From NCBI GenBank assembly GCA_017886765.1, contig JAGHJI010000062.1, positions 1 through 64,000 on the forward strand: a DNA stretch of 64,000 bases, written 5' to 3'. Within the stretch, counting starts at the first letter, position 1. Each line of letters begins with the position of its first letter. The position numbers were made by a program, and so were the translations under genes. The notes beneath the pieces were generated by a model. It was not told the origin of the DNA. It saw nothing but the letters and a program-made list of their open reading frames with translations, and did no database searches. Shown here piece by piece: positions 1-64,000 of this stretch. This stretch comes from Eubacterium sp. (lineage in GTDB: Bacteria > Bacillota > Clostridia > Oscillospirales > Acutalibacteraceae).

Positions 1-2060
1 AGATCGGCGAGGACTTCCCGTCTGATCCTAAGGAGCAGCTCATGGGCGCTGTCAAGGCTGTATTCCGTTCATGGGACAACCCCCGTGCTAACGTATACCG
101 CCGTGACAACGATATCCCTTATTCATGGGGTACCGCTGTTAATGTACAGTCCATGGCATTCGGTAACATGGGTGACGACTGCGGTACAGGCGTTGCTTTC
201 ACACGTGACCCTGCTACAGGTAAAAAAGGTCTCTTCGGCGAATTTTTGACAAACGCGCAGGGCGAGGACGTTGTTGCCGGTGTTCGTACACCTATGCACA
301 TTTCCGAGATGGAGCAGAAGTTCCCGGAGGCTTTCGCTAAATTCACAAAGGTTTGTGAAACACTTGAAAATCACTACAGAGATATGCAGGATATGGAATT
401 CACCGTTGAGCACGGCGAGCTTTATATGCTCCAGACACGTAACGGTAAGAGAACCGCTCAGGCTGCTCTGCAGATTGCCTGCGACCTTGTTGACGAGGGT
501 ATGAGAACACCTCAGGAAGCTGTTGAGATGATCGACCCGCGTAACCTTGACACACTTCTTCACCCACAGTTTGACGCTGAAGCACTGAAGAAAGCTACAC
601 CTGCCGGCAAGGGACTGGGCGCATCTCCCGGCGCTGCCTGCGGTAAAGTTGTATTCACAGCTGACGACGCTGTTGAGTGGAATAACAGAGGCGAGAAAGT
701 TGTTCTTGTCCGTCTTGAAACCTCACCTGAGGATATTACAGGTATGAAGGCTTCTCAGGGTATTCTCACCGTCCGCGGCGGTATGACCTCTCACGCTGCC
801 GTTGTTGCCCGTGGTATGGGTACATGCTGCGTATCCGGCTGCGGCGAGATCAACATGGACGAAGCAAACAAGAAATTTACTCTCGCAGGTAAGGAATACC
901 ACGAGGGCGACTATATCTCCATCGACGGTTCAACCGGTAATATCTATGACGGCATCATTCCTACCGTTGACGCTACAATTTCAGGCACCTTCGGCAGAAT
1001 CATGGCTTGGGCAGATGAGTACAGAACATTAAAGGTTCGTACAAACGCTGACACCCCGGCTGACGCCAAGAAAGCACGTGAGCTGGGCGCAGAGGGAATC
1101 GGTCTTTGCCGTACGGAGCACATGTTCTTTGAAGAGGACAGAATCGCTGCATTCCGTGAAATGATCTGTTCAGACACTGCGGAGGAGAGAGAAGCCGCTC
1201 TTGAAAAGATTCTTCCTTATCAGCAGGGCGATTTTGAGGCGCTTTATGAAGCGCTTGAAGGCTGCCCGGTTACAATTCGTTTCTTAGATCCGCCTCTCCA
1301 CGAGTTTGTTCCTACTGAGGAGGACGACATTAAGAAGCTTGCTGACGCGCAGGGCAAATCTGTTGAGGATATCAAGGCGATTATCGCTTCCCTGCATGAG
1401 TTCAACCCGATGATGGGTCACCGCGGACTCCGTCTTGCAGTAACTTATCCGGAAATCGCAAAAATGCAGACAAGGGCTGTTATCCGTGCCGCAATCAATG
1501 TACAGAAGGCGCATCCGGACTGGACGGTTGCTCCGGAGATCATGATTCCTCTTGCCTGTGACGCTAAGGAACTCAAGTATGTTAAGGACATCGTTGTTGC
1601 AACTGCCGATGAGGAAATCGCGGCTGCCGGCGTTGAAATGAAATATCAGGTAGGTACTATGATCGAGATTCCTCGTGCTGCTCTTACAGCCGGCGATATC
1701 GCTAAGGAAGCTGAATTCTTCTGCTTCGGTACCAACGACCTTACACAGATGACATACGGCTTCAGCCGTGACGACGCAGGTAAGTTCCTTGACGCTTACT
1801 ATGACGCTAAGATCTTTGAGAACGATCCGTTCGCAAAGCTTGACCAGGTTGGCGTTGGTCAGCTTATGAAAATGGCTGTTACCAACGGTAAGGTCACTCG
1901 CCCTGAGCTTCACTGCGGTATCTGCGGTGAGCACGGCGGCGACCCAAGCTCCGTTGAGTTCTGCCACAATATCGGTCTTGATTATGTATCATGCTCACCA
2001 TTCAGAGTACCGATCGCTCGTCTTGCTGCTGCTCAGGCTGCTATCAAGGCAAGCAAATAA
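1..2060 (+). CDS. ppdK: pyruvate, phosphate dikinase, 3' part
   Basis: Interconverts pyruvate, ATP and Pi with PEP, AMP and PPi in the cytoplasm; in anaerobes it often replaces pyruvate kinase. The reading frame is open to base 1 (it reads IGEDFPSDPKEQL before the track's Met at 42), so the gene starts outside the window. Visible are the swivelling phosphohistidine motif GGMTSHAAVVARGMG and the C-terminal PEP-binding barrel ending with CGEHGGDPSS, which holds the catalytic Cys. The 672 residues seen plus about 200 missing ones fit the usual length of about 870. Codon choice is strongly biased, as in highly expressed genes. A strong terminator follows. Confidence 0.97.
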   Translation, partial: IGEDFPSDPKEQLMGAVKAVFRSWDNPRANVYRRDNDIPYSWGTAVNVQSMAFGNMGDDCGTGVAFTRDPATGKKGLFGEFLTNAQGEDVVAGVRTPMHISEMEQKFPEAFAKFTKVCETLENHYRDMQDMEFTVEHGELYMLQTRNGKRTAQAALQIACDLVDEGMRTPQEAVEMIDPRNLDTLLHPQFDAEALKKATPAGKGLGASPGAACGKVVFTADDAVEWNNRGEKVVLVRLETSPEDITGMKASQGILTVRGGMTSHAAVVARGMGTCCVSGCGEINMDEANKKFTLAGKEYHEGDYISIDGSTGNIYDGIIPTVDATISGTFGRIMAWADEYRTLKVRTNADTPADAKKARELGAEGIGLCRTEHMFFEEDRIAAFREMICSDTAEEREAALEKILPYQQGDFEALYEALEGCPVTIRFLDPPLHEFVPTEEDDIKKLADAQGKSVEDIKAIIASLHEFNPMMGHRGLRLAVTYPEIAKMQTRAVIRAAINVQKAHPDWTVAPEIMIPLACDAKELKYVKDIVVATADEEIAAAGVEMKYQVGTMIEIPRAALTAGDIAKEAEFFCFGTNDLTQMTYGFSRDDAGKFLDAYYDAKIFENDPFAKLDQVGVGQLMKMAVTNGKVTRPELHCGICGEHGGDPSSVEFCHNIGLDYVSCSPFRVPIARLAAAQAAIKASK

Positions 2061-2082
2061 TCAAAAAACCGCGTAAATATTT

Positions 2083-2117
2083 ACAGGGCTGTGAAGAATC
2101 ACAGCCCTGTGTTTTTA
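2083..2117 (+). terminator. ppdK intrinsic terminator
   Basis: A perfect 12-bp stem (ACAGGGCTGTGA / TCACAGCCCTGT, loop AGAA) followed by GTTTTTA, 22 bases after the ppdK stop. Confidence 0.9.
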
Positions 2118-2143
2118 TATTGCTTTCAAATAAGGATAAAGAT

Positions 2144-2166
2144 GGGCTGCGGAAAACCCGCAGCCC
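2144..2166. terminator. hairpin between convergent genes
   Basis: The stem GGGCTGCGG / CCGCAGCCC lies between ppdK (+) and the LCP gene (-). The + strand side is followed by GTTTTGTATTTT. The minus side has only a weak T-run, so its role in ending the LCP transcript is an inference. Confidence 0.6.
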
Positions 2167-2176
2167 GTTTTGTATT

Positions 2177-3520
2177 TTATTCTGTTTCACTTTCCTGCGC
2201 CTCTATATCGGCGGAACTCATATTATAGATATAATCTGTAAGCATCTGCTTGTTTTCATCCGTATTGATACTTATAACACTGTTTCCACTGATCGTGGCG
2301 TAGCTCCACGTACCCTCAAAAGGAACTTTTGTCTGATGCATATCTCCCGTAAGACAGATACCTGCCTGCAAGACAAGCGCCATCAGCTGACCTTTGCTCA
2401 TATCCGTTTCAATATACGGCGCTGAACTAAACGCCATTCTGTAAAGTCTGAAGATATTCGCGCTTTTGGCGCTGCTTAAAATGGCACTCATTACTGTACG
2501 CTGTCTTTCCGTTCTGGCAAAGTCTGTGTCAATTTTCCTGATACGGCAGTAAGCAAGCGCCTGTTCTCCGGACAGTTTGTATTTGCCCGACTCCAGCGTT
2601 ACGTTACCATAGCGGCTGGGATGATTCGTGACCTCGTCAGCTTCCTCCTGCGTAACATCCACTTCAACGCCGCCCAGACTGTCAACAAGCACCTTGAACA
2701 TTTCAAAGTCCGCCACTGCGTAGCCGTCAATTTTTATACCGAAATTGTATTCTATTGCGTCCACCACGCCTTGGTATCCGCCGGAAGAACAGGCGGCATT
2801 CAGCCTTTGCTCATAACCGAGCGTGGGGATATACACCCAGGTATCTCTCAAAAACGATACCATTTTTATACAGCGGTGGCGCATATCAAGGGATACCAGC
2901 ATCATCGTGTCGGAACGGGTCTGTTCGGCGTCCTCGTCAGACCTGGCGTCAACGCCCAAAATCAAAATATTTTTAACCATGGAGCTGCTTTCAAGGGTGT
3001 CGGCGGACACATATGTGTTTTCTTCCTTATCATTATAATTTATTCTGCCCATAACAACGCCAACCGAGCCCACAAGAATCAGAACAAGCACCAATACGAA
3101 CGCCAGTATACCCTTGCCCACGGACATTCGGGGCAGTTTCCCTTTTCCGGCGGTTTTTTTGTCTTTTTTAGAGGAATGGGGGGAAGTTCTTTTTGACTTG
3201 TCCGGTTTTCTCCTGTTATTTTGTCCCGTATTTATCGGACGTTCAAAGTCACCGGCGCTCTCACTTCTGAAACGCTGAGGCGGCTGAATATCGTTTGTCT
3301 GCTGCGTCTGCGGCGATGTGTCACAGGGGTTGATACCCTGCTGGTCATACGGATTATACTGATTATCCTGCAACACATCTTTTTTTCTCTGCCTGTTATT
3401 AAAATCCAGATCCACCGGATTAAAGCCGTAATAGTTTTCATCCTCCGGCACAGTTCTGTCCAAATCGTTATTGCGGTTTCTTTTTTCGGGATCAAAGCCT
3501 TTGTTTTCAAAACGCGGCAT
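2177..3520 (-). CDS. LytR-CpsA-Psr (LCP) family protein
   Basis: LCP enzymes transfer undecaprenyl-linked glycopolymers (wall teichoic acid, capsule) onto peptidoglycan outside the membrane. The 447-aa product has a long polar, basic cytoplasmic N-terminus, one membrane segment at about residues 137-158 and an LCP domain from about 184. The conserved Arg/Asp stations are present: RSDTMMLVS, FLRDTWV, and the C-terminal CRIRKIDTDFARTERQR. The start is set by GGAGG seven bases upstream. It is monocistronic and divergent from rnpB. This is one of three intact LCP genes in the window; the polymer it handles cannot be read from sequence. Confidence 0.93.
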   Translation of the reverse strand: MPRFENKGFDPEKRNRNNDLDRTVPEDENYYGFNPVDLDFNNRQRKKDVLQDNQYNPYDQQGINPCDTSPQTQQTNDIQPPQRFRSESAGDFERPINTGQNNRRKPDKSKRTSPHSSKKDKKTAGKGKLPRMSVGKGILAFVLVLVLILVGSVGVVMGRINYNDKEENTYVSADTLESSSMVKNILILGVDARSDEDAEQTRSDTMMLVSLDMRHRCIKMVSFLRDTWVYIPTLGYEQRLNAACSSGGYQGVVDAIEYNFGIKIDGYAVADFEMFKVLVDSLGGVEVDVTQEEADEVTNHPSRYGNVTLESGKYKLSGEQALAYCRIRKIDTDFARTERQRTVMSAILSSAKSANIFRLYRMAFSSAPYIETDMSKGQLMALVLQAGICLTGDMHQTKVPFEGTWSYATISGNSVISINTDENKQMLTDYIYNMSSADIEAQESETE

Positions 3521-3588
3521 CCTATCACCTCCACGAATATCTTACTGCATATCAGCAATGATTTCAACAGTCATTTTGTAAATTATAA

Positions 3589-3617
3589 TTGACATAGGTT
3601 CTTACTTGGAATAAAAT
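3589..3617 (+). promoter_or_regulatory. rnpB promoter
   Basis: TTGACA, a 17-bp spacer and TAAAAT: a near-consensus sigma-A promoter ending 6 bases before the first paired base of RNase P RNA. Confidence 0.85.
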
Positions 3618-3623
3618 ATATAT

Positions 3624-4005
3624 GCGAGTTGGCTTGGCAATTGCGTACTTCCGGAATGAACGAATCTGTCAGGATGGTTGTATGAGGAAAGTCCGAGCAG
3701 CACAGAGCAGGATGACGGCTAACGGCCGCCGAGGGTGACCTTAGGGAAAGTGCAACAGAAATATACCGCCTCACATAGGTTGAAGGTTTCCGTCATCGTC
3801 GACCTGAGGTAAGGGTGGAAAGGCGAGGTAAGAGCTCACCGAGGAAGTGGAGACATTTCCTGCCATGTAAACCCCATCCGCTGCAACATCGACTAAAGGG
3901 TTGTTTGCTCGACACATAACTTTGAAGGATGGCTGGAGCGCGGGAGCAATTCCGCGTCGAGATAGATAATTGCCCACGACAGAACTCGGCTTACGGCCAA
4001 CTCGC
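3624..4005 (+). ncRNA. rnpB: RNase P RNA (class A)
   Basis: Catalytic RNA that trims the 5' leader of pre-tRNAs with the RnpA protein, which is encoded at 37968. Family-diagnostic blocks are visible: GAGGAAAGTCCGAGC, AGGGAAAGTGCAACAGAAA, GGTAAGAGC and GCCCACGACAGAACTCGGCTTA near the 3' end. The ends were chosen from helix P1, GCGAGTTGGC pairing with GCCAACTCGC. The block order and the AGCAATTCCGCG element look like the ancestral A type. The T-rich stretch after P1 (TTTTATTAAATT) probably ends transcription. Track ORFs over this region are spurious. Confidence 0.96.
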
Positions 4006-4038
4006 TTTTATTAAATTAATTTAAATGAGGAAATACCA

Positions 4039-4881
4039 ATGCTTGTTAATATGCGTGATCTTCTGGCGGACGCACAGGACGGCGGCTATGCGGTCGGCTC
4101 CTTTTCCGTCGCGAATATGGAGATGGTGCTGGGCGTGCTCCAGGCTGCAAAGGAGCTGAATGCGCCCGTTATTTTACAGATTGCCGAGGTAAGGCTGAAA
4201 CAGAGTCCGCTGGAAGTTATCGGGCCGTTAATGGTGGCCGCGGCGGAAAACGCTGACACGCCGGTTGCCGTTCATTTTGACCACGGCAAAACCATGGAAA
4301 AAATCAGTCAGGCGCTTGATTTGGGATTTACCTCCGTTATGTTCGACGGCTCCCATCTGCCCCTTGATGAAAATATAGATTTTACGAAAAAGGTCATCGC
4401 CGCTGCGGCGGAGTATGACGCGGCGGTGGAGGCGGAGATCGGCTGTGTAGGCGGCTCCGAGGACGGCTCCGAGGATATTGCCATCAACTGCACCAAGGTA
4501 GAGGACGCGGTGCGCTTTGAAACCGAAACCGGAGTTGACGCTCTGGCGATCGCCATCGGCAACGCCCACGGAAATTACAAAAGCGCTCCGAAGCTGAGAT
4601 TTGATATTCTGGAAGAGGTTGAAAAAAATACCGACGTGCCCCTTGTTCTTCACGGCGGTACGGGAATCACTCCCGACGATTTTGTCAGATGCGCCCATAC
4701 CGGAATCAAAAAAATCAATATCGCCACCGCTACCTTTGATTCTGTTGAAAACACTGTGAATAAATGGTATAATGACGGTAAAATAAACGGCTATTATGAT
4801 CTGCAGGCAGCCGAAGTGGAAGGCGCTTACCAAAACGCCAAAAAGCATATCCTGATCTTCGGAACTGACAATAAAGCATAA
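4039..4881 (+). CDS. class II aldolase, IolJ/FBA family
   Basis: A zinc-dependent class II ketose-bisphosphate aldolase of 280 aa. Metal and substrate motifs are in place: HFDHG, EAEIG, GNAHG, LHGGTG and NIAT. It is clearly different from the longer aldolase at 16629, which looks like the glycolytic enzyme. The neighbour 24 bases downstream is an IolC-type kinase, so the likely substrate is the IolC product, 6-phospho-5-dehydro-2-deoxygluconate, as for Bacillus IolJ. That assignment rests on context; a tagatose- or fructose-bisphosphate aldolase remains possible. The ribosome site GAGGA precedes the ATG. The gene lies directly behind rnpB with no clear promoter of its own. Confidence 0.85.
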   Translation: MLVNMRDLLADAQDGGYAVGSFSVANMEMVLGVLQAAKELNAPVILQIAEVRLKQSPLEVIGPLMVAAAENADTPVAVHFDHGKTMEKISQALDLGFTSVMFDGSHLPLDENIDFTKKVIAAAAEYDAAVEAEIGCVGGSEDGSEDIAINCTKVEDAVRFETETGVDALAIAIGNAHGNYKSAPKLRFDILEEVEKNTDVPLVLHGGTGITPDDFVRCAHTGIKKINIATATFDSVENTVNKWYNDGKINGYYDLQAAEVEGAYQNAKKHILIFGTDNKA

Positions 4882-4905
4882 TAATTTTTAATGAGGTAAA
4901 GATTT

Positions 4906-5922
4906 ATGAAATATGTTGAATTTGACATGTCAAAGCCCCTTGACTTTATTCCCATCGGCAGAATCGCCATTGATTTTAACCCGACGGATATGTATATGCC
5001 GCTGAGTGCGTCATCCAACTTTAACAAATACGTAGGCGGCTCTCCGGCAAATATTGCGGTAGGTCTTGCCCGTCTTGGCTGCAAGGTCGGTTTCTGCGGC
5101 TGTGTCAGCAACGACCAGTTCGGCGACTTTGTAGTGGATTATTTTGAAAAGGAAGGCATTGACACAAGTCATATTACCAGAGCGAAAAACGGAGAGTGCA
5201 TCGGACTGACCTTTACGGAAATTCTGTCAAAGGAAAAATCGTCAATCCTTATGTACCGTGACAACGTGGCTGATTTCTGCATGGCGCCGGAGGATATTGA
5301 GGAGGAATATATCGCTTCGGCAAAAGCGATCGTAATCAGCGGTACCGCGCTGGCCAAATCCCCCTCACGTGAAGCGTGCCTTAAGGCAATGATGCTTGCA
5401 AAGAAAAACAATGTCAGAATTATTTTTGATATAGATTACCGTGAATATACATGGAAATCCAAGGATGAGATTGCTGTTTATTACAGCCTTGTGGCGCAGA
5501 ATGCGGACATCATCATGGGCTCAAGAGAAGAATTTGATCTGACAGAAGGAATCGTCGGCGTTAAGGACTCCGATATGGAATCCGCTAAATACTGGCAGTC
5601 TTTCGGCGCCGCGATTTGTGTAATAAAACACGGCAAAGAGGGCTCCACCGCGTATACGAATGACGGTAAATTTTATTCCATCAAGCCTTTCCCTGCTGTC
5701 AAGCTCAAGGGCTTCGGCGGCGGCGACGGCTACGGTTCTTCTTTCCTTTACAGTCTGCTGCAGGGCAAAGAGATCATCGAATGTCTGGAATTCGGCTCCG
5801 CCTCCGCTTCCATTCTGATTTCCGCCCATTCCTGCTCCGACGCTATGCCGTCTGCAAAACAGGTGGAGGAGTTTATCAGAAAGAGCAAGGAAGAATACGG
5901 AGAAATGGTGGCAAGAGTATAA
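4906..5922 (+). CDS. iolC: IolC-like PfkB sugar kinase
   Basis: A PfkB (ribokinase) family kinase of 338 aa. The N-terminal block, with IGRIAID and YVGGSPANIAVGLARLG, is characteristic of 5-dehydro-2-deoxygluconokinase from the myo-inositol pathway. The second PfkB signature reads GFGGGDGYGSSF: the catalytic Asp is kept, but the usual GAGD is GGGD. It forms an operon with the preceding aldolase and ends at a strong terminator. No other iol gene (iolB, D, E, G) is in the window, so the pathway is either split across the chromosome or the pair serves another 2-deoxy-keto-sugar acid. Family assignment is secure, the exact substrate less so. Confidence 0.85.
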   Translation: MKYVEFDMSKPLDFIPIGRIAIDFNPTDMYMPLSASSNFNKYVGGSPANIAVGLARLGCKVGFCGCVSNDQFGDFVVDYFEKEGIDTSHITRAKNGECIGLTFTEILSKEKSSILMYRDNVADFCMAPEDIEEEYIASAKAIVISGTALAKSPSREACLKAMMLAKKNNVRIIFDIDYREYTWKSKDEIAVYYSLVAQNADIIMGSREEFDLTEGIVGVKDSDMESAKYWQSFGAAICVIKHGKEGSTAYTNDGKFYSIKPFPAVKLKGFGGGDGYGSSFLYSLLQGKEIIECLEFGSASASILISAHSCSDAMPSAKQVEEFIRKSKEEYGEMVARV

Positions 5923-5936
5923 CATTCAGCAGAATA

Positions 5937-5972
5937 AATTCACGGAGCTAAACTTCCTCCGTGAATTTTTTT
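5937..5972 (+). terminator. terminator of the aldolase-iolC operon
   Basis: AATTCACGGAG / CTCCGTGAATT, an 11-bp perfect stem with a 9-base loop, followed by TTTTT. The GTG used as a start by the ORF track (5961) lies inside this hairpin, which argues against that start. Confidence 0.92.
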
Positions 5973-5984
5973 GGAGTTCTTATT

Positions 5985-7118
5985 ATGAAAAGTGAAATCA
6001 ACTCAAATCAGATACCCAAAAGCAGACCGGTCAGAAACTGGGGTATTGACCTTTTAAGATGCTTTGCGATGATGATGATCGTTATGCTGCACACCCTCTC
6101 ACGCAGCGGCCTGCTGACGGAAACAGAGGTCTCATCCTTCAAGTATGAAATCGTATGGTTTATTGAAATTTTCTGTTACAGCGCGGTAAATTGTTTTATT
6201 ATCATAAGCGGTTATGTCAGTCTGCACACGAAATTCCGACTGTCGAGAATTATACTGCTGTGGCTTCAGGTCGTTTTCTATAATGTTCTGCTCACAGTGA
6301 TTGTACAGGCAATAAACGGCAGTTGGGATGCAACGGAGATTCTGCGTTCCTTTTTACCGGTATCAACAGACGCGTACTGGTTTTTTACGCAATATTTTGT
6401 CTTATGCTTTTTTATGCCGCTGATCAATAAGCTGGTTTTAAATCAGTCCAATAAACAAAACGGATTTTTCCTGGCAATGATGCTGATTTTCTTCTCGGTT
6501 TTACCTATGCTGTATGCGCTGCCGGTAGACATTCTGGGTGAATTTAACGAAAAGCTCTTTTTCACGGAACGCGGTTACAGCGTGCTCTGGATGACGGTTA
6601 TGTACGCCCTGGGCGCGGTAATCAGGAGATATACCGATGAGGGCGGACTTGAAAAAGTAAAAACATATGTGTTTGCCATACTGGTTATCGTAAACGACGT
6701 TATCATATGGATTATACATTTTATCTGCACCGGCAGGGAGAATCCGGTTTCCCCTTATTTTGTTGTTTCCTACACGTCTCCCTTTGTTGTAATCGCCGCA
6801 GTGGGGCTGGTAATGCTCTTTTCAAGGCTGCGTTTCGGCGCAAAAATCAACAAAATAATCGCATTCTTTTCTTCCGGGGCATTCGCCGTATATCTCGTTC
6901 ATTCTCAGAAAGATATCTATCCTATTTTTAAAGAGCTGGTTTCCCCGATGCTGGATTACAGGGTTTTAAAACTGCTGCCCTGTCTGCTGTTTACGATTCT
7001 GTTCGTATTTTTGGCGGGCACCCTTGCGGACGCGATCAGAAACCGGCTGTTCCAGCTTCTTCATATTGACAAAGCATGTAAGAAAATCGACGGAAAATGC
7101 AACGCCGTTTATAATTAA
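5985..7118 (+). CDS. membrane acyltransferase 3 (OafA/YrhL-like)
   Basis: An integral membrane O-acyltransferase of about 377 aa with roughly ten hydrophobic segments. These enzymes transfer acetyl or succinyl groups to envelope glycans or secreted sugars. The family's N-terminal signature is present: RNWGIDLLRCFAMMMIVMLHTLSR, including the conserved Arg and His of the first helices. ATG 5985 is chosen because TTGGAG lies eight bases upstream, while the track's GTG at 5961 sits in the preceding terminator. It is monocistronic. The acceptor is unknown. Confidence 0.88.
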   Translation: MKSEINSNQIPKSRPVRNWGIDLLRCFAMMMIVMLHTLSRSGLLTETEVSSFKYEIVWFIEIFCYSAVNCFIIISGYVSLHTKFRLSRIILLWLQVVFYNVLLTVIVQAINGSWDATEILRSFLPVSTDAYWFFTQYFVLCFFMPLINKLVLNQSNKQNGFFLAMMLIFFSVLPMLYALPVDILGEFNEKLFFTERGYSVLWMTVMYALGAVIRRYTDEGGLEKVKTYVFAILVIVNDVIIWIIHFICTGRENPVSPYFVVSYTSPFVVIAAVGLVMLFSRLRFGAKINKIIAFFSSGAFAVYLVHSQKDIYPIFKELVSPMLDYRVLKLLPCLLFTILFVFLAGTLADAIRNRLFQLLHIDKACKKIDGKCNAVYN

Positions 7119-7152
7119 AGTCCGCAATAATAGACACAAGGCTAATTTCTTA

Positions 7153-7181
7153 TTGACATTTCCGGAATAATATGGTATAAT
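7153..7181 (+). promoter_or_regulatory. promoter of the riboswitch-ATPase transcript
   Basis: TTGACA, 17 bases, TATAAT: a perfect consensus promoter placing the transcript start at about 7188, just before the riboswitch. Confidence 0.92.
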
Positions 7182-7189
7182 ATAGTCAA

Positions 7190-7316
7190 TTCGGGGGAGT
7201 AGTTCCGCGTGAATAAACATAACGTGAGCTAAATCAACAGCTTGCCTATGTGGCTGGTTTAGTTTTAAAGAATGAGACTCGTACATAGTGTAATACTATG
7301 TACGGGTTATTTTTTT
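7190..7316 (+). promoter_or_regulatory. yybP-ykoY (Mn2+) riboswitch with terminator
   Basis: The leader contains the conserved family elements GGGGAGTAG near the 5' end, ATCAACAGC in the middle and AATGAGAC at the 3' end. Its expression platform is the hairpin ACTCGTACATAGT / ACTATGTACGGGT followed by TATTTTTTT. In characterised members Mn2+ (with Mg2+) stabilises the aptamer and prevents termination, switching on exporters. The ATPase gene begins 54 bases further on, behind GGAAGGG. The boundaries are approximate. Confidence 0.87.
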
Positions 7317-7369
7317 AATTACGGACCGCCTCCCGCAAATATATTCCTATTACATAAGGAAGGGATCAT

Positions 7370-10030
7370 ATGAAAGAATATTTAAAAAATGTTTCCCGGG
7401 TCTATGAGGAAGTCAAATCATCGGAAAACGGACTGACCTCCTCCCAGGCTGCCGAAAGGCTTGAAAGAAACGGAAAAAACAAACTTGCCGAAGGCAAAAA
7501 AGAATCAATTATTCATAGATTTTTAATGCAGCTTGCCGACCCGATGATCATTATTCTGATCGTTGCCGCCGTTATATCTGCCGTAACTGCTTACATCGGC
7601 GGTGAGGGCGAGGGCTATGCCGATGTTGTTATCATTCTGATTGTAGTCATCATAAACGCCGTGCTGGGCGTTTATCAGGAAAGCAAAGCGGAAAAGGCGA
7701 TTGAAGCGCTGCAGGAGATTGCCGCGGCAACTTCCAAGGTAATCCGTGACGGAAAACTGACAGACATTAAATCAGAAGATCTGGTTATCGGCGACGTGGT
7801 TGTGCTTGAAGCCGGCGACAGCGTTCCTGCGGACTGCCGTATCGTTTCCTGCGCGTCAATGAAAATTGAAGAAGCCGCCCTTACCGGGGAGTCCGTTCCC
7901 GTCAATAAACAGACGGAGGAAATAGACCCATTGGGCAGTGACGACATCCCTCTGGGCGACAGAAAGAATATGTGCTACATGGGCTCCAATGTGGTTTACG
8001 GTCACGGAAAAGCGGTTGTGGTAGCAACAGGTATGGATACCGAAATGGGAAAAATTGCCGATGCGCTCACAACTGCCGAGAAAAATGAAACGCCGCTGCA
8101 AATCAAGCTTAACCAGCTTTCAAAGGTCTTATCCTTTTTAGTTTTAGGAATCTGCGTATTTATTTTCGCTTTTGATATTATCCGCGCTGTTGTCACGGGC
8201 GGTGATCTAAGCTTCAGCTCCGTGCTTGACACCTTCATGATCGCCGTATCTCTGGCGGTTGCCGCTATACCTGAGGGCCTTGCCGCCGTTGTTACCATCG
8301 TACTCTCCATAGGCGTAACCAAAATGAGCAAGCGCAACGCTGTTATTCGTCAGCTGACCGCAGTTGAAACGCTGGGGTGTACCCAGATCATATGCTCTGA
8401 TAAGACCGGAACACTGACACAGAACAAAATGACCGTTGTGGAACACAAGGGCAGTGATGAAAAACTCCTTGCCTCCGCAATGGCGCTGTGCTGCGACGCG
8501 GAACTTCAGCAGGACGGAGAGGTCAAGGGCGAGCCGACAGAGGCGGCGCTGGTAGCCTATGCGCACAAGCTTGAAATGCCCAAATACGATTTGGAAAAAT
8601 CCTTCCCCAGGATTATGGAAGCGCCCTTTGACTCATCCAGGAAAATGATGTCCACCGTTCATCAGTCAGACCATGGCTTTATTCAGTATACAAAAGGCGC
8701 GCCTGACGTGGTTCTGTCCCGCTGCACATCATACTATGAAAACGGCAAAGCCGTGCCGATGACGGAGGAAAAGAAAAATCAAATTCTGGCTGAAAACAAG
8801 GAAATGGCGGACAGGGCTCTGCGTGTTCTCTGCTGCGCTATGAGAACTTATAAATCCAAACCTGAAAGCGACGCGGCTGACTCCCTTGAAAAAGAGCTTT
8901 GTTATATAGGCCTTACCGGTATGATCGACCCGGTACGTCCGGAAGTCGTGGATGCGATCAAGGAATGCCGCTCCGCCGGAATCAGACCGATTATGATTAC
9001 GGGAGACCATAAGGATACGGCGGTTGCCATAGCCAAGGAGCTTGGTATTATTGAGAACGAAAGCGGAGCAATCACCGGTGCCGAGCTTGACAAAATCAGC
9101 GACGATGATCTGCCCCGTGAGATTGAGAAATTTTCAGTTTACGCCCGTGTCCAGCCCGAACACAAGGTAAGAATCGTAAAGGCATGGAAAACGAAAGGCA
9201 AAATAACGGCAATGACCGGCGACGGTGTCAACGACGCGCCGTCCATCAAAAACGCCGATATCGGTATCGGCATGGGCATCACCGGCACAGATGTAACAAA
9301 GAACGTGGCGGATATGGTGCTTGCGGACGATAACTTCGCCACCATCGTATCTGCTGTTGAAGAGGGCAGAAGAATTTATGACAATATCCGAAATTCCATA
9401 CAGTTCCTGCTTTCCTCCAATTTGTCCGAGGTCGTATCCATTTTTGTCGCTACGCTTTTCGGTTTTACGATATTCGAGCCTGTTCATCTGCTCTGGATCA
9501 ACCTGATCACAGACTGCTTCCCGGCTCTGGCACTGGGACTGGAAAAGGGTGAAAAAAACATTATGAACCGCGCTCCCCGTAATTCAAAAGACGGTATTTT
9601 TGCGGGAGGACTGGGATTTGACGTGGTATACCAGGGACTTATGGTATCCCTGCTGACACTGCTTGCCTATTTCTTCGGCACAAATCAGCTTGGCATAACG
9701 CTTGCTGCGGGAACGGAGGAGGTCATTCATCAAAACGGCATGACCATGGCATTTCTTACGCTAGCCATGTCGGAAATTTTCCACTCCTTCAATATGCGTT
9801 CCCGCCGCCAGTCCATCGTTCAGATGGGCGGTATCAACTGGTATCTTGTGGGCGCTATGGTCCTGAGCCTTGTGCTTTCAACCGCGGTCATTTATATTCC
9901 GTTTCTTGAGCAGGCATTCGGCTTTGCCCATATCAGCCTGACGGAATACGGGATTTCCCTTGCGCTTTCCGTTTGCGTCATCCCGATTGTTGAAATCGTC
10001 AAGGCAATTCAGCGCGCGCTGAAAAAATAA
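7370..10030 (+). CDS. P-type cation ATPase (PMCA-type Ca2+/Mn2+)
   Basis: A P2-type ATPase of 886 aa that pumps divalent cations out across the cytoplasmic membrane. Domains in order are an N-terminal cation-ATPase region, membrane helices, LTGES at about 171-175 (actuator), AAIPEGLAA at 299-306 (ion-binding helix 4), SDKTGTLT with phosphorylated Asp344, then TGDGVNDAP and six C-terminal helices. Annotation pipelines usually call such proteins calcium transporters. The Mn2+ riboswitch in the leader points to Mn2+ export or combined Ca2+/Mn2+ export, as for the riboswitch-controlled ATPases of other Firmicutes. This is inference from context. Confidence 0.93.
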   Translation: MKEYLKNVSRVYEEVKSSENGLTSSQAAERLERNGKNKLAEGKKESIIHRFLMQLADPMIIILIVAAVISAVTAYIGGEGEGYADVVIILIVVIINAVLGVYQESKAEKAIEALQEIAAATSKVIRDGKLTDIKSEDLVIGDVVVLEAGDSVPADCRIVSCASMKIEEAALTGESVPVNKQTEEIDPLGSDDIPLGDRKNMCYMGSNVVYGHGKAVVVATGMDTEMGKIADALTTAEKNETPLQIKLNQLSKVLSFLVLGICVFIFAFDIIRAVVTGGDLSFSSVLDTFMIAVSLAVAAIPEGLAAVVTIVLSIGVTKMSKRNAVIRQLTAVETLGCTQIICSDKTGTLTQNKMTVVEHKGSDEKLLASAMALCCDAELQQDGEVKGEPTEAALVAYAHKLEMPKYDLEKSFPRIMEAPFDSSRKMMSTVHQSDHGFIQYTKGAPDVVLSRCTSYYENGKAVPMTEEKKNQILAENKEMADRALRVLCCAMRTYKSKPESDAADSLEKELCYIGLTGMIDPVRPEVVDAIKECRSAGIRPIMITGDHKDTAVAIAKELGIIENESGAITGAELDKISDDDLPREIEKFSVYARVQPEHKVRIVKAWKTKGKITAMTGDGVNDAPSIKNADIGIGMGITGTDVTKNVADMVLADDNFATIVSAVEEGRRIYDNIRNSIQFLLSSNLSEVVSIFVATLFGFTIFEPVHLLWINLITDCFPALALGLEKGEKNIMNRAPRNSKDGIFAGGLGFDVVYQGLMVSLLTLLAYFFGTNQLGITLAAGTEEVIHQNGMTMAFLTLAMSEIFHSFNMRSRRQSIVQMGGINWYLVGAMVLSLVLSTAVIYIPFLEQAFGFAHISLTEYGISLALSVCVIPIVEIVKAIQRALKK

Positions 10031-10077
10031 GGATTACCAAAAGCGTTTAAACAGCGTTTTGTATTTTTAATTGTGTT

Positions 10078-10103
10078 ACGGGCGATTGATAATCGCCCCT
10101 ACG
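10078..10103 (+). repeat. dispersed palindrome, copy 1
   Basis: ACGGGCGATTGATAATCGCCCCTACG: a short hairpin (GGGCGATT / AATCGCCC) ending in CCTACG. A second copy lies at 15378. Both are just downstream of genes. It resembles REP-like dispersed repeats, but only two copies are seen here. Confidence 0.6.
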
Positions 10104-10182
10104 GTTGTAAGTGCGTCACGGCGAGCAAAAAGGGGTTTCCAAAGTGGAATAAGCCTGCGCCTCCCCTTTGGTCGTTTTCTCG

Positions 10183-10215
10183 GTTACCATCTTTTGCGAC
10201 TCAAAAGATGGTAAC
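10183..10215. repeat. 14-bp perfect inverted repeat
   Basis: GTTACCATCTTTTG / CAAAAGATGGTAAC with loop CGACT. It lies in the 270-base gap between two convergent ATPase genes. No T-run follows on either strand, so it is not a typical terminator. Upstream, AAAAAGGGG and CCCCTTTGG could form another stem. Nothing coding is seen in the gap. Confidence 0.6.
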
Positions 10216-10264
10216 ATCCGCGCGTATGCGCAAATCACAAGTTTAACATATTTCATACGATAAA

Positions 10265-10298
10265 AAAGAGGCTGCATATCGCAGCCTCTTTCTTTTTA
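10265..10298. terminator. bidirectional terminator
   Basis: AAAGAGGCTGC / GCAGCCTCTTT with loop ATATC, T-rich on both sides (TTTCTTTTT on +, CTCTTTTTTA on -). It serves the Ca/Mn ATPase (+) and the Zn/Cd ATPase (-). Confidence 0.9.
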
Positions 10299-10300
10299 CA

Positions 10301-12310
10301 TTATTTTTTCTTTCGGGATATCATGGTGCGCATGGAATTTGCCACGGCAATGAGGCATACGCCCACATCACCGAACACCGCCAGCCACATGGCGTTTTCA
10401 TCAAAAATGCCTAAGGTTGAACCGATGATAATCAATATTTTAACAACAAGAGAGAAAATAATATTTTCCCGAACGGTCGCCATTGCCTTTTTCGCAATCC
10501 TGCGCCCCTTTGGAATCTTTGAAAGAGAGTCGCCCATAATCACCATATCAGACGCCTCTATCGCCACATCTGAACCAATTCCGCCCATGGCGATACCAAG
10601 GTCAGCCTGCGCGAGAACGGGCGCGTCATTAATACCATCACCTGTATAAAGAACGGTTCTTCCGCTGTCCTGAAGCTCTTTTACCTTAGCCACCTTTTCA
10701 TCCGGAAGAAGCTTTGCGTAAACCGTGTCGATTCCTGCTTTTTTCGCGATATCCTTTGCGATGGGCTCCTTATCACCGGTAAGCATTACCGTGTGCGTAA
10801 TACCCATGCGGTGCAGATCGGCAAGCGCTTCCTTGCTGTCCTGCTTTATAATGTCGGCAAATACGATGTCGCCCTTAAATTCCGTTTCACTGGCGCAGTA
10901 CACAGCCGTTCCTATACATTTCGTTTCCACAAAATCAACGCCGATTTCCTTCATCAGCTTGTCGTTGCCGACATAATATTTGACTCCGTCAACAACGGCG
11001 GAAACACCTTTTCCGGCATAATTTCTGGCGTCTTTAACGTCGAAGCCGTCGGCATAGTGACCAAAGGCAAGGCTGATGGATTTTGCCAGGGGATGCGTTG
11101 AATACTTTTCGCATGCCGCAATAATACCCAAAAGCTCCCGGTGCTGATTATCACTGCAATGGCAGTTATAGCACTCGCATTTTACGTACTCAAATTTACC
11201 GCTTGTAATTGTTCCCGTTTTATCAAACACGCCGGTATCTGCCTTGGCAAGCATCTCCAGATAGTTGCCGCCCTTGACCAGAATGCCCTCTTTTGAACAG
11301 GCGCCGATTCCGCTGAAAAAGCTCAGGGGTATGGAAATAACCAGGGCGCACGGACAGGAAACGACCAGTACGGAAAGGCCTCTGTATATCCATTCTCTCC
11401 ACTCTCCGCCAAGGAAAAGGGGAGGAATGAGAATAACTGCCAGCGCGATCAGACATACGATAGGCGTATAGATACGGGCAAATCTTGTAATAAAATGCTC
11501 GGCGTTACTTTTTTTGTCCTCGGCTTTTTCAAGCATATCCAGGATCTTTGCAACCGTTGAGTCCTTATATTCCTTTGTCGCCCTTACTTTGATGGCGCCG
11601 TCCACATCCACCGAGCCGGCGAGTACCTCGTCGCCGGGCGCTTTGGATACAGGTATGGATTCACCGGTAAGCGCTTTCATATCCAGCTCGGCGCAGCCCT
11701 CAACAATCTCACCGTCAATATCCAGTTTTTCACCGGGTCGGATTACCATAACATCCCCGATTTTAACTTGATCCGGTGATATGGTAACCTCCGCATTATC
11801 CCGGATCACCGTAACCTCCTGGGACTTGAGTTCCAGCATATCCTTAATGGATTTCCTGCTTCTCTGTACCGCAAGGCTCTGCAGAAACTCTCCTATGGTA
11901 AACAGGAACATAACGGCGCAGCCCTCAACATATTCGCCAACGGCAAAAGCGCCTATGGACGCTATGCTCATCAGGAAATTTTCATTGAATATATCGCCGT
12001 GAATAATTCCCTCAACCGCCTCTTTAATAATAGAAAAGCCGACGATAAGATACGATATGCCAAAGCAGATAAGATATATAAAACTCGGAATATCGGCGAT
12101 TCCTCTTTCGGACAGCTCGTTGAGTATGTATCCCGCTGCAAGAAGTATACCTGATGCGGCTACCTTGAAAATAAACTCTTTTTTGTTCAGCTCCTCATGG
12201 GCGTGGTCATGTCCGCAGCCGCAGCCGTCATCATGATTATGGCAATGTTCGTCATGGCTATGTTCATTTCCGCAGATTTCACATTCGTTATGATTGTGTT
12301 CATTTTTCAT
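10301..12310 (-). CDS. cadA: Zn2+/Cd2+/Pb2+ P1B-type efflux ATPase
   Basis: Heavy-metal exporter of 669 aa in the cytoplasmic membrane. Instead of a typical ferredoxin-like HMA domain it opens with a His/Cys-rich tail of about 40 residues (HSHDEHCHNHDDGCGCGHDHAH), a likely soft-metal binding segment. Then follow LTGES, the metal-channel motif SCPCALV, FDKTGTIT with the phosphorylated Asp, STHPLAKS (the P1B HP motif) and TGDGINDAP. The start is moved from the track's 12340 to ATG 12310: GTGGAGGAATAATT gives a good ribosome site and the longer version has none. It starts 2 bases after the arsR stop, so the two are translationally coupled. Confidence 0.94.
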   Translation of the reverse strand: MKNEHNHNECEICGNEHSHDEHCHNHDDGCGCGHDHAHEELNKKEFIFKVAASGILLAAGYILNELSERGIADIPSFIYLICFGISYLIVGFSIIKEAVEGIIHGDIFNENFLMSIASIGAFAVGEYVEGCAVMFLFTIGEFLQSLAVQRSRKSIKDMLELKSQEVTVIRDNAEVTISPDQVKIGDVMVIRPGEKLDIDGEIVEGCAELDMKALTGESIPVSKAPGDEVLAGSVDVDGAIKVRATKEYKDSTVAKILDMLEKAEDKKSNAEHFITRFARIYTPIVCLIALAVILIPPLFLGGEWREWIYRGLSVLVVSCPCALVISIPLSFFSGIGACSKEGILVKGGNYLEMLAKADTGVFDKTGTITSGKFEYVKCECYNCHCSDNQHRELLGIIAACEKYSTHPLAKSISLAFGHYADGFDVKDARNYAGKGVSAVVDGVKYYVGNDKLMKEIGVDFVETKCIGTAVYCASETEFKGDIVFADIIKQDSKEALADLHRMGITHTVMLTGDKEPIAKDIAKKAGIDTVYAKLLPDEKVAKVKELQDSGRTVLYTGDGINDAPVLAQADLGIAMGGIGSDVAIEASDMVIMGDSLSKIPKGRRIAKKAMATVRENIIFSLVVKILIIIGSTLGIFDENAMWLAVFGDVGVCLIAVANSMRTMISRKKK

Positions 12311-12312
12311 AA

Positions 12313-12612
12313 TTATTCCTCCACGTGCTCTGTGGCACAATTAATGATTGTTTTTACATGGTCATCAGAAAGGGAATAAATCATACTCTTACCCTGACGC
12401 CTGTATTTAATTAAATGATTTTGTTTAAGCACCCTCAGCTGGTGGGATATGGCCGTCTGGCTCATCTCCAGCTTCTGGGCAATATCGCCTACGCAAAGCT
12501 CCCCGTCAAAAAGGGCAACAAGAATACGTATCCTCGTTGAGTCCGAAAAGACCTTGAACAGATCCGCCAGGTCGTAGACGATCTCTTCATCAAGAAATTC
12601 ATTCTCTTCCAT
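12313..12612 (-). CDS. ArsR/SmtB-type zinc-sensing repressor
   Basis: A winged-helix repressor of about 99 aa with HTH MSQTAISHQLRVLKQ. Near the C-terminus, DDHVKTIINCATEHVEE reproduces the spacing of the alpha-5 Zn2+ site of SmtB/CzrA (D-x-H, 11 residues on to His, then x2-E). This predicts Zn2+ (or Co2+) sensing; the ELCVGD segment lacks the paired Cys of CadC-type alpha-3 sites. The track start (12642) coincides with the predicted transcription start and lies inside the operator, whereas ATG 12612 has GAGGTG seven bases upstream, so the shorter form is chosen. It heads the operon with cadA and should derepress it when metal rises. Confidence 0.92.
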   Translation of the reverse strand: MEENEFLDEEIVYDLADLFKVFSDSTRIRILVALFDGELCVGDIAQKLEMSQTAISHQLRVLKQNHLIKYRRQGKSMIYSLSDDHVKTIINCATEHVEE

Positions 12613-12622
12613 TCTATGCACC

Positions 12623-12646
12623 TCATATGAATAATTGTTCATATGA
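12623..12646 (-). promoter_or_regulatory. ArsR/SmtB operator
   Basis: TCATATGAA-N6-TTCATATGA, a perfect 9-bp dyad (12+12 with one mismatch) over the predicted transcription start. It resembles the 12-2-12 ATATGAACA-type operators of SmtB/CzrA proteins. Confidence 0.85.
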
Positions 12647-12648
12647 GC

Positions 12649-12677
12649 ATTATAGTCTACTTTTCAAAGATTGTCAA
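12649..12677 (-). promoter_or_regulatory. arsR-cadA promoter
   Basis: On the minus strand TTGACA, 17 bases, TATAAT, with the start at about 12642 inside the operator. It lies partly within the 3' end of the upstream DUF421 gene. Confidence 0.9.
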
Positions 12678-13328
12678 CTGTTTTTTATTATCCACCGTGG
12701 CAAGCAGGATATCCTCCGCTTTTTTGCCCCTGTCTTTCAGCTGCTCCTTAAGTTCTTTTTTTGTCATGTCCGCGTTTTTCAGGTCTTTCTCCATTATACG
12801 CCCGTCAATGATAACATTGATATAAAGTCCGTCCGCCATTGGGGCAAAATTGAAGTCCTTGGGCGTGAGCTGTCTTTTCAGCGCCACGGGCATAAAGCTG
12901 ATTTTTCCCGTCGTTTCCATAATGGCGTACTCTATATCCGCCAGGTTAAAATAACCGTTGCTTCTGGCGCTGGTCAGCAGATCGTTTATTTCAATTTTAG
13001 CCTTGTTCAGATTTTTTCTTAAAATTTTGCCTTTTTCAATAAGAATAATGGGCTGACCGGAAATAAATTTCCTCGCTTTCAGGCTTTTCTGGGAGATATA
13101 GGATAACACGATCCCTGTCAGTGCGTAAAAGGTCATGGCGGTTATTCCCTTCCACCATTCAAGGTCAATATTCGTTGCCATCTCCGCGGCAATGGAACCG
13201 ATAGAAATTCCGACAATATAGTCAAAAAAACTCATCTCGCTTATCTGCCTGCTGCCGCTGAGCTTTGTCAGAACGAACAATACCGCAATCGAAACAAAGG
13301 AAAGAATAAGGATATAAAGAAATTCCAC
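12657..13328 (-). CDS. DUF421 (YetF-like) membrane protein
   Basis: A YetF/YrbG-like inner-membrane protein of about 223 aa. Three hydrophobic helices cover the first 80 residues, followed by a soluble domain with the family motifs FFDYIVGISIGSIAAE and LADIEYAIMETTGKIS. Function is not established; relatives in Bacillus are linked to spore or envelope stress. The track begins at GTG 13337, but that GTG is part of the AAGGTGAT ribosome site, so GTG 13328 is the better start. Its 3' end overlaps the arsR-cadA promoter, which suggests weak read-through into the metal operon. Confidence 0.87.
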   Translation of the reverse strand: MEFLYILILSFVSIAVLFVLTKLSGSRQISEMSFFDYIVGISIGSIAAEMATNIDLEWWKGITAMTFYALTGIVLSYISQKSLKARKFISGQPIILIEKGKILRKNLNKAKIEINDLLTSARSNGYFNLADIEYAIMETTGKISFMPVALKRQLTPKDFNFAPMADGLYINVIIDGRIMEKDLKNADMTKKELKEQLKDRGKKAEDILLATVDNKKQLTIFEK

Positions 13329-13433
13329 ATGTATCACCTTTTTTATTTTTCTCCGTATTTCTTTCTATTATTTACGGGCACAGCAAATTTACACAATGCT
13401 TTTTAATATAAAAACAAAATTGTCCGCAGGGTA

Positions 13434-13461
13434 TTGACAAATCCTATCTGCGGCATATAAT
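13434..13461 (+). promoter_or_regulatory. ribU promoter
   Basis: TTGACA, 16 bases, TATAAT, about 27 bases upstream of the FMN riboswitch. Confidence 0.88.
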
Positions 13462-13487
13462 AATTATTGCAGACAATAGTCTGACTA

Positions 13488-13634
13488 AATATTTTCAGGG
13501 CGGGGTGCGATTCCCCACCGGCGGTAAAAGTCCGCGACCCGTAGCAATACGGCTGAATCGGTGAAATTCCGATACCGACGGTGTTGAGATAATTTCCTAC
13601 TCGGTTGTCTCTGAGTCCGGATGAGAGAAAATGT
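13488..13634 (+). promoter_or_regulatory. FMN (RFN) riboswitch
   Basis: Canonical RFN element: TCAGGGCGGGGTGCGATTCC, CCGGCGGTAAAAGTCCGCGACCC, GGTGAAATTCCGATACCGACGGT and GAGTCCGGATGAGAGAAAAT. It reports cellular FMN and shuts off the downstream riboflavin importer when FMN is plentiful. Confidence 0.98.
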
Positions 13635-13684
13635 TTGGCTGATTTAACAAAATATACATATCAGCCGCCGGTCAAAGCATTTGC

Positions 13685-13717
13685 GCCCTGACACAAACGT
13701 GTCGGGGCTTCTCTTTT
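13685..13717 (+). terminator. expression platform of the FMN riboswitch
   Basis: GCCCTGACAC / GTGTCGGGGC (one G-T pair) with loop AAAC and T-rich tail TTCTCTTTT, between aptamer and ribU. This is the expected FMN-dependent terminator. Confidence 0.85.
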
Positions 13718-13735
13718 GCCCAAAAAGGAGAAAAA

Positions 13736-14329
13736 ATGAAAAACAAAAAAATCAGAGTAATCACAGGCACGGCAATGCTGACCGCAGTAGGCGTTATACT
13801 GCAGTACATTGAAATTTCCATCCCTATCATTCCCAGCTTTATAAAACTTGATTTTTCGGACCTGCCGGAACTTATCGGCGCCTTTGCCTACGGCCCCGTG
13901 GCAGGTGTAATCATCTGTCTGCTGAGGAACCTAATTCATATGGCCGCTACCTCCAGCGCCGGAGTGGGCGAGCTGTCAAATTTCATTCTGGGCGCTGTGT
14001 TTTCCCTTGTGGCAGGATTGATCTACAAGCGCTTTAAAACAAAAAAAGGCGCTGTTATCGCCGGCGTTTCCGGCGCCGCCGCAATGGCGCTGGTCTCCCT
14101 GCCGTCAAACTATTTCCTGATCTATCCGCTTTATTATTCCGTTCTGGGCTTTCCGGAAAACGCGGTGCTTGATATGTATCAGGCTATCCTGCCCAGTGTG
14201 GAAAATATCTTCCAGGCACTTCTGATCTTCAATGTTCCCTTTACATTCGTAAAAGCGCTTATCTGCGCAATCGTCTGCATGATAATTTACAAACCGCTGT
14301 CACCGTTGCTTAAGGGTAAGAAAGATTAA
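13736..14329 (+). CDS. ribU: riboflavin ECF transporter S component
   Basis: A 197-aa membrane protein with about six helices, the substrate-binding subunit of an ECF-type riboflavin importer. It captures riboflavin and docks onto a shared EcfAA'T module that is not in this window. The segment KLDFSDLPELIGAFAYGP and the following helix LLRNLIH match RibU. The FMN riboswitch in its leader confirms the substrate. AGGAG lies shortly before the ATG. It is monocistronic. Confidence 0.96.
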   Translation: MKNKKIRVITGTAMLTAVGVILQYIEISIPIIPSFIKLDFSDLPELIGAFAYGPVAGVIICLLRNLIHMAATSSAGVGELSNFILGAVFSLVAGLIYKRFKTKKGAVIAGVSGAAAMALVSLPSNYFLIYPLYYSVLGFPENAVLDMYQAILPSVENIFQALLIFNVPFTFVKALICAIVCMIIYKPLSPLLKGKKD

Positions 14330-14330
14330 G

Positions 14331-14359
14331 TTGACACATTCATTATAATGGTTTAAAAT
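14331..14359 (+). promoter_or_regulatory. possible promoter for the GT2 gene
   Basis: TTGACA, 17 bases, TAAAAT immediately after the ribU stop. The next element is a terminator-like hairpin, so transcripts starting here would meet it within a few bases; the assignment is tentative. Confidence 0.5.
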
Positions 14360-14396
14360 GGCTAAGGTGGTATTTGCCGCCTTGGCTATTTTTTAT
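14360..14396 (+). terminator. ribU terminator
   Basis: GGCTAAGGTGG / CCGCCTTGGCT (three G-T pairs) followed by ATTTTTTAT. Confidence 0.8.
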
Positions 14397-14410
14397 AAGG
14401 ATGTGGAAAG

Positions 14411-15346
14411 ATGAAACTTTCTTTTATCGTTCCGTGTTACAACGAAGCTGAAAATGTAGACCCCTTTATTCAGTCCATAAATGATAATTTTCCCATTACA
14501 GAGGATTACGAGGTGGTTTTTGTCAACGACGGCAGCGCCGACAACACCTTTGAAAAGCTGAAAGAAATTAAGAAGTCCAGTCCGTGCAATATAAAGATCA
14601 TTAATTTTTCAAGGAATTTCGGCAAAGAGTCGGCAATGTACGCCGGACTTCAGCACGCCTGCGGCGATTTGGTTTCCATCATTGACGCCGATCTGCAGCA
14701 GGACCCTGCCATTGTTAAAAAAATGGTGAAAATGCTGGACGAAAATGCGGATATCGACTGCGTATGCGCCTGTCAGGAGGACCGGCACGAGGGCAAATTC
14801 ACGGCAATGTGCAAAAACGCCTTTTATAAAATAGCTGACAGATTCACGGAGATTCCGTTTCAAAGCGGCGCTTCCGATTTCAGAACTTTCAGAAAGAGCG
14901 TCCGTGACGCCTTGCTCTCCATGGGTGAATTCCACAGATTTTCAAAGGGTCTGTTCAGCTGGGTAGGCTTTAACACGGTCTATATCCCTTATACCGCAAA
15001 GGAACGTCAGGCGGGCAAAAGCAGCTTTAATTTCATAAAGCTTATCAAATACGCCTTTGAGGGAATCATCGCCTTTTCAACAGCGCCCCTTAAGTTCGCG
15101 TCGGTCATAGGCTCGCTGGCAACGCTGTTCAGTATTATATACGCCATTGTGACGATTATCAGAAAACTGGTAAACAATATCAGTGTGGACGGCTTTACAC
15201 AGCTGGTTATCATCATCACCTTTATCGGCGGAATACAGCTTTTCTCCATCGGCATTATCGGCGAATACCTGGCAAGGAACTATATCCAGACCAAAAACAG
15301 ACCGATATATATCGCCAAGGAAATTATTACGTATGACGATAAGTGA
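14411..15346 (+). CDS. GT2 glycosyltransferase (DPM/GtrB-like)
   Basis: A family 2 glycosyltransferase of 311 aa that loads a sugar onto undecaprenyl phosphate at the cytoplasmic membrane face. The GT-A domain starts SFIVPCYNEAENV; EVVFVNDGSADNT and IDADLQQDP (metal-binding DxD region) follow. Two C-terminal hydrophobic segments (about 228-252 and 264-290) and the tail EYLARNYIQTKNRP are typical of polyprenyl-phosphate glucosyltransferases such as GtrB/YkoT. Products are used to decorate teichoic acid, O-antigen or lipids. No flippase or acceptor enzyme is adjacent. Confidence 0.92.
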   Translation: MKLSFIVPCYNEAENVDPFIQSINDNFPITEDYEVVFVNDGSADNTFEKLKEIKKSSPCNIKIINFSRNFGKESAMYAGLQHACGDLVSIIDADLQQDPAIVKKMVKMLDENADIDCVCACQEDRHEGKFTAMCKNAFYKIADRFTEIPFQSGASDFRTFRKSVRDALLSMGEFHRFSKGLFSWVGFNTVYIPYTAKERQAGKSSFNFIKLIKYAFEGIIAFSTAPLKFASVIGSLATLFSIIYAIVTIIRKLVNNISVDGFTQLVIIITFIGGIQLFSIGIIGEYLARNYIQTKNRPIYIAKEIITYDDK

Positions 15347-15377
15347 GGAATAAAAAGAAAAACAACCACCTGTCAGA

Positions 15378-15403
15378 GAGGGCGATGAGTCATCGCCCCT
15401 ACG
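15378..15403 (+). repeat. dispersed palindrome, copy 2
   Basis: GAGGGCGATGAGTCATCGCCCCTACG: the same CGCCCCTACG end and the same GGGCGAT / ATCGCCC stem as the copy at 10078, with a changed loop. It lies between the GT2 stop and the terminator. Confidence 0.6.
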
Positions 15404-15416
15404 AAAACATCATAAC

Positions 15417-15449
15417 AAAAAGGAGCTGTGATATTCACAGCTCCTTTTT
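15417..15449. terminator. bidirectional terminator
   Basis: AAAAAGGAGCTGTGA / TCACAGCTCCTTTTT with loop TAT: a perfect 15-bp stem serving GT2 (+) and the Cys-rich ORF operon (-). Confidence 0.93.
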
Positions 15450-15450
15450 G

Positions 15451-15594
15451 TTATGCATATCTTTTGTATATATCGCAGTCCTGATAATTTGTGCCGTTCC
15501 AGTCGGTGCAGTAGTTATCATGCTTCGCCTCGGTCACCGTGTTTTTGCACAGATCGCATTTGTATTCGCCGTCCTTGTAATACGGACACCACAT
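15451..15594 (-). CDS. 47-aa Cys-rich small protein
   Basis: This is not in the ORF track because it is short. Reading the minus strand gives a 47-codon frame starting MWCPYYKDGEYKCDLCKNTV with a TAA stop. Five Cys are spaced C-x9-C-x2-C-x22-C-x10-C, which suggests a small zinc-ribbon-like fold. An ideal ribosome site GGAGGTGAG lies five bases before the ATG. It starts 12 bases after the stop of the CFI-box gene and ends at a strong terminator, so it is the second gene of a two-gene operon. Function is unknown. It is a gene on the strength of RBS, coupling and composition. Confidence 0.75.
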   Translation of the reverse strand: MWCPYYKDGEYKCDLCKNTVTEAKHDNYCTDWNGTNYQDCDIYKRYA

Positions 15595-15606
15595 ATTCTC
15601 ACCTCC

Positions 15607-16131
15607 TCAATCGTTATACGGCGTATTTTCCACACCGTTTTCCTGTAATTTTTTTACGAATTTATCAAGAGGTGTTTTGAAAAGTTTATGAAACCATTTT
15701 TGTTTTCCGAATAACCTGACTGCCGTGGGACTTGTCGCGTAATAGAAACGAATAAACAGTCTGCCGAACACATTGTGAGCAAGGATATCGTCACGAAATC
15801 TTCGCAAGGTCCATACCGGCGGACAGTCGTATGAACCGTATACACAGGTAGCCACATAACAGCCGCCCTGTTTTTCGGTGTCCATTGGCGATTCCAGAAT
15901 TTCAGCGTTTTCCATAATAATGTATCTTATTTTATTACTGTAGTCATGGACATCTATTCTTGTGCCTTCGTATGTAGAATATTCTTTTATGTTAAGCTCT
16001 TTAATCAAGGCATGTTTTAAATCAATTAATTCTTCTTCCGTTTCAATCCAAGACGTATCTTTTCCTTCTAATCTGTTCTTTATTATTTTTTCTTCTAATT
16101 CAACTAACACTCTGTTTTGCTCACTGGTCAT
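15607..16131 (-). CDS. CFI-box-CTERM domain protein
   Basis: A 174-aa soluble protein. Residues 1-85 are an acidic, helical region with no recognised domain. Residues 91-150 match the CFI-box-CTERM domain: CYVATCVYGSYDCPPVWTLR, then RFRDDILAH, GRLFIRFYYATSP. The domain is found at the C-terminus of diverse bacterial proteins and has no known activity. The start is supported by AGGAGATTAAATA upstream. It has its own consensus promoter with an embedded palindrome and is divergent from a small XRE regulator, which suggests switchable expression. Confidence 0.85.
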   Translation of the reverse strand: MTSEQNRVLVELEEKIIKNRLEGKDTSWIETEEELIDLKHALIKELNIKEYSTYEGTRIDVHDYSNKIRYIIMENAEILESPMDTEKQGGCYVATCVYGSYDCPPVWTLRRFRDDILAHNVFGRLFIRFYYATSPTAVRLFGKQKWFHKLFKTPLDKFVKKLQENGVENTPYND

Positions 16132-16211
16132 TATTTAATCTCCTCTACTATGTTGTGTTTATATCCGTGTAAGACAATACTTCTTTATAGTCTTAATAGT
16201 AACTATAGGCA

Positions 16212-16240
16212 ATTATAGTCGTTATTACGACCATTGTCAA
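16212..16240 (-). promoter_or_regulatory. promoter with embedded operator for the CFI-box operon
   Basis: The minus strand has TTGACA, 17 bases, TATAAT. The spacer contains GTCGT-TATT-ACGAC, a perfect palindrome at 16218-16231. A second dyad ACTATA-N6-TATAGT (16202-16219) overlaps the -10 box. Binding by the divergently encoded XRE protein is an inference. Confidence 0.8.
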
Positions 16241-16283
16241 GTATGTGACCATATTTTATCCTTTAAACTGGTGATAATATAAT

Positions 16284-16502
16284 ATGATTATTTACGACCC
16301 GTTTTGGAAAACTATTAAAGAAAAAGGCATAAGCACATATACTTTGATACAAAAGCATAATATAAGCAGTTCCACAATTAACAGGCTAAGAAAAAATCAG
16401 GGAATCAGCACACTGACAATAAATGACCTATGCAGAATACTGAATTGCAAGGTCGAGGACATACTGGAATACGTTGAAACATCCGACGAACAAACGCTTT
16501 AA
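16284..16502 (+). CDS. small XRE-family HTH regulator
   Basis: A 72-aa single-domain Cro/CI-type DNA-binding protein. The helix-turn-helix is NISSSTINRLRKNQGIS, followed by LTINDLCRILNCKVEDILEYV, the layout of the YozG/HTH_26 type. It is transcribed divergently from the CFI-box operon, and the gap between them carries two palindromes, so it is probably the local repressor. The ribosome site is weak (GGTGAT). No effector domain is present. Base composition is more AT-rich than the neighbours, fitting an accessory module. Confidence 0.85.
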   Translation: MIIYDPFWKTIKEKGISTYTLIQKHNISSSTINRLRKNQGISTLTINDLCRILNCKVEDILEYVETSDEQTL

Positions 16503-16545
16503 AAGTTCACACTCGATTTTTATAAACATACAAAAAACATTTTTA

Positions 16546-16574
16546 TTGATATTTTTTTATCATTGATGTATAAT
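16546..16574 (+). promoter_or_regulatory. fba promoter
   Basis: TTGATA, 17 bases, TATAAT, with the ribosome site AGGAG 42 bases further on. Confidence 0.85.
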
Positions 16575-16628
16575 ATTTGCGGTGAGAATCACCAAGCCAT
16601 TACATTACAAAGTATAGGAGATTTCATT

Positions 16629-17570
16629 ATGCCATTAGTTACTACTACTGAAATGTTTAAAAAGGCATACGAGGGCGGCTACGCCATCGGCGCTTTTAAC
16701 GTAAACAATATGGAGATCGTACAGGGTATCACCCGCGCGGCGAAGAAGCTCAACGCGCCGGTTATCCTGCAGTGCTCCGCAGGCGCGAGAAAATATGCTT
16801 CTCACGACTATCTTGTGGCTATGGTAAAGGCTGCCGCTGAGGAAACAGGACTTCCCATCGCCCTTCACCTTGACCACGGTCCCGATTTTGAGACCTGCAA
16901 ATCCTGCATTGACGGCGGATTCACATCCGTTATGATCGACGGCTCATCCCTTCCTTATGAGGAAAATATCGCTCTTACCAAAAAGGTTGTTGAGTACGCG
17001 CATGACCACGGCGTTGTTGTTGAGGGCGAGCTGGGCACACTTGCCGGCGTTGAGGATGACGTAAATGTTGACGCTGAGGACGCTTCCTACACAAAGCCGG
17101 AGGAGGTTTATGACTTCGTAACAAGGACAGGCGTTGATTCCCTGGCTATCGCCATCGGCACAAGCCACGGCGCATACAAGTTCAAGCCCGGTCAGAAGCC
17201 CCAGCTCAGATTCGACATTCTGAAAGAAGTGGGCGAGAAGCTCCCCGGTTTCCCAATCGTTCTTCACGGCGCTTCATCCGTTAACCAGGAACACATCAAG
17301 ATGATCAACCAGTACGGCGGTGAAATGCCCGACGCAATCGGTATTCCTGAGGATATGCTCAGAGAGGCTGCTTCCATGGCGGTATGCAAAATCAACGTGG
17401 ATTCCGATATCCGTATCGCTATGACCGCCGCAATCAGAAAGCATTTTGCGGAGAATCCGACACACTTTGACCCGCGTCAGTATCTCACTCCCGCAAGAGA
17501 TCTGATTGAAGAGGTCGTTGCGCACAAGATTGATGTTGTATTCGGTGCGGCAGGTCACGCAAACGACTAA
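16629..17570 (+). CDS. fba: class II fructose-1,6-bisphosphate aldolase
   Basis: Glycolytic and gluconeogenic aldolase that splits fructose-1,6-bisphosphate into DHAP and glyceraldehyde-3-phosphate. The length is 313 aa. Zn2+ and substrate motifs are HLDHGPDF, GELG, IGTSHGAYKF, LHGASS and NVDSD. The track start (16563) is too long: ATG 16629 has AGGAG eight bases upstream and gives the usual N-terminus MPLVTTTEMFKKAYEGGY. Codon use is strongly biased, as in ppdK, fitting high expression. It is monocistronic with its own promoter and a strong terminator. Confidence 0.97.
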   Translation: MPLVTTTEMFKKAYEGGYAIGAFNVNNMEIVQGITRAAKKLNAPVILQCSAGARKYASHDYLVAMVKAAAEETGLPIALHLDHGPDFETCKSCIDGGFTSVMIDGSSLPYEENIALTKKVVEYAHDHGVVVEGELGTLAGVEDDVNVDAEDASYTKPEEVYDFVTRTGVDSLAIAIGTSHGAYKFKPGQKPQLRFDILKEVGEKLPGFPIVLHGASSVNQEHIKMINQYGGEMPDAIGIPEDMLREAASMAVCKINVDSDIRIAMTAAIRKHFAENPTHFDPRQYLTPARDLIEEVVAHKIDVVFGAAGHAND

Positions 17571-17588
17571 TATTTGTATAATAATACC

Positions 17589-17619
17589 CCCCGGCAGAAT
17601 CTGCCGGGGTTTATTTTTA
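17589..17619 (+). terminator. fba terminator
   Basis: CCCCGGCAG / CTGCCGGGG with loop AAT, followed by TTTATTTTTAT. Confidence 0.93.
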
Positions 17620-17624
17620 TAGCT

Positions 17625-17822
17625 TTATAGCTCGTTTTTATATTCGTCAACCATATAATCTAAAAGAATATTTATGATTTCATTTCTTGAACGGTTTTTC
17701 TCAAAAGCGATTTTGTCAAGCTGTGAAATCGTATCTTTTTTCAGTCTTACAGAAAAGACCCTGTAACTGCTCTCTCCCCGCGGCTTTTTTCTTGTAATTA
17801 CAATTTCATCTTTCATATTCAT
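17625..17822 (-). CDS. ribbon-helix-helix (CopG/Arc-like) protein
   Basis: A small basic protein of 65 aa (63 if the second ATG at 17816 is used, which has the better ribosome-site spacing). YRVFSVRLKKDTISQLDKIAFEKNRSRNEIINILLDYMV is a typical ribbon-helix-helix fold: a beta strand for DNA contact followed by two helices. Such proteins act as repressors or as antitoxins. It is divergent from an XRE gene, and a 23-bp perfect palindrome sits in its promoter. No toxin-like partner follows it; the fba terminator comes next. Confidence 0.82.
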   Translation of the reverse strand: MNMKDEIVITRKKPRGESSYRVFSVRLKKDTISQLDKIAFEKNRSRNEIINILLDYMVDEYKNEL

Positions 17823-17852
17823 TCTCTTTTCTTTAACATATGTAATAAAATT

Positions 17853-17881
17853 ATTTTAACTTAATTTAAGTTAAAAGTCAA
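17853..17881 (-). promoter_or_regulatory. RHH promoter containing a 23-bp palindrome
   Basis: On the minus strand TTGACT, 17 bases, TAAAAT. The spacer and box edges form TTTTAACTTAA-T-TTAAGTTAAAA (17854-17876), a perfect 11-1-11 dyad. This is an operator for the RHH protein, the divergent XRE protein or both. Confidence 0.85.
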
Positions 17882-17926
17882 TAACTTATTTTACGTTATG
17901 ATATATTAATTTTGGGAGGAATTAAT

Positions 17927-18145
17927 ATGTATAACAGAATAAGAGAATTGAGAGAAGACAGAGATTTAACGCAAAAATATATAGGTGAAATTTTAGGTAT
18001 GTCGCAAACAGGGTATAATCAATATGAAATTGGAAAAAATGATATACCAACCAAAGTATTAATAAAACTCGCTGAATTTTATAACACCAGCACGGATTAT
18101 TTATTGGGCATCACCGATATAAAAGACCCTTATCCTAAAAGATAA
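17927..18145 (+). CDS. XRE-family HTH regulator
   Basis: A 72-aa Cro/CI-type regulator: RIRELREDRDLTQKYIGEILGMSQTGYNQYEIG, then a C-terminal segment ending STDYLLGITD, usual for phage-type and plasmid-type repressors. The track start (TTG 17912) is rejected because that TTG lies in front of the ribosome site GGGAGGA; ATG 17927 is correctly placed. It is divergent from the RHH gene with a shared operator region and is followed by a hairpin terminator. Confidence 0.87.
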   Translation: MYNRIRELREDRDLTQKYIGEILGMSQTGYNQYEIGKNDIPTKVLIKLAEFYNTSTDYLLGITDIKDPYPKR

Positions 18146-18151
18146 AAAATA

Positions 18152-18189
18152 TTAACGGGCTGTTGGGAGAATACCTGACAGCCCGTTAA
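18152..18189. terminator. hairpin between XRE (+) and RelE (-)
   Basis: TTAACGGGCTGT / ACAGCCCGTTAA, a 12-bp perfect stem with a 14-base loop between convergent genes. T-runs are short on both sides. Confidence 0.65.
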
Positions 18190-18190
18190 C

Positions 18191-18496
18191 TTATGTAAAT
18201 AAATTTTTTGCGTAATCTGTTTTTCCGTTGATTATGGCGTGAATCTCCACTGTATCTTCTATAACTGTATAAAAGACCAAATATTCATCAACCACCATTT
18301 TCCGAAACTGCAGATCGGAAACATCGCAGGGATAAATTTCACACATCTGCGGTTGTTCCTGTAAGAGAGAAATTGTTTTTATGATTTTGTCATATTTTTT
18401 CATCGCGGTGCTTGGATAAAAAAGGGACAGATAGTCAACCATATTTTCCAAATCTCTTTTTGCAGAGGGGAGCATAATGATTTTATACTTTTTCAT
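18191..18496 (-). CDS. RelE/ParE-type toxin
   Basis: A 101-aa protein with the RelE/ParE fold pattern. It begins YKIIMLPSAKRDLENMVDYLS and ends with the paired strands RKMVVDEYLVFYTVIEDTVEIHAIING. Members either cleave mRNA on the ribosome or poison gyrase; which is not readable here. It overlaps the upstream Phd/YefM antitoxin by 14 bases, the standard arrangement of a type II toxin-antitoxin operon. The frame is intact. Confidence 0.9.
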   Translation of the reverse strand: MKKYKIIMLPSAKRDLENMVDYLSLFYPSTAMKKYDKIIKTISLLQEQPQMCEIYPCDVSDLQFRKMVVDEYLVFYTVIEDTVEIHAIINGKTDYAKNLFT

Positions 18497-18755
18497 TCAG
18501 CTTTTTCCTCATTTCTTCTGCGGTTTCAAAAAAATCAAATCGTTTTTTTGTTTCTTTCGCCTCAGCGGCAGAAGCTTTAAGCCTTTTAGCGATAAAACTG
18601 TCCTCCATGATTTTGCCGTACTGTTCCATACTCATAACGACCATATCGCCATATCCGTTTTTCGTTAAAAAAACAGGCTCCTGATTTTCGTGAACTTCCT
18701 TTGAAATATCAGAAAAATTATTTCTCAAGTCCGTTACAGGTCTTATTTTAAACAT
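18483..18755 (-). CDS. Phd/YefM-type antitoxin
   Basis: A 90-aa antitoxin with an N-terminal DNA-binding Phd domain (IRPVTDLRNNFSDISKEV, then EPVFLTKNGYGDMVVMSMEQY) and a C-terminal toxin-neutralising tail rich in charged residues. The ribosome site GGAGATGATTTT precedes the ATG. The promoter contains an operator dyad, consistent with autoregulation by the antitoxin-toxin complex. Confidence 0.92.
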   Translation of the reverse strand: MFKIRPVTDLRNNFSDISKEVHENQEPVFLTKNGYGDMVVMSMEQYGKIMEDSFIAKRLKASAAEAKETKKRFDFFETAEEMRKKLNEKV

Positions 18756-18784
18756 AAAATCATCTCCAAAATTTTTCTATCATT

Positions 18785-18813
18785 ATTCTATCATTATTAT
18801 GATAAATTGTCAA
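18785..18813 (-). promoter_or_regulatory. toxin-antitoxin promoter and operator
   Basis: The minus strand has TTGACA, 17 bases, TAGAAT. The dyad TATCAT-N4-ATGATA (18789-18804) fills the spacer, and the half-site CTATCATTATT occurs twice in direct orientation. Confidence 0.8.
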
Positions 18814-18900
18814 TGCAGAATCCTCCGCTTTTTTGGAAATAATATTTTTAAATAACAAATTTTCAGCATTTTATTATTTGCTGTAATGCAGATAATATTA

Positions 18901-18917
18901 CTGCACGAAACGTGCAG
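18901..18917 (+). promoter_or_regulatory. hairpin abutting a ribosome binding site
   Basis: CTGCACG / CGTGCAG with loop AAA directly in front of GAGGAG. It could stabilise the mRNA 5' end or tune translation of the following small gene. Confidence 0.5.
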
Positions 18918-18931
18918 GAGGAGAAAATGTT

Positions 18932-19108
18932 ATGAACAAAAAAACAACTGCAAACATGATGAAAGCAATGGGCGCGACGCTGGCTGTCTGTTCCGCTGTA
19001 GCGATTATGGGCGCAACAAAGACCAGCAGCAATTCCGCGAAAAAGACGATGAAAAAAACCGTTGACAAGGTAGCGAATTTCGTCGATTCCGTAGCCTCAT
19101 TTATGTAA
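18932..19108 (+). CDS. 58-aa small membrane peptide
   Basis: Missing from the ORF track. The frame starts MNKKTTANMMKAMGATLAVC and reads 58 residues: a short basic N-terminus, one hydrophobic stretch (about residues 12-29) and a Lys/Ser-rich tail ending in an amphipathic segment VDKVANFVDSVASFM. It has a strong ribosome site (GGAGGAG), a perfect 7-bp hairpin just upstream and a strong terminator behind it, so it looks like a real independent gene. It could be a small membrane or secreted peptide. No family is recognised. Confidence 0.7.
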   Translation: MNKKTTANMMKAMGATLAVCSAVAIMGATKTSSNSAKKTMKKTVDKVANFVDSVASFM

Positions 19109-19110
19109 AG

Positions 19111-19139
19111 AAAAAAGCAGGAAATATTCCTGCTTTTTT
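19111..19139. terminator. bidirectional terminator
   Basis: AAAAAAGCAGGAA / TTCCTGCTTTTTT, a perfect 13-bp stem with a 3-base loop. It serves the 58-aa gene (+) and the folate operon (-). Confidence 0.93.
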
Positions 19140-19142
19140 CTT

Positions 19143-19619
19143 TTATGGATTGATTTTTTTAATTTCCTGTCCGCTGATTTTTTTTAAAAACGGCATTATA
19201 TCCGTACCGTACACCAAACCGTCAGGAAACAAATCCAGCAGAGGCTCCAGAATGAAGCGCCTTTCCCTGTATCTGGGGTGAGGAAGGATAAGATTTTCGC
19301 TGTTTATTTTTAAATCTCCGGCAAAAATTATATCCACATCTATGATTCTGGGACCGAAGCGTATCTTTCTCTCCCTGCCGAAACCCGCCTCTATGCCCAG
19401 GCAGGCTCCCAGCATTTCATGGGGATCAAACGCCGACTCGACTTTCAGCAGCATGTTGTAAAAATTCTGCTGGTCGCTGTAACCCACAGGCTCCGTTTCA
19501 TAAAGAGCGGAACGCTCCCTGACCTGTGTGCCGGGCAGCAAGCCCACCGCTTCGATACATCTGTCCATATTCTCTTTTCTGTCGCCTATATTGGTACCGA
19601 TACTGATTATGTATTCCAT
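19143..19619 (-). CDS. folK: HPPK, 2-amino-4-hydroxy-6-hydroxymethyldihydropteridine diphosphokinase
   Basis: Transfers pyrophosphate from ATP to 6-hydroxymethyl-dihydropterin in folate synthesis. The length is 158 aa. Signatures are SIGTNIGDRKENM, ALYETEPVG, RIRFGPRIIDVDI (here RKIRFGPRIIDVDII) and LPHPRYRERRFILEPL. It is the last gene of the folate operon, 29 bases after folB, and ends at a strong terminator. Confidence 0.97.
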   Translation of the reverse strand: MEYIISIGTNIGDRKENMDRCIEAVGLLPGTQVRERSALYETEPVGYSDQQNFYNMLLKVESAFDPHEMLGACLGIEAGFGRERKIRFGPRIIDVDIIFAGDLKINSENLILPHPRYRERRFILEPLLDLFPDGLVYGTDIMPFLKKISGQEIKKINP

Positions 19620-19648
19620 ATGCCCTCTGAAAAAGTATTTATAATAAA

Positions 19649-20008
19649 TTATCTCTCCCGTGAAATCCGAACGCCTACCCAGCCGAAATCCGCCTTTACA
19701 GGCGCCTCAGGCTTTTTCAGCGTTATATCCACGGAAAATACCTCAGGATATTCTTCAAGGATGGCGTCAGCGGTGATTTGAGCCACTTTTTCAAGCAGGT
19801 CATATTTTTCCCCTGTGACGACTCGTTTTACCGTTTTTATCACCTTTGCGTAGCTTACGGTATCGTTTACGTCATCGGAATAGCACGCTTTTGTCATATT
19901 GACACTTAAATCTATGTCAAAAACAAAATGCTGACCGTCGCGCTTTTCCTCGGGATTTACACCGTGATAAGCAAATATTTTTAAGTCCCTGATTAAGATT
20001 TTATCCAT
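19649..20008 (-). CDS. folB: dihydroneopterin aldolase
   Basis: Converts 7,8-dihydroneopterin to 6-hydroxymethyl-dihydropterin and glycolaldehyde. The length is 119 aa, with IRDLKIFAYHGVNPEEKRDGQHFVFDIDL at the start and the C-terminal strand VFSVDITLKKPEAPVKADFGWVGV. It starts 2 bases after the UPF0145 gene and feeds folK. Confidence 0.96.
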   Translation of the reverse strand: MDKILIRDLKIFAYHGVNPEEKRDGQHFVFDIDLSVNMTKACYSDDVNDTVSYAKVIKTVKRVVTGEKYDLLEKVAQITADAILEEYPEVFSVDITLKKPEAPVKADFGWVGVRISRER

Positions 20009-20010
20009 TT

Positions 20011-20334
20011 TTATTTATCTCTGACTACAACGGCTGTGCCTGTGGCGGACACCATAAGCATATTGCCCTGACCCAGCACCTCATAATCAATATCAACACC
20101 CACAACAGCGTTGGCGCCCATCTGGGACGCTCTGGACTGCATTTCCGCAAGGGCGTTTTCACGGGCTTTTGTCAGTTCCTCTTCATAGCCGCTGGAACGG
20201 CCGCCGACAAAGTTTCTGATAGAAGCGCCGAAATCCTTAATGAAATTTATACCGCTCACAACCTCGCCGGTGACGATTCCTTTGTATTCGGTGATGACTC
20301 CGTTTTCAAGTGTGTTTGTTGTTGCACAAATCAT
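20011..20334 (-). CDS. UPF0145 (YbjQ-like) protein
   Basis: A 107-aa protein of the YbjQ/UPF0145 family, a small pentameric beta-rich fold once described as putative heavy-metal binding. The diagnostic segments are [24 protein letters not shown] and [25 protein letters not shown]. It overlaps folP by 4 bases and is 2 bases from folB, so it is cotranscribed and translationally coupled inside the folate operon. The family role is unknown; the position hints at a link with pterin or folate metabolism. Confidence 0.93.
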
Positions 20335-21137
20335 AATTCAACATATCCTTTCATATTTTGGGCCATTAAAATGCCCTGTTTTTCATTTTTTACATCGTGG
20401 ATACGGATGATATCCGCTCCGCCGAAGATTGCCGCCGTATCCGCCGCAATATTGCCGTATGTCCTTTCCTTAGGTTCCGGCTGACTGCTACCCTGCCCGA
20501 TAACCCTTTTTCTTGAAGTACCCAGCAGGAGCGGATAACCGCTGATTTTATATTTTTCAACATTCGCCAGAAGGCGCATATTTTCATCATAATCCTTATC
20601 AAAACCGATACCCATATCAAAGCAGATCTGAGATTGATTTATGCCGAGGGCAATGCACTCTTCCGCTGATTTTTCAAAAAACTTTTTTACATCATCCGGC
20701 GTACCGTGGCCGTTATGCATGATGATCCAGCCCGCACCGGTCTTTCTGATAATTTCCGCCATTTTGCCGGAAAGAATACCGCTGACGTCATTGATTATAT
20801 CCGCGCCCGATCTAAGCGCTTTTTCGGCAACAGAAGGATAATAAGTGTCCACGGATACCGGAACTGTCAAAACGCCGTTTAACGCTGTCAGAACAGGCTC
20901 CAGACGGCTCCATTCCTCCTTATCGGATACCGGCGTATGTCCCGGACGGGTAGACTGGCCGCCTATATCTATCATATCCGCGCCGTCTTTCTCAAGCGCG
21001 AGGGCACGGCTGACGGCATCCTCGGTAAAAAAATAATCTCCTCCGTCTGAAAAAGAATCGGGGGTGACGTTCAAAATCCCCATAATCAGGATTTTTTTGC
21101 CGTATTCAATGTTTTTATCTCTGCATTTCCAAATCAT
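20331..21137 (-). CDS. folP: dihydropteroate synthase
   Basis: Joins 6-hydroxymethyl-dihydropterin pyrophosphate with p-aminobenzoate; the sulfonamide target. A 268-aa TIM barrel with [34 protein letters not shown] and [11 protein letters not shown]. It lies 19 bases after folE and overlaps the next gene by 4 bases. Confidence 0.97.
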
Positions 21138-21156
21138 AAAACTGTTCTTTCAAAAA

Positions 21157-21714
21157 TTATTTGACAAGCAATGCCAGCACTTCGGCTCTTGTTCTGGCAT
21201 CGGTTCTCATTCTTCCTCTGAGGGCAGAGGTCTGGGTCTTTGCACCCGGGGCTTTCGCTCCCCGTATCGTCATGCACATATGCTCCGCCTCCATAATGAC
21301 CGCAACGCCCTGGGGATGAAGATTGTCATTGAGAAAATCTGCGATATCGTGGGTAAGCCTTTCCTGCACCTGGGGCTTTTTCGCGAAATTGTCAACGATG
21401 CGCGCCAGCTTTGAAAGGCCGATGATCTCATTGTCGCTGGGAATATAGGCGATATGCGCCTTGCCGACAAAGGGCAGGAGATGATGCTCGCACATGGATG
21501 AAAAGGGAATATCCCTTACAATAACCATTTCATCATTTGATTTTTCATCAAAAAATTTAAGATGCTTTTTCGGGTCTTCCGTAAGTCCGGCAAACATTTC
21601 CTCATACATATTCGCCACTCTTTTCGGCGTTTCCGCCAGACCGGGTCTGTCGGGGTCTTCACCAACGGCAATCAGAATTTCCCTTACAGCGTTCATGATT
21701 CTCTCTTTATCCAT
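21157..21714 (-). CDS. folE: GTP cyclohydrolase I
   Basis: The first enzyme of folate synthesis: GTP to 7,8-dihydroneopterin triphosphate and formate. The length is 185 aa. Zn2+ ligands are visible in [21 protein letters not shown] and later [14 protein letters not shown]. It is the first folate gene of the operon, 25 bases after the degenerate LCP-like gene. Confidence 0.97.
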
Positions 21715-21739
21715 AATTCACCTTTTATTTTATACAAAA

Positions 21740-22660
21740 TTATTTCGTAAAATATCCTTTTACTTTCTGCAGACTTTCATCCGTTATGGTATTTCCGTCG
21801 TATTCACAAACGGCGCTGTATGCGCCCACTCCCGTCTGCTCATCCGCTAGGACGGTCAAACCGTCGCCCGCAAGGGAAAAATCCCTGACGGTAATATTGG
21901 TATTTGCCGCCGCTACAAAAAGATTGAACAGTGTTTCACTGTTTTCAAGATTTTCACTGTTCATCTGCTGCAAAAGACTGTTTAAAACCAGATCGTTGGC
22001 GGCGGAAATATTATTCTCCTGGTCAACATAATAGCGGATGAGATTGATATACTCACTGCCGTCTATCTCCTGTTCCCCGGCTTTCATTCTGACCGAATAG
22101 CTGACCTTTTCACCTTCACTTCTGAATCTTATTTCAGAGGCGATTGGATAATTAAATACACCAAGCTCGTCGAAAAAATCGGAAAAATCACTGCTTTGCA
22201 TATCAATATAATAATCAAAATCCGTCCCCATCAGGCTTTCAACCGCCGTCTGAACATTCTGGACACCGGACTGACTGTAAATATCCGCAAGGCTGTTCCC
22301 GTCGCAGAGCGTATCGGCTTTCAATACGGTTGTTTTATATGAAATATTATCCAGATCCACCTGAACCAGAATGGTGAAAAGCAGGTTTTCATCGCTGTTT
22401 ACAAGAACGATAAAATTAGTCTTTCCGCTGACCTGGGGCAAAGGTTCCTCCTGTGTGTCGGAAACATTTGTTAACTCCAGATTATCGGGCGCAAAAAACT
22501 TTTTCGCGCTGAAATCATATCTGACGGCTAAAACAGTCACAAAAACAACGGTAAACACAATAATGAGAACCAGCGCAGTAATCAGAATTTTCTGCTCGGC
22601 AGATCTTTTTTTATTCGTTTTTGAAAAATAAATATCACCGCGGTTTTTAAAAATCCTCAT
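21740..22660 (-). CDS. degenerate LCP-like membrane protein
   Basis: A 306-aa protein with a basic N-terminus, one membrane helix at about 25-46 and an extracellular domain. The domain follows the LCP layout: FIVLVNSDENLLFTILVQVD aligns with the IL-GVD...SDTIMLVSID block, then a KLNAAYSYGG-like segment, then the MGTDFDYYIDMQSSDFSDFFDELGVF block. All conserved catalytic Arg are missing: RSD reads NLL, PRDT reads KADT, and the terminal ARTERQR block is absent. It is therefore probably a non-catalytic relative or a divergent protein. It is divergent from dnaA and heads the folate operon. Confidence 0.7.
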   Translation of the reverse strand: MRIFKNRGDIYFSKTNKKRSAEQKILITALVLIIVFTVVFVTVLAVRYDFSAKKFFAPDNLELTNVSDTQEEPLPQVSGKTNFIVLVNSDENLLFTILVQVDLDNISYKTTVLKADTLCDGNSLADIYSQSGVQNVQTAVESLMGTDFDYYIDMQSSDFSDFFDELGVFNYPIASEIRFRSEGEKVSYSVRMKAGEQEIDGSEYINLIRYYVDQENNISAANDLVLNSLLQQMNSENLENSETLFNLFVAAANTNITVRDFSLAGDGLTVLADEQTGVGAYSAVCEYDGNTITDESLQKVKGYFTK

Positions 22661-22769
22661 ACTGCACCTCCCTGAAAATCAATTATACAATACGGCTGTT
22701 TATTTTACAAGTATTATTCTGTACTAATATATTAAATATATATATTGATATATATTTCTTAATTAAATA

Positions 22770-22798
22770 TTGATTTAATAATTAAAAACTGATATAAT
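22770..22798 (+). promoter_or_regulatory. dnaA promoter
   Basis: TTGATT, 17 bases, TATAAT, 57 bases before the dnaA ATG. The 195-base gap from 22661 is very AT-rich; no consensus DnaA box (TTATCCACA) was seen in it. Confidence 0.75.
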
Positions 22799-22855
22799 GG
22801 ATTTTATACAATAGATTATTACGCTTTTTTATATAAAAAACTGAAGGAGGTACAT

Positions 22856-24208
22856 ATGGATTCGTTTAATGACGTTTGGCAGGCTGTCCTGGATTATATA
22901 AAATCAAAAGTTAACGAAACCGCTTATAACCTATGGATAAAGATCGTAAAATTTGACGGTTTCAATAATTCGACCGTTACTCTGCGTTTTCCAAAACCAA
23001 TGCATCTGGAGATTGTAACATCTCAGTACGGAGAGCTTTTTGAAGAAGCTTTTGAGAATGTGCTGGGTTTTAAAGTAAATATTTCATATGTCTGCGACGA
23101 CGTTTTTGAAAACGAGAAAGAAAGCGGCAATACCACATATCAGGATAAGCATCTGGAGGATTACAGAAATTCACAGTTTACCTTTGAGAATTTTATTGTG
23201 GGTCCCAGCAACAGATTTGCCTATGCCGCCGCTAAAGCCGTGGCTTCTGACCCGGGGTCAAGACTTTCCTCCGGTTCAAGCTTCAGCAATTATAATCCGC
23301 TGTTCATATACGGTAATTCCGGTCTGGGAAAGACGCACATACTAAATGCAATCTGTCACGAGGTTGAAAAGAATTTTCCGGATATGAATATCATGTACGT
23401 CCGGGCAGAACAGTTTGCCAATGAATTTTACCAGGCGCTGCAGAACAAGACGATTGATGAGTTCCACAATAAATACAGAAATAATATTGACGTTTTTCTG
23501 ATTGACGATATACAGTTTATTTCAGGCAAGACATCAACGGAAGAGGAATTTTTCCATACCTTTGACACACTGGTATACGGCGGAAAACAGGTCGTTCTTA
23601 CCTCCGACAGACCGCCGAGAGATATTCAGTCCCTGACGGACAGACTGAAATCAAGATTTGAAGATGGTCTGCTGGCTGATATCCAGCCCCCTGAATTTGA
23701 AACAAGATGCGAAATAATAAAGCGCAAAGCAAAGCTTCTTAATTTTGAAATTTCAGATCAGGTAGTCAGCTATATTGCTGAAAAAATAAAATCCAACATT
23801 CGTCAGCTTGAAGGCGTTACAAAAAAACTCTATGCCCTTTGTGATATAAACGATCACACTCCGACGATTGCCTTGGCCCAAAGCGTTATAAAAGTCATTA
23901 TGGAAGATACCCAGCCCCTGCCCGTCACAATTCAGAAAATTGTGGACGAGGTCAGCAGGACAACGGGAATTTCCGTTGAGGATATCTACAGCAAGGTACA
24001 GAAAGCCAATATATCCCACGCGAGAAAAATCACTTTCTATGTTATCAGAAAAGTGACAAATATGAGTTATGAAGATATAGGCGAGGAATTTGACAAACAC
24101 CATTCAACGGTCATCTACAATATCGACCAGATTGAAAAGGAAATGGAAAAAAATTCAAAGCTGGCAAGACAAATAAACGATATTATCAGCAATGTAAAGA
24201 CGGAATAG
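22856..24208 (+). CDS. dnaA: chromosomal replication initiator DnaA
   Basis: An ATP-dependent initiator of 450 aa that melts oriC and loads helicase. Domain I (1-75) is typical; the linker domain II is short. The AAA+ domain carries Walker A GNSGLGKT (153-160), Walker B FLIDDIQFISGKTSTEEEFFHTF and the sensor/box VII region. In domain IV the DNA-binding signature, GGRDHTTV in E. coli and Bacillus, reads DKHHSTV (413-419): one residue shorter, with Arg to Lys and Asp to His at base-contact positions. The ribosome site GAAGGAGG precedes the ATG. It is followed by the repeat-rich oriC candidate and dnaN. Confidence 0.98.
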   Translation: MDSFNDVWQAVLDYIKSKVNETAYNLWIKIVKFDGFNNSTVTLRFPKPMHLEIVTSQYGELFEEAFENVLGFKVNISYVCDDVFENEKESGNTTYQDKHLEDYRNSQFTFENFIVGPSNRFAYAAAKAVASDPGSRLSSGSSFSNYNPLFIYGNSGLGKTHILNAICHEVEKNFPDMNIMYVRAEQFANEFYQALQNKTIDEFHNKYRNNIDVFLIDDIQFISGKTSTEEEFFHTFDTLVYGGKQVVLTSDRPPRDIQSLTDRLKSRFEDGLLADIQPPEFETRCEIIKRKAKLLNFEISDQVVSYIAEKIKSNIRQLEGVTKKLYALCDINDHTPTIALAQSVIKVIMEDTQPLPVTIQKIVDEVSRTTGISVEDIYSKVQKANISHARKITFYVIRKVTNMSYEDIGEEFDKHHSTVIYNIDQIEKEMEKNSKLARQINDIISNVKTE

Positions 24209-24443
24209 TAAAACAAATTTTTCAACATTTTTTTATTTTTCCGCAGATCATTTTTTAACAACGGCTGTTAAAAAAATTTTTTTCAACAACGTCAACATTT
24301 TTTCAACAATGAAAAATATAAAAAATGTTGTTCTGTTTTTCTTTTTAAACGGTAATTCTTAATCGTTTTTAACAATTTCAACACCATATATTACTACTAC
24401 TAAAAGCTAAATATTTCATAATAAATTGACGGAGGATAGATTT
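24209..24443 (+). other. oriC: candidate oriC (dnaA-dnaN gap with TTTTCAACA repeats)
   Basis: An extremely AT-rich gap with iterated 9-mers, all in + orientation: TTTTCAACA at 24219, 24280 and 24300; TTTTTAACA at 24252 and 24366; ATTTCAACA at 24375; ACGTCAACA at 24289. They are related to, but not, TTATCCACA. After the last one comes TACTACTACTA (24392-24402), which looks like DnaA-trio triplets (3'-GAT-5' on the other strand). A 10-bp dyad TTTTTTAACA / TGTTAAAAAA (24251-24275) may also act as the dnaA terminator. The origin role is inferred. Confidence 0.65.
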
Positions 24444-25556
24444 ATGAAATTCACCTGCAATACAAAAGAATTAAGCGAAGCCTGTTCAAATGTAATGAGA
24501 GCGGTAAGCACAAAAGTAACGATTCCTACCATTGAAGGAATACTGATCGAGTGCGGGTCCGATACATTAAGCCTTACCGGATATGATTTTGAAGTCGGTA
24601 TAAATACCATATTACAGGCAAATGTAACAGAACCCGGAGCAATTGTAATCAATGCCAAGGTTTTAAGTGATATTATAAGAAAATTGCCTGACGGCAATGT
24701 TACCTTTGAGATAAGCGGCACGTCCGTTTCCATTATCAGCGGCGCTGCGCAGTATAATATTATGGGTATTGACGCGGAGGATTATCCCGAACTTCCGTCT
24801 GTTTCCGGCGGATATCCGCTGTTTTTGAATGAAGCCGTTTTGCAGGGAATGGTCGCCCAGACCCTCTTTGCCGTTGCAGATAACGAATCAGCAAAACCGG
24901 TACATACGGGACTTAAATTTGAACTGACGCTCAATCAATTAAGACTGATAGGCGTTGACGGATACCGTCTTGCAATCCGAACGGAAACAGTTCAGTATGA
25001 CGGTGAGGATATCAGCTTTATCGTACCCAAGAAAACAATCAGAGAACTTATTAAACTGATGGGAACGGAAAGCGATAAAAATATTTCCATCAGTGTAGGA
25101 AAAAGACATATTGTATTTGATGTGGAAAATTACAGTGTGATAAGCCGCCTGCTTGACGGAGATTTTCTTGATTATAACGCAGCAATTCCAAAAACAGCGT
25201 CCACCACGGTTTTGATCAATACGGATGACGCAATTGAATGTATTGAAAGAACGCTTCCCGTTATAGAAAATGATAAAAAGAATCCTATCAGATGTTTATT
25301 TGACAATGATGAGATGCGTGTTTCCACCGTATCCAGTCTGGGAAGAGTTGTGGATTATACGCATGCCAATGTGAGCGGTGACAGGGTTGAAATCGGCTTC
25401 AATTCAAAATTTATTCTGGATGCTCTGCACGCAGCAGATACAGACCAGGTAAAGATCGAGCTGAACAGCGCCGTAAGTCCTGCGAAGGTTATGCCGATTA
25501 ATGATGACAGCTTTTTGTTCTTAGTTCTTCCCATGAGGCTGAAAAATGAAAATTAA
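24444..25556 (+). CDS. dnaN: DNA polymerase III beta clamp
   Basis: Sliding clamp of 370 aa that tethers Pol III and other DNA enzymes. It has three repeated clamp domains, beginning MKFTCNTKELSEACSNVMRAVS and ending with the family's C-terminal MPINDDSFLFLVLPMRL. The start is moved from 24426 to ATG 24444, which has GGAGG nine bases upstream. It overlaps the next gene by 11 bases. Confidence 0.98.
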   Translation: MKFTCNTKELSEACSNVMRAVSTKVTIPTIEGILIECGSDTLSLTGYDFEVGINTILQANVTEPGAIVINAKVLSDIIRKLPDGNVTFEISGTSVSIISGAAQYNIMGIDAEDYPELPSVSGGYPLFLNEAVLQGMVAQTLFAVADNESAKPVHTGLKFELTLNQLRLIGVDGYRLAIRTETVQYDGEDISFIVPKKTIRELIKLMGTESDKNISISVGKRHIVFDVENYSVISRLLDGDFLDYNAAIPKTASTTVLINTDDAIECIERTLPVIENDKKNPIRCLFDNDEMRVSTVSSLGRVVDYTHANVSGDRVEIGFNSKFILDALHAADTDQVKIELNSAVSPAKVMPINDDSFLFLVLPMRLKNEN

Positions 25557-25794
25557 AGTAAAAGCCGCAAAGAGAAAAAACGAGGACGTATTTATTCAGA
25601 CAGAATTTATAAGACTCGACGCTTTTCTTAAATTTAAAGGAATTGCCGGGACCGGAGGGCAGGCAAAGGAATTTGTGCAAAACGGAATCGTAAAAGTAAA
25701 CGGCGAGATCTGTACTGCCAGGGGAAAGAAAATAAGAAACGGAGATACGGTTTCCATATTCAGTACGGATTATTGTATTAAAAATGAAAATTAA
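25546..25794 (+). CDS. yaaA: S4-domain RNA-binding protein YaaA/RlbA
   Basis: An 82-aa protein with a C-terminal S4 domain: FIRLDAFLKFKGIAGTGGQAKEFVQNGIVKVNGE, TARGKKIRNGD. It is the conserved small partner between dnaN and recF in Firmicutes; its role is thought to be RNA or ribosome binding. It overlaps both neighbours by 11 bases, implying translational coupling. Confidence 0.93.
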   Translation: MKIKVKAAKRKNEDVFIQTEFIRLDAFLKFKGIAGTGGQAKEFVQNGIVKVNGEICTARGKKIRNGDTVSIFSTDYCIKNEN

Positions 25795-26872
25795 TTCAAT
25801 CAGTATAGAAAATTACAGAAATATTGAAAGTCTGAATCTGGAATTTGACGACGTGAACATCATTTACGGCGAAAATGCCCAGGGAAAAACAAATCTGATA
25901 GAAGCAATATATCTTTTCACCGGAAGCAAAAGTTTCAGAGGAATAAAGGATAAAGAGCTTGTTAAATTCGGCAGCGATTTTTCCAGACTTAAGATTGATT
26001 TTGAAAATGAAAACAGAAAACAGAATGCTCAAATCGTAATAGATAAAAAGAGAACAGCCACATTAAACGGTATCAAAAAAAAATCCGCCGCGGCGCTGGG
26101 AGAAGAACTGAAAGCGGTAATTTTCTCGCCTGTTCATTTGTCTATGGTCAAGGACGGACCGGCGGAAAGGCGTAAATTTATGGATAACGCCCTTTGTCAG
26201 CTTAAATATAATTACCGCAGTGTTTTAAAGGAATACAACCGCGCCCTTGCCCAGAGAAATATGCTGCTTAAGGACATTTCTAAAAACAGCTCGCTGACGG
26301 ATATGCTTTATATCTGGGATAACAATCTGGCAAAAAGCGGCGCAAAAATTATTTTTCAGCGTAATAAATATGTTGAAGCGCTCCTTCCCTACGCAAAAGA
26401 GGTTTTTGACGGACTTTCAAAGGGTAAGGAAAATATGGATTTGATTCTAAAAGGTCCTTTTGACTATAAAGATTTGAGTGTAAAAGAGATTGAAAAACAG
26501 CTTCTGCTCACTTTTGAAAACACCAGAAGCGCAGATTTTATGAACAGAATCACAACGGCGGGTCCCCACCGTGATGATATGGAAATACTTATCAACGAAA
26601 AAAGCGCGCGGACTTTCGGTTCCCAGGGACAGCAGCGTTCATGTGTTCTGGCGCTGAAACTTGCCGAGGCGAGCCTGCTCAAGGAGATGACCGAAAATGA
26701 GCCGCTGGCTCTTTTGGACGATGTGATGAGCGAGCTTGACTTATCAAGACAGGATTATATTTTGAATCATATTAAAAATTGGCAGGTATTTATTACCTGC
26801 TGTGACGCGGATACGGTTTTACGTCTGAAGAAAGGAAAGACTTTTCATATGGAAAACGGAGGACTTATCTGA
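25784..26872 (+). CDS. recF: DNA repair ATPase RecF
   Basis: An SMC-like ATPase of 362 aa that helps load RecA at gaps and in replication restart. Walker A GENAQGKTNLIEAIY lies near residue 30; the ABC signature (FGSQGQQRS) and Walker B (PLALLDDVMSELD) are near the C-terminus. It overlaps yaaA by 11 bases and remB by 1 base. Confidence 0.97.
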   Translation: MKINSISIENYRNIESLNLEFDDVNIIYGENAQGKTNLIEAIYLFTGSKSFRGIKDKELVKFGSDFSRLKIDFENENRKQNAQIVIDKKRTATLNGIKKKSAAALGEELKAVIFSPVHLSMVKDGPAERRKFMDNALCQLKYNYRSVLKEYNRALAQRNMLLKDISKNSSLTDMLYIWDNNLAKSGAKIIFQRNKYVEALLPYAKEVFDGLSKGKENMDLILKGPFDYKDLSVKEIEKQLLLTFENTRSADFMNRITTAGPHRDDMEILINEKSARTFGSQGQQRSCVLALKLAEASLLKEMTENEPLALLDDVMSELDLSRQDYILNHIKNWQVFITCCDADTVLRLKKGKTFHMENGGLI

Positions 26873-27105
26873 TGTATCTGTACCTTGGCGGAGATACTGC
26901 CGTAAAAACAGACAGAATCATAGGCATTTTTGATATGGATACGTCCACCGTGAATAAAGCCACAAGGGATTATCTCTCAAAGGCGGAAAAAGAAAAAAGA
27001 ATTGTCTATGTAAACTATGAACTGCCGAAAAGTTTTATAGTTTGTGAAGATAAGATATATGTGTGTCCGCTGAATACGGCGACACTTTTAAAGCGCAGTA
27101 AATAA
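26872..27105 (+). CDS. remB: RemB-like DUF370 protein
   Basis: A 77-aa protein of the DUF370 family (extracellular matrix regulatory protein B, formerly YaaB), beginning MYLYLGGDTAVKTDRIIGIFDMDTSTV. Its relative RemA binds DNA as a ring and activates biofilm genes; the role of RemB itself is less clear. Its ATG overlaps the recF stop (TGATG). It is 12 bases upstream of gyrB, as in Bacillus. Confidence 0.92.
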   Translation: MYLYLGGDTAVKTDRIIGIFDMDTSTVNKATRDYLSKAEKEKRIVYVNYELPKSFIVCEDKIYVCPLNTATLLKRSK

Positions 27106-27117
27106 GGAGTTTTATAA

Positions 27118-29076
<1,959 letters not shown>

Positions 29077-29086
29077 GAAGTGAGCC

Positions 29087-29581
29087 ATGAAATTAACTTT
29101 TAAAATGACGCCTGAGGAATATTATCTCGGCTGGAAATACAGAATGAAAAAATGGTCAAAATTTGATGTGAATAAGATTGTTTTGATTCTATCTTTGGTT
29201 TTGGTTATACTTTTTATTATTTTGAGAGTGGATATATATTTCATCATCTGTATTTTGCTGCTTATGGCAGGGATAATGCTCTCTCTTTCAGCACAGAAAA
29301 AGTCAGTCATGAGAAGCTATGCGTATTCGCCGGTAAATAACGGCGAGCAGACGGTAAGGATTTATGACGAGGGGATCGAGTTTTTTAACAGCTATGAAAA
29401 AATGTTTACCCCCTGGCAGAGCGTCTACGCCGTTCAGGAAACGCCGCAGTATATAAAAATACTGTCCGGATACAGTGCCGGAATGGCGGTTATCAGTAAA
29501 AGCCGCTATGCTTCAGCTGAGCTTGACGGCATTATCGGCGCCATAAAATCCCATATAAAAGTTGAGGAGGGTAAAAAATAA
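29087..29581 (+). CDS. YcxB-like membrane protein 1
   Basis: A 164-aa protein with a short N-terminal segment, two adjacent transmembrane helices (about residues 29-65) and a soluble C-terminal domain: GEQTVRIYDEGIEFFNSYEKMFTPWQSVYAV, the YcxB-like pattern. The function of this family is unknown. It lies 10 bases after gyrB and overlaps the following homologue by 1 base, so it is part of the gyrase transcript. Confidence 0.75.
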   Translation: MKLTFKMTPEEYYLGWKYRMKKWSKFDVNKIVLILSLVLVILFIILRVDIYFIICILLLMAGIMLSLSAQKKSVMRSYAYSPVNNGEQTVRIYDEGIEFFNSYEKMFTPWQSVYAVQETPQYIKILSGYSAGMAVISKSRYASAELDGIIGAIKSHIKVEEGKK

Positions 29582-30102
29582 TGACGGAATTTACCTATTC
29601 TCTCACCGATGAGGATTATATCTGTTTTGAGAAATTCAAATTAAAAAGAAACAAAACCGTTTTTATCGTATATATCATATCTCTTTTTTATGTGGCGATG
29701 AGCGTTTACGACGCAATCGTTTATAAAGCATATGATCTGATATTCATCACCATAGGTTTTGTTATTCTAATCTGCGCGGCGACGGCTTACGTCTATTTTG
29801 CCGCCCCGAAAAAGCGGGTCAGAAAAATGCTCGCGGCTGACAGCACCTATACGGGGGAAAACAGCATCAAGATAGGTGAAAAGGAAATTGAAATAAAAAA
29901 TTTACCCCGGGAAAATCAGCGGGGCATGGTGGCGGTCTATCCGTATTCGGTCATGTCCGTAATCTATGAGACAGAGGAAAGCTATTATTTTCTCATAGGT
30001 ATGACCGTGAAAATTCTTCCCAAAAGGGTGATTCCGCCGGCCCTTTCGGATTATGTGAAAAAAACGCTCAGCAAAAACAGAAACTATATTTATTTAAAAT
30101 AA
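29581..30102 (+). CDS. YcxB-like membrane protein 2
   Basis: A 173-aa protein with the same architecture as the preceding one: polar start ([22 protein letters not shown]), two helices, then a soluble domain with [17 protein letters not shown] and a hydrophobic end strand. The two appear to be an ancient tandem duplication, though identity is low. Its ATG overlaps the previous stop (TAATG). It sits between gyrB and gyrA, which are usually adjacent. Confidence 0.7.
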
Positions 30103-30133
30103 AAGATTCCCCTTGGAATCGGAGGAAGACAGA

Positions 30134-32635
30134 ATGGACAATAATGAAATTCGATATGACAATCAGAAAATCGTGGATGTTGAAATCAGCTCGGAGATAA
30201 GAAAGGCTTTCCTTGACTACTCCATGAGCGTTATCGTACAGCGCGCGCTGCCGGATGTTCGCGACGGACTCAAGCCGGTACACAGAAGAATCCTCTACGC
30301 AATGTACGATAATAATCTGTATCCCACAAATCCTTACCGCAAGTGCGCCACCACTGTCGGTGAAGTGCTGGGTCACTATCACCCCCACGGCGACGCGTCC
30401 GTTTATGACGCTATGGTAAGGCTTGCTCAGCCGTTTTCCATGCGGCATACTCTGGTTGACGGTCACGGCAACTTCGGCTCAATAGACGGCGACCCGCCTG
30501 CGGCGTACCGTTATACTGAATCACGCCTGAGCAAAACAGCAATGAAAATGCTTGAGGATATCAAGAAAGATACGGTGGATTTTGCTCCGAACTTTGATGA
30601 TACCACAAAAGAGCCCACGGTACTGCCGTCGCGTTTTCCGAATCTTCTGGTAAACGGCTCATCAGGTATTGCCGTAGGTATGGCGACAAATATTCCTCCT
30701 CACAATATGAGAGAGGTCGTTGAGGGAATGTGTTTTCTGATTGACCATCCTGACGCTTCTCTGGAAGAAATCATGGAATTTATAAAAGGTCCGGACTTCC
30801 CCACCGGCGGTATCATTATGGGCGCCAAGGGAATCAGAGAGGCATACGCCACCGGCAGAGGAAAGATTTATGTCAGAGCCAAGGCAGAGATCGTTGAGAC
30901 CAGAGGAGACCGCTTTAAAATCGTTGTAAGTGAAATTCCCTACAGTGTAAACAAAGCAAGACTGATTACAAGGATTGCCGATCTGGTAAAGGAAAAACGC
31001 CTTGAGGGCGTTGCGGACGTTCAGGATTATTCCGACCGCAGAGGCATGCATATTGAGATTGTAGTCAAGAGAGACGCCAATGCCCAGGTGGTTCTTAACA
31101 ATCTTTATAAAATGACGGATATGCAGGTCACCTTCGGCGCAATTATGCTGGCGCTGGACGACGGCGTTCCGAAGGTACTTACCTTAAAGGAAATTCTGGA
31201 GAAATATATTACTTTCCAGAGACAGATCGTTACCAGGAGAACGCAGTTCGACCTAAAAAAAGCGCAGGACAGAGCTCATATTCTGGAGGGCCTTGCCAGA
31301 GCGATAGATATAGTTGACGACGTCATTGCCACTATCCGTGCCTGCAAGGGCGGACAGGCTGAGGCAAAGCAGGCCATCATGGATAAATTTGATTTTGATG
31401 AGCCGCAGGCGGCGGCGATTGTCGCATACCGTCTCGGTCAGCTTGCCGGACTTGAGATTGAAAAGATTTTGAACGAGTTGGAGGAGCTCCACGATAAAAT
31501 TGCGGATTTTCTTGACATTCTTTCTCATGAACAGAGAATTTCCGACATAATTAAGGCAGAATCCAGAGAAATCGCGGAAAAATTCGGAGACGAGAGAAGA
31601 ACGGAGATATCCGCCTTCAGCGGTGATGTGGACGACGAGGATCTTATTCCGGTTGAGGAATGCATCCTTACACTGACGGAAAAAGGATATATGAAGCGTC
31701 AGACCGTGGATACATACAAGGCGCAGAACCGAGGCGGCCGCGGCATTCTCGGTATGACAAGGCGCGAGGAGGACGTGGCAAAAACGATGTTCTCCTGCTC
31801 CACCCATGATTATATCCTTATCTTTACGAACAAGGGAAAGGTGTTTAAGCTCAAGGGCTATGAAATTCCGGAGGCTTCACGTACCAGCAAAGGTATGAAC
31901 GTAGTGAATATTCTTCCGCTTGAAAACGGAGAGCAGATCAGCGCGATGGTCAAGGTTCCGCAGGAGGAGGAAAGAACGTATCTCTGTATGGTTACAAGAA
32001 ACGGAATTATCAAAAGGACCTCTCTTGACCAGTATAAGCACATACGCAAGACCGGAATCATCGCAATCAATCTTGACGAGGACGACGAGCTTTCCTGGGC
32101 AGATATTACCGACGGCAAGAGAAATCTTATTGTTGCGACCCATGACGGTATGAGTATCTGTTTTAAGGAGAATGACGCCAGACTTATAGGCAGGACCGCA
32201 AGGGGCGTCAAGGCAATACAGCTTGACGACGGCGACTATGTTGTTGGCTTCGCGGTGGAGAGAGAAGGCTATACCCTTCTCACCGTTTCCGAAACGGGAT
32301 ACGGCAGAAAGAGTGAATTCAGTGATTACCGTGTTCAGTCAAGAGCAGGCAAAGGACTGATTAACTACCGTACCGGTCAGTACGGAAAAGTTGCAATGAT
32401 CGCTCCCGTTAACGATGATAACGATGTTATTATGATTTCTTCGGACGGCATTATCATACGTACCCATGCCGACCAGATCTCAACTTTCCAGAGACCGTCA
32501 AAGGGTGTTAAGGTGATGAAGGTCAATGACGGCGAAAAAATCGCCACCCTGTCCATTGTTGACAGGCTTGAGGAAGAGGAGCCGGAAGAAGAGAACGGTT
32601 TGCCAACCGAGCAGAGTGATGAGGTACGTGAATAA
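30134..32635 (+). CDS. gyrA: DNA gyrase subunit A
   Basis: Breakage-reunion subunit, 833 aa. The active Tyr is in AAYRYTE (Tyr127); the quinolone region reads [17 protein letters not shown]. Aligned with E. coli GDSAVYD, position 83 is Ala (Ala88 here) with Ser one residue on, the same GDAS arrangement as in mycobacteria. The GyrA box is QNRGGRG, and beta-pinwheel repeats follow. The track start (TTG 30113) is rejected for ATG 30134, eight bases after GGAGG. Confidence 0.97.
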
Positions 32636-32765
32636 TAAAAAGTAATTTATTATTCATACTAAATATAAGGTTTTTTGTAAAAACGGTTATTTACAATTTG
32701 TTTATGGAAATTGAGCAATATTTGTTGTATAATGTCAGAAACCTTGTAAAGAGGAGTGTAATCCA

Positions 32766-34382
32766 TTGGAGAAAGAGTCATATAGCATAGATGATATCCT
32801 CTCAGAAGTAAAAAAACGCCGGGAAGAGCAGGAAAGAGCCCTGAAAAAGGAAGTCTCAAACAAAGAGGGAAAAGGGGCGGACTCTCCAAAACCTGTTGCC
32901 GAAAAAACTGCGGTTACAAAGGAAGAACTTAAGCCTCAGGCGCAGAAAAAGCAGAGCGCGCTGAAAATGAAAAACGAGGTCAACGATTCACAAGAAGAAA
33001 AGCCGGAATTTGATGAAGTTGTGATTTCAAAGGATAACGGTGAAACCGCACAAGAAGATGAGGAGATCCCTTCTGAAAAAGAAGAAGCGCCGGAAAAAGA
33101 GGAAAGCCGCGAACAGACAGCGGAAGCTTTGCCGGAGGAAAATGAAGGAATGGTAGACATCCTTCAGCTTTCAGAAGACGCCGCAGAGCAGATCATTCCT
33201 CAGGAGCAGCAGGACAAGCCGGTAAAGAAAAAATTCTTTAAGACAAAGAAAGGTAAAATCGTCAAAGCAATAATTATCATCCTTGTTATTCTTATTGTGG
33301 CGGCGGGAGTATACGCGGCAATTTATATTAATAATATGCTAAATGATGTGGCCGATGATGACAGCGAGCCGTATCAGGCGGTGGAATATTACGACGGAAT
33401 GGATTTCCTTCAGGAAGATTTTCCGATGATTGAGGAACAGTCGGCGTATGATGTTTACAGCTATAAGGAATATCTTAAATACTGGTATCAGAATGGCGAC
33501 CCGGTAAGGTCATCCCACGTAATGAATATTCTTCTGATCGGTGAGGATACAAGAGATGAAGAGATCAGCGACACGTCAAGAGCGGATTCTGCCATAATTG
33601 TCAGCATCAATATTGATTCGGGCAATATTTATATGACCTCTATTTTAAGAGACCTTTATGTTTACTATGAAGTAAACGGCGAGGGCTATTACGGAAAGAT
33701 CAACGAGGCTGCTTCCAACGGTGGTATGAATACCTATATCAATACCATAGAGAGGTATTACAAGGTTTCCATTGATAATTACGCGGTTGTCAATTTCGCC
33801 AGTTTCCCGAAAATTATTGACGCTTTGGGAGGCGTTGAAGTTGCCCTTACTGACGCCGAGGTCTATGAGGTAAACAACCACCAAACACGATACGGCTATG
33901 TTACACTTCCCCAGGCGCAGTATGACGCTGAGGGAAATCCGCAAAAGGTTATGCTGACCGGTGAGCAGGCGCTGGCATATTGCAGAATAAGGAAGATTGA
34001 TTCTGACAACGCCAGAGCGGACAGACAGAAAACCGTACTCAGCGAGCTTTTCAGTATGATGAAGAGTTCGGGAACCTTGGATGCGGTCAAGGTCGTTAAC
34101 CAGCTTTCCCAGTATACAAAAACAGGCTATACGAAAAAGGAACTGATATCCATCGGAAATCTTGCCCTGAGGGACGGCTGGCTCAATTATAATATTCAGA
34201 CAACAAACGTGCCCTCCACGGAAAACAGCCAGGGCGGACAGTATTTCTCCGTCAGCTACAATAACTGGATCTGGCTTGCAGATATACCGAAGGACGCTTA
34301 TGACCTTCAGATGATGATATACGGAAAGTCAAATATTCAGCTCAGTGAAAACAGACCGGATTATATCGCAATGGGAAGATAA
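32766..34382 (+). CDS. LCP family protein with long acidic N-terminus
   Basis: An LCP-type glycopolymer ligase of 538 aa. Residues 1-160 are a charged, Glu/Lys-rich cytoplasmic tail of low complexity, then one membrane helix (165-188) and the LCP domain from about 253, with RADSAIIVSIN, SILRDLYV, GGVEVALTDAE and CRIRKIDSDNARADRQK. The start is TTG at 32766 with GAGGAG nine bases upstream; no ATG is available nearby. A possible -10 (TATAAT at 32728) gives it a promoter after gyrA. It is the longest LCP protein in the window. Confidence 0.92.
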   Translation: MEKESYSIDDILSEVKKRREEQERALKKEVSNKEGKGADSPKPVAEKTAVTKEELKPQAQKKQSALKMKNEVNDSQEEKPEFDEVVISKDNGETAQEDEEIPSEKEEAPEKEESREQTAEALPEENEGMVDILQLSEDAAEQIIPQEQQDKPVKKKFFKTKKGKIVKAIIIILVILIVAAGVYAAIYINNMLNDVADDDSEPYQAVEYYDGMDFLQEDFPMIEEQSAYDVYSYKEYLKYWYQNGDPVRSSHVMNILLIGEDTRDEEISDTSRADSAIIVSINIDSGNIYMTSILRDLYVYYEVNGEGYYGKINEAASNGGMNTYINTIERYYKVSIDNYAVVNFASFPKIIDALGGVEVALTDAEVYEVNNHQTRYGYVTLPQAQYDAEGNPQKVMLTGEQALAYCRIRKIDSDNARADRQKTVLSELFSMMKSSGTLDAVKVVNQLSQYTKTGYTKKELISIGNLALRDGWLNYNIQTTNVPSTENSQGGQYFSVSYNNWIWLADIPKDAYDLQMMIYGKSNIQLSENRPDYIAMGR

Positions 34383-34390
34383 AAACAAAA

Positions 34391-34425
34391 AATGCCCCCT
34401 GACTTCAGGGGGCATTTCCCTTTTA
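34391..34425 (+). terminator. LCP gene terminator
   Basis: AATGCCCCCTGA / TCAGGGGGCATT, followed by TCCCTTTTA, eight bases after the stop. Confidence 0.88.
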
Positions 34426-34430
34426 TAAGT

Positions 34431-34462
34431 AAGGAAGCTGTGAAATGTTTTACGGCTTCCTT
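34431..34462 (-). terminator. esterase gene terminator
   Basis: AAGGAAGC / GCTTCCTT plus further pairing, just beyond the 3' end of the minus-strand esterase. The T-run (ACTTATAAAA on the minus strand) is weak. Confidence 0.55.
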
Positions 34463-34477
34463 ATAATATTTGTAAAC

Positions 34478-35449
34478 TCAGTTCTCAATAACTTTTCTGT
34501 AAAAAGCCAGCGCCTCGTCAATAGCGGTTTTTCCGGCGGTATCAAAGGGTTCAAGCACGCTGAAAACGTGGCCCAGCGTTTTTCCGTCAATCTTGCCGTA
34601 ATCCGCCAGTTTATACTCTACGCCCTTGCTTTTCAGCAGGCGGGCAGTTTTGAGAGTCTGCCCGCGTGCCAGGGCATCTCCGCTGCTGGTGATAAGATAA
34701 GTGGGAGGGAGCTGGGCGTAGTCGATGATTTCGTCAAGATTCATATATTTATATGTAGACTTTTTCTTATAGTTCCTGCCCCAAAGGATTTTTGTGTAAA
34801 GGCTGAACGGCGTTTTGCTGTTCATAAAGGGAAACGGAGAGGTGAGCAAAAGGGCGGAAAGCTCCATATTTCCGTCTGCCACGTCAAATATTTCCCTCAG
34901 TTCGCCGCTTTGCAGCAACACAGCGGAAAAGGCCGCAAGCTGACCGCCGGCGGAATCCCCTGTCAGCAGTATGCTGTTTGTGTCGCAGGGATAATTGTCC
35001 ATATTTTCACTTATCCATTTTAGCGCGTATGCCACATCCTGCAGTTGTTCATTGACGGTAACGCCGGGTGCCAGTCTGTAATTCAGGTTGAAGACCACAT
35101 ATCCCCTGTCGGCAAGACTCAGGCAGTAATATTCGTTAAGCTCCTTGCTGCCGTACATCCAGCCGCCGCCGTGAATATCAATGATGACGGGCAGTTTTTC
35201 CGTGGTTTTCTCCGGATAATAAACATCCAGCAGATGATACCTATTTCCGTCGTCAATATAGGGAATATCTACAATCTTTTCAATATGGGCGGGCGGTGTC
35301 TGCGCTTCGTGTACCTTGGCGTCGCTTTTGGCGCAAAATTTCCATACCACCTGCATCATTTTGATGATTGGATTTCCTGCCGCTACGGTATCTTTCGCTT
35401 CCGTGTCCGGCATGTTTCGTGTTATGGGTTTTTCTTGGGTTTTCGGCAT
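34478..35449 (-). CDS. alpha/beta hydrolase (HSL-type esterase)
   Basis: A 323-aa cytoplasmic esterase or lipase of the hormone-sensitive lipase group: oxyanion-hole motif IHGGGWMYG, nucleophile elbow TGDSAGGQLAA and a C-terminal His (LGHVF). There is no signal peptide. The natural substrate is unknown; such enzymes hydrolyse short-chain acyl esters or deacetylate sugars. It is 27 bases downstream of the phosphatase gene, so the two probably form an operon. Confidence 0.9.
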   Translation of the reverse strand: MPKTQEKPITRNMPDTEAKDTVAAGNPIIKMMQVVWKFCAKSDAKVHEAQTPPAHIEKIVDIPYIDDGNRYHLLDVYYPEKTTEKLPVIIDIHGGGWMYGSKELNEYYCLSLADRGYVVFNLNYRLAPGVTVNEQLQDVAYALKWISENMDNYPCDTNSILLTGDSAGGQLAAFSAVLLQSGELREIFDVADGNMELSALLLTSPFPFMNSKTPFSLYTKILWGRNYKKKSTYKYMNLDEIIDYAQLPPTYLITSSGDALARGQTLKTARLLKSKGVEYKLADYGKIDGKTLGHVFSVLEPFDTAGKTAIDEALAFYRKVIEN

Positions 35450-35476
35450 ATGCGTACCTCTCTTGCAAATCAGGGA

Positions 35477-36115
35477 TTACTGATTTTTCTTTAAATCTTT
35501 AAGTGAAGTGGGCGCGGTATCCGCAACCTCCAGCTTTTTCGCCTGCATCCAAAGGGACGGCGTAAGACGGAGCTTATAACCGTATCCTGCGTCCATCTGC
35601 CAGTGCGCCATTGGCGCTTCAGGGAGACCGTAGCAGGAAAGGATCGTCATAAGTACGCCGGCGTGGCCAACGATAGCTATATTTTCCGTACCTGTTTTTA
35701 CACATCCGTCTACCACCTTTTCAAAGGCGGCGCAGATACGCTGCGCAAACTGGGCGTTACTTTCACCGAATGGTGTGGAAGCATGGATATCTCCGTGCAT
35801 CCAGTTTTTGAAATCTTCGTTATCCTTTAGCGCCTCGGCAGTCAGTCCCTCAAATTCCCCGAAATTATATTCTATAAAATCGTCAATGACAAGCACGTTG
35901 TTTTCCGGAAACATGATTTTTGCCGAATCCACACACCTTTTCAGCGGGGAGGAAAATACAGCGTCTACCCGGGGGTAATGCTCGTGCGCTTTAATATTTC
36001 TGAGGGAAGATATACTATCTGTAGTAAGCAGTAAATCCGTATGCCCAATATACTGTGCGTTTAAGTTTCCCTTGGTAAGTCCGTGACGAAAAAGGTAAAT
36101 TGTGTAGGTTTTCAT
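35477..36115 (-). CDS. histidine phosphatase family protein
   Basis: A phosphoglycerate-mutase-like phosphatase of 212 aa. The catalytic motif is LFRHGLTKGNLNAQYIGHTD, with the second His in VGHAGVL. The family covers CobC/PhoE-type phosphatases and true mutases; the substrate cannot be fixed from sequence. It is the first gene of a two-gene operon with the esterase, divergent from an XRE regulator. Confidence 0.9.
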   Translation of the reverse strand: MKTYTIYLFRHGLTKGNLNAQYIGHTDLLLTTDSISSLRNIKAHEHYPRVDAVFSSPLKRCVDSAKIMFPENNVLVIDDFIEYNFGEFEGLTAEALKDNEDFKNWMHGDIHASTPFGESNAQFAQRICAAFEKVVDGCVKTGTENIAIVGHAGVLMTILSCYGLPEAPMAHWQMDAGYGYKLRLTPSLWMQAKKLEVADTAPTSLKDLKKNQ

Positions 36116-36175
36116 TTGAAAAGCTCCTTTTTAAGCGAAATATTACAAAAAAATAACAATGTCAGATTCCGTATT

Positions 36176-36211
36176 TACAAATAGTAATATGGTGATATAA
36201 TACTATTTGTA
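36176..36211 (+). promoter_or_regulatory. promoter with operator dyad for the XRE gene
   Basis: TACAAATAGTA-N14-TACTATTTGTA is a perfect 11-bp inverted repeat. TATAAT (36196-36201) lies between the arms, with TTTACA 16 bases upstream of it at 36174. This is well placed for autorepression. Confidence 0.82.
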
Positions 36212-36229
36212 TTAAACGGAGGAAATGTA

Positions 36230-36883
36230 ATGGACAACAGTAAAAAAGATAAAAGCACCGCGAAACAGAATAAGACTGAAAAATTATCCAAATTTGCCGA
36301 GGTATTGTCGCGGTTGCGTAAGGAAAGAGGAATAAGCCAGAAAAAGGCGGCAAGCGATCTGGGAATAAGCCAGGCGCTTTTAAGCCATTACGAGAAAGGA
36401 ATCAGGGAATGCGGGCTGGATTTTGTAATCAGATGCAGTGAATACTACGGTGTGACAACCGATTACCTTTTGGGTGTAAGCGATAACAGAACCGGCATGG
36501 ATATGTCGTTTATGTCAGATTCCGAGAATGTGGAAGCCTCTTCTGTCGAGACCCTTGCCCATGCGTCAAATATGATCCTTAAAATGATTGCCACCGCAAA
36601 GGATGTTGGCGCAAGTAAATATATATATGATTACTATACGCTTTGCGTTTACCGCGGAGCGCTGACAATGGCAAAGGCGGGCATACTCCCGAAGGAAATG
36701 TTCAAAATTGATTTTAATCTGGGCAGAGAGCTTGCTTCTGCGGCAATCGCCGTGGAGGACGCCCGTTTTGTATTTATTGAGGACAAGTCCAGGACCGGTA
36801 CCGACCTCAGCGAAAGAACCGCCCTGCACGAAATTATTGAGAGAGCGGAGGAGCATATCCTGACGAGCTTTTATTTAGAATAA
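36230..36883 (+). CDS. XRE-family regulator with helical C-terminal domain
   Basis: A 217-aa protein. The Cro/CI HTH occupies about residues 22-80 (LSRLRKERGISQKKAASDLGISQALLSHYEKG, then VTTDYLLGVSD). The remaining 130 residues are predicted helical with no motif recognised and probably serve dimerisation or effector sensing. GGAGG precedes the ATG. The promoter carries a strong dyad, so autoregulation is likely. Its 3' end overlaps the convergent mtnN gene by 9 bases. Confidence 0.88.
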   Translation: MDNSKKDKSTAKQNKTEKLSKFAEVLSRLRKERGISQKKAASDLGISQALLSHYEKGIRECGLDFVIRCSEYYGVTTDYLLGVSDNRTGMDMSFMSDSENVEASSVETLAHASNMILKMIATAKDVGASKYIYDYYTLCVYRGALTMAKAGILPKEMFKIDFNLGRELASAAIAVEDARFVFIEDKSRTGTDLSERTALHEIIERAEEHILTSFYLE

Positions 36884-37582
36884 TGTATACTGGTTTTGCT
36901 CCGTTTTTATATATTCAACAATGATCGCCGTGGAAATATCCGCGGCTATTTTCTTGAAGGTTGGGTAATCAAGCTGTGACTTTTCATCTCCGCCGTCGCT
37001 TATTGAGCGCAAAACGGCAAAGGGAACGCCGTTTGCCGCGCAGACGTGACCGATGGCGCCGCCCTCCATTTCTCCGCAGATGGCGCCGAACTGGCGCGCC
37101 AGCTTTTCCTTGAGCGCCGTATCCGCGATAAACGTATCTCCGCTGGCGATTGTGCCGCGGTGTATCTTTTCGCCGTAGTTTATTGCGGCACGTGCCAGCT
37201 TTTCCGAAAGCTGGGCGTCCGTTTTGATCTTTATCGTGTTCAGTCCGTTGATAAACCCAAGGGGCTCACCGAGGGCGGTAATGTCAATGTCGTATTCACA
37301 CACGTCGGTGGCGATCACCACATTTTTGATAACGACGTTTTCGTTCAGGGAACAGCCGACGCCGATATTTATGACCGCGTCAATGTCAAAATTGTCAAGC
37401 ATTGCCTGGGCGCACAGGGCGGCGTTGACCTTGCCGGGCGAGCACTGCGCCGCACAGACCATAACATTTTCTATAAAACCGCAAACAAAATCAATTCCGG
37501 CGATTTTTGTGGCAGTTTTTGAGGTGATTTTTTCTTTTACAGACTGGATTTCAACGTCCATTGCGCCTATGATTCCAAGCAT
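36875..37582 (-). CDS. mtnN: MTA/SAH nucleosidase
   Basis: Hydrolyses 5'-methylthioadenosine and S-adenosylhomocysteine to adenine plus the thioribose or ribosyl-homocysteine, for methionine salvage and LuxS-type metabolism. The length is about 235 aa, with GIIGAMDVEI, INIGVGCSL, ICGEMEGGAIGHVC and RSISDGGD (catalytic Asp). The track start (37636) is replaced by ATG 37582, which has GGGGA upstream and matches the family N-terminus. Confidence 0.95.
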   Translation of the reverse strand: MLGIIGAMDVEIQSVKEKITSKTATKIAGIDFVCGFIENVMVCAAQCSPGKVNAALCAQAMLDNFDIDAVINIGVGCSLNENVVIKNVVIATDVCEYDIDITALGEPLGFINGLNTIKIKTDAQLSEKLARAAINYGEKIHRGTIASGDTFIADTALKEKLARQFGAICGEMEGGAIGHVCAANGVPFAVLRSISDGGDEKSQLDYPTFKKIAADISTAIIVEYIKTEQNQYTLF

Positions 37583-37690
37583 ATTGTTCCCCCGTAAAAA
37601 TGTTCTTGTTGTGCCGGAGATAACACTCCCCAACATATAGTGTAATTATAATATATATTAAGAATAAATACAAGATAATAAAAAAATTTG

Positions 37691-37720
37691 TTGACAAGGC
37701 TCAATCTTTTAATATATAAT
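37691..37720 (+). promoter_or_regulatory. rpmH promoter
   Basis: TTGACA, 18 bases, TATAAT. The transcript has a leader of about 85 bases before rpmH. Confidence 0.85.
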
Positions 37721-37811
37721 AGCAAACGATAATGTGAAGTTGCCTGCACTATACCGTGCAGAGTTTATAAAAGATTAAGACAAGTTTAGTCTTTAGAATG
37801 GAGTGAATAAA

Positions 37812-37946
37812 ATGAAGAGAACTTTCCAGCCGAAGAAGAGGCACGCTAAAATGGAGCACGGTTTCAGAAAAAGAATGTCAACCAGAAACGGCAGAAAAGT
37901 ACTTGCCCGCCGTCGCGCAAAGGGCAGAAAGAAGCTTTCTTACTAA
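37812..37946 (+). CDS. rpmH: 50S ribosomal protein L34
   Basis: Too short for the ORF track. The 44-aa frame [20 protein letters not shown]... ending [13 protein letters not shown] is unmistakable L34. GGAGTG lies upstream of the ATG. It is the first gene of the rpmH-rnpA-yidD-yidC-jag operon. Confidence 0.98.
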
Positions 37947-37967
37947 TTACCGGTTGGGAGTGATTAG

Positions 37968-38300
37968 GTGAAAAGCCATACCTTAAAACAGAACAAGGAA
38001 TTCCGCCGTCTCTATTACAGAGGAAAAACAGACGCAGCCTCCTGCCTTGTTACTTATATCATGAAAAACAGGCTTGACGAGACAAGAATCGGTATTACCT
38101 GCGGTAAAAAAGTCGGTAACGCGGTGAAACGAAACCGAGCCAGAAGAGTTATTCGGGCCGCCTTTAATCATTGCGAGGACAGGCTCAACGGCAGCTACGA
38201 TATCGTATTCGTAGCCAGGACAAGGACCGCTGAGGTAAAAATGCAGCAGGTGTTAAGGCAGATGGAGGAGCAGCTCAGAAAGCTGGGAGCAATAGATTGA
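37968..38300 (+). CDS. rnpA: ribonuclease P protein component
   Basis: The basic protein subunit that helps the RNase P RNA (rnpB at 3624) bind pre-tRNA. The length is 110 aa with the RNR signature [17 protein letters not shown]. The start is GTG, with GGGAG upstream. It is 21 bases after rpmH; its TGA stop overlaps the TTG start of yidD. Confidence 0.97.
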
Positions 38301-38548
38301 AAAGTATAGTGAAGAAGGCGCTTATATTTCTTATAAGAACCTATCAGATGACCATCAGTCCCAGATTTTCCCACGGCAGCTGCAGATATACCCCCACCTG
38401 TTCCCAGTATGCCATTGAGGCAATTGAAATACACGGTGTTATAAAAGGCAGTCTGATGGCGGCTTGGCGGATTTTAAGGTGCAATCCCTTTTCTAAGGGC
38501 GGCTGGGATCCCGTTCCCCCAAGGAAAAATAAAGAGGATGACGAATGA
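38297..38548 (+). CDS. yidD: membrane protein insertion efficiency factor YidD
   Basis: An 83-aa protein: [31 protein letters not shown], with the family's three Cys, and GGWDPVP at the C-terminal side. It assists YidC-dependent membrane insertion. The start is TTG within TTGA, overlapping the rnpA stop; its own stop overlaps yidC (ATGA). Confidence 0.96.
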
Positions 38549-39564
38549 ACAGTATTTTACTTTTTTCAAGCACCGCTTCAAGCGCCGTGTCTGAAGGTAT
38601 TGCGATATTTAAACCTCTCTATTGGCTGTTCGGTAAATGTATGGGCTTCCTTTTGGAACTGTTGGGCAACCAATATTTCCTGGCAATCGTTATATTTACC
38701 ATCGTTACACGTCTTTTGCTTTTGCCGCTGAATGTCAGGCAGCAAAAAACAATGGCGAGAACGACAAGACTTCAGCCTAAAATACAGAAAATTCAGAATA
38801 AATATCCGGACCCTAAAGACAGAGCAAAAATGAATCAGGAAATACAGGACCTTTATTCAAGAGAAGGTCATAACCCCATGCAGATGGGCTGCGGACCTAT
38901 GCTTTTCCAGCTTGTTTTCCTGATGGGTATTATCGGTATTATCTATTACCCTCTCGTTTACGTATTGGGTATGAGCGCGATTAACGATAATTCCCAGGCG
39001 ATTTTGGATACGATCTTGCCTATATACCGGGATCTGATCGGTAACGAAGACGCGAATATAACCTATTTCCAGCTAAATATTCTGGAAAATTTTGAAGCTT
39101 ACAGGGACGCGCTGGTGACAGGTTTCCCGAAAATCTTTACGAACGAAATGTGCGATGCGATAGTCACGTACCGTGAGGGAATGAATCTGTTTGGTATTGA
39201 TATGACCGCGTTCCCCCACTGGAGAGACGGAATCATTATGATATTCCCAATCCTCTGTCTGGTAACGTCTCTCGCGTCAAGCGTTATTTCAACAATTATT
39301 CAAAAGAAAAACAATCCCGCAGCGGGTCAGCAGATGGCATCCATGGTGGCGATGATGCTGATTATGCCTTTCTTCTCCTTTTATATTTCATTTAAGGTTC
39401 CGGCGGCTGTAGGATTTTACTGGATCATTTCCAATCTGGTTGCCATTGCGCAGCAGATATTTATATTTAAACAGTATCCGCCGAGAAAGACACAGGCAAG
39501 ACTGATGATTGAAAATACAATCGAACGCCGTTCTCGTGAGGAAAATGTGAAGAAAATCAAATAA
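38545..39564 (+). CDS. yidC: membrane protein insertase YidC/Oxa1
   Basis: Inserts and folds membrane proteins. The length is 339 aa, with five hydrophobic segments and the conserved stretches [29 protein letters not shown] and [11 protein letters not shown]. No clear lipobox Cys follows the first helix, although many Gram-positive YidC proteins are lipoproteins. A loop of about 80 residues between the second and third helices is longer than in Bacillus. Confidence 0.95.
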
Positions 39565-39579
39565 TTATCGGAGGATTAT

Positions 39580-40518
39580 ATGATAAAGGAATTTATCGGT
39601 ACCGGTAAAACGATCGAGGAGGCAACCCTTGCGGCTAAGACAGGTCTTAACGCGCCGATGACAGCGGATGTTAAGATCGAGGTTATCGTAATGCCGAAGA
39701 AAAAGGTTCTCGGTCTGTTCGGCGGCTGTGACGCGCAGGTAAAGGCCAGCTATGACGACGGCAAAAAAGAAAGAAAACAAAAGCCGAAAAAAGCTGAAAC
39801 GCAGAAGAAGAGCAAGCCGGTACAGCAGGAAAAAAAGCCTGCGCCGAAAAAAGCTGAAGCGCAGAAAAAAGCCCCGGAACCGGAAAAGTCCGCGGCTGTA
39901 ACGGAAAAAATAAACGACAGCGATATCGATTTGGATTATGTCTGCTCCTATCTTAAAACCATGATTGACGGCTTTAAGGTAGAGAATGCCAAACTCACAG
40001 CAAAAATCGTTGACGGCGTAATAGAGGTTGACGTTGATTGCGACGATTACGGAATCATAATCGGCCGCCGCGGCGAGACCCTCGACGCGCTCCAGTATCT
40101 CGCCAGTCTGGCAGTAAAAAAAGCGACGGACAAATATGTGCGTGTAGCGTTAAATGTGGGCGATTACAGAGCGAAAAGAGAGGAGACCCTCAGAGCGCTG
40201 GCAATCAAAAATGCAAATTTTGCAGTAAGAACAGGCAGAAGATACAGCTTTGAACCAATGAACCCGTATGAGAGAAGAATTATTCATACCGCCGTTCAGG
40301 AAGTGAAGGGCGCTGTATCCCGTTCAGTCGGAAACGGCATGGACAGAAGAGTTCTTATTGAGCCCGAAGGCGGAGTAAGACATTCCGGCGGCGGACGAGG
40401 CAGAGGCGCAAGAGGCGGCAATTATGTAGCATCTAAGCCGGATCCCAACCGTGAGAAAAAGGTGGACCGCGCGGATATTCCGAAATTCGGTAAAATAGAG
40501 ATTGACAAAGACGAATAA
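39580..40518 (+). CDS. jag: Jag/KhpB RNA-binding protein
   Basis: An RNA-binding regulator (KhpB/Jag) of 312 aa. Order: Jag_N domain (1-50, EFIGTGKTIEEATLAAKTGL), a Lys/Ala/Pro-rich linker with imperfect repeats of KKAEAQKK, a KH domain (IIGRRGETLDALQYLASLAV) and R3H (MNPYERRIIHTAVQEV). The Gly/Arg tail (GGGRGRGARGG) is RGG-like. It ends the rpmH operon. Confidence 0.95.
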   Translation: MIKEFIGTGKTIEEATLAAKTGLNAPMTADVKIEVIVMPKKKVLGLFGGCDAQVKASYDDGKKERKQKPKKAETQKKSKPVQQEKKPAPKKAEAQKKAPEPEKSAAVTEKINDSDIDLDYVCSYLKTMIDGFKVENAKLTAKIVDGVIEVDVDCDDYGIIIGRRGETLDALQYLASLAVKKATDKYVRVALNVGDYRAKREETLRALAIKNANFAVRTGRRYSFEPMNPYERRIIHTAVQEVKGAVSRSVGNGMDRRVLIEPEGGVRHSGGGRGRGARGGNYVASKPDPNREKKVDRADIPKFGKIEIDKDE

Positions 40519-40537
40519 AAAAGGGTGACAAACCCTG

Positions 40538-40567
40538 AAAAAGGTGGGCACTCGTGTCCGCCTTTTT
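40538..40567 (+). terminator. rpmH-jag operon terminator
   Basis: AAAAAGGTGGGCAC / GTGTCCGCCTTTTT with G-T pairs and a minimal loop, followed by GTTTT. Confidence 0.85.
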
Positions 40568-40570
40568 GTT

Positions 40571-40599
40571 TTGCAAAAGATATTTATATATAATATAAT
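40571..40599 (+). promoter_or_regulatory. mnmE promoter
   Basis: TTGCAA, 17 bases, TATAAT (a second overlapping TATAAT lies at 40589). GAAAGGAG precedes the mnmE ATG. Confidence 0.75.
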
Positions 40600-40631
40600 A
40601 GGTATAGGCATTCGCAGAAAGGAGTATTTTC

Positions 40632-41996
40632 ATGGCAAAAACGATAGCGGCGGTGGCCACCGGAAACAGTGTTTCGGGTATAGGCGTTATACGTATAAGC
40701 GGAGACAGGGCAATTGAAATCGCGCAAAAGGTTTTTAAAGCTTTGGACGGTACTCCCCTTTCAGAACTTAAGGGCTATACCGCCAAATATGGGAAGGTTT
40801 ACAGCAACGGTGAAAGCTTTGACAATGCTGTGGCGCTTGTTTTCAGAAATCCGAAAAGCTATACCGGAGAAGACGTTGTGGAGCTTTCCGTACACGGCGG
40901 AATATTTATTGTTGAGAAAACGCTGGAGACCGTGTTGGCGGCAGGAGCCGAACCGGCGCAGGCAGGCGAGTTTACAAAGCGCGCCTTTTTAAACGGAAAA
41001 ATCGATCTGGCACAGGCGGAAGGTGTTGCGGCGCTCATTTCCGCTCAGGGACAGGAGGCTGCAAAGGTGTCTTTTAATCTGCTGCAGGGCTCGTTAAGCA
41101 AGGAAATATCCGGGGTGCTGGATGAACTGATCAACTGCAGTTCGTTAATGGCGGCATGGGTGGATTATCCGGACGAGGAGATTCCGGAGCTGGATGAGGA
41201 TTCACTTAAAGAAACGCTGCAGACGGCAAAAGACGCCCTTGAAAAGCTGCTTAAAAATTACGAAAACGGAATCGTTATGACCCAGGGCGTGGACACCGCC
41301 ATCGTGGGTAAGCCCAACGCAGGGAAATCCACCCTGATGAATATGCTGTCAGGTGTTGAAAAAAGTATCGTCACGCATATTGAGGGCACCACCAGGGATA
41401 TTGTGGAAAATTCCGTGCGTCTTGGCAATATTGTGCTTCATCTGTCTGATACCGCGGGTATTAGGGAAAGCGAAGATATCGTGGAGTCGATAGGAATCAA
41501 AAAAGCAATTGAAAAAATGGATGCGGCGTCCCTTGTGCTTGCGGTTTTCGACAGCTCCGCGGAGCTTGGCGACGAGGACAGAATGCTAATGAACGCTTGC
41601 AAGGGAAAGCCCTGTATAGCCGTTATAAACAAGACGGATCTGCCGGAAAAAATAGATACAAATCAAATTAGCTCCCAATTTGACAGGATCGTTTATATCT
41701 CAGCAAAAAACAATGAGGGCACGGACGCGCTGGAACAGGCGATAAAAGAACAGCTTGGGGTTGAGAATTTTGACTCCTCCCAGCCGATTCTCGCGAACAA
41801 AAGGCAAAAGCAGTGTGTGGCAAATGCGTATGCGCATATTTGCCAGGCGCTGGAGGGCGCGCAAATGGGAATAACGTATGACGCCATCAACGTCATGATC
41901 GACAGCGCGGTGGACGATTTGCTTTCATTGACAGGAAAAAAAGCCACTGAAGAAGTGGTGAACAATATATTCAGCCGTTTTTGCGTTGGTAAATAA
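40632..41996 (+). CDS. mnmE: tRNA uridine-5-carboxymethylaminomethyl modification GTPase
   Basis: With MnmG it modifies U34 of tRNAs reading NNA/NNG codons. The length is 454 aa: an N-terminal formyl-THF-binding domain, a helical domain interrupted by the G domain (GKPNAGKSTLMN, DTAG, NKTD) and the C-terminal catalytic FCVGK. It is directly followed by mnmG. Confidence 0.97.
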   Translation: MAKTIAAVATGNSVSGIGVIRISGDRAIEIAQKVFKALDGTPLSELKGYTAKYGKVYSNGESFDNAVALVFRNPKSYTGEDVVELSVHGGIFIVEKTLETVLAAGAEPAQAGEFTKRAFLNGKIDLAQAEGVAALISAQGQEAAKVSFNLLQGSLSKEISGVLDELINCSSLMAAWVDYPDEEIPELDEDSLKETLQTAKDALEKLLKNYENGIVMTQGVDTAIVGKPNAGKSTLMNMLSGVEKSIVTHIEGTTRDIVENSVRLGNIVLHLSDTAGIRESEDIVESIGIKKAIEKMDAASLVLAVFDSSAELGDEDRMLMNACKGKPCIAVINKTDLPEKIDTNQISSQFDRIVYISAKNNEGTDALEQAIKEQLGVENFDSSQPILANKRQKQCVANAYAHICQALEGAQMGITYDAINVMIDSAVDDLLSLTGKKATEEVVNNIFSRFCVGK

Positions 41997-42005
41997 GGTG
42001 TGGTT

Positions 42006-43871
42006 ATGGAATATTTTTCACAGGAATATGATGTAATAGTTATCGGCGCGGGACACGCGGGAATAGAGGCGTGTCTTGCTTCGGCACGTCTTGGCTGCCG
42101 GACAGCCGTATTCACAATCAATCTTGACTGGGTAGGCAATATGCCCTGTAATCCGTCTATTGGCGGAACATCAAAAGGACATCTGGTTCGTGAAATCGAT
42201 GCGCTGGGCGGTGAGATGGGAAAAGCGGCGGATAAGTATTCGCTGCAGTCCCGTATGCTTAATTTGGGAAAAGGACCGGCGGTCCATTCCTTAAGGGCGC
42301 AGATAGACCGGCGCGCGTATTCCGCCGGGATGAAGCATACGCTTGAGCTGCAGGAAAATCTTGATATACGCCAGGGCGAAATCGTTGATATAAAAAAGCT
42401 GGACAGCGGCTTATGGCAGGTGAAAACAAGACTGGAGGCTCTGTTTACGGCAAAGGCGGTTATTATAGCCACCGGAACTTTTTTGGGCGGCAGAGTGTAT
42501 ATCGGCGACATATCCTATGAAAGCGGACCGGACGGCATGTTCCCCTCCACTGATTTGGCTAAGGCGCTGAAAAAGCTGAATCTGCCTTTAAGACGCTTTA
42601 AAACAGGTACGCCGGCAAGAGTCAACAGACGGTCAATTGATTTTTCGGGACTTGAGGTTCAACACGGTGATGCGCAAACCGTGCCATTCAGCTTCGATAC
42701 GCAGACCCCGCCTGAAAATAAGGTCTGTTGTTATATTACCTATACAAATGACGCAACGAAGCAGATTATTCTTGACAATCTTCACAGAAGTCCTATGTAT
42801 TCAGGAAAGATAGAGGGAAAGGGCCCCCGTTATTGTCCCAGCTTTGAGGATAAGATTGTCCGCTTTTCCGACAAGAAACGGCACCAGTTATTTATTGAGC
42901 CCTGCGGACTTCATACGGAGGAAATGTATCTGCAGGGATTGTCCTCCTCTTTGCCGGAGGATGTGCAGATTGCGTTTATTCATACGATTCCCGGACTTGA
43001 AAACGCACAGATCATGCGTCCGGCGTATGCTATTGAATATGACTGTGTTGATCCCACGGCGCTGAAAGCCACTCTGGAATTCAATGACCTTGACGGGCTG
43101 TACGGCGCCGGGCAGTTCAACGGTTCCAGCGGTTATGAGGAGGCCGCGGCGCAGGGACTGGTGGCAGGCGTGAACGCCGCGCTAAAAATTAAGGGAGAGG
43201 AGCCGATGATACTTGACCGCGGAGGCTCTTATATTGGTACGCTGATTGATGACCTTATAACAAAGGGCTGTACCGACCCATACAGGATGATGACCAGCCG
43301 CAGCGAATACCGTTTAGTTCTTAGACAGGATAACGCAGATGTTCGATTAACTCCCACAGGTTACAAAATAGGCTTGATTTCACGGGAAAGATATGATAAA
43401 TTTTTATTAAAGGAAAAAAATGTGAGAAAGGAGCTTAAACGGATAAGCGACAAGTCGCTTCCTCTCACAGACGAGCTGCAGCAGATTCTTATTGACTGCG
43501 GTACAACACCGCTTGACCGCGGATGCAAGATGCTGGAGCTTATGAAACGGCCGCAGGTAACCTATCAGGCGCTGACTCCCGTTGACGATGACAGACCTGA
43601 TTTACCCAAAGACGTTTTTGAACAGGTGGAAATAGCGGTTAAATATGAGGGCTATATTGCCAGACAGGAGCAGCAGATCAAAGAAATGCGCAGAATCGAG
43701 CGAAAAAAAATACCAAAGGACCTCGATTATAATTCACTGAAGGGCCTCAGGCTTGAGGCAATTGAAAAGCTCTCAAAAATAAGACCGGAAAATTTGGGGC
43801 AGGCCGGCAGAATCAGCGGAGTAAACCCTGCGGATATTGCGGCGCTGAATATTATTTTGGAGACATTATGA
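42006..43871 (+). CDS. mnmG: tRNA uridine-5-carboxymethylaminomethyl modification FAD enzyme
   Basis: FAD-dependent partner of MnmE, about 621 aa. Motifs are [20 protein letters not shown] (FAD), [24 protein letters not shown] and the C-terminal tRNA-binding helices. The track's GTG 42000 lies in the ribosome site (AAGGTG), so ATG 42006 is the better start. It overlaps rsmG by 4 bases. Confidence 0.97.
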
Positions 43872-44578
43872 TAGATTATGAGTTGTTAAAAAACGAGGCG
43901 CAGAAAATCGGGATAGAGCTTGATACATACGGACTGGACAGATTTGATTCCTATGCGGAAAGACTTGTCCGCTGGAACAGTCATGTAAATCTGACTGCTA
44001 TTACCGAGCCGGAAGAAATTGTTATCAAGCACTTTGCGGACAGTCTGTATCCTTTGAAATATATACATATGACCGCGGGACAGAAAGTTGTGGACGTGGG
44101 AAGCGGAGGAGGCTTTCCGGGACTGCCGATGCTGATCGTAAATCCGTCGATTGAGGTGAATTTCGTTGACAGCGTGGGAAAAAAGCTGGCGTTTGTCAAG
44201 GATGTTCTGCGTAATTCCGGTTTGTTCGGGACCGTTACTCATAAGCGCGCGGAGGAGATTGGTAAAGATAACGCGTATCGTGAGCAGTATGATTATGCAG
44301 TAGCGAGAGCTGTGGCGCCTTTAAATATTTTGTGTGAATACTGCCTGCCGCTTGTGAGAGTCGGAGGGTTATTTGTTTCACTGAAAGGGTCATCGGGAAA
44401 GGATGAATTAAGACAGGCTGAAAAAGCGATTAAAACCCTGGGGGGCGAATTGGCCAAGTTTGAAGAGTATTCCCTCTCAAACGGCGACGGCAGAAGTTTA
44501 ATTATTATAAGAAAGATATCGCAGACTCCGACAAAATACCCGAGAAAGACAAAAAAAATAGATACCCGTCCCCTCTAA
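43868..44578 (+). CDS. rsmG: 16S rRNA m7G527 methyltransferase
   Basis: SAM-dependent methyltransferase GidB/RsmG that methylates G527 of 16S rRNA. The length is 236 aa, with [16 protein letters not shown] (SAM loop), [11 protein letters not shown] and [10 protein letters not shown]. It overlaps mnmG (ATGA) and ends at a terminator. Confidence 0.97.
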
Positions 44579-44601
44579 ACTTAAATATTCATGTCGAAGA
44601 T

Positions 44602-44635
44602 AAAGGATTTCTCACTACGAGAAATCCTTTTTTTC
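44602..44635 (+). terminator. mnmE-mnmG-rsmG terminator
   Basis: AAAGGATTTCTC / GAGAAATCCTTT with loop ACTAC, followed by TTTTT. Confidence 0.93.
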
Positions 44636-44677
44636 TGTGGAAAAATATGATATAGTATAGACAAGGAGATGAGGTGA

Positions 44678-45499
44678 GTGGAGCAAATCATCCAGATACC
44701 TACTGAAAAGCTGCTGCCCAATCCATATCAGCCGAGGAAACAGTTTAAAAGTGAGGACATGCTCTCACTCTCTGAATCAATTAAGGAAAACGGCGTTCTG
44801 CAGCCCCTTCTTTGCAGACAGATAAATAACAGCGATTATTATGAAATTGTTGCCGGCGAACGCCGACTGAGAGCGTCGATACTGGCAAATCTGCAAACGG
44901 TACCCTGTATCATCATCGACTGTGATTATGAATCCAGCGCCGTCTTTTCCATTCTTGAAAATATACAGCGCAGTGATCTGGATTTTTTTGAAGAAGCCCA
45001 GGCAATCAGCCAGCTTATCAATTATTTCGGCATGACGCAGGAACAGATCGGTAAAAAGCTTGGAAAGAGCCAGTCTTCCCTTTCAAACAAGCTGAGATTG
45101 CTCAAGCTGCCGGTAGAGGTCAGATATTTTATAGAAAAAGAAGGTTTGACCGAAAGACATGCGCGTGCCTTGCTTAGACTGGAAAAAGAAAAGGATATGT
45201 GGACGACCCTTAAGCTTATTAAGGAAAAACACTTGAATGTGGAGCAAACGGAAGCCTACATAGACAGTATAACCGATAAAAAAGTTAAGCCAAGGCGAAA
45301 TGTTGTTAAAATCTTTAAGGATGTAAGAATATTTGTAAACACTGTAAACAAGGCGATACAAACCATGAAAGAAGCCGGCATTGATGCCGAATCAGATAAA
45401 ACGGAAACAGACGAATATATTGAATTCAGAGTAAGAATACCGAAAGAAACGCAAAAGCAAGATGCCAAAGACACGGACAGGCATACAAATTCCGCTTAA
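44678..45499 (+). CDS. noc: ParB-family protein Noc
   Basis: A ParB-like CTPase fold of 273 aa. Domains: N-terminal ParB/Srx (KLLPNPYQPRKQF, IVAGERRLRAS, ENIQRSDL), then the HTH MTQEQIGKKLGKSQSSLSNKLRLLKLP. The position between rsmG and parA is that of Noc, the nucleoid occlusion protein that keeps division off the DNA. It lacks the N-terminal amphipathic helix of Bacillus Noc, so membrane binding is doubtful. The start is GTG 44678 with AGGAG upstream. Confidence 0.88.
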   Translation: MEQIIQIPTEKLLPNPYQPRKQFKSEDMLSLSESIKENGVLQPLLCRQINNSDYYEIVAGERRLRASILANLQTVPCIIIDCDYESSAVFSILENIQRSDLDFFEEAQAISQLINYFGMTQEQIGKKLGKSQSSLSNKLRLLKLPVEVRYFIEKEGLTERHARALLRLEKEKDMWTTLKLIKEKHLNVEQTEAYIDSITDKKVKPRRNVVKIFKDVRIFVNTVNKAIQTMKEAGIDAESDKTETDEYIEFRVRIPKETQKQDAKDTDRHTNSA

Positions 45500-45543
45500 A
45501 ACGGGAAACCGTTTTAACATATTCTCCTCTTTTCATCACGTGG

Positions 45544-45569
45544 AAAAAACGAGCGAAAGCTCGTTTTTT
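45544..45569 (+). terminator. noc terminator
   Basis: AAAAAACGAGC / GCTCGTTTTTT with tetraloop GAAA. A smaller hairpin, TTAAAACGG / CCGTTTTAA, overlaps the noc stop codon at 45496-45517. Confidence 0.9.
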
Positions 45570-45606
45570 CTGCATATACGGATATTTTTCTCAGTAAAGA
45601 TAAAAA

Positions 45607-45622
45607 TGTTTCACGTGAAACA
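45607..45622. other. parS: parS site 1
   Basis: TGTTTCACGTGAAACA, the exact 16-bp consensus ParB-binding site. Confidence 0.96.
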
Positions 45623-45678
45623 TCTACATATTGTACGGTAATGTACACATAGACACAAAAGCAGAAAAATTTTATCAT

Positions 45679-45694
45679 TGTTTCACGTGAAACA
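45679..45694. other. parS: parS site 2
   Basis: A second exact TGTTTCACGTGAAACA, 72 bp from the first (about seven helical turns), in the noc-parA gap. The rest of this 277-base gap holds only the noc terminator and an AT-rich stretch before parA. Confidence 0.96.
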
Positions 45695-45775
45695 TCTTGC
45701 GCCCTGTGGTATATATATAGTATAATAAAAATTAATGTGATTAAGAGTAATATGCGTAAATACGGAGGTACTGTT

Positions 45776-46537
45776 ATGGGCAAAACCGTAGCTATATTCA
45801 ATCAAAAAGGCGGCGTGGGAAAAACCACTACCTGTATCAATTTTGCGGCGGCGCTGGGACTTAAAGGAAAAAAAACACTGCTTGTAGATATTGACCCTCA
45901 GGGAAACAGTACAAGCGGCGTAGGTATCGATAAGTCGGACCTGGAAGTTTCGTCGTATGATGTGCTGATAAATGATGTACCGGTCAAGAACGCCGTACTT
46001 AAAACGGAGTTTAAAAATCTTTATCTGCTCCCTGCCAATATGAATTTAGCCGGCGCGGAACTGGAATTGGCGGAAAATGGCAACCGTTTTAAAGCCCTGA
46101 AAAAGGCGTTGGCTCCGGTAGTTATGGAGTATGACTATATTATCATTGACTGTCCCCCCAGCCTTGGACTGCTTAGTCTGAACGCTTTGACGGCGTCGGA
46201 CACGCTGATCGTTCCTTTGCAGTGCGAGTATTACGCGCTGGAGGGCTTGAGTCAGCTTGTAAGCACCGTGCGCACAGTCAAGCAGAATCACAACGAGTAT
46301 CTTGAGCTTGAAGGTATCGTGTTTACAATGTATGACAGCAGACTTAAATTGAATCAGCAGGTAATGAACGAGGTGGACAGCTTCTTCCCCAACAAAGCCT
46401 ATAAAACGTTGATTCCCCGCAGTGTTAAACTGGCAGAAGCGCCCAGCTTTGGCAAACCAGTACTGTATTATGAAAAGTATTCAAAGCCAAGCTTTGCATA
46501 TAAGAAATTAGCGGATGAGTTTTTAAAGAAACAGTAA
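45776..46537 (+). CDS. parA: chromosome-partitioning ATPase ParA/Soj
   Basis: A ParA/MinD-type ATPase of 253 aa: deviant Walker A NQKGGVGKTTTCINFA, then DIDPQGN and IIDCPPSLG. With ParB it segregates origins and tunes DnaA. The start is moved to ATG 45776 behind GGAGG; the 13 extra residues of the track form have no ribosome site. It is 10 bases upstream of parB. Confidence 0.97.
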   Translation: MGKTVAIFNQKGGVGKTTTCINFAAALGLKGKKTLLVDIDPQGNSTSGVGIDKSDLEVSSYDVLINDVPVKNAVLKTEFKNLYLLPANMNLAGAELELAENGNRFKALKKALAPVVMEYDYIIIDCPPSLGLLSLNALTASDTLIVPLQCEYYALEGLSQLVSTVRTVKQNHNEYLELEGIVFTMYDSRLKLNQQVMNEVDSFFPNKAYKTLIPRSVKLAEAPSFGKPVLYYEKYSKPSFAYKKLADEFLKKQ

Positions 46538-46547
46538 GAGGTGAATT

Positions 46548-47396
46548 ATGGCAAACAAACAGTCAGGTTTAGGAAAGGGATTAAAGGCGCTGATGCTTGA
46601 AAATTCCGCCGAGGAGATGAATGCGGAAAATAAGCTGCCAATCAATGAGATTGTTCCAAATAAAGATCAGCCCAGAAAAACCTTTGACCAGGGTGCTCTA
46701 CAGGAGCTTGCGGACAGTATCACCCAGCACGGTGTGCTTCAGCCGCTTTTGGTCAGGCCTCTCCCTACGGGAGGATATCAGCTTGTTGCAGGTGAACGCC
46801 GCTGGAGAGCCTCCAAGATGGCAGGTTTAAAAGAGGTCCCGGTCGTAATCAAAGAGCTTTCCGATGTGGAGACAATGGAGATTGCGATTATAGAAAACTT
46901 ACAGCGTGAGGACCTGAATCCGATTGAAGAGGCAGAGGGGCTTCAGGCGCTTATTGATCGGTGCGGTTTTACTCAGGAGGACATTGCTGTTTCAGTTGGT
47001 AAATCCAGGTCAGCAATCGCAAACTCCCTGAGATTGTTGAAGTTGCCCCAAGAAGTCCGCGATATGACCAGAAACGGAGAAATCTCAGCAGGACACGCGA
47101 GAGCGCTGCTCGCATTTGACAATGAGGCAATGATTTATGAAGCCGCGCAGAATATAATCAGAAACAATTTGTCGGTCCGTGATGTTGAACGTCTTGTAAA
47201 AATGACAGAAAAGTCGGGAAAAGCCCGTCCGTCAGCCAGAAGGCGCGACTCGTTTTATGATGAGGTGGAGCTTTCTTTGACGGAGGTACTGGGCAGGAAA
47301 GTTAAGGTTTATAACGGCAGAGGCAAGGGCACACTTGAAATAGAGTTTTATTCTGCCGAGGATTTAAAAGAAATTGCGAATAAGTTAGGAGAATAA
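46548..47396 (+). CDS. parB: chromosome-partitioning protein ParB/Spo0J
   Basis: A ParB CTPase clamp of 282 aa that loads at parS. N-terminal GLGKGLKALM (ParA-stimulating region), CTP motif AGERRWRASKMAGL, ENLQREDLNPIEEAEG, HTH TQEDIAVSVGKSRSAIANSLRLL and a C-terminal dimer domain. Two parS sites lie just upstream of parA. Confidence 0.97.
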   Translation: MANKQSGLGKGLKALMLENSAEEMNAENKLPINEIVPNKDQPRKTFDQGALQELADSITQHGVLQPLLVRPLPTGGYQLVAGERRWRASKMAGLKEVPVVIKELSDVETMEIAIIENLQREDLNPIEEAEGLQALIDRCGFTQEDIAVSVGKSRSAIANSLRLLKLPQEVRDMTRNGEISAGHARALLAFDNEAMIYEAAQNIIRNNLSVRDVERLVKMTEKSGKARPSARRRDSFYDEVELSLTEVLGRKVKVYNGRGKGTLEIEFYSAEDLKEIANKLGE

Positions 47397-47401
47397 TAAA
47401 A

Positions 47402-48688
47402 ATGCTGGATATTAAATTTGTAAGGGAAAATCCCGATATTGTTAAAGAAAATATAAAAAAGAAGTTTCAGGATAAAAAGCTGCCGCTGGTGGACGAGGTC
47501 ATCGCTCTTGACGGGGAAAGAAGAGCGGTCATATCCAGAGCCGATGAACTCAGAGCCAACAGAAATAAGCTCTCCAAAGAAATCGGCATACTTATGTCTC
47601 AGGGCAAGAAGGAAGAAGGTATGGCGATCCGCGAGCAGGTAAACGCCCAGGCGAAAGAACTGGATACGCTTGCAGCCAAGGAAAAGGAGCTTAATGAAAA
47701 GGTCACCGCCATCATGATGTCTATCCCAAACATCATCGACGACTCCGTGCCCATCGGCAAGGATGACAGCGAAAATGTAGAGGTACAGAGATACGGTGAG
47801 CCCGTTGTTCCGGATTATGAAATTCCGTACCATACGGATATTATGGAGAGTTTTGACGGGATTGATCTGGAATCAGCCGGAAAGGTTGCGGGAAACGGTT
47901 TCTATTATCTGATGGGTGATATTGCCAGACTGCACAGCGCGGTAATCAGCTACGCCAGGGATTTTATGATTGACAGAGGATTCACTTACGTGGTTCCGCC
48001 GTTTATGATAAGGTCAAATGTCGTTACCGGCGTCATGAGCTTTGAGGAAATGGATGCGATGATGTATAAGATTGAGGGAGAGGACCTTTATCTGATTGGT
48101 ACATCCGAGCATTCCATGATAGGAAAATTCATTGATACAATAACGCCCGAGGCAGAGCTGCCAAAGACCCTGACCTCCTATTCCCCCTGTTTCAGAAAAG
48201 AAAAGGGCGCGCACGGTATTGAGGAGCGCGGTGTTTACCGTATTCATCAGTTTGAAAAACAGGAAATGGTCGTGGTTTGCAAGCCGGACGAGTCAAGAAT
48301 GTGGTTTGACAAGCTTTGGCAGAACACCGTTGACCTTTTCCGTTCTCTTGACATTCCGGTAAGAACGCTGGAGTGCTGTTCCGGAGACCTTGCTGATTTA
48401 AAGGTCAAATCCGTTGACGTGGAGGCGTGGTCACCCAGACAGAAAAAGTATTTTGAGGTGGGCTCCTGCTCAAATCTTACCGACGCCCAGGCAAGACGCC
48501 TTAAAATCAGAGTTAAGGGGGAAAACGGAAATTATCTTGCACATACTCTCAATAATACGGTTGTGGCTCCGCCGAGGATGCTTATTGCTTTTCTTGAAAA
48601 CAATTTGCAGGCAGACGGTTCTGTGCTGATTCCAAAGGCGCTGCAGATGTATATGGGCGGCAAGGACAGGATCGTTCCAAAAAAATAA
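47402..48688 (+). CDS. serS: seryl-tRNA synthetase
   Basis: A class II aminoacyl-tRNA synthetase of 428 aa: N-terminal coiled-coil arm for tRNA-Ser (about 30-100), motif 2 FRKEKGAHGIEERGVYRIHQFEK and motif 3 near NNTVVAPPRMLIAFLEN. It is only 5 bases after parB and overlaps the next gene by 1 base (TAATG). There is no room for a T-box leader. Confidence 0.97.
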   Translation: MLDIKFVRENPDIVKENIKKKFQDKKLPLVDEVIALDGERRAVISRADELRANRNKLSKEIGILMSQGKKEEGMAIREQVNAQAKELDTLAAKEKELNEKVTAIMMSIPNIIDDSVPIGKDDSENVEVQRYGEPVVPDYEIPYHTDIMESFDGIDLESAGKVAGNGFYYLMGDIARLHSAVISYARDFMIDRGFTYVVPPFMIRSNVVTGVMSFEEMDAMMYKIEGEDLYLIGTSEHSMIGKFIDTITPEAELPKTLTSYSPCFRKEKGAHGIEERGVYRIHQFEKQEMVVVCKPDESRMWFDKLWQNTVDLFRSLDIPVRTLECCSGDLADLKVKSVDVEAWSPRQKKYFEVGSCSNLTDAQARRLKIRVKGENGNYLAHTLNNTVVAPPRMLIAFLENNLQADGSVLIPKALQMYMGGKDRIVPKK

Positions 48689-49404
48689 TGCAGATTGTTT
48701 TTATTGTTATCGGTATACTTGTTTTCAGTTCTTTCGCCGTCGCCGTTTTCGACAGAGTTCTTAATTTCGGAAATATAGCGGGCATGGCTCTCGGCGTTCT
48801 GTATGCTGTGTTTGGTCTTTTCATTCATAAGCTTGACAGCTTAAATCAGATACTATGTGCTGTGATTGCCTTTTGCATTCTGGTTTTAATAGCGGTAAAA
48901 ATGAGGGAAATATATCAGTCAGGCAGAACGGACGTCAAAGACCAGCAGGTGATTATCGTTCTTGGATGCCGGGTAAGAGGCGATGTTCCCAGCCGCGCGC
49001 TTGTTAAAAGAGTGGACGCCGCCTACACCTTTCTTTTAAGGAATCCGGGCTCGGTAGCGATTCTCAGCGGCGGACAGGGCAGGGATGAAAATCTATCGGA
49101 GGCCGCGTGTATGCAACAGCTTCTTTATGACAGGGGCATATTAAAGGACAGACTCATTTTGGAGGACCGGTCCACCTCTACCGATGAAAATATCCGTTTT
49201 TCAGCAGAGATCATGGCCCGGCTCGGGCTGGGAAACGAGGCGGCAATAGCAACCTCAGAATACCATCAAAAAAGGGCAAAGCTAATCTGCCGGCGCTATG
49301 GCTTGAACGTAAGCGCCGTTTCCTCAAAAACGAAATGGACCTTACTGCCCACATTTCTGTTCAGAGAGATGTTCGCGTTAGTAAAGGAAAGTATGGTAAA
49401 ATAA
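48688..49404 (+). CDS. YdcF/SanA-type DUF218 membrane protein
   Basis: A 238-aa protein with three N-terminal hydrophobic segments (about 1-70) and a DUF218 domain: VIIVLGCRVRGDVPSRALVKR, SGGQG, DRSTSTDENIRFS, TSEYHQKRA. Family members (ElyC, SanA, YdcF) act in envelope maintenance, probably on lipid carrier or wall precursors. It is translationally coupled to serS and followed by a terminator. Confidence 0.88.
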   Translation: MQIVFIVIGILVFSSFAVAVFDRVLNFGNIAGMALGVLYAVFGLFIHKLDSLNQILCAVIAFCILVLIAVKMREIYQSGRTDVKDQQVIIVLGCRVRGDVPSRALVKRVDAAYTFLLRNPGSVAILSGGQGRDENLSEAACMQQLLYDRGILKDRLILEDRSTSTDENIRFSAEIMARLGLGNEAAIATSEYHQKRAKLICRRYGLNVSAVSSKTKWTLLPTFLFREMFALVKESMVK

Positions 49405-49409
49405 ACGTA

Positions 49410-49436
49410 AAGGACAGTAGAGATACTGTCCTTTTT
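49410..49436 (+). terminator. parA-to-ydcF operon terminator
   Basis: AAGGACAGTA / TACTGTCCTT with loop GAGA, then TTT. Confidence 0.9.
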
Positions 49437-49557
49437 CATGTTTGTAATATATTGTTTTGTTACTTTTTATAAAAAAATGTTACACAAAAACAAAAGATAA
49501 TAGACAGTCGTTCGTTATCCTACATATACGCAATTTTGGGGCGTGAAAAAAAGAAAA

Positions 49558-49620
49558 ATACAATATCTTGTGCAATTTTTCTATTTTGCTATTGACAGGC
49601 AACTAAATATTTGGTATGAT
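49558..49620 (+). promoter_or_regulatory. nrdD promoter with putative NrdR boxes
   Basis: TTGACA (49592), 17 bases, TATGAT (49615). The box ATACAATATCTTGTGC (49558) matches the NrdR consensus ACACWATATATWGTGT at 13 of 16 positions; ACTAAATATTTGGTAT (49602) matches at 11 of 16 and overlaps the -10. They are 44 bases apart, about four helical turns. The 150 bases upstream hold nothing recognised. Confidence 0.55.
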
Positions 49621-49676
49621 TAGTCTAAACGAATTAACGGTTTGTAACTTTTTTGTAATAAATTGGAGGGGTAAAT

Positions 49677-51875
49677 ATGAAAATCATCAAGCGCAACGGC
49701 TCTGAAGTTGATTTTGATATAAATAAGATTATTGTTGCCGTATCAAAAGCCAATGCCGCTTGTAAAAAGGAAGAACTGTCAAACAGCCAGATAAACGAAA
49801 TTGCAGAATACGTTGAGTTTAAAACATCAAAAGCGAACCGCGCTTTGTCCGTTGAGGAGATACAGGATATTGTTGAAAATCAGATCATGGCGCAGGGTGC
49901 GTTTGACGTTGCCAGATTGTATGTAAAATACCGTTACAACCGTTCTCTTATCAGAAAGGCGAATACGACAGACAATCAGATACTTTCCCTTATTGAATGT
50001 AATAACGAAGAGGTCAAGCAGGAAAACTCAAATAAAAATCCCACGGTAAATTCCGTACAGAGAGATTATATGGCGGGAGAGGTCTCAAAGGATATTACCA
50101 AAAGGATCCTTTTGCCTCAGGATATCGTTGACGCGCATGAGGAGGGCATCATCCACTTCCACGACGCGGATTATTTTGCCCAGCATATGCATAACTGCGA
50201 CCTTGTAAATCTCGAGGATATGCTCCAGAACGGTACGGTTATTTCCGAAACAATGATCGAAAAGCCCCACAGCTTTTCAACCGCCTGCAATATCGCTACC
50301 CAGATCATCGCGCAGGTCGCTTCCAGTCAGTACGGCGGTCAGTCTATTTCCCTTACCCATCTGGCTCCCTTTGTGCAAATCAGCAGGGAAAAGCTTCACA
50401 AAGAGGTTGTGGAAGAAGCTAAGCAGTTCGGTTTTGAAATGAATGAAGACCAGATTTCACAGCTTACCGAAAAAAGACTGCGTGACGAGGTACGCAAGGG
50501 TGTGCAGACGATTCAGTATCAGGTCGTTACCCTGCTTACGACAAACGGACAGGCGCCGTTTGTTACGGTGTTTATGTATCTTAACGAGGCGAAGAACGAG
50601 CAGGAAAAGAAGGACCTTGCTCTTATTATTGAGGAAACCCTTAAGCAGAGAATCCAGGGCGTGAAAAATGAGGACGGCGTATGGATCACTCCCGCATTTC
50701 CCAAGCTGATTTATGTGCTTGAGGAAGACAATATTGAAGACGATTCACCGTATTTCTATCTGACGGAGCTTGCGGCAAAATGCACCGCCAAAAGGATGGT
50801 GCCGGACTATATCAGTGAAAAGGTTATGAAGGAGCTTAAAGGCGACGTTTATACCTGTATGGGATGCCGCAGCTTCCTGACGCCTGACAGATTTACCGAT
50901 AACGGAATCGGTAATATTGCCAACGCCAAGAATTATCAGGAGGGCAAGCACAAGTATTACGGCAGATTCAACCAGGGTGTCGTTACGCTGAATCTTGTTG
51001 ATATTGCCTGCTCATCAGGCGGTGATATGACAAAATTCTGGAAAATATTTGACGAGCGTCTTGATCTTTGTCACAGAGCGTTGCAGTGCCGTCACAACAG
51101 ACTTATGGGCACATTGAGCGACGCGGCGCCGATCCTGTGGCAGCACGGCGCGCTTGCAAGGCTTAAAAAGGGTGAAAAAATTGATAAGCTGCTCTTTAAT
51201 GGCTATTCAACCATTTCTCTCGGTTATGCCGGACTTTATGAATGTACAAAATATATGACGGGCAAATCGCATACCGATGAAGCCGGTAAACCCTTCGCCC
51301 TGAAAGTTATGCAGTATATGAATGATGCCTGCGCGAAATGGAAAGCAGAGGAGAATATTGATTACAGTATTTACGGCACACCTCTTGAATCCACCACATA
51401 TAAATTTGCGAAATGTTTGCAGAAGCGTTTTGGTATTATTCCCGGTGTAACGGATAAGAATTATATCACCAACTCTTATCACGTTCACGTAACTGAAGAG
51501 ATCGACGCGTTTACAAAACTGAAGTTCGAGTCTGAATTTCAGGCGCTGTCCCCGGGCGGAGCCATCTCCTATGTTGAAGTACCGAATATGCAGAATAATA
51601 TTCCCGCTGTTTTACAGGTCATGCGTTATATTTATGACAATATTATGTACGCGGAGCTGAATACAAAATCGGATTACTGCCAGTGCTGCGGATATGACGG
51701 AGAGATCCAGATCGTTGAAAATGAGGACGGAAAACTTATCTGGAGATGCCCGAAATGCGGCAACGAGGACCAGAGTAAGATGAATGTTGCCAGAAGGACC
51801 TGCGGATATATCGGCACACAGTTCTGGAACCAGGGCAGAACGCAGGAGATAAAAGAAAGAGTTTTACACTTATAA
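49677..51875 (+). CDS. nrdD: anaerobic ribonucleoside-triphosphate reductase
   Basis: A class III glycyl-radical enzyme of 732 aa that makes dNTPs without oxygen. An N-terminal ATP-cone (IKRNGSEVDFDINKIIVAVSKAN) gives allosteric control. The C-terminal zinc site is CQCCGY...CPKCG and the radical glycine is in RRTCGYIGTQFWNQGR. GGAGGGG precedes the ATG. It is activated by the NrdG encoded downstream. Confidence 0.97.
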   Translation: MKIIKRNGSEVDFDINKIIVAVSKANAACKKEELSNSQINEIAEYVEFKTSKANRALSVEEIQDIVENQIMAQGAFDVARLYVKYRYNRSLIRKANTTDNQILSLIECNNEEVKQENSNKNPTVNSVQRDYMAGEVSKDITKRILLPQDIVDAHEEGIIHFHDADYFAQHMHNCDLVNLEDMLQNGTVISETMIEKPHSFSTACNIATQIIAQVASSQYGGQSISLTHLAPFVQISREKLHKEVVEEAKQFGFEMNEDQISQLTEKRLRDEVRKGVQTIQYQVVTLLTTNGQAPFVTVFMYLNEAKNEQEKKDLALIIEETLKQRIQGVKNEDGVWITPAFPKLIYVLEEDNIEDDSPYFYLTELAAKCTAKRMVPDYISEKVMKELKGDVYTCMGCRSFLTPDRFTDNGIGNIANAKNYQEGKHKYYGRFNQGVVTLNLVDIACSSGGDMTKFWKIFDERLDLCHRALQCRHNRLMGTLSDAAPILWQHGALARLKKGEKIDKLLFNGYSTISLGYAGLYECTKYMTGKSHTDEAGKPFALKVMQYMNDACAKWKAEENIDYSIYGTPLESTTYKFAKCLQKRFGIIPGVTDKNYITNSYHVHVTEEIDAFTKLKFESEFQALSPGGAISYVEVPNMQNNIPAVLQVMRYIYDNIMYAELNTKSDYCQCCGYDGEIQIVENEDGKLIWRCPKCGNEDQSKMNVARRTCGYIGTQFWNQGRTQEIKERVLHL

Positions 51876-51885
51876 GTTATAACAG

Positions 51886-51913
51886 AATAGGCTGTCATAT
51901 TTGACAGCCTATT
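51886..51913 (+). terminator. hairpin between nrdD and nrdG
   Basis: AATAGGCTGTCA / TGACAGCCTATT with loop TATT, followed by only GTTATA. It is probably a partial terminator setting the nrdD:nrdG ratio. Confidence 0.6.
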
Positions 51914-51950
51914 GTTATACATAAGGATGAATTTTTCAGGTAAAAAATAT

Positions 51951-52475
51951 ATGAATTACGGAGAAATCAAAAAAAATGATATAGCCAACGGCGAGGGCGT
52001 AAGAACATCCCTTTTCGTTTCAGGCTGCAGACATCACTGTAAAAATTGTTTTAATCAGGACACATGGGATTTCAATTTCGGGGAGCCTTTTACCGAAAAA
52101 ACGGCTGAAGATATTTTCGATTCCTGTGCTCCGAAGTGGATAAACGGTCTTTCCCTTTTGGGCGGGGAGCCCTTTGAGCCGGAGAATCAGAAGGAACTTT
52201 TGCCGTTTTTACTTTCATTCAGAGAGCGATTCCCCGATAAAACCATATGGTGTTATTCCGGCTTTACCTTTGAGGAAATTACCGGGAAGAAAGAATCAAG
52301 AGCCTATACGGATATAAGCCGCAGGATGCTGGAGCTTATGGACGTGCTTGTTGACGGGCGCTTTGTGGAGGAGAAGAAGGATATCTCCCTTGTTTTCAGA
52401 GGCTCGTCTAACCAGCGCATTATTGACGTTAAAAAAAGCTTGGATCAGCATGAAGTGGTATTGTATCTTGAATAA
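51951..52475 (+). CDS. nrdG: anaerobic RNR activating enzyme
   Basis: A radical-SAM activase of about 174 aa that generates the glycyl radical on NrdD. The cluster motif is CRHHCKNC (C-x3-C-x2-C), followed by FNQDTWDF and LLGGEPF. The start MNYGEIKKNDIANGEGVRTS at 51951 fits the family; AGGTAA lies 8 bases upstream. The track's 51912 start is too long. Confidence 0.94.
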   Translation: MNYGEIKKNDIANGEGVRTSLFVSGCRHHCKNCFNQDTWDFNFGEPFTEKTAEDIFDSCAPKWINGLSLLGGEPFEPENQKELLPFLLSFRERFPDKTIWCYSGFTFEEITGKKESRAYTDISRRMLELMDVLVDGRFVEEKKDISLVFRGSSNQRIIDVKKSLDQHEVVLYLE

Positions 52476-52502
52476 TAAATTGTATTTGAATTTATATATA
52501 AA

Positions 52503-52537
52503 AATGCAGCCGTGATTTTTCACAGCTGCTTTTTTAT
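52503..52537. terminator. nrdG / tagD-like convergent terminator
   Basis: GCAGCCGTGA / TCACAGCTGC (one mismatch) followed by TTTTTTATTT. Confidence 0.85.
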
Positions 52538-52984
52538 TTAGTCCTTTTCACCGGCCTCATCCGGAAGCTGATCAACGCCGCCCACAGCGTCCTTAAGACC
52601 CAAATCCTTTTTTATCATCGTGGTAGAAACACCGGGCGTACGGTCAAGGAAAACAAGCTCGCAGTAATCCTTAAGATAGTCAAATTTGTCGCTGCCCTTC
52701 CAGTCGCCGCCCATGACAACGGTGTCAATATGGTATTCTCTTACATCGTCCAGCTTTTGTTCCCAGCAGTTTTCCGGAATGACAAGGTCCACGTATCTTA
52801 TTGCCTCAAGCATTTTCTTGCGTGTTTCATAGGTGTGATACGCTTTTTTCCCTTTACTGGCGTTGAATTCATCGGTTGAAAGCGCCACCACCAGATAGTC
52901 GCCCAGGGCTTTTGCTCTCTGTAAAAGACGAATATGCCCATAGTGCAAAAGGTCAAATGTTCCGTAGGTTAAAATTCTTTTCAT
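52538..52984 (-). CDS. glycerol-3-phosphate cytidylyltransferase-like (TagD)
   Basis: A nucleotidyltransferase of 148 aa. LTYGTFDLLHYGHIRLLQRAK carries the HxGH motif and RTPGVSTTMI the second signature. TagD makes CDP-glycerol for teichoic acid; here it sits alone with no other tag genes, so it may serve another CDP-alcohol. The window's LCP enzymes could act on the resulting polymer. It is 21 bases downstream of tcdA. Confidence 0.9.
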   Translation of the reverse strand: MKRILTYGTFDLLHYGHIRLLQRAKALGDYLVVALSTDEFNASKGKKAYHTYETRKKMLEAIRYVDLVIPENCWEQKLDDVREYHIDTVVMGGDWKGSDKFDYLKDYCELVFLDRTPGVSTTMIKKDLGLKDAVGGVDQLPDEAGEKD

Positions 52985-53005
52985 AATTTATCTCCTTATC
53001 CTTCC

Positions 53006-53716
53006 TTATTTAACTAAGTCTTTGATTACTTCTCCCGCAAGGATGAGTCCCACTGTGGAGGGTACGAAGGCGATACTTGCGGGAACGCGTTTCATATTTT
53101 CCGCACCGTCGTTAATTTCAAAAGCCGGCTTTACCGGTTCCTCTTTTGAGTAAACGACTTTAAGCTTTTTTATGCCTCTTTTTTTCAGTTCCCGGCGCAT
53201 AACCTTTGCCAGCGGACAGACGGAGGTCTTGTATATATCCGCTACTTCAAATCGTGTGGGGTCCAGCTTGTTTCCGGCGCCCATGGAGCTGATGAGCGGT
53301 ACCCCTGCCTTGTCTGCCTGAACAGCCAGTTCAATTTTACCGGACACGGTATCAATGGCGTCCACGATATAATCATATTCCGTAAAATCAAAAAGCGGCG
53401 ACGTTTCAGCAGAGTAAAAAACATCGTAAATATTAAGCGTTACCTGCGGATGGATATCAAGCAGGCGTTTTTTCATCGCCTCCGTTTTTTTCATGCCGAT
53501 GGTACTGTGAAGGGCAATGATCTGCCTGTTGATATTGGATATGGAAACGGTATCGTTGTCAATCAAATCGAGCGTACCGATGCCGGTCCTCGCCAGGGCT
53601 TCGGCAGTATAACCGCCAACTCCGCCCAGGCCGAATACGGCTATCCTGCTGTTTTTCAGCTTGTTCATTGCCGCGCTGCCCAGCAGCAGCTCTGTTCTTG
53701 AAAAAGGATCCGTCAT
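53006..53716 (-). CDS. tcdA: tRNA threonylcarbamoyladenosine dehydratase
   Basis: An E1-like ATPase (TcdA/CsdL) of 236 aa that cyclises t6A37 of tRNA. AVFGLGGVGGYTAEALARTGIG is the nucleotide-binding loop; NINRQIIA, VDAIDTVSGK and SSMGAGNKLDPTR follow. It lacks the paired Cys zinc site and activating Cys typical of MoeB and ThiF, which supports TcdA. Confidence 0.92.
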   Translation of the reverse strand: MTDPFSRTELLLGSAAMNKLKNSRIAVFGLGGVGGYTAEALARTGIGTLDLIDNDTVSISNINRQIIALHSTIGMKKTEAMKKRLLDIHPQVTLNIYDVFYSAETSPLFDFTEYDYIVDAIDTVSGKIELAVQADKAGVPLISSMGAGNKLDPTRFEVADIYKTSVCPLAKVMRRELKKRGIKKLKVVYSKEEPVKPAFEINDGAENMKRVPASIAFVPSTVGLILAGEVIKDLVK

Positions 53717-53730
53717 AATTCTTACCTGTG

Positions 53731-53927
53731 TTATTATTTCGTAAGGTTATTTAGCCGAGCAAGGTAAAGCCTTGCGAACGCCAATGTTCTCCGAAATAAT
53801 CCAAATCTTTGATTTGGTTATTATTTCGTGAGGTTATTTAGCCGAGCAAGGTAAAGCCTTGCGAACGCCAATGTTCTCCGAAATAATCCAAATCTTTGAT
53901 TTGGTTATTATTTCGTGAGGTTATTAT
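53731..53927. repeat. 87-bp tandem repeat, 2.25 copies
   Basis: Units start at 53731, 53818 and 53905 (partial) with an 87-bp period; the copies differ by one base (CGTAAGG vs CGTGAGG). Each unit contains ATTATTTCG...CGAAATAAT ends, an inner hairpin GCAAGG / CCTTGC and a hairpin CCAAATC-TTT-GATTTGG. It fills the 251-base gap between the GH36 gene and tcdA. No coding potential is seen. Confidence 0.92.
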
Positions 53928-53967
53928 ATCACAGACAGCGGCGGTTTACAACATCATGAAAGCTGTA

Positions 53968-55611
53968 TCAAAGTATTTCTCCGGTTGACAAATTGAATGT
54001 AAAACTGCTGTTTTGGTTGTTTAGGCAATAGTCAATTTTAATAACATCCTTGTTTATAAATTCTGCGTTGGTAATATCCGCTTTTGGCGTTGTGACCATA
54101 TCAATGAAAATTCTTTTCTGTTCATCGGTGTATATGGATACGTCATCTGAGACAAAAAGAAGATTACCGCACAGGCTGTTTACCTTAGCGATTATTTTTC
54201 TCTGACTGAGAGGTATATTGATATTATTGTCACGCAGCAGGAATACATCCGGATCGTTTAAAAATGCTCTGCCGTCCAGATGCCTGCGGAAGATCGTGTT
54301 CATCAGGGTGTGCTGGACGGAAACATCCTCCCGGGAAATTGCGGTGTTTTTCCAGTTCAAACCCATGTCGGCGCCTATACGGCAGAAATCCACCTTGCCG
54401 AAGGCGGGCGCCAGGGGAACACCGCAGCCGAGAATGATTTTGTCGCCGCAGCATTCACGCAGGAAATCCATGGCGTCGCACATGATTTTTCCGCGGCTTT
54501 TGTTATGGATGGGTATAATGGAGCAGGCATAGAGAAAATCAAGCTTTACCATATCATATCCCCATGTGTTCAAAACGGTATCAAAGACCTTTCTTATATA
54601 TGCCCTGACCTCGTCATTATAAATGTCGAGGGCGTAAAAGCCGCCCCAGTTGTGGGATGCGTAATGTGTTTTGCCGTTTTTGTCACGGACGAGCCAGTCC
54701 TTGTGCTTTTTATAAATATGTGATTTCGGCGTGACGGCAAACGGCGCAAGCCACAGACCCGCCAGCATTCCATGCTCGTGGATACTGTCGGCTACCGCTT
54801 TCATACCGCTGGGGAATTTCTTTTTATCCGTTTCAAGCCAGTCGCCCACCGTGCGCTGGAAGCCGTCGTCAATCTGAAAGATGTCGATTTTTGTATCGAG
54901 GTTTGAGATTGCCTCCAGATCGCGGGCAACAATGTCTTCGGTAACATTTGAATAATAGTTATACCAGGTGGTATAGCCGCACTGCCTTTTTACCCGGGGC
55001 TCGGAAATATTCATCAGCTTGAAATATTTGTCAAAAACGGCGTTGTATTCTCCCTTGAGCACAGCCAGGGAAAGCGCGGTTTTATCATCGTTAAACACCA
55101 TGCCTTCAAAATCCTTTTCAATGCTGATGCAGTCAGCGGTGCAGTCAAAGGTGATAATGGTATATCCGCACCTTTCGCTTAAGGAACCGAGAAAGAAGAG
55201 TTCCTTGCCGGTTCTTATATAGCCGTAGGAATAGCCGTAAAAAACACCGGGTTTTTCCGGATATTTATGAAAGGTCAGATCGCCGGCGCCCCAGATTCCC
55301 AGGGGATTGAACTTCTTTTTTTCCATACCGAGGATTCTCGGGTTAAATTCATCCATTTTACTGTTTGGATGATACTCCTTTGAGACCGTCCAGCTCTGGT
55401 ATCCATTGGTGAAAATACGCTGAGCGCTGTTATATTTGAAGGGCATTTTCATTTCAAACTTAAGAAATTCAACTTTGGTTTTTGGTTTTACCGTTAATGT
55501 AACAACTTGGTTTTCGTTGTTCATTTCAACCGTAAAATCATCGTTGTCAGGTTTTGATGTGCGTTTTACTTCGGAATTGACCTTGTAAACAAAATTAAAA
55601 CAGTATTTCAT
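53968..55611 (-). CDS. GH36-type alpha-galactosidase
   Basis: A glycoside hydrolase of 547 aa, shorter than the usual GH36 (about 720), with a compact N-terminal beta domain and a TIM barrel. Motifs are YTTWYNYYSNVTED, IFQIDDGFQ, VKLDFLYA (nucleophile Asp) and RIGADMGLNW (acid/base Asp). There is no signal peptide, so it acts on imported alpha-galactosides such as melibiose or raffinose-type sugars. It is divergent from the GH20 gene. Confidence 0.9.
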   Translation of the reverse strand: MKYCFNFVYKVNSEVKRTSKPDNDDFTVEMNNENQVVTLTVKPKTKVEFLKFEMKMPFKYNSAQRIFTNGYQSWTVSKEYHPNSKMDEFNPRILGMEKKKFNPLGIWGAGDLTFHKYPEKPGVFYGYSYGYIRTGKELFFLGSLSERCGYTIITFDCTADCISIEKDFEGMVFNDDKTALSLAVLKGEYNAVFDKYFKLMNISEPRVKRQCGYTTWYNYYSNVTEDIVARDLEAISNLDTKIDIFQIDDGFQRTVGDWLETDKKKFPSGMKAVADSIHEHGMLAGLWLAPFAVTPKSHIYKKHKDWLVRDKNGKTHYASHNWGGFYALDIYNDEVRAYIRKVFDTVLNTWGYDMVKLDFLYACSIIPIHNKSRGKIMCDAMDFLRECCGDKIILGCGVPLAPAFGKVDFCRIGADMGLNWKNTAISREDVSVQHTLMNTIFRRHLDGRAFLNDPDVFLLRDNNINIPLSQRKIIAKVNSLCGNLLFVSDDVSIYTDEQKRIFIDMVTTPKADITNAEFINKDVIKIDYCLNNQNSSFTFNLSTGEIL

Positions 55612-55718
55612 TATTCCACCTCACTTGTTTTATATACTGATAGTAACACAGTACAAGAAGTATTGCAACCTTGACACCGTAATTTTGATGTGATAAATTT
55701 AACGGAGGGGGTAAGATT

Positions 55719-57215
55719 ATGTTAAAACTAATACCGCAGCCGCGAAAAATAGATTATAAAAGCAGGAAAAAGATTCCTTTAAACCATATCGCGTTGGGCG
55801 AAAATCAGTTGAGTCCGCAGGCACAGGAAGACTTTCTCGATTTTTGTCATATGCCCGGCGGTGAACCGAATATAATTTTCGTAACGGACAATAGCCTCGG
55901 GGAAGAGGAATATGTGCTTGAAACAAATGAAAAAATCGTGATCAAAGCCAGCGGCGCGCCCGGACAGCTTTACGCCCTCCAGACGTTAAAACAGATGATT
56001 TTTCAGTGTGAAGGTTGTCTGCCGCAGGTTGAGATCGAGGACGGACCGGAGTATAAAATACGCGGGTTCATGCTGGACAGCGGAAGATACTTTTTTCCGG
56101 TTTCTGACGTGAAAAAAATAATTGACAGAATGGCGCTCCATAAGCTGAACCTCCTGCATTTGCATCTGACAGAAGATCAGGGCTGGCGCGTGGAGATAGA
56201 TAAATATCCGCTTTTAACCCAGGTCGGTTCCATGCGGAAAAAGACGAATTTCAATCACACGCCGCACGGAGGTTTTTATACCAAAAAGGATATAAAGGAA
56301 ATTGTGGAGTATGCCCATGCTTTTTGCATAAAGGTTATGCCGGAGTTTGATATTCCCGGACATTCCCGCGCCGCCATTGCGTGCTATCATGAGCTGACCT
56401 GCTTCCCGCGTGATTTGCCGGTGGCGGACCACTGGGGCGTCAAGCATGATGTTTTGTGCGTGGGTAAGGAAAGCACAATGAAATTTGTGTACGATGTGCT
56501 GGATGCGTTTTTTGAAATGTTCCCAGACGAGTATATTCATATCGGCGGCGACGAGGTCCCCAAACACAGATGGGATCTTTGTCCTCATTGTCAGGCAAAA
56601 CGCAGGGAGCTGGGACTGAAGGACAGCGACGCGCTGCAGTTCTGGTTTATGAATCAGGTGAAGGATTACTGCAAAGCACATGGCAGGCAGGCGTTTATGT
56701 GGAGCTGGGAGCTGGAGGATGCTTCGGCTATTGATACGGATTTGGGATTCACAAAATGCGGAGAAATGGAAACGGGTGACAGACCGTTTATCGACACCTC
56801 CACCGATGCCTATTATATTGATTTGCCCTATGGCTATATCAGCCTTAAGGATTCGGCAGAGCACAAGGTGTACAGCGGAAACTGTCTGGGAGTGGAAGGC
56901 ACGCTATGGACAGAGTACGTGCCGAATATGAAAAAGGCGGACCGTATGAGCTTTCCCCGCATAGGCTGTATCAGTGAGACCGGATGGCACGGAACCTGCG
57001 GATGGAAGAGTTTTTCCAAAAAGCTGGATTACTATTACAGCTTCCTTGATAAAAACGGCATAGGATATGCCCTACCGGATATGGCAAACCCGAAATTCCC
57101 CAGGAACAAACTGAGTGTCCTGTGGTTTGAACGCCGGCAGCTTGCCTGGGAAGGGCTGACTAATATTATGGAAGACAAAAAAATAGAAAAGATCGCAAAG
57201 AAAGCGAAAGAATAA
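55719..57215 (+). CDS. GH20 beta-N-acetylhexosaminidase
   Basis: A hexosaminidase of 498 aa. An N-terminal beta domain (1-105) is followed by the GH20 barrel: IRGFMLDSGRYFFPVSDV, LNLLHLHLTEDQGWRVEI, FDIPGHSRAA and the catalytic pair in YIHIGGDEVPKHRW. There is no signal peptide, suggesting intracellular action on GlcNAc or GalNAc disaccharides from mucin or wall recycling. ACGGAGG precedes the ATG. Confidence 0.94.
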   Translation: MLKLIPQPRKIDYKSRKKIPLNHIALGENQLSPQAQEDFLDFCHMPGGEPNIIFVTDNSLGEEEYVLETNEKIVIKASGAPGQLYALQTLKQMIFQCEGCLPQVEIEDGPEYKIRGFMLDSGRYFFPVSDVKKIIDRMALHKLNLLHLHLTEDQGWRVEIDKYPLLTQVGSMRKKTNFNHTPHGGFYTKKDIKEIVEYAHAFCIKVMPEFDIPGHSRAAIACYHELTCFPRDLPVADHWGVKHDVLCVGKESTMKFVYDVLDAFFEMFPDEYIHIGGDEVPKHRWDLCPHCQAKRRELGLKDSDALQFWFMNQVKDYCKAHGRQAFMWSWELEDASAIDTDLGFTKCGEMETGDRPFIDTSTDAYYIDLPYGYISLKDSAEHKVYSGNCLGVEGTLWTEYVPNMKKADRMSFPRIGCISETGWHGTCGWKSFSKKLDYYYSFLDKNGIGYALPDMANPKFPRNKLSVLWFERRQLAWEGLTNIMEDKKIEKIAKKAKE

Positions 57216-57217
57216 AA

Positions 57218-57243
57218 AAAGGATATCCATGCGGATATCCTTT
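57218..57243. terminator. bidirectional terminator
   Basis: AAAGGATATCC / GGATATCCTTT with loop ATGC, between the GH20 gene (+) and the surface-protein operon (-). Confidence 0.9.
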
Positions 57244-57267
57244 AAAAATTGCTGTTGGAATTATACT

Positions 57268-58428
57268 TTATTTTACTTTTCTCTTAAGAACAGCGAATAC
57301 GCCGGCAGCGGACAGCAGAGCTATCGATGCTGAAACGGCCATCGTTTCCGAGCCTGTGCTGGGTGATTTTTTAGATGTGCTTGTTTTAGCTGTTGCGGTT
57401 GTTTCAGCCGAAGCGGTTGTTGTGGTTGTTTCATTGTTTTCTTCGGCTGCGGTTGTATTCTCTTTAGTGGGGTCTTCATCCTCAAAATCCTGCTGCATCA
57501 ACACGTCAATATAGTAATAAGACAGAGCCATCAATGCGTCGTGAGTTGCCGACTTGTTGTCCTGATCGTCATAGGTGAATATGCCGGCGCCTGAGCCTTC
57601 AAAGGTACAGAGATTTGCGTAAATTCCGTTTACCAGATCAAAGTATTCGTCAAGATCTTCCATATCCTCGCTGATATATGCGCTGTGCGCCATAAGGGCA
57701 AGAGCGGTAGAATTAGCGTTAGGCTGGGTTCCATATTGCGGATTAAAGCAGTATCCGCCGTCTGCCTTATAGGTATCTAGCACCTGGATTGCGTCCTCAA
57801 GTACACTGTCATATTTATCAGATACTAAATAAGCAAAGGACAACGTCTCAATAAAATAGGCGGTGTTGTCACAGGAATAGCCGTAATAATCTACGCCCTG
57901 TCCCATTGTGTAATATTTTTCCACATAGGTGTCGCAGACCTTCTCAATAAATTCTATTGATTCGTCGGCTTCGCAGTAAAAGGCGCCCTGTACAATAGCG
58001 CGGTAATAGCTGGGGCTTGCAGGCTCGACAGTTGGATCCATTGCAAGAAACGCGGTTTCAATGTTATAGCCGTTGAAATCCGCCGGATCTTCTCCCAGGT
58101 CAATCAGAATAGAGATGACCGCGCCGTAGGTGGCAAGGTTTTCGCCGTAGGATGAAACGATTTTTCCGCCGTTGGCGTCAAGGTTCGCCTTAACGTCGTT
58201 TAAAAATCCGTCGGCGTACTTATCAACATCTTCCATGTTTTCAGAAATGATATAAAAATCCAGCGCGTCGTCAACACCGTAGCTGGCCACACCGTCGGTG
58301 AGATATTTTACAGCGCCGTTGATCTGCTCTTCAACTTTTTCCAAAGTCGGCGCCTCGGCGGCAAATGCCGTAACGCTCGTCATCAGCATTACGCATACCG
58401 CAATGAATACAGATAGAACTTTTTTCAT
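57268..58428 (-). CDS. surface alpha/alpha-toroid protein, transcobalamin alpha-domain-like, SPSTG-anchored
   Basis: An exported protein of 386 aa. A signal peptide (1-24, ...TSVTAFAAEA) is followed by an all-helical domain (about 25-310) with terpenoid-cyclase-like repeats. GGYCFNPQYGTQPNANSTALALMAHSA is the kind of repeat found in the alpha6-alpha6 barrel of intrinsic factor and transcobalamin. A Thr/Glu-rich stalk (315-352) leads to SPSTG (355-359), a hydrophobic helix and KRKVK, a sortase-type signal; (S/P)PxTG is the form used by C. difficile SrtB. It is 48 bases after the DUF4430 lipoprotein and under the same cobalamin riboswitch, so B12 binding is the likely role. Confidence 0.75.
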   Translation of the reverse strand: MKKVLSVFIAVCVMLMTSVTAFAAEAPTLEKVEEQINGAVKYLTDGVASYGVDDALDFYIISENMEDVDKYADGFLNDVKANLDANGGKIVSSYGENLATYGAVISILIDLGEDPADFNGYNIETAFLAMDPTVEPASPSYYRAIVQGAFYCEADESIEFIEKVCDTYVEKYYTMGQGVDYYGYSCDNTAYFIETLSFAYLVSDKYDSVLEDAIQVLDTYKADGGYCFNPQYGTQPNANSTALALMAHSAYISEDMEDLDEYFDLVNGIYANLCTFEGSGAGIFTYDDQDNKSATHDALMALSYYYIDVLMQQDFEDEDPTKENTTAAEENNETTTTTASAETTATAKTSTSKKSPSTGSETMAVSASIALLSAAGVFAVLKRKVK

Positions 58429-58476
58429 AATTTTTCCTCCTGGTGGCAGTCAGTATCTGTTCTGCCGTTTTATTTT

Positions 58477-59220
58477 CTATGTGCATGTGTAAGTAAATAC
58501 AACGCTGTCACCGTTTGAAAGGATATATTTTCCGCAGCTTTTGGACGGAGATACACCGTTTACGCTGTAAAGCCATCCGCTCTGACTGCCGCAGTCTTTT
58601 TCGTCTATATTATTGAACCCTGCCACGTATGTGCCGTAACTGCTGTTTACCGCGTTGAGATAAATGTTGTGACTGTCACAGGCTTTTTTCACTGCGTCAT
58701 ATACCGAACTGCCGTTTTTCACGGTTACGGAGCAGGTGTTTATTATATATCCGTTTGCGGGAACATATTCGTCATGACCGGCTTTCAGTTTGTCCATATT
58801 GTCAAGAATGCTTTTACATTCCACCGTTACCGTGCAGGTAATGGTGGAAGAGGTTGTAGACGTCGTGGCGCTCTTTTGTCCGGCGGATTTTTTCGTGGTG
58901 GTTTTATTTGTTTTTTTATTGGAATCAGCCGTGCTTTCGGATTCCTTTGTTTCGTTTGAGTTGCTGTTTGTTTGCGATGTATCGCCGTTGTCCTTATCCG
59001 TATTTTTGTCAGCCGTATTGCTCTCACTTTTCTGCGCGGTTGTCAGAGGTTGGTTATCCGTTTCCTTTTCCTGAGCGTCTTCGTTTTTTTCACTTGAGGA
59101 AGAAGCGGATATTTCAGCGCCGCTTCCGGTAAGACCTGTATCATCCGTCTTTCCGGCTGAACAGCCGAACATCACGGCGAGTAAAATAAAACATAAAAAT
59201 ATTGCTGTACATTTTTTCAT
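58477..59220 (-). CDS. DUF4430 lipoprotein, transcobalamin beta-domain-like
   Basis: A 247-aa exported lipoprotein. The signal peptide ends LLAVMFGC (Cys20; the lipobox is slightly atypical). Residues 25-125 are a Ser/Thr/Asn/Lys-rich low-complexity tether. Residues 128-246 match DUF4430, the transcobalamin-like C-terminal domain: VTVKNGSSVYDAVKKACDSH, SGWLYSVNGVSPSKSCGKY, LSNGDSVVFTY. Six Cys in the domain may form disulfides. The gene starts directly after the terminator of a cobalamin riboswitch. With the downstream toroid protein it supplies both halves of an intrinsic-factor-like cobalamin binder. Direct binding is inferred. Confidence 0.82.
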   Translation of the reverse strand: MKKCTAIFLCFILLAVMFGCSAGKTDDTGLTGSGAEISASSSSEKNEDAQEKETDNQPLTTAQKSESNTADKNTDKDNGDTSQTNSNSNETKESESTADSNKKTNKTTTKKSAGQKSATTSTTSSTITCTVTVECKSILDNMDKLKAGHDEYVPANGYIINTCSVTVKNGSSVYDAVKKACDSHNIYLNAVNSSYGTYVAGFNNIDEKDCGSQSGWLYSVNGVSPSKSCGKYILSNGDSVVFTYTCT

Positions 59221-59250
59221 AAAAAAAGCCCCTGTTTTCGGGCAGGGGCT
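59221..59250 (-). terminator. riboswitch terminator abutting the start codon
   Basis: On the minus strand AGCCCCTG-N8-CAGGGGCT then TTTTTTT, and the ATG of the lipoprotein follows at once. The AGGGG of the 3' arm is the only ribosome-site candidate, so the same hairpin could control both transcription and translation. Confidence 0.9.
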
Positions 59251-59344
59251 ATACAGCGCAGAAAATATGACACGCCTTTAAGGACTTTTATAAATCCATT
59301 GCTTTCCCACTTGCCCAAAAGCTGAATTTTTTAGTGAAATATAT

Positions 59345-59505
59345 CACGTCAAACGGCAGGTCTCCCGGCTGGTGATCAGTATATCTTTTAAGATATACAT
59401 ACAAATACGCCTTCTCAGTTTCCCAATGGCATATGTATTTGTACGGGTACTCCCTCATCAGATACGGTAATGGCGGTTGCCTGAGATTCACACTCAGTTC
59501 CCTTT
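59345..59505 (-). promoter_or_regulatory. cobalamin riboswitch
   Basis: The minus strand carries the full set of conserved blocks in order: AAAAGGGAACTGAGTGTGAAT, CAGGCAACCGCCATTACCGTA, GAGGGAGTACCC, the B12-box GCCATTGGGAAACTGAGAAGGC and CACCAGCCGGGAGACCTGCC. It should repress the operon when adenosyl- or other cobalamins are abundant. About 100 bases of expression platform separate it from the terminator. A promoter upstream is not clear (TTGACG at about 59570 is the best -35). Ends are approximate. Confidence 0.95.
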
Positions 59506-59579
59506 TCATTACGCAGACAGTTCTGCGTAAACCGTTTGTTCTATTGTCACTTTAAGTATATATTACGTTCGTCAATAAG

Positions 59580-60122
59580 TCAATCCGCTTTATAGATTTC
59601 CTCTTTCAGAATGCCTATGTACGGGAGATTCCGGTAATACTGGTCATAATCCAGTCCGTATCCGACGACGAAAGCGTTGGGTACATCTATACCGATATAG
59701 TCGGCATAGATATCCACCTCTCTCCTGGAGGGTTTGTCCAGCAGTGTAACAACGGCTATGGATTCCGGATTCCGCTTTGACAGCATATCGTGGATATGTT
59801 TCAGCGTCCTTCCGGTGTCCAGTATGTCCTCCACAAGAAGAACATCAAATCCGGACAGATCCTCGCTGATATCTTTTATGATCTCTATCTCCCCGCTGGA
59901 GACCGTGCCGCTGCCGTAGCTGGATGCCTGGACAAAATCAATGTGGCAGGGCAGGTCGATATGCCTGGACAGGTCGGTCAAAAAGTATATGGAGCCCTTT
60001 AATACCCCAACGATAAGCAGTTTCTTTCCGGTATAATCACGGGTGATCTGTTCGCCCAGCTTTTTTGTGACCTGAGCCAGCTCTTCTTCCGTAACCAGTA
60101 TTTTTTCAATATCCTTGTTCAT
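59580..60122 (-). CDS. hpt: hypoxanthine phosphoribosyltransferase
   Basis: Purine salvage enzyme of 180 aa that converts hypoxanthine or guanine plus PRPP into IMP or GMP. VLKGSIYFLTDL, the PRPP loop VLLVEDILDTGRTL and VVGYGLDYDQYYRNLPYIG are present. Its stop lies about 75 bases before the cobalamin riboswitch. No terminator is seen between, so read-through into the riboswitch transcript is possible. Confidence 0.95.
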   Translation of the reverse strand: MNKDIEKILVTEEELAQVTKKLGEQITRDYTGKKLLIVGVLKGSIYFLTDLSRHIDLPCHIDFVQASSYGSGTVSSGEIEIIKDISEDLSGFDVLLVEDILDTGRTLKHIHDMLSKRNPESIAVVTLLDKPSRREVDIYADYIGIDVPNAFVVGYGLDYDQYYRNLPYIGILKEEIYKAD

Positions 60123-60232
60123 AAATTCTCCTCTGCGCGCAGGATTGGTTTAAATCATCTAAGCCTGTGATTTAATATTATACCACGCCGGTTTTGCCGT
60201 GTAAACAAAAATCGTACCGTTTTTTTGGATTG

Positions 60233-60946
60233 TTATTCTATGTCGGAATCCTTTTTGTCGGATGTGGTTTTTTCCTTCCATTTGCCCGGCACCGATTTTA
60301 TCTGTTTTTTCCGCTCTTTTAAATGCTCGTAAGTCTCCTTCAATTCTTCTCTTTCCACATAGCACTGTACTGCCAGCCCCAGCAGAGCGAATATTACCGC
60401 GAAAATGGTTATGAGTACATGGGACTGTCCGGTTTGTCGTTCTATTATGTTGAAAAACATAAATGAGCCTGAAAAAGCAGTCGTGACAATAACCGTCAGA
60501 TATTTGTACTTTATACTTAAAATCGCCGCAGCAACCGCAAGTACAAGACCGGCAAGCACACTGCCTGCTTCACCTAAAAACGAAAGATATGCGGGCACAG
60601 CGATAAATACCATGATCAGTGTGGATATAAAAAGATATACTTTATAAATCTTTTTTGAAAAATAAGCGCAGGCGGCGCCGAAGGCTGCGCTTAATGCCGC
60701 GCAAATCCAGAAAACCGCGCCCACTGGGGCGAAAAGCCCCTGAATAATAAGCATAGGTACAAAAAAGCCTATCCAGAAAAACAGAAATGCATTCCATATT
60801 TTATGTACCGCATGACCGAAAAAACAGGTGGCGGCTGTACAGATACCCAGTATCCACGGCAAAAGCACTTCAGCGACACGGCGAACATTTTCATATCCGT
60901 CCGGAATCGCAGACACGATTTCCTCTATCAGCTCATAAAATTCCAA
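60233..60946 (-). CDS. multi-TM membrane protein (TMEM198/DUF4203-like)
   Basis: A 237-aa protein with about seven hydrophobic segments between residues 25 and 200 and a basic, Lys/Glu-rich cytoplasmic tail. The arrangement (HAVHKIWNAFLFFWIGFFVP, Gly/Ala-rich later helices) resembles TM7S3/TMEM198-like domain proteins. No substrate or catalytic motif is visible. It is upstream of hpt in the same direction, 110 bases away. Confidence 0.65.
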   Translation of the reverse strand: MEFYELIEEIVSAIPDGYENVRRVAEVLLPWILGICTAATCFFGHAVHKIWNAFLFFWIGFFVPMLIIQGLFAPVGAVFWICAALSAAFGAACAYFSKKIYKVYLFISTLIMVFIAVPAYLSFLGEAGSVLAGLVLAVAAAILSIKYKYLTVIVTTAFSGSFMFFNIIERQTGQSHVLITIFAVIFALLGLAVQCYVEREELKETYEHLKERKKQIKSVPGKWKEKTTSDKKDSDIE

Positions 60947-60965
60947 ATTTATCCTCTTTCAAGCA

Positions 60966-60991
60966 AAAAGCCCCGTTTGACAGGGGCTTTT
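60966..60991 (-). terminator. transketolase operon terminator
   Basis: AAAAGCCCC / GGGGCTTTT with an 8-base loop; the minus strand continues as TTGC after the T-run. Confidence 0.88.
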
Positions 60992-60997
60992 ACTGCA

Positions 60998-61942
60998 TTA
61001 TTCTTTTACAAACTTTTCGGCAGTCTCCGCAATGTTTTCAGCGCTGAGACCGAACTGTTTAAGCAGGTCAAGAGCAGGACCGCTGTGACCGAATTCATCG
61101 TTAACGCCGATTCGTTTAACAGGTGTGGGGCATTTCTCACTGAGTACGGAGCATACTGCCTCGCCCAGACCGCCGATGATATTATGTTCTTCAACCGTGA
61201 TGACTTTTCCGGTTTTCTTTGCGGACGTGATGACAAGCTCCTCGTCCAGGGGCTTGATCGTCGCCATATTTATAATTTCGGCGCTGATGCCCTTTTGGGA
61301 AAGAACATTTCCTGCTTCTATCGCTTCTGCAACCATAAGACCGTTTGCGATAATCGTTACATCAGTGCCTTCGCGCACAAGCTCGCCCTTGCCGATTTCA
61401 AATTTGTAGCTGTCATTATGAAAAACGGGAACAGCCAGTCTTCCGAACCTGAGATATACGGGACCCTCGTAATGATACGCGGCTTTGACCGCCTGTTTTG
61501 CCTCCACATCGTCAGCAGGGCAGATAACCACCATACCCGGAATGGAACGCATAAGGGCGAAATCCTCGCAGCACTGGTGGGAAGCGCCGTCCTCTCCGAC
61601 GGAAATACCGGCATGCGTCGCGCCGATTTTAACATTGAGGTGGGGATAGCCTACGGTATTTCTGACCTGCTCAAAGGCTCTGCCGGCGGCAAACATAGCG
61701 AAGCTGGAAGCAAACGGAACAAGTCCCATTGTGCTTAATCCTGCCGCAACACAAATCATATTCGCCTCCGCGATACCGCAGTTGATATGGCGGTCGGGAT
61801 ATGCTTTTTTAAATATGCCTGTTTTTGTAGCGGCTGACAGATCGGCGTCAAGGACAACTAAATTGTCTGCGCCCTGCTCAGCAAGCTCTTTCAGCGCGTT
61901 GCCGTAACTTTCACGGGTGGCAATTTTCTTGATGTCCGCCAT
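60998..61942 (-). CDS. transketolase, C-terminal subunit
   Basis: The Pyr plus C-terminal half of a split transketolase, 314 aa. It contains LDADLSAATKTGIFKKAYPDR, the cofactor-activating Glu in NCGIAEANM, TFAGFA-type segment (here STMGLVPFASSFAMFAAGRAFEQVRN) and the C-terminal domain ending the non-oxidative pentose phosphate enzyme. It starts 2 bases after the N-terminal subunit's stop. Split transketolases are common in Clostridia and archaea. Confidence 0.95.
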   Translation of the reverse strand: MADIKKIATRESYGNALKELAEQGADNLVVLDADLSAATKTGIFKKAYPDRHINCGIAEANMICVAAGLSTMGLVPFASSFAMFAAGRAFEQVRNTVGYPHLNVKIGATHAGISVGEDGASHQCCEDFALMRSIPGMVVICPADDVEAKQAVKAAYHYEGPVYLRFGRLAVPVFHNDSYKFEIGKGELVREGTDVTIIANGLMVAEAIEAGNVLSQKGISAEIINMATIKPLDEELVITSAKKTGKVITVEEHNIIGGLGEAVCSVLSEKCPTPVKRIGVNDEFGHSGPALDLLKQFGLSAENIAETAEKFVKE

Positions 61943-61944
61943 AA

Positions 61945-62790
61945 TTACACCTCCTCGATCTCAGCAAGCCTGGCTCTCAATTCAGCCATTGCTGTTTTAT
62001 ATTGCTCTTCATTCGGTGCTTTACCGTGCCAGTCAACCTGGTTTTCCATATAGGAAACACCTTTTCCCTTAACTGTTTTCATTATAATGGCAAAGGGTTT
62101 GTCACATTTATGAAAAGCGTCAAAGGCCTTTTCAAGCTCGTCAAAATCATTGCCGTCTATCGTTATGACCTCGAATCCGAAAGCCCGGAGCTTTTCGTCG
62201 ACGGGCTCGGCGCTCATGACCTCATCACAGGCGCCGTCGATCTGAAGACCGTTGCAGTCGATAATAACGCAGAAATTGTCAAGTTTGTACTGGTTGGCGA
62301 ACATCAGCGCCTCCCAGACCTGACCTTCTTCGATCTCACCGTCGCCCAGCAGAGTGTACACTCTGATTTTATCATTTCCTATGTATTTCGCGCCTTTTGC
62401 CATACCTGCCGCAGCGCTGATTCCCTGACCCAGCGAGCCGGTGGACATATCAATACCCGGTACGGTATTCATATTGGGGTGACCCTGGAGATAGGAATCT
62501 ATGTGGCGCAGGGTGGGCAGATCCTCAACCGGAAAATAGCCCTTGTATGCCAGGGCGCTGTAAAGACCCGGCGCGCAGTGACCCTTTGAAAGAACAAATC
62601 TGTCCCGGTCGGGTGATTTAGGGTTTGCGGGATCCACATTCATTTCCTTAAAATACAGATAGGCGAAAAGATCCGCGGAGGAAAGACTGCCGCCCGGATG
62701 ACCGGCTTTCGCGCCATAGGTGCTTTCAATAATTCCCATTCTGATTTTTACAGCATAGGAGGAAAGCATTTTTTTTGTTTCTGCGTTCAT
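61945..62790 (-). CDS. transketolase, N-terminal subunit
   Basis: The thiamine-diphosphate (PP) half of split transketolase, 281 aa. GHPGGSLSSADLFAYLY, SKGHCAPGLYSAL, MSTGSLGQGISAAAGMA and the ThDP motif LGDGEIEEGQVWEALMFANQYKLDNF are visible. With the downstream subunit it exchanges two-carbon units between pentose and hexose phosphates. GGGAG precedes the ATG. Confidence 0.96.
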   Translation of the reverse strand: MNAETKKMLSSYAVKIRMGIIESTYGAKAGHPGGSLSSADLFAYLYFKEMNVDPANPKSPDRDRFVLSKGHCAPGLYSALAYKGYFPVEDLPTLRHIDSYLQGHPNMNTVPGIDMSTGSLGQGISAAAGMAKGAKYIGNDKIRVYTLLGDGEIEEGQVWEALMFANQYKLDNFCVIIDCNGLQIDGACDEVMSAEPVDEKLRAFGFEVITIDGNDFDELEKAFDAFHKCDKPFAIIMKTVKGKGVSYMENQVDWHGKAPNEEQYKTAMAELRARLAEIEEV

Positions 62791-62817
62791 AATAAAACTC
62801 CCATAAATAAATTAATT

Positions 62818-64000
62818 TTAGTCGATCTGTGTATAAAAAGTGTCAAGCACGGTCTGCATCAGCTTATCCTCGTCCGGATAAAACTCAGCGTAGACCACGT
62901 CTGCATATTCTGTATTGGTGCTTGCCTGCATTTCTCCCTCAAGGGTTATGGTTTCAAAATCCGTTATGTTTCTGGATATCAAAAGAGAAGCCAAATACGT
63001 TGCGTCTGAAAGAGAAATATTTGTAGTACTGTATTCCGATGCGGTGTTATAGAGCTCACTTACAATGCTGAAATCGTTTATAACCGCCGGAGCAAGCTGT
63101 GCCGCGAAGGCTCTGATATACTGCACCTGTCTTGCCGTTCTGTTAAGAGATGCGTCTATTGTGTCCATATCTCTTGTTCTGACATATGCCTCCGTTAAAT
63201 CGCCTACCAAATGTACGGTGTCGCCCTTTTTGATTCCCAAATCGTCAAAATCATACAGTGACTCCACAGTTACGCCGCCGATAGCGTCGTTAATGGGGGC
63301 AATGCCGTTCAAATCCAGCGCGAAATATTTGTTGATCGGAACACTATACAGAATACGGCTTAAAGAGGTCGTCACATTTGTGGCAGATGTGTCCGTTCCG
63401 TTTCCGTAAGCGTAGCTCAAGCAAAGCTGCATCGTTTCATTTCTCAGGAAAATATTGTTTTCTGAATAAAGGTCTACCTCAACCATTGTGTCACGAGGTA
63501 CGGCAATCGCCGTAACTTCTCCGGAGGAGGTGTCCACAGCCACAACGATATTGGCGTCAGCCTGACCGGCAGTTCCGGCAGTGGCGCCATCCGTATCGAG
63601 GTCACGTTTGTCCACGCCAATAAAGGCGATGGAAACAATGTCGTCATTATATACGTAATCGTGACCGTTATAAGATATTTTTTCCTCGTAGTCCGTCTGG
63701 GTCGTTACGTTGGTAAGATCACTTTTACCTTTATATTCCAGGAAAAGCACAGTGCCCACAACAGCAATAATCAGTATCAAAAGGATAGCCAAAAAAGCGA
63801 TTGCGATTTTCGCCGCGGTAGGGAGCTTCTTTTTGCTCTTGCTTTTTCCGGAATGGGATGAATGAGAACCGGAATGATGATGGTGATGACGAGAACTGCT
63901 TCGGTGATAATGCTTTTCACGCATTTTAAAGTCATCAGTGGAACGCATTTTGTTTTCATTTTTTGGATAAGCGGTCAAATTATCGCCGGCAGGATCTGCG
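62818..64000 (-). CDS. LCP family protein with His-rich N-terminus (5' end outside)
   Basis: An LCP glycopolymer ligase of at least 386 aa. The cytoplasmic segment is unusually His/Ser-rich (HYHRSSSRHHHHHSGSHSSH), followed by one membrane helix (AIAFLAILLILIIAVVGTVLF) and the LCP domain with VAVPRDTMVEV, RTRDMDTIDASLNRTARQ. The frame is open to base 64000 (ADPAGDNLTAYPK upstream of the track's TTG) and no start inside the window has a ribosome site, so the true start is probably outside. It is separated from the transketolase gene by 27 bases. Confidence 0.9.
   Translation of the reverse strand, partial: ADPAGDNLTAYPKNENKMRSTDDFKMREKHYHRSSSRHHHHHSGSHSSHSGKSKSKKKLPTAAKIAIAFLAILLILIIAVVGTVLFLEYKGKSDLTNVTTQTDYEEKISYNGHDYVYNDDIVSIAFIGVDKRDLDTDGATAGTAGQADANIVVAVDTSSGEVTAIAVPRDTMVEVDLYSENNIFLRNETMQLCLSYAYGNGTDTSATNVTTSLSRILYSVPINKYFALDLNGIAPINDAIGGVTVESLYDFDDLGIKKGDTVHLVGDLTEAYVRTRDMDTIDASLNRTARQVQYIRAFAAQLAPAVINDFSIVSELYNTASEYSTTNISLSDATYLASLLISRNITDFETITLEGEMQASTNTEYADVVYAEFYPDEDKLMQTVLDTFYTQID

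Follow-up and report, generated by a model that had tools for sequence, protein, structure and literature searches.

Between dnaA and a run of folate genes in a Eubacterium sp. genome lies a gene for a small membrane protein, here called LCPx, that resembles the LCP (LytR-CpsA-Psr) proteins, a family of enzymes that link sugar polymers to the cell wall of bacteria. The original prediction was that LCPx is a pseudoenzyme that has lost all catalytic arginines, perhaps a lipid-phosphate sensor or a scaffold for intact LCP proteins encoded nearby. The locus thus raises the question of whether an LCP fold has been kept here after the loss of its catalytic residues and, if so, for what role. The window analysed comprises 64,000 nucleotides (positions 1 to 64,000 of contig JAGHJI010000062.1, assembly GCA_017886765.1).

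Genomic position and fold of LCPx

As predicted, LCPx heads the folate genes and faces dnaA; it shares the direction of folE, folP, ybjQ, folB and folK, while dnaA points the other way:

22856..24208, plus strand: dnaA, divergent neighbour of LCPx, kept across the genus
22661..22855, no strand assigned: AT-rich gap of 195 bp that separates the divergent LCPx and dnaA genes
22682..22710, minus strand: promoter-like site TTGTAA-17-TATAAT directly upstream of LCPx (10/12, a consensus match only)
21740..22660, minus strand: LCPx, open reading frame of 306 amino acids, membrane-anchored
21157..21714, minus strand: folE (GTP cyclohydrolase I), 25 bp downstream of LCPx
20331..21137, minus strand: folP (dihydropteroate synthase), named from sequence
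20011..20334, minus strand: YbjQ family protein (ybjQ)
19649..20008, minus strand: folB, named from sequence
19143..19619, minus strand: folK, named from sequence

The LCPx reading frame starts with ATG, and a ribosome-binding site (AGGGAGG) lies ahead of it. The sign of the GC skew flips near the gap between LCPx and dnaA, as expected near a replication origin, and a scan of this gap for DnaA boxes (TTWTNCACA) returned zero sites. With gene names assigned by eye, dnaA-dnaN-recF-gyrB-gyrA occupy 22856-32635, with two small membrane proteins between gyrB and gyrA (29087-30102). Further along this strand, at 38545-47396, come yidC-jag-mnmE-mnmG-rsmG and par genes, which in many Firmicutes are located on the other side of dnaA. 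A small gene pair at 18191-18755 resembles, by eye, a RelE/ParE-type toxin and a Phd/RelB-type antitoxin.

LCPx is laid out as a cytosolic N-terminal tail, a membrane helix (residues 21-48) and an extracytoplasmic LCP-fold domain (residues ~80-305). The predicted model contains exactly one membrane helix, in agreement with the original reading, and the positively charged tail suggests that the domain faces outside. The tail carries one conserved element, in which no known motif was recognised:

22628..22651, minus strand: FKNRGDIY (residues 4-11), near-invariant cytosolic motif before the membrane helix

The Pfam model LytR_cpsA_psr (PF03816) matched LCPx with 34.1 bits (cut-off 24.6) and also matched 30 of 30 aligned orthologues, while the NCBIfam model TIGR00350 stayed under its cut-off (42.5 vs 62.3 bits). 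The AlphaFold model, for which a 30-row alignment served as input, has a mean pLDDT of 86.6 and consists of the membrane helix and a globular domain. At E<=0.001, 33 PDB structures matched this model and every one of them is an LCP protein, the best being 4OBM (E 1.1e-15). The presence of an LCP domain is thus borne out by the profile and by the structural matches, and a fold unrelated to LCP, the outcome named beforehand as counting against the prediction, did not appear. By profile and predicted fold, LCPx is a member of the LCP-fold family.

Residues at the active site

The canonical LCP transferases (TagT/TagU/TagV, Cps2A, S. aureus LcpA and A. oris LcpA) share with LCPx the membrane anchor, the LCP fold, the block order and the R362 position, and differ from it in having R267, R364, R374, Q378 and the Mg aspartates. 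In Cps2A, phosphate is contacted by R267, R362 and R374, with D371 and Q378 in supporting roles, and D234 and D246 hold Mg (PMC7831098). In A. oris LcpA, the substitutions R149A and R266A abolished function; R149 is equivalent to TagT R118 and R266 to TagT R227 (PMC6381275). TagT R118 and Cps2A R267 are both the Arg of the PRDT block, and R362 is the first Arg of YxRxR. The three intact LCPs noted earlier in the window were found, and the genome assembly has no LCP match beyond these and LCPx:

2177..3520, minus strand: intact LCP, catalytic residues present
32766..34382, plus strand: intact LCP, catalytic residues present
62818..63978, minus strand: intact LCP, catalytic Arg present

We compared these positions among 43 intact LCPs, 54 LCPx orthologues and 57 other short LCP-like proteins. 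R267, R364, R374 and Q378 were each present in 43/43 intact LCPs, and R362 in 42/43. In the LCPx orthologues, R362 was retained in 54/54, whereas R267 was found in 1/54, R364 in 0/54, R374 in 2/54 and Q378 in 2/54. The D234 position holds Asp in 21/54 orthologues (Ser in the LCPx of the window) and the D246 position in 0/54. Two sites of LCPx are of particular concern:

22034..22036, minus strand: codon of R209 (Cps2A R362), the single retained active-site Arg
22310..22321, minus strand: codons 114-117, K-A-D-T replacing PRDT, with A115 at the R267 equivalent

R209 was assigned to R362 because it stands in ungapped register from the conserved G195, 14 residues past it as in canonical LCPs, and because phmmer aligned it with Cps2A R362 and with the first Arg of TagV YARMR. 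In an HMM alignment it also paired with R326 of the intact LCP at 2177-3520. An assignment to R364, which appeared in some rows with a profile of intact LCPs only, needs an opened two-residue gap and was rejected.

The claim that LCPx lacks all catalytic arginines is therefore corrected to all but one: R267, R364 and R374 are lost, but R209 is kept in every orthologue. The reported absence of the PRDT block is likewise true only in part, as its Arg is missing (Arg in 1/54) but the Asp and Thr persist in the LCPx of the window (xxDT). Conservation of the missing Arg across orthologues, which had been proposed as a check, showed R267, R364 and R374 to be near-absent genus-wide. Q100, D102 and Y210, as well as R209, are invariant or nearly so. 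The original view of LCPx as a pseudoenzyme is supported by these data, since the gene is under purifying selection and its fold is kept in a genus that has dispensed with R267, R364, R374, Q378 and the Mg aspartates.

Conservation in the genus and short LCP-like proteins in the order

Of the 36 other genomes of the genus, 34 gave full-length LCPx orthologues with 37-70% identity. In one of the two negative genomes the dnaA match starts only at residue 41, which makes a contig break probable there; the other has no dnaA match. A second scan, whose set partly overlaps that of the 34 genomes, yielded 53 LCPx loci, the closest being that of 'Candidatus Eubacterium faecigallinarum' (78%). The invariance of FKNRGDIY in these 53 loci is biased because the motif served as the seed of the scan; the motif is conserved as well in the alignment of 30 rows, whose sequences were gathered without it as seed. 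The orthologue alignment has 19 invariant columns, and the dN/dS of LCPx against four relatives is 0.09-0.11, similar to folP and folK, with dS near saturation. LCPx is thus deeply conserved under purifying selection, and the best reading is that it has been inherited vertically.

To place LCPx in a wider context, we searched 295 genomes of the order and scanned 41 genomes of one family with Pfam. Most genomes have one short, weak-scoring LCP of ~300 aa, usually alongside intact LCPs; such a protein occurs in 34/41 genomes of the Pfam-scanned family and in 8/8 genomes examined in the window's own family. We collected 57 short LCP-like proteins without the PRDT Arg (R267), 25 of which lack all four Arg; members were picked as short and weak-scoring, so that these figures describe the class and are a biased sample of all LCPs. 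These 57 proteins, which belong to the Pfam family but have no separate name, are similar to LCPx in having ~300 aa, a single LCP domain, no PRDT Arg and usually one copy per genome. They differ from it in that their remaining residues vary and their neighbours are alr/ypsA or a transglutaminase-like gene. In seven genomes that are at least 90% complete (G103, G205, G246, G284, G331, G348 and G359), only the short form was above threshold.

In phylogenetic trees (unrooted, and without the very divergent L196 and L199-L203, whose residue assignments are unsure), the intact enzymes grouped together, apart from the short forms, and this split nearly held, with two changes, when the active-site columns were masked. 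These data are compatible with the short LCPs forming one branch of a single origin. LCPx is one of this wider group of short LCP-like proteins in the order, which on the best explanation parted from the enzymes long ago and is inherited vertically.

The genomic neighbourhoods of the short forms vary. In one other family, short LCP genes are near alr (13 loci) and ypsA (11 loci). In the 13 loci (L120-L123, L125, L131, L133, L175, L178, L181, L183, L187 and L189) alr is the upstream neighbour of the short LCP gene, in opposite orientation, and the two are often separated by a YpsA/SLOG gene. In three sister genera (G244, G300 and G321), a gene for a secreted transglutaminase-like protein (PF01841) directly follows the LCPx relative with a spacing of 0-17 bp:

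L116, 5841-6986: transglutaminase-like gene (PF01841)
L117, 5603-6745: transglutaminase-like gene (PF01841)
L119, 7089-8282: transglutaminase-like gene (PF01841)

The transglutaminase-like protein is a candidate functional partner of the LCPx relatives in these sister genera. The genome of the window has a distant homologue of it elsewhere (G000:C19:91501-92472). Neighbour clustering across lineages gave no single partner common to all short LCPs.

The closest structure to LCPx, 4OBM (EUBSIR_01389 of Eubacterium siraeum; TM 0.74 by target), is also its best single-sequence PDB match (E 2.5e-5). Both proteins have a short LCP domain that lacks the cluster of catalytic Arg, and they are 17% identical in the structural alignment. 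In 4OBM, the four conserved Arg are replaced and one Mg Asp is lost (PMC11337229). It reads YLTLPDYG at the site where LCPx keeps R209, and the 4OBM-like relatives sampled adjoin alr, whereas LCPx adjoins dnaA and folE. Several LCP entries in the PDB, including 4OBM ('putative transcription regulator'), are titled 'transcription regulator', which is an outdated annotation. In the open-access literature searched, PMC11337229 was the only text on 4OBM/EUBSIR_01389, and no paper paired LCP with pseudoenzyme or described such a class. Thus, an Arg-less LCP fold is already known as a single case; what is new here is a one-Arg variant conserved throughout a genus and independent of the folate genes, together with evidence for a widespread class of about one protein per genome, present in some genomes without a detectable intact LCP.

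Possible roles of LCPx

We consider it probable that LCPx is a vertically inherited, non-catalytic envelope protein with an LCP fold, perhaps a binder of polyprenyl phosphate or glycan. LCPx would then cross the membrane once, and its extracytoplasmic LCP domain would have given up phosphotransfer but may still bind an envelope ligand without turnover, either polyprenyl phosphate/pyrophosphate in the tunnel or a wall glycan. Its part in envelope synthesis might be that of a sensor, a buffer or an adaptor, and the cytosolic FKNRGDIY tail could be the surface that relays its ligand state. The lipid-phosphate sensor proposed originally is compatible with the invariant, phosphate-contacting R209. 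Crystals of the Cps2A R267A mutant retain lipid (PMC11337229), and binding therefore need not disappear along with R267. The ligand is suggested by homology and one Arg (R209); relatives of the 4OBM type, which lack even the Arg at the R362 position, argue against ligand binding.

It is also possible, though we doubt it, that LCPx is a ligand-free structural adaptor in which the LCP fold provides a protein-protein surface for intact LCPs or for another envelope complex. Three intact LCPs do coexist with LCPx in the genome, some of its invariant residues are at sites atypical of catalysis (the FKNRGDIY tail, Q100 and Y210), all four Arg are gone in 25/57 related short proteins, and the secreted transglutaminase-like protein that follows the LCPx relative in three sister genera is a candidate partner. 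However, an adaptor offers no evident reason for the invariance of the active-site R209 (54/54), and the seven near-complete genomes without a detectable intact LCP imply that the class can do without intact LCPs as partners. Scaffolding of intact LCPs, the other role suggested at the outset, therefore cannot be general and was rejected for the class as a whole; within the LCPx genus, where intact LCPs coexist, it is possible.

An unorthodox enzyme, which would catalyse another reaction on a phosphorylated lipid or glycan by means of R209 and non-canonical residues, appears improbable. Purifying selection and the invariant polar residues R209, Y210, Q100, D102 and N82 would fit such an activity, but against it stands the loss or poor conservation of the Mg aspartates, the PRDT Arg, R364, R374 and Q378, with Asp in only 21/54 orthologues at the D234 position and in 0/54 at the D246 position.

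A regulator linked to folate or replication is very improbable, although the gene neighbourhood at first points to it. The order dnaA, LCPx, folE, folP, folB, folK is kept in nearly all loci of the genus, and in the sister genera represented by G244, G300 and G272 the LCPx relative is also upstream of folE, there away from dnaA. However, no folE match turned up anywhere in G022 or G034, two genomes of 96-97% completeness in which LCPx nevertheless stands beside dnaA, so folate was rejected as the functional link; relatives in sister genera are located away from dnaA, and those of the other family near alr and ypsA. In the open-access literature searched, no paper joins LCP with dnaA and folate. 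The dnaA/folate neighbourhood looks like stable gene order, a matter of history and not of common function.

That LCPx is a decaying remnant of an LCP enzyme is hardly credible: the catalytic residues are lost, but the reading frames are full-length down to 37% identity, with 19 invariant columns and a dN/dS of ~0.1, and the presence of non-catalytic relatives in most of the related gut bacteria sampled indicates that LCPx is kept and working.

For the wider class, we offer a more tentative suggestion, which we regard as rather unlikely to hold in full: an ancient, vertically inherited non-catalytic LCP branch in the Clostridia of this order, with about one short protein per genome and in some genomes no LCP enzyme beside it, may serve as a receptor for polyprenyl phosphate or wall glycan and report lipid-carrier supply, with LCPx as a member that kept one phosphate-contacting Arg.

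LCP proteins have been studied as enzymes, and automatic annotation often labels them glycopolymer transferases or 'transcription regulators'. With a widespread set that has the fold but not the catalytic Arg, many of these labels are wrong. This set also gives direct access to the question of whether, in gut Clostridia, the LCP tunnel serves the envelope as a receptor without catalysis, and the genomes that have the non-catalytic form alone are ready-made tests.

Follow-up and report, generated by a model that had tools for sequence, protein, structure and literature searches.

Joint change of DnaA residue 433 and base 6 of the DnaA box in relatives of a gut Eubacterium with a predicted dnaA-dnaN origin

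Asp433 of DnaA (E. coli numbering) is a base-contacting residue that is highly conserved in all classes of bacteria, and its published contact is at base pair 7 of the DnaA box (PMC8235120, PMC5043019, PMC7561715). The boxes of Cyanobacteria (TTTTCCACA) and Thermotoga (AAACCTACCACC; PMC10225481) are like those described here in following a species-specific consensus, but A at base 6 is reported for neither of them. In Epsilonproteobacteria the box core is TTCAC, a change proposed to accompany changes in helix 5 of domain IV (PMC5043019); the altered base is base 5 and D433-H434 is kept, whereas in the group studied here base 6 changes with residue 433. The Mollicutes box is TT(T/A)TC(C/A)ACA and that of A. 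laidlawii is TT(T/A)T(C/T)(C/A)ACA (PMC3322544, citing Cordova 2002). As quoted there, these boxes share C or A at base 6 and C or T at base 5 with the present locus, but the consensus is given without a link to DnaA residues, and our lineage belongs to the Clostridia. Because the Mollicutes consensus quoted in PMC3322544 already allows either C or A at this base, TTTTCAACA boxes as such are not new. A search of the open-access literature found no report of covariation between residue 433 and base 6.

Among the closest described systems is the basal unwinding layout (BUS) in the dnaA-dnaN gap of, for example, Bacillus subtilis. The present locus has the same tandem boxes, short spacer, trios and AT-rich DNA before dnaN. 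It differs in that its boxes are TTTTYAACA rather than TTATCCACA, and in that the trio-proximal pair abuts with no spacer between the boxes.

Gene neighbourhood and box array

The window, the whole stretch of 64,000 nucleotides that was analysed, is part of a 161-kb contig (C19) in a 1.9-Mb draft genome of 91 contigs. The source is an uncultured gut bacterium, and the gap described below is its chromosome replication origin as predicted from sequence. The DnaA of this genome shares 96% identity with that of Candidatus Eubacterium faecigallinarum; Eubacterium coprostanoligenes ATCC 51222, which has a D433 DnaA, is a member of the same genus. The intact dnaA (22856–24208, plus strand) encodes a DnaA of 450 aa with a full-length match to NCBIfam TIGR00362 (458 bits, curated cut-off 343.9), and a single Bac_DnaA_C match across the genome indicates one copy. 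It is followed on the plus strand by dnaN (24444–25556), yaaA, recF, gyrB and gyrA. The dnaA-dnaN gap (24209–24443, 235 bp) is bounded exactly by the dnaA stop codon (24208) and the dnaN ATG (24444). Upstream of dnaA, the usual rpmH-rnpA cluster is replaced by an LCP-like gene (match under the curated cut-off), folE and folP (20331–22660, minus strand). The 195-bp gap between these genes and dnaA (22661–22855) is extremely AT-rich and has no boxes, and an array of box-like 9-mers was not found in it.

The seven AACA-type 9-mers listed by the initial annotation are all present on the plus strand of the dnaA-dnaN gap (starts 24219, 24252, 24280, 24289, 24300, 24366 and 24375). An inverted TTTTTAACA at 24266–24274 (minus strand) had been overlooked. 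This predicted box is conserved, with TTTTCCACA in sister L123. On the plus strand, TTTTCAACA is found at 24219–24227, 24280–24288 and 24300–24308 and TTTTTAACA at 24252–24260; all four are predicted DnaA boxes. The positions of all four are kept in sisters; at the place of the box at 24219, L103 and L118 have TTTTCCACA and L123 has TTTTTAACA. A weak box, ACGTCAACA (24289–24297), abuts the preceding box and is ATATAAACA or ATATGCACA in sisters. Matches and the sister alignment predict a trio-proximal pair of TTTTTAACA (24366–24374) and ATTTCAACA (24375–24383). Another probable box, TTTTCCGCA (24237–24245, plus strand; C6, G7), was absent from the earlier list, and its aligned place is occupied by TTTTCCACA in the relatives L210, L104 and L105. 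Every exact match in the array has A6, and TTTTCCGCA is the sole C6 site. A search of the 235-bp gap for TTWTNCACA gave 0 matches; the array is not one of canonical boxes with C at base 6.

The cluster of 9-mers in the gap is beyond chance. The window contains 15 exact TTTTYAACA words against 2.6 expected in dinucleotide shuffles (at most 8 in any shuffle). Six of them fall within the gap, while any other 235-bp stretch in the first 160 kb of the contig has at most one.

Unwinding module and location of the origin

The sequence reported after the 9-mers, ATTACTACTACTA, is present at 24390–24402. Within it lie DnaA-trios (24391–24402, plus strand), the complement of 3'-AAT-GAT-GAT-GAT-5' (TTACTACTACTA), and the AT-rich stretch that follows (24403–24430, plus strand) is the probable unwinding region. 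The BUS rule (PMC8287927) was applied as a box or tandem boxes 0–16 bp before at least three NAN trios, with a TTTTYAACA-like box allowed. The box pair at 24366–24383, a 7-bp spacer and the four trios conform to this layout. Runs of at least three CTA/TTA trios occur in 28 of 65 gaps of the genus, compared with 5.7 in mononucleotide shuffles, and in 28 of these 28 a box-like 9-mer (at most 2 mismatches) ends 0–8 bp before the run. Alignment of the gap with seven sister gaps showed that box positions are held in place, which answers the proposed check of 9-mer conservation, and the pair and trio module (24366–24402) is likewise kept in place in seven relatives' gaps.

The cumulative GC skew of contig C19 has its minimum at dnaA, at 22693 (24000 with 2-kb bins), as measured over a 160-kb stretch and not a closed chromosome. 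In a relative (G783:C2) the minimum is at 167460 and dnaA at 167510, over a 240-kb stretch that is again not a closed chromosome. The earlier proposal that the gap (24209–24443, plus strand) is oriC thus agrees with the skew minimum, the 9-mer cluster, the positional conservation and the layout of box pair and trios. Because the skew minimum is at dnaA, the box positions are kept and the basal unwinding layout is a known one, the reading of the gap as a predicted oriC with a Bacillus-type unwinding module is well supported. Some relatives (L026, L033, L034, L220, L223 and L227–L229) have a 3-bp gap, or lack both a recognised dnaN and a box array after dnaA, and their origin is probably elsewhere than between dnaA and dnaN.

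Residue 433 and base 6 among relatives

In domain IV of the window DnaA, the segment FDKHHSTV corresponds to FGGRDHTTV of E. coli and is one residue shorter before the motif in the alignment, so that the recognition helix is KHHSTV in place of RDHTTV. His415 (codon 24098–24100, plus strand) aligns with E. coli Asp433, and Gln382 (codon 23999–24001, plus strand) with Arg399, a minor-groove contact. The DNA-reading residues R399, D433 and H434 are therefore Q, H and H in this protein.

The initial annotation inferred a shifted box consensus near TTTTCAACA. Relatives with N, T or Q433 do show a true shift to A6, but the lineage of the window mixes C6 and A6. At kept positions, bases 5 and 6 vary from species to species in the sister alignment. 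The nearest sister, L103, whose DnaA is 96% identical and shares the helix, combines two TTTTCCACA with three TTTTCAACA, so that 2 of its 5 boxes are C6. Since sisters with the same helix have TTTTCCACA and TTTTCAACA at orthologous sites, "shifted" is too strong for this lineage, and base 6 is better described as relaxed (C or A) than as moved. Eight copies of TTTTCCGCA occur at differing places in six H433 gaps of the window's group, whereas two related D433 gaps within the genus share a single TTTTTCGCA. This distribution would fit relaxed reading of base 7 too.

Residue 433 and base 6 change together across relatives. The sample comprised 187 different dnaA genes, each with the gap that follows it, taken from the genus, family and order and from a few other groups. 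Asp occupies position 433 in 102 of the proteins, His in 41, Asn in 31 and Thr in 10, while Ser, Glu and Gln occur once each; a tree built from DnaA minus domain IV requires at least 32 changes of this residue. L014 and CAG:678 (L151) are examples of N433 relatives. To compare the sites, we recorded which letter stands at base 6 of TTWTNxAC(A/C) within the gaps, a search word that fixes the other box positions. Counted in this way, A6:C6 within the genus is 85:78 for D433, 67:32 for H433 and 97:8 for N433, and outside the genus 57:112, 11:33 and 33:3. After further lineages were added, the totals for 195 origins are 157:203 (D), 89:73 (H), 169:12 (N) and 31:1 (T/Q/S), so that N/T/Q/S433 origins combined are nearly all A6 (C6:A6 = 13:200). 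An EM motif fit was discarded, as it drifted into T-rich background.

Phylogenetic regression of log(A/C) used the gene tree of DnaA minus domain IV and included gap GC as a covariate; a Brownian-type model stands behind the p-values. With the 187 genes, the effect of N433 was +1.76 (p = 1e-9), that of T/Q/S433 +1.76 (p = 0.003; 6e-4 with the added lineages) and that of H433 +0.47 (p = 0.04; 0.06 with the added lineages). The N433 effect was significant separately within (4e-5) and outside the genus (9e-6), and H433 had a weak positive effect within the genus (p = 0.03). When all 403 residue states common in domain IV were screened without bias by the same regression, 433N ranked first (3e-7) and 433D second (4e-5); N433 had no effect on base 3 (p = 0.63) or base 9. 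Further N433 DnaA were sought by DNA pattern after the rule had been set, and eight unused origins from three families gave 28 A6 and 1 C6; their addition (195 origins) brought the p-value for N433 to 9.6e-12. On the tree with the added lineages, residue 433 switched between the D/H and N/T/Q/S classes at least 15 times. An independent-pairs test had too few informative pairs: of 8 supported pairs, 3.5 agreed on average, 0.1 disagreed and the rest were equal (median p = 0.25). Pairs of H versus D showed no trend, in a comparison that is underpowered. Strict DNA patterns for N433 gave few matches in the phylum and the class of G169, so the rule is drawn mainly from one order.

Other variants were observed among relatives. 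In L012 and L140, genus relatives with KDRTTV, a change of H434 to R goes with boxes ending in ACC and not ACA (regression p = 1e-16, from only four R434 tips), while L091 (RDRTTI) keeps mostly ACA; R434 with the box end ACC is a possible second residue-base link. T or Q433 goes with a purine at base 5 (TTTTAAACA, TTTTGAACA; p = 2e-6) in L231, L236, L238, L239, L242–L244 and L150. The only E433 DnaA (L141, REHSTV) is accompanied by several TTTTCTACA and TTATCTACA sites with T at base 6. In L020 the loop that precedes the recognition helix of DnaA is longer (GGNGEKGKNHSTV), and the boxes are A6.

Alternative explanations and proposed mechanism

Base composition alone might have produced the A6 boxes if AT mutation pressure turned C6 to A6 in AT-rich origins and DnaA were irrelevant. 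Gap GC is indeed a significant covariate (p = 1e-5 with the added lineages), the gap of the window is very AT-rich, and A6 is also abundant in some D433 gaps of AT-rich genomes. However, N433 gaps contain hardly any C6 whatever their GC level, and at 35% GC or more A6:C6 is 26:0 for N433 against 22:72 for D433; base composition is for this reason not the explanation of the pattern. The N433 effect also persists with GC in the regression, and base 3 shows no link to N433, so composition as the sole cause is improbable, though AT pressure also contributes to A6 in the window. The reading in the initial annotation, in which His433 itself would specify A6 and fix a shifted TTTTCAACA consensus in the lineage, draws on the six exact A6 boxes, the absence of TTWTNCACA from the gap and the weak H433 effect inside the genus. 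Sister L103, with C6 boxes beside the same helix, and the H433 taxa outside the genus led us to reject the idea that His433 fixes A6; the H433 counts turn from mostly A inside the genus to mostly C outside it, and the H-versus-D pairs lack a trend. We consider this reading unlikely. It is very improbable that the 9-mers are T-tract repeats for another protein, with the origin elsewhere. Runs of T make TTTT matches easier, but base 6 covaries with the DNA-reading residue 433 above any other position of domain IV, the trio-proximal pair and the trios are conserved, and the skew minimum is at dnaA.

The best explanation, in which we have good confidence, is that the gap is oriC, that H433 relaxes the reading of the box and that N, T or Q433 reads A6. 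DnaA would bind an array of eight or nine 9-mers, and the last abutting pair (24366–24383) may guide it onto the trios (24391–24402), where the duplex would open. His in place of Asp433, possibly by direct contact, would relax the reading of base pairs 6 and 7, so that C6 or A6 and sometimes CCGCA is accepted. Relaxed reading would let origin sites drift to TTTTYAACA, and with Asn, Thr or Gln at 433 C6 would no longer be read and nearly all boxes would become A6. In chemical terms, the amino groups of C6 and A7 could donate hydrogen bonds to a carboxylate, and Asn would pair well with adenine. Several observations do not fit this explanation easily. H433 outside the genus is mostly C6, and because of this and the weak H433 effect His alone is not a full explanation of A6 in the window. 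The D433 groups MDHSSV and RDHSTM use mostly A6. Finally, the published D433 contact is base pair 7, while the covarying base 6 is its neighbour.

Changes of the sites before the residue are plausible, since D433 tolerates both letters and N/T/Q433 origins are nearly without C6. In one family (L044, L050 and L273–L277) the RDHSTM members are mostly A6 and another genus has RNHSTM, and this family is a candidate case of such an order.

DnaA and its 9-bp box are usually treated as near fixed across bacteria. Our data suggest, as a fairly likely reading, that DnaA carries a natural specificity switch at residue 433, with Asp reading C6 or A6, His relaxed at bases 6 and 7, and Asn, Thr or Gln reading only A6 (Thr and Gln also a purine at base 5). 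The switch would have happened repeatedly within a single clostridial order and would each time have converted every site of the array; probably the sites drifted first, while DnaA was tolerant, and the residue followed later. Origin-finding software counts TTATCCACA-like words, and TTTTYAACA-type origins are therefore under-scored. With one residue following a single base in six to nine sites of an essential locus, this is a clean case of co-change between a regulator and all its sites.
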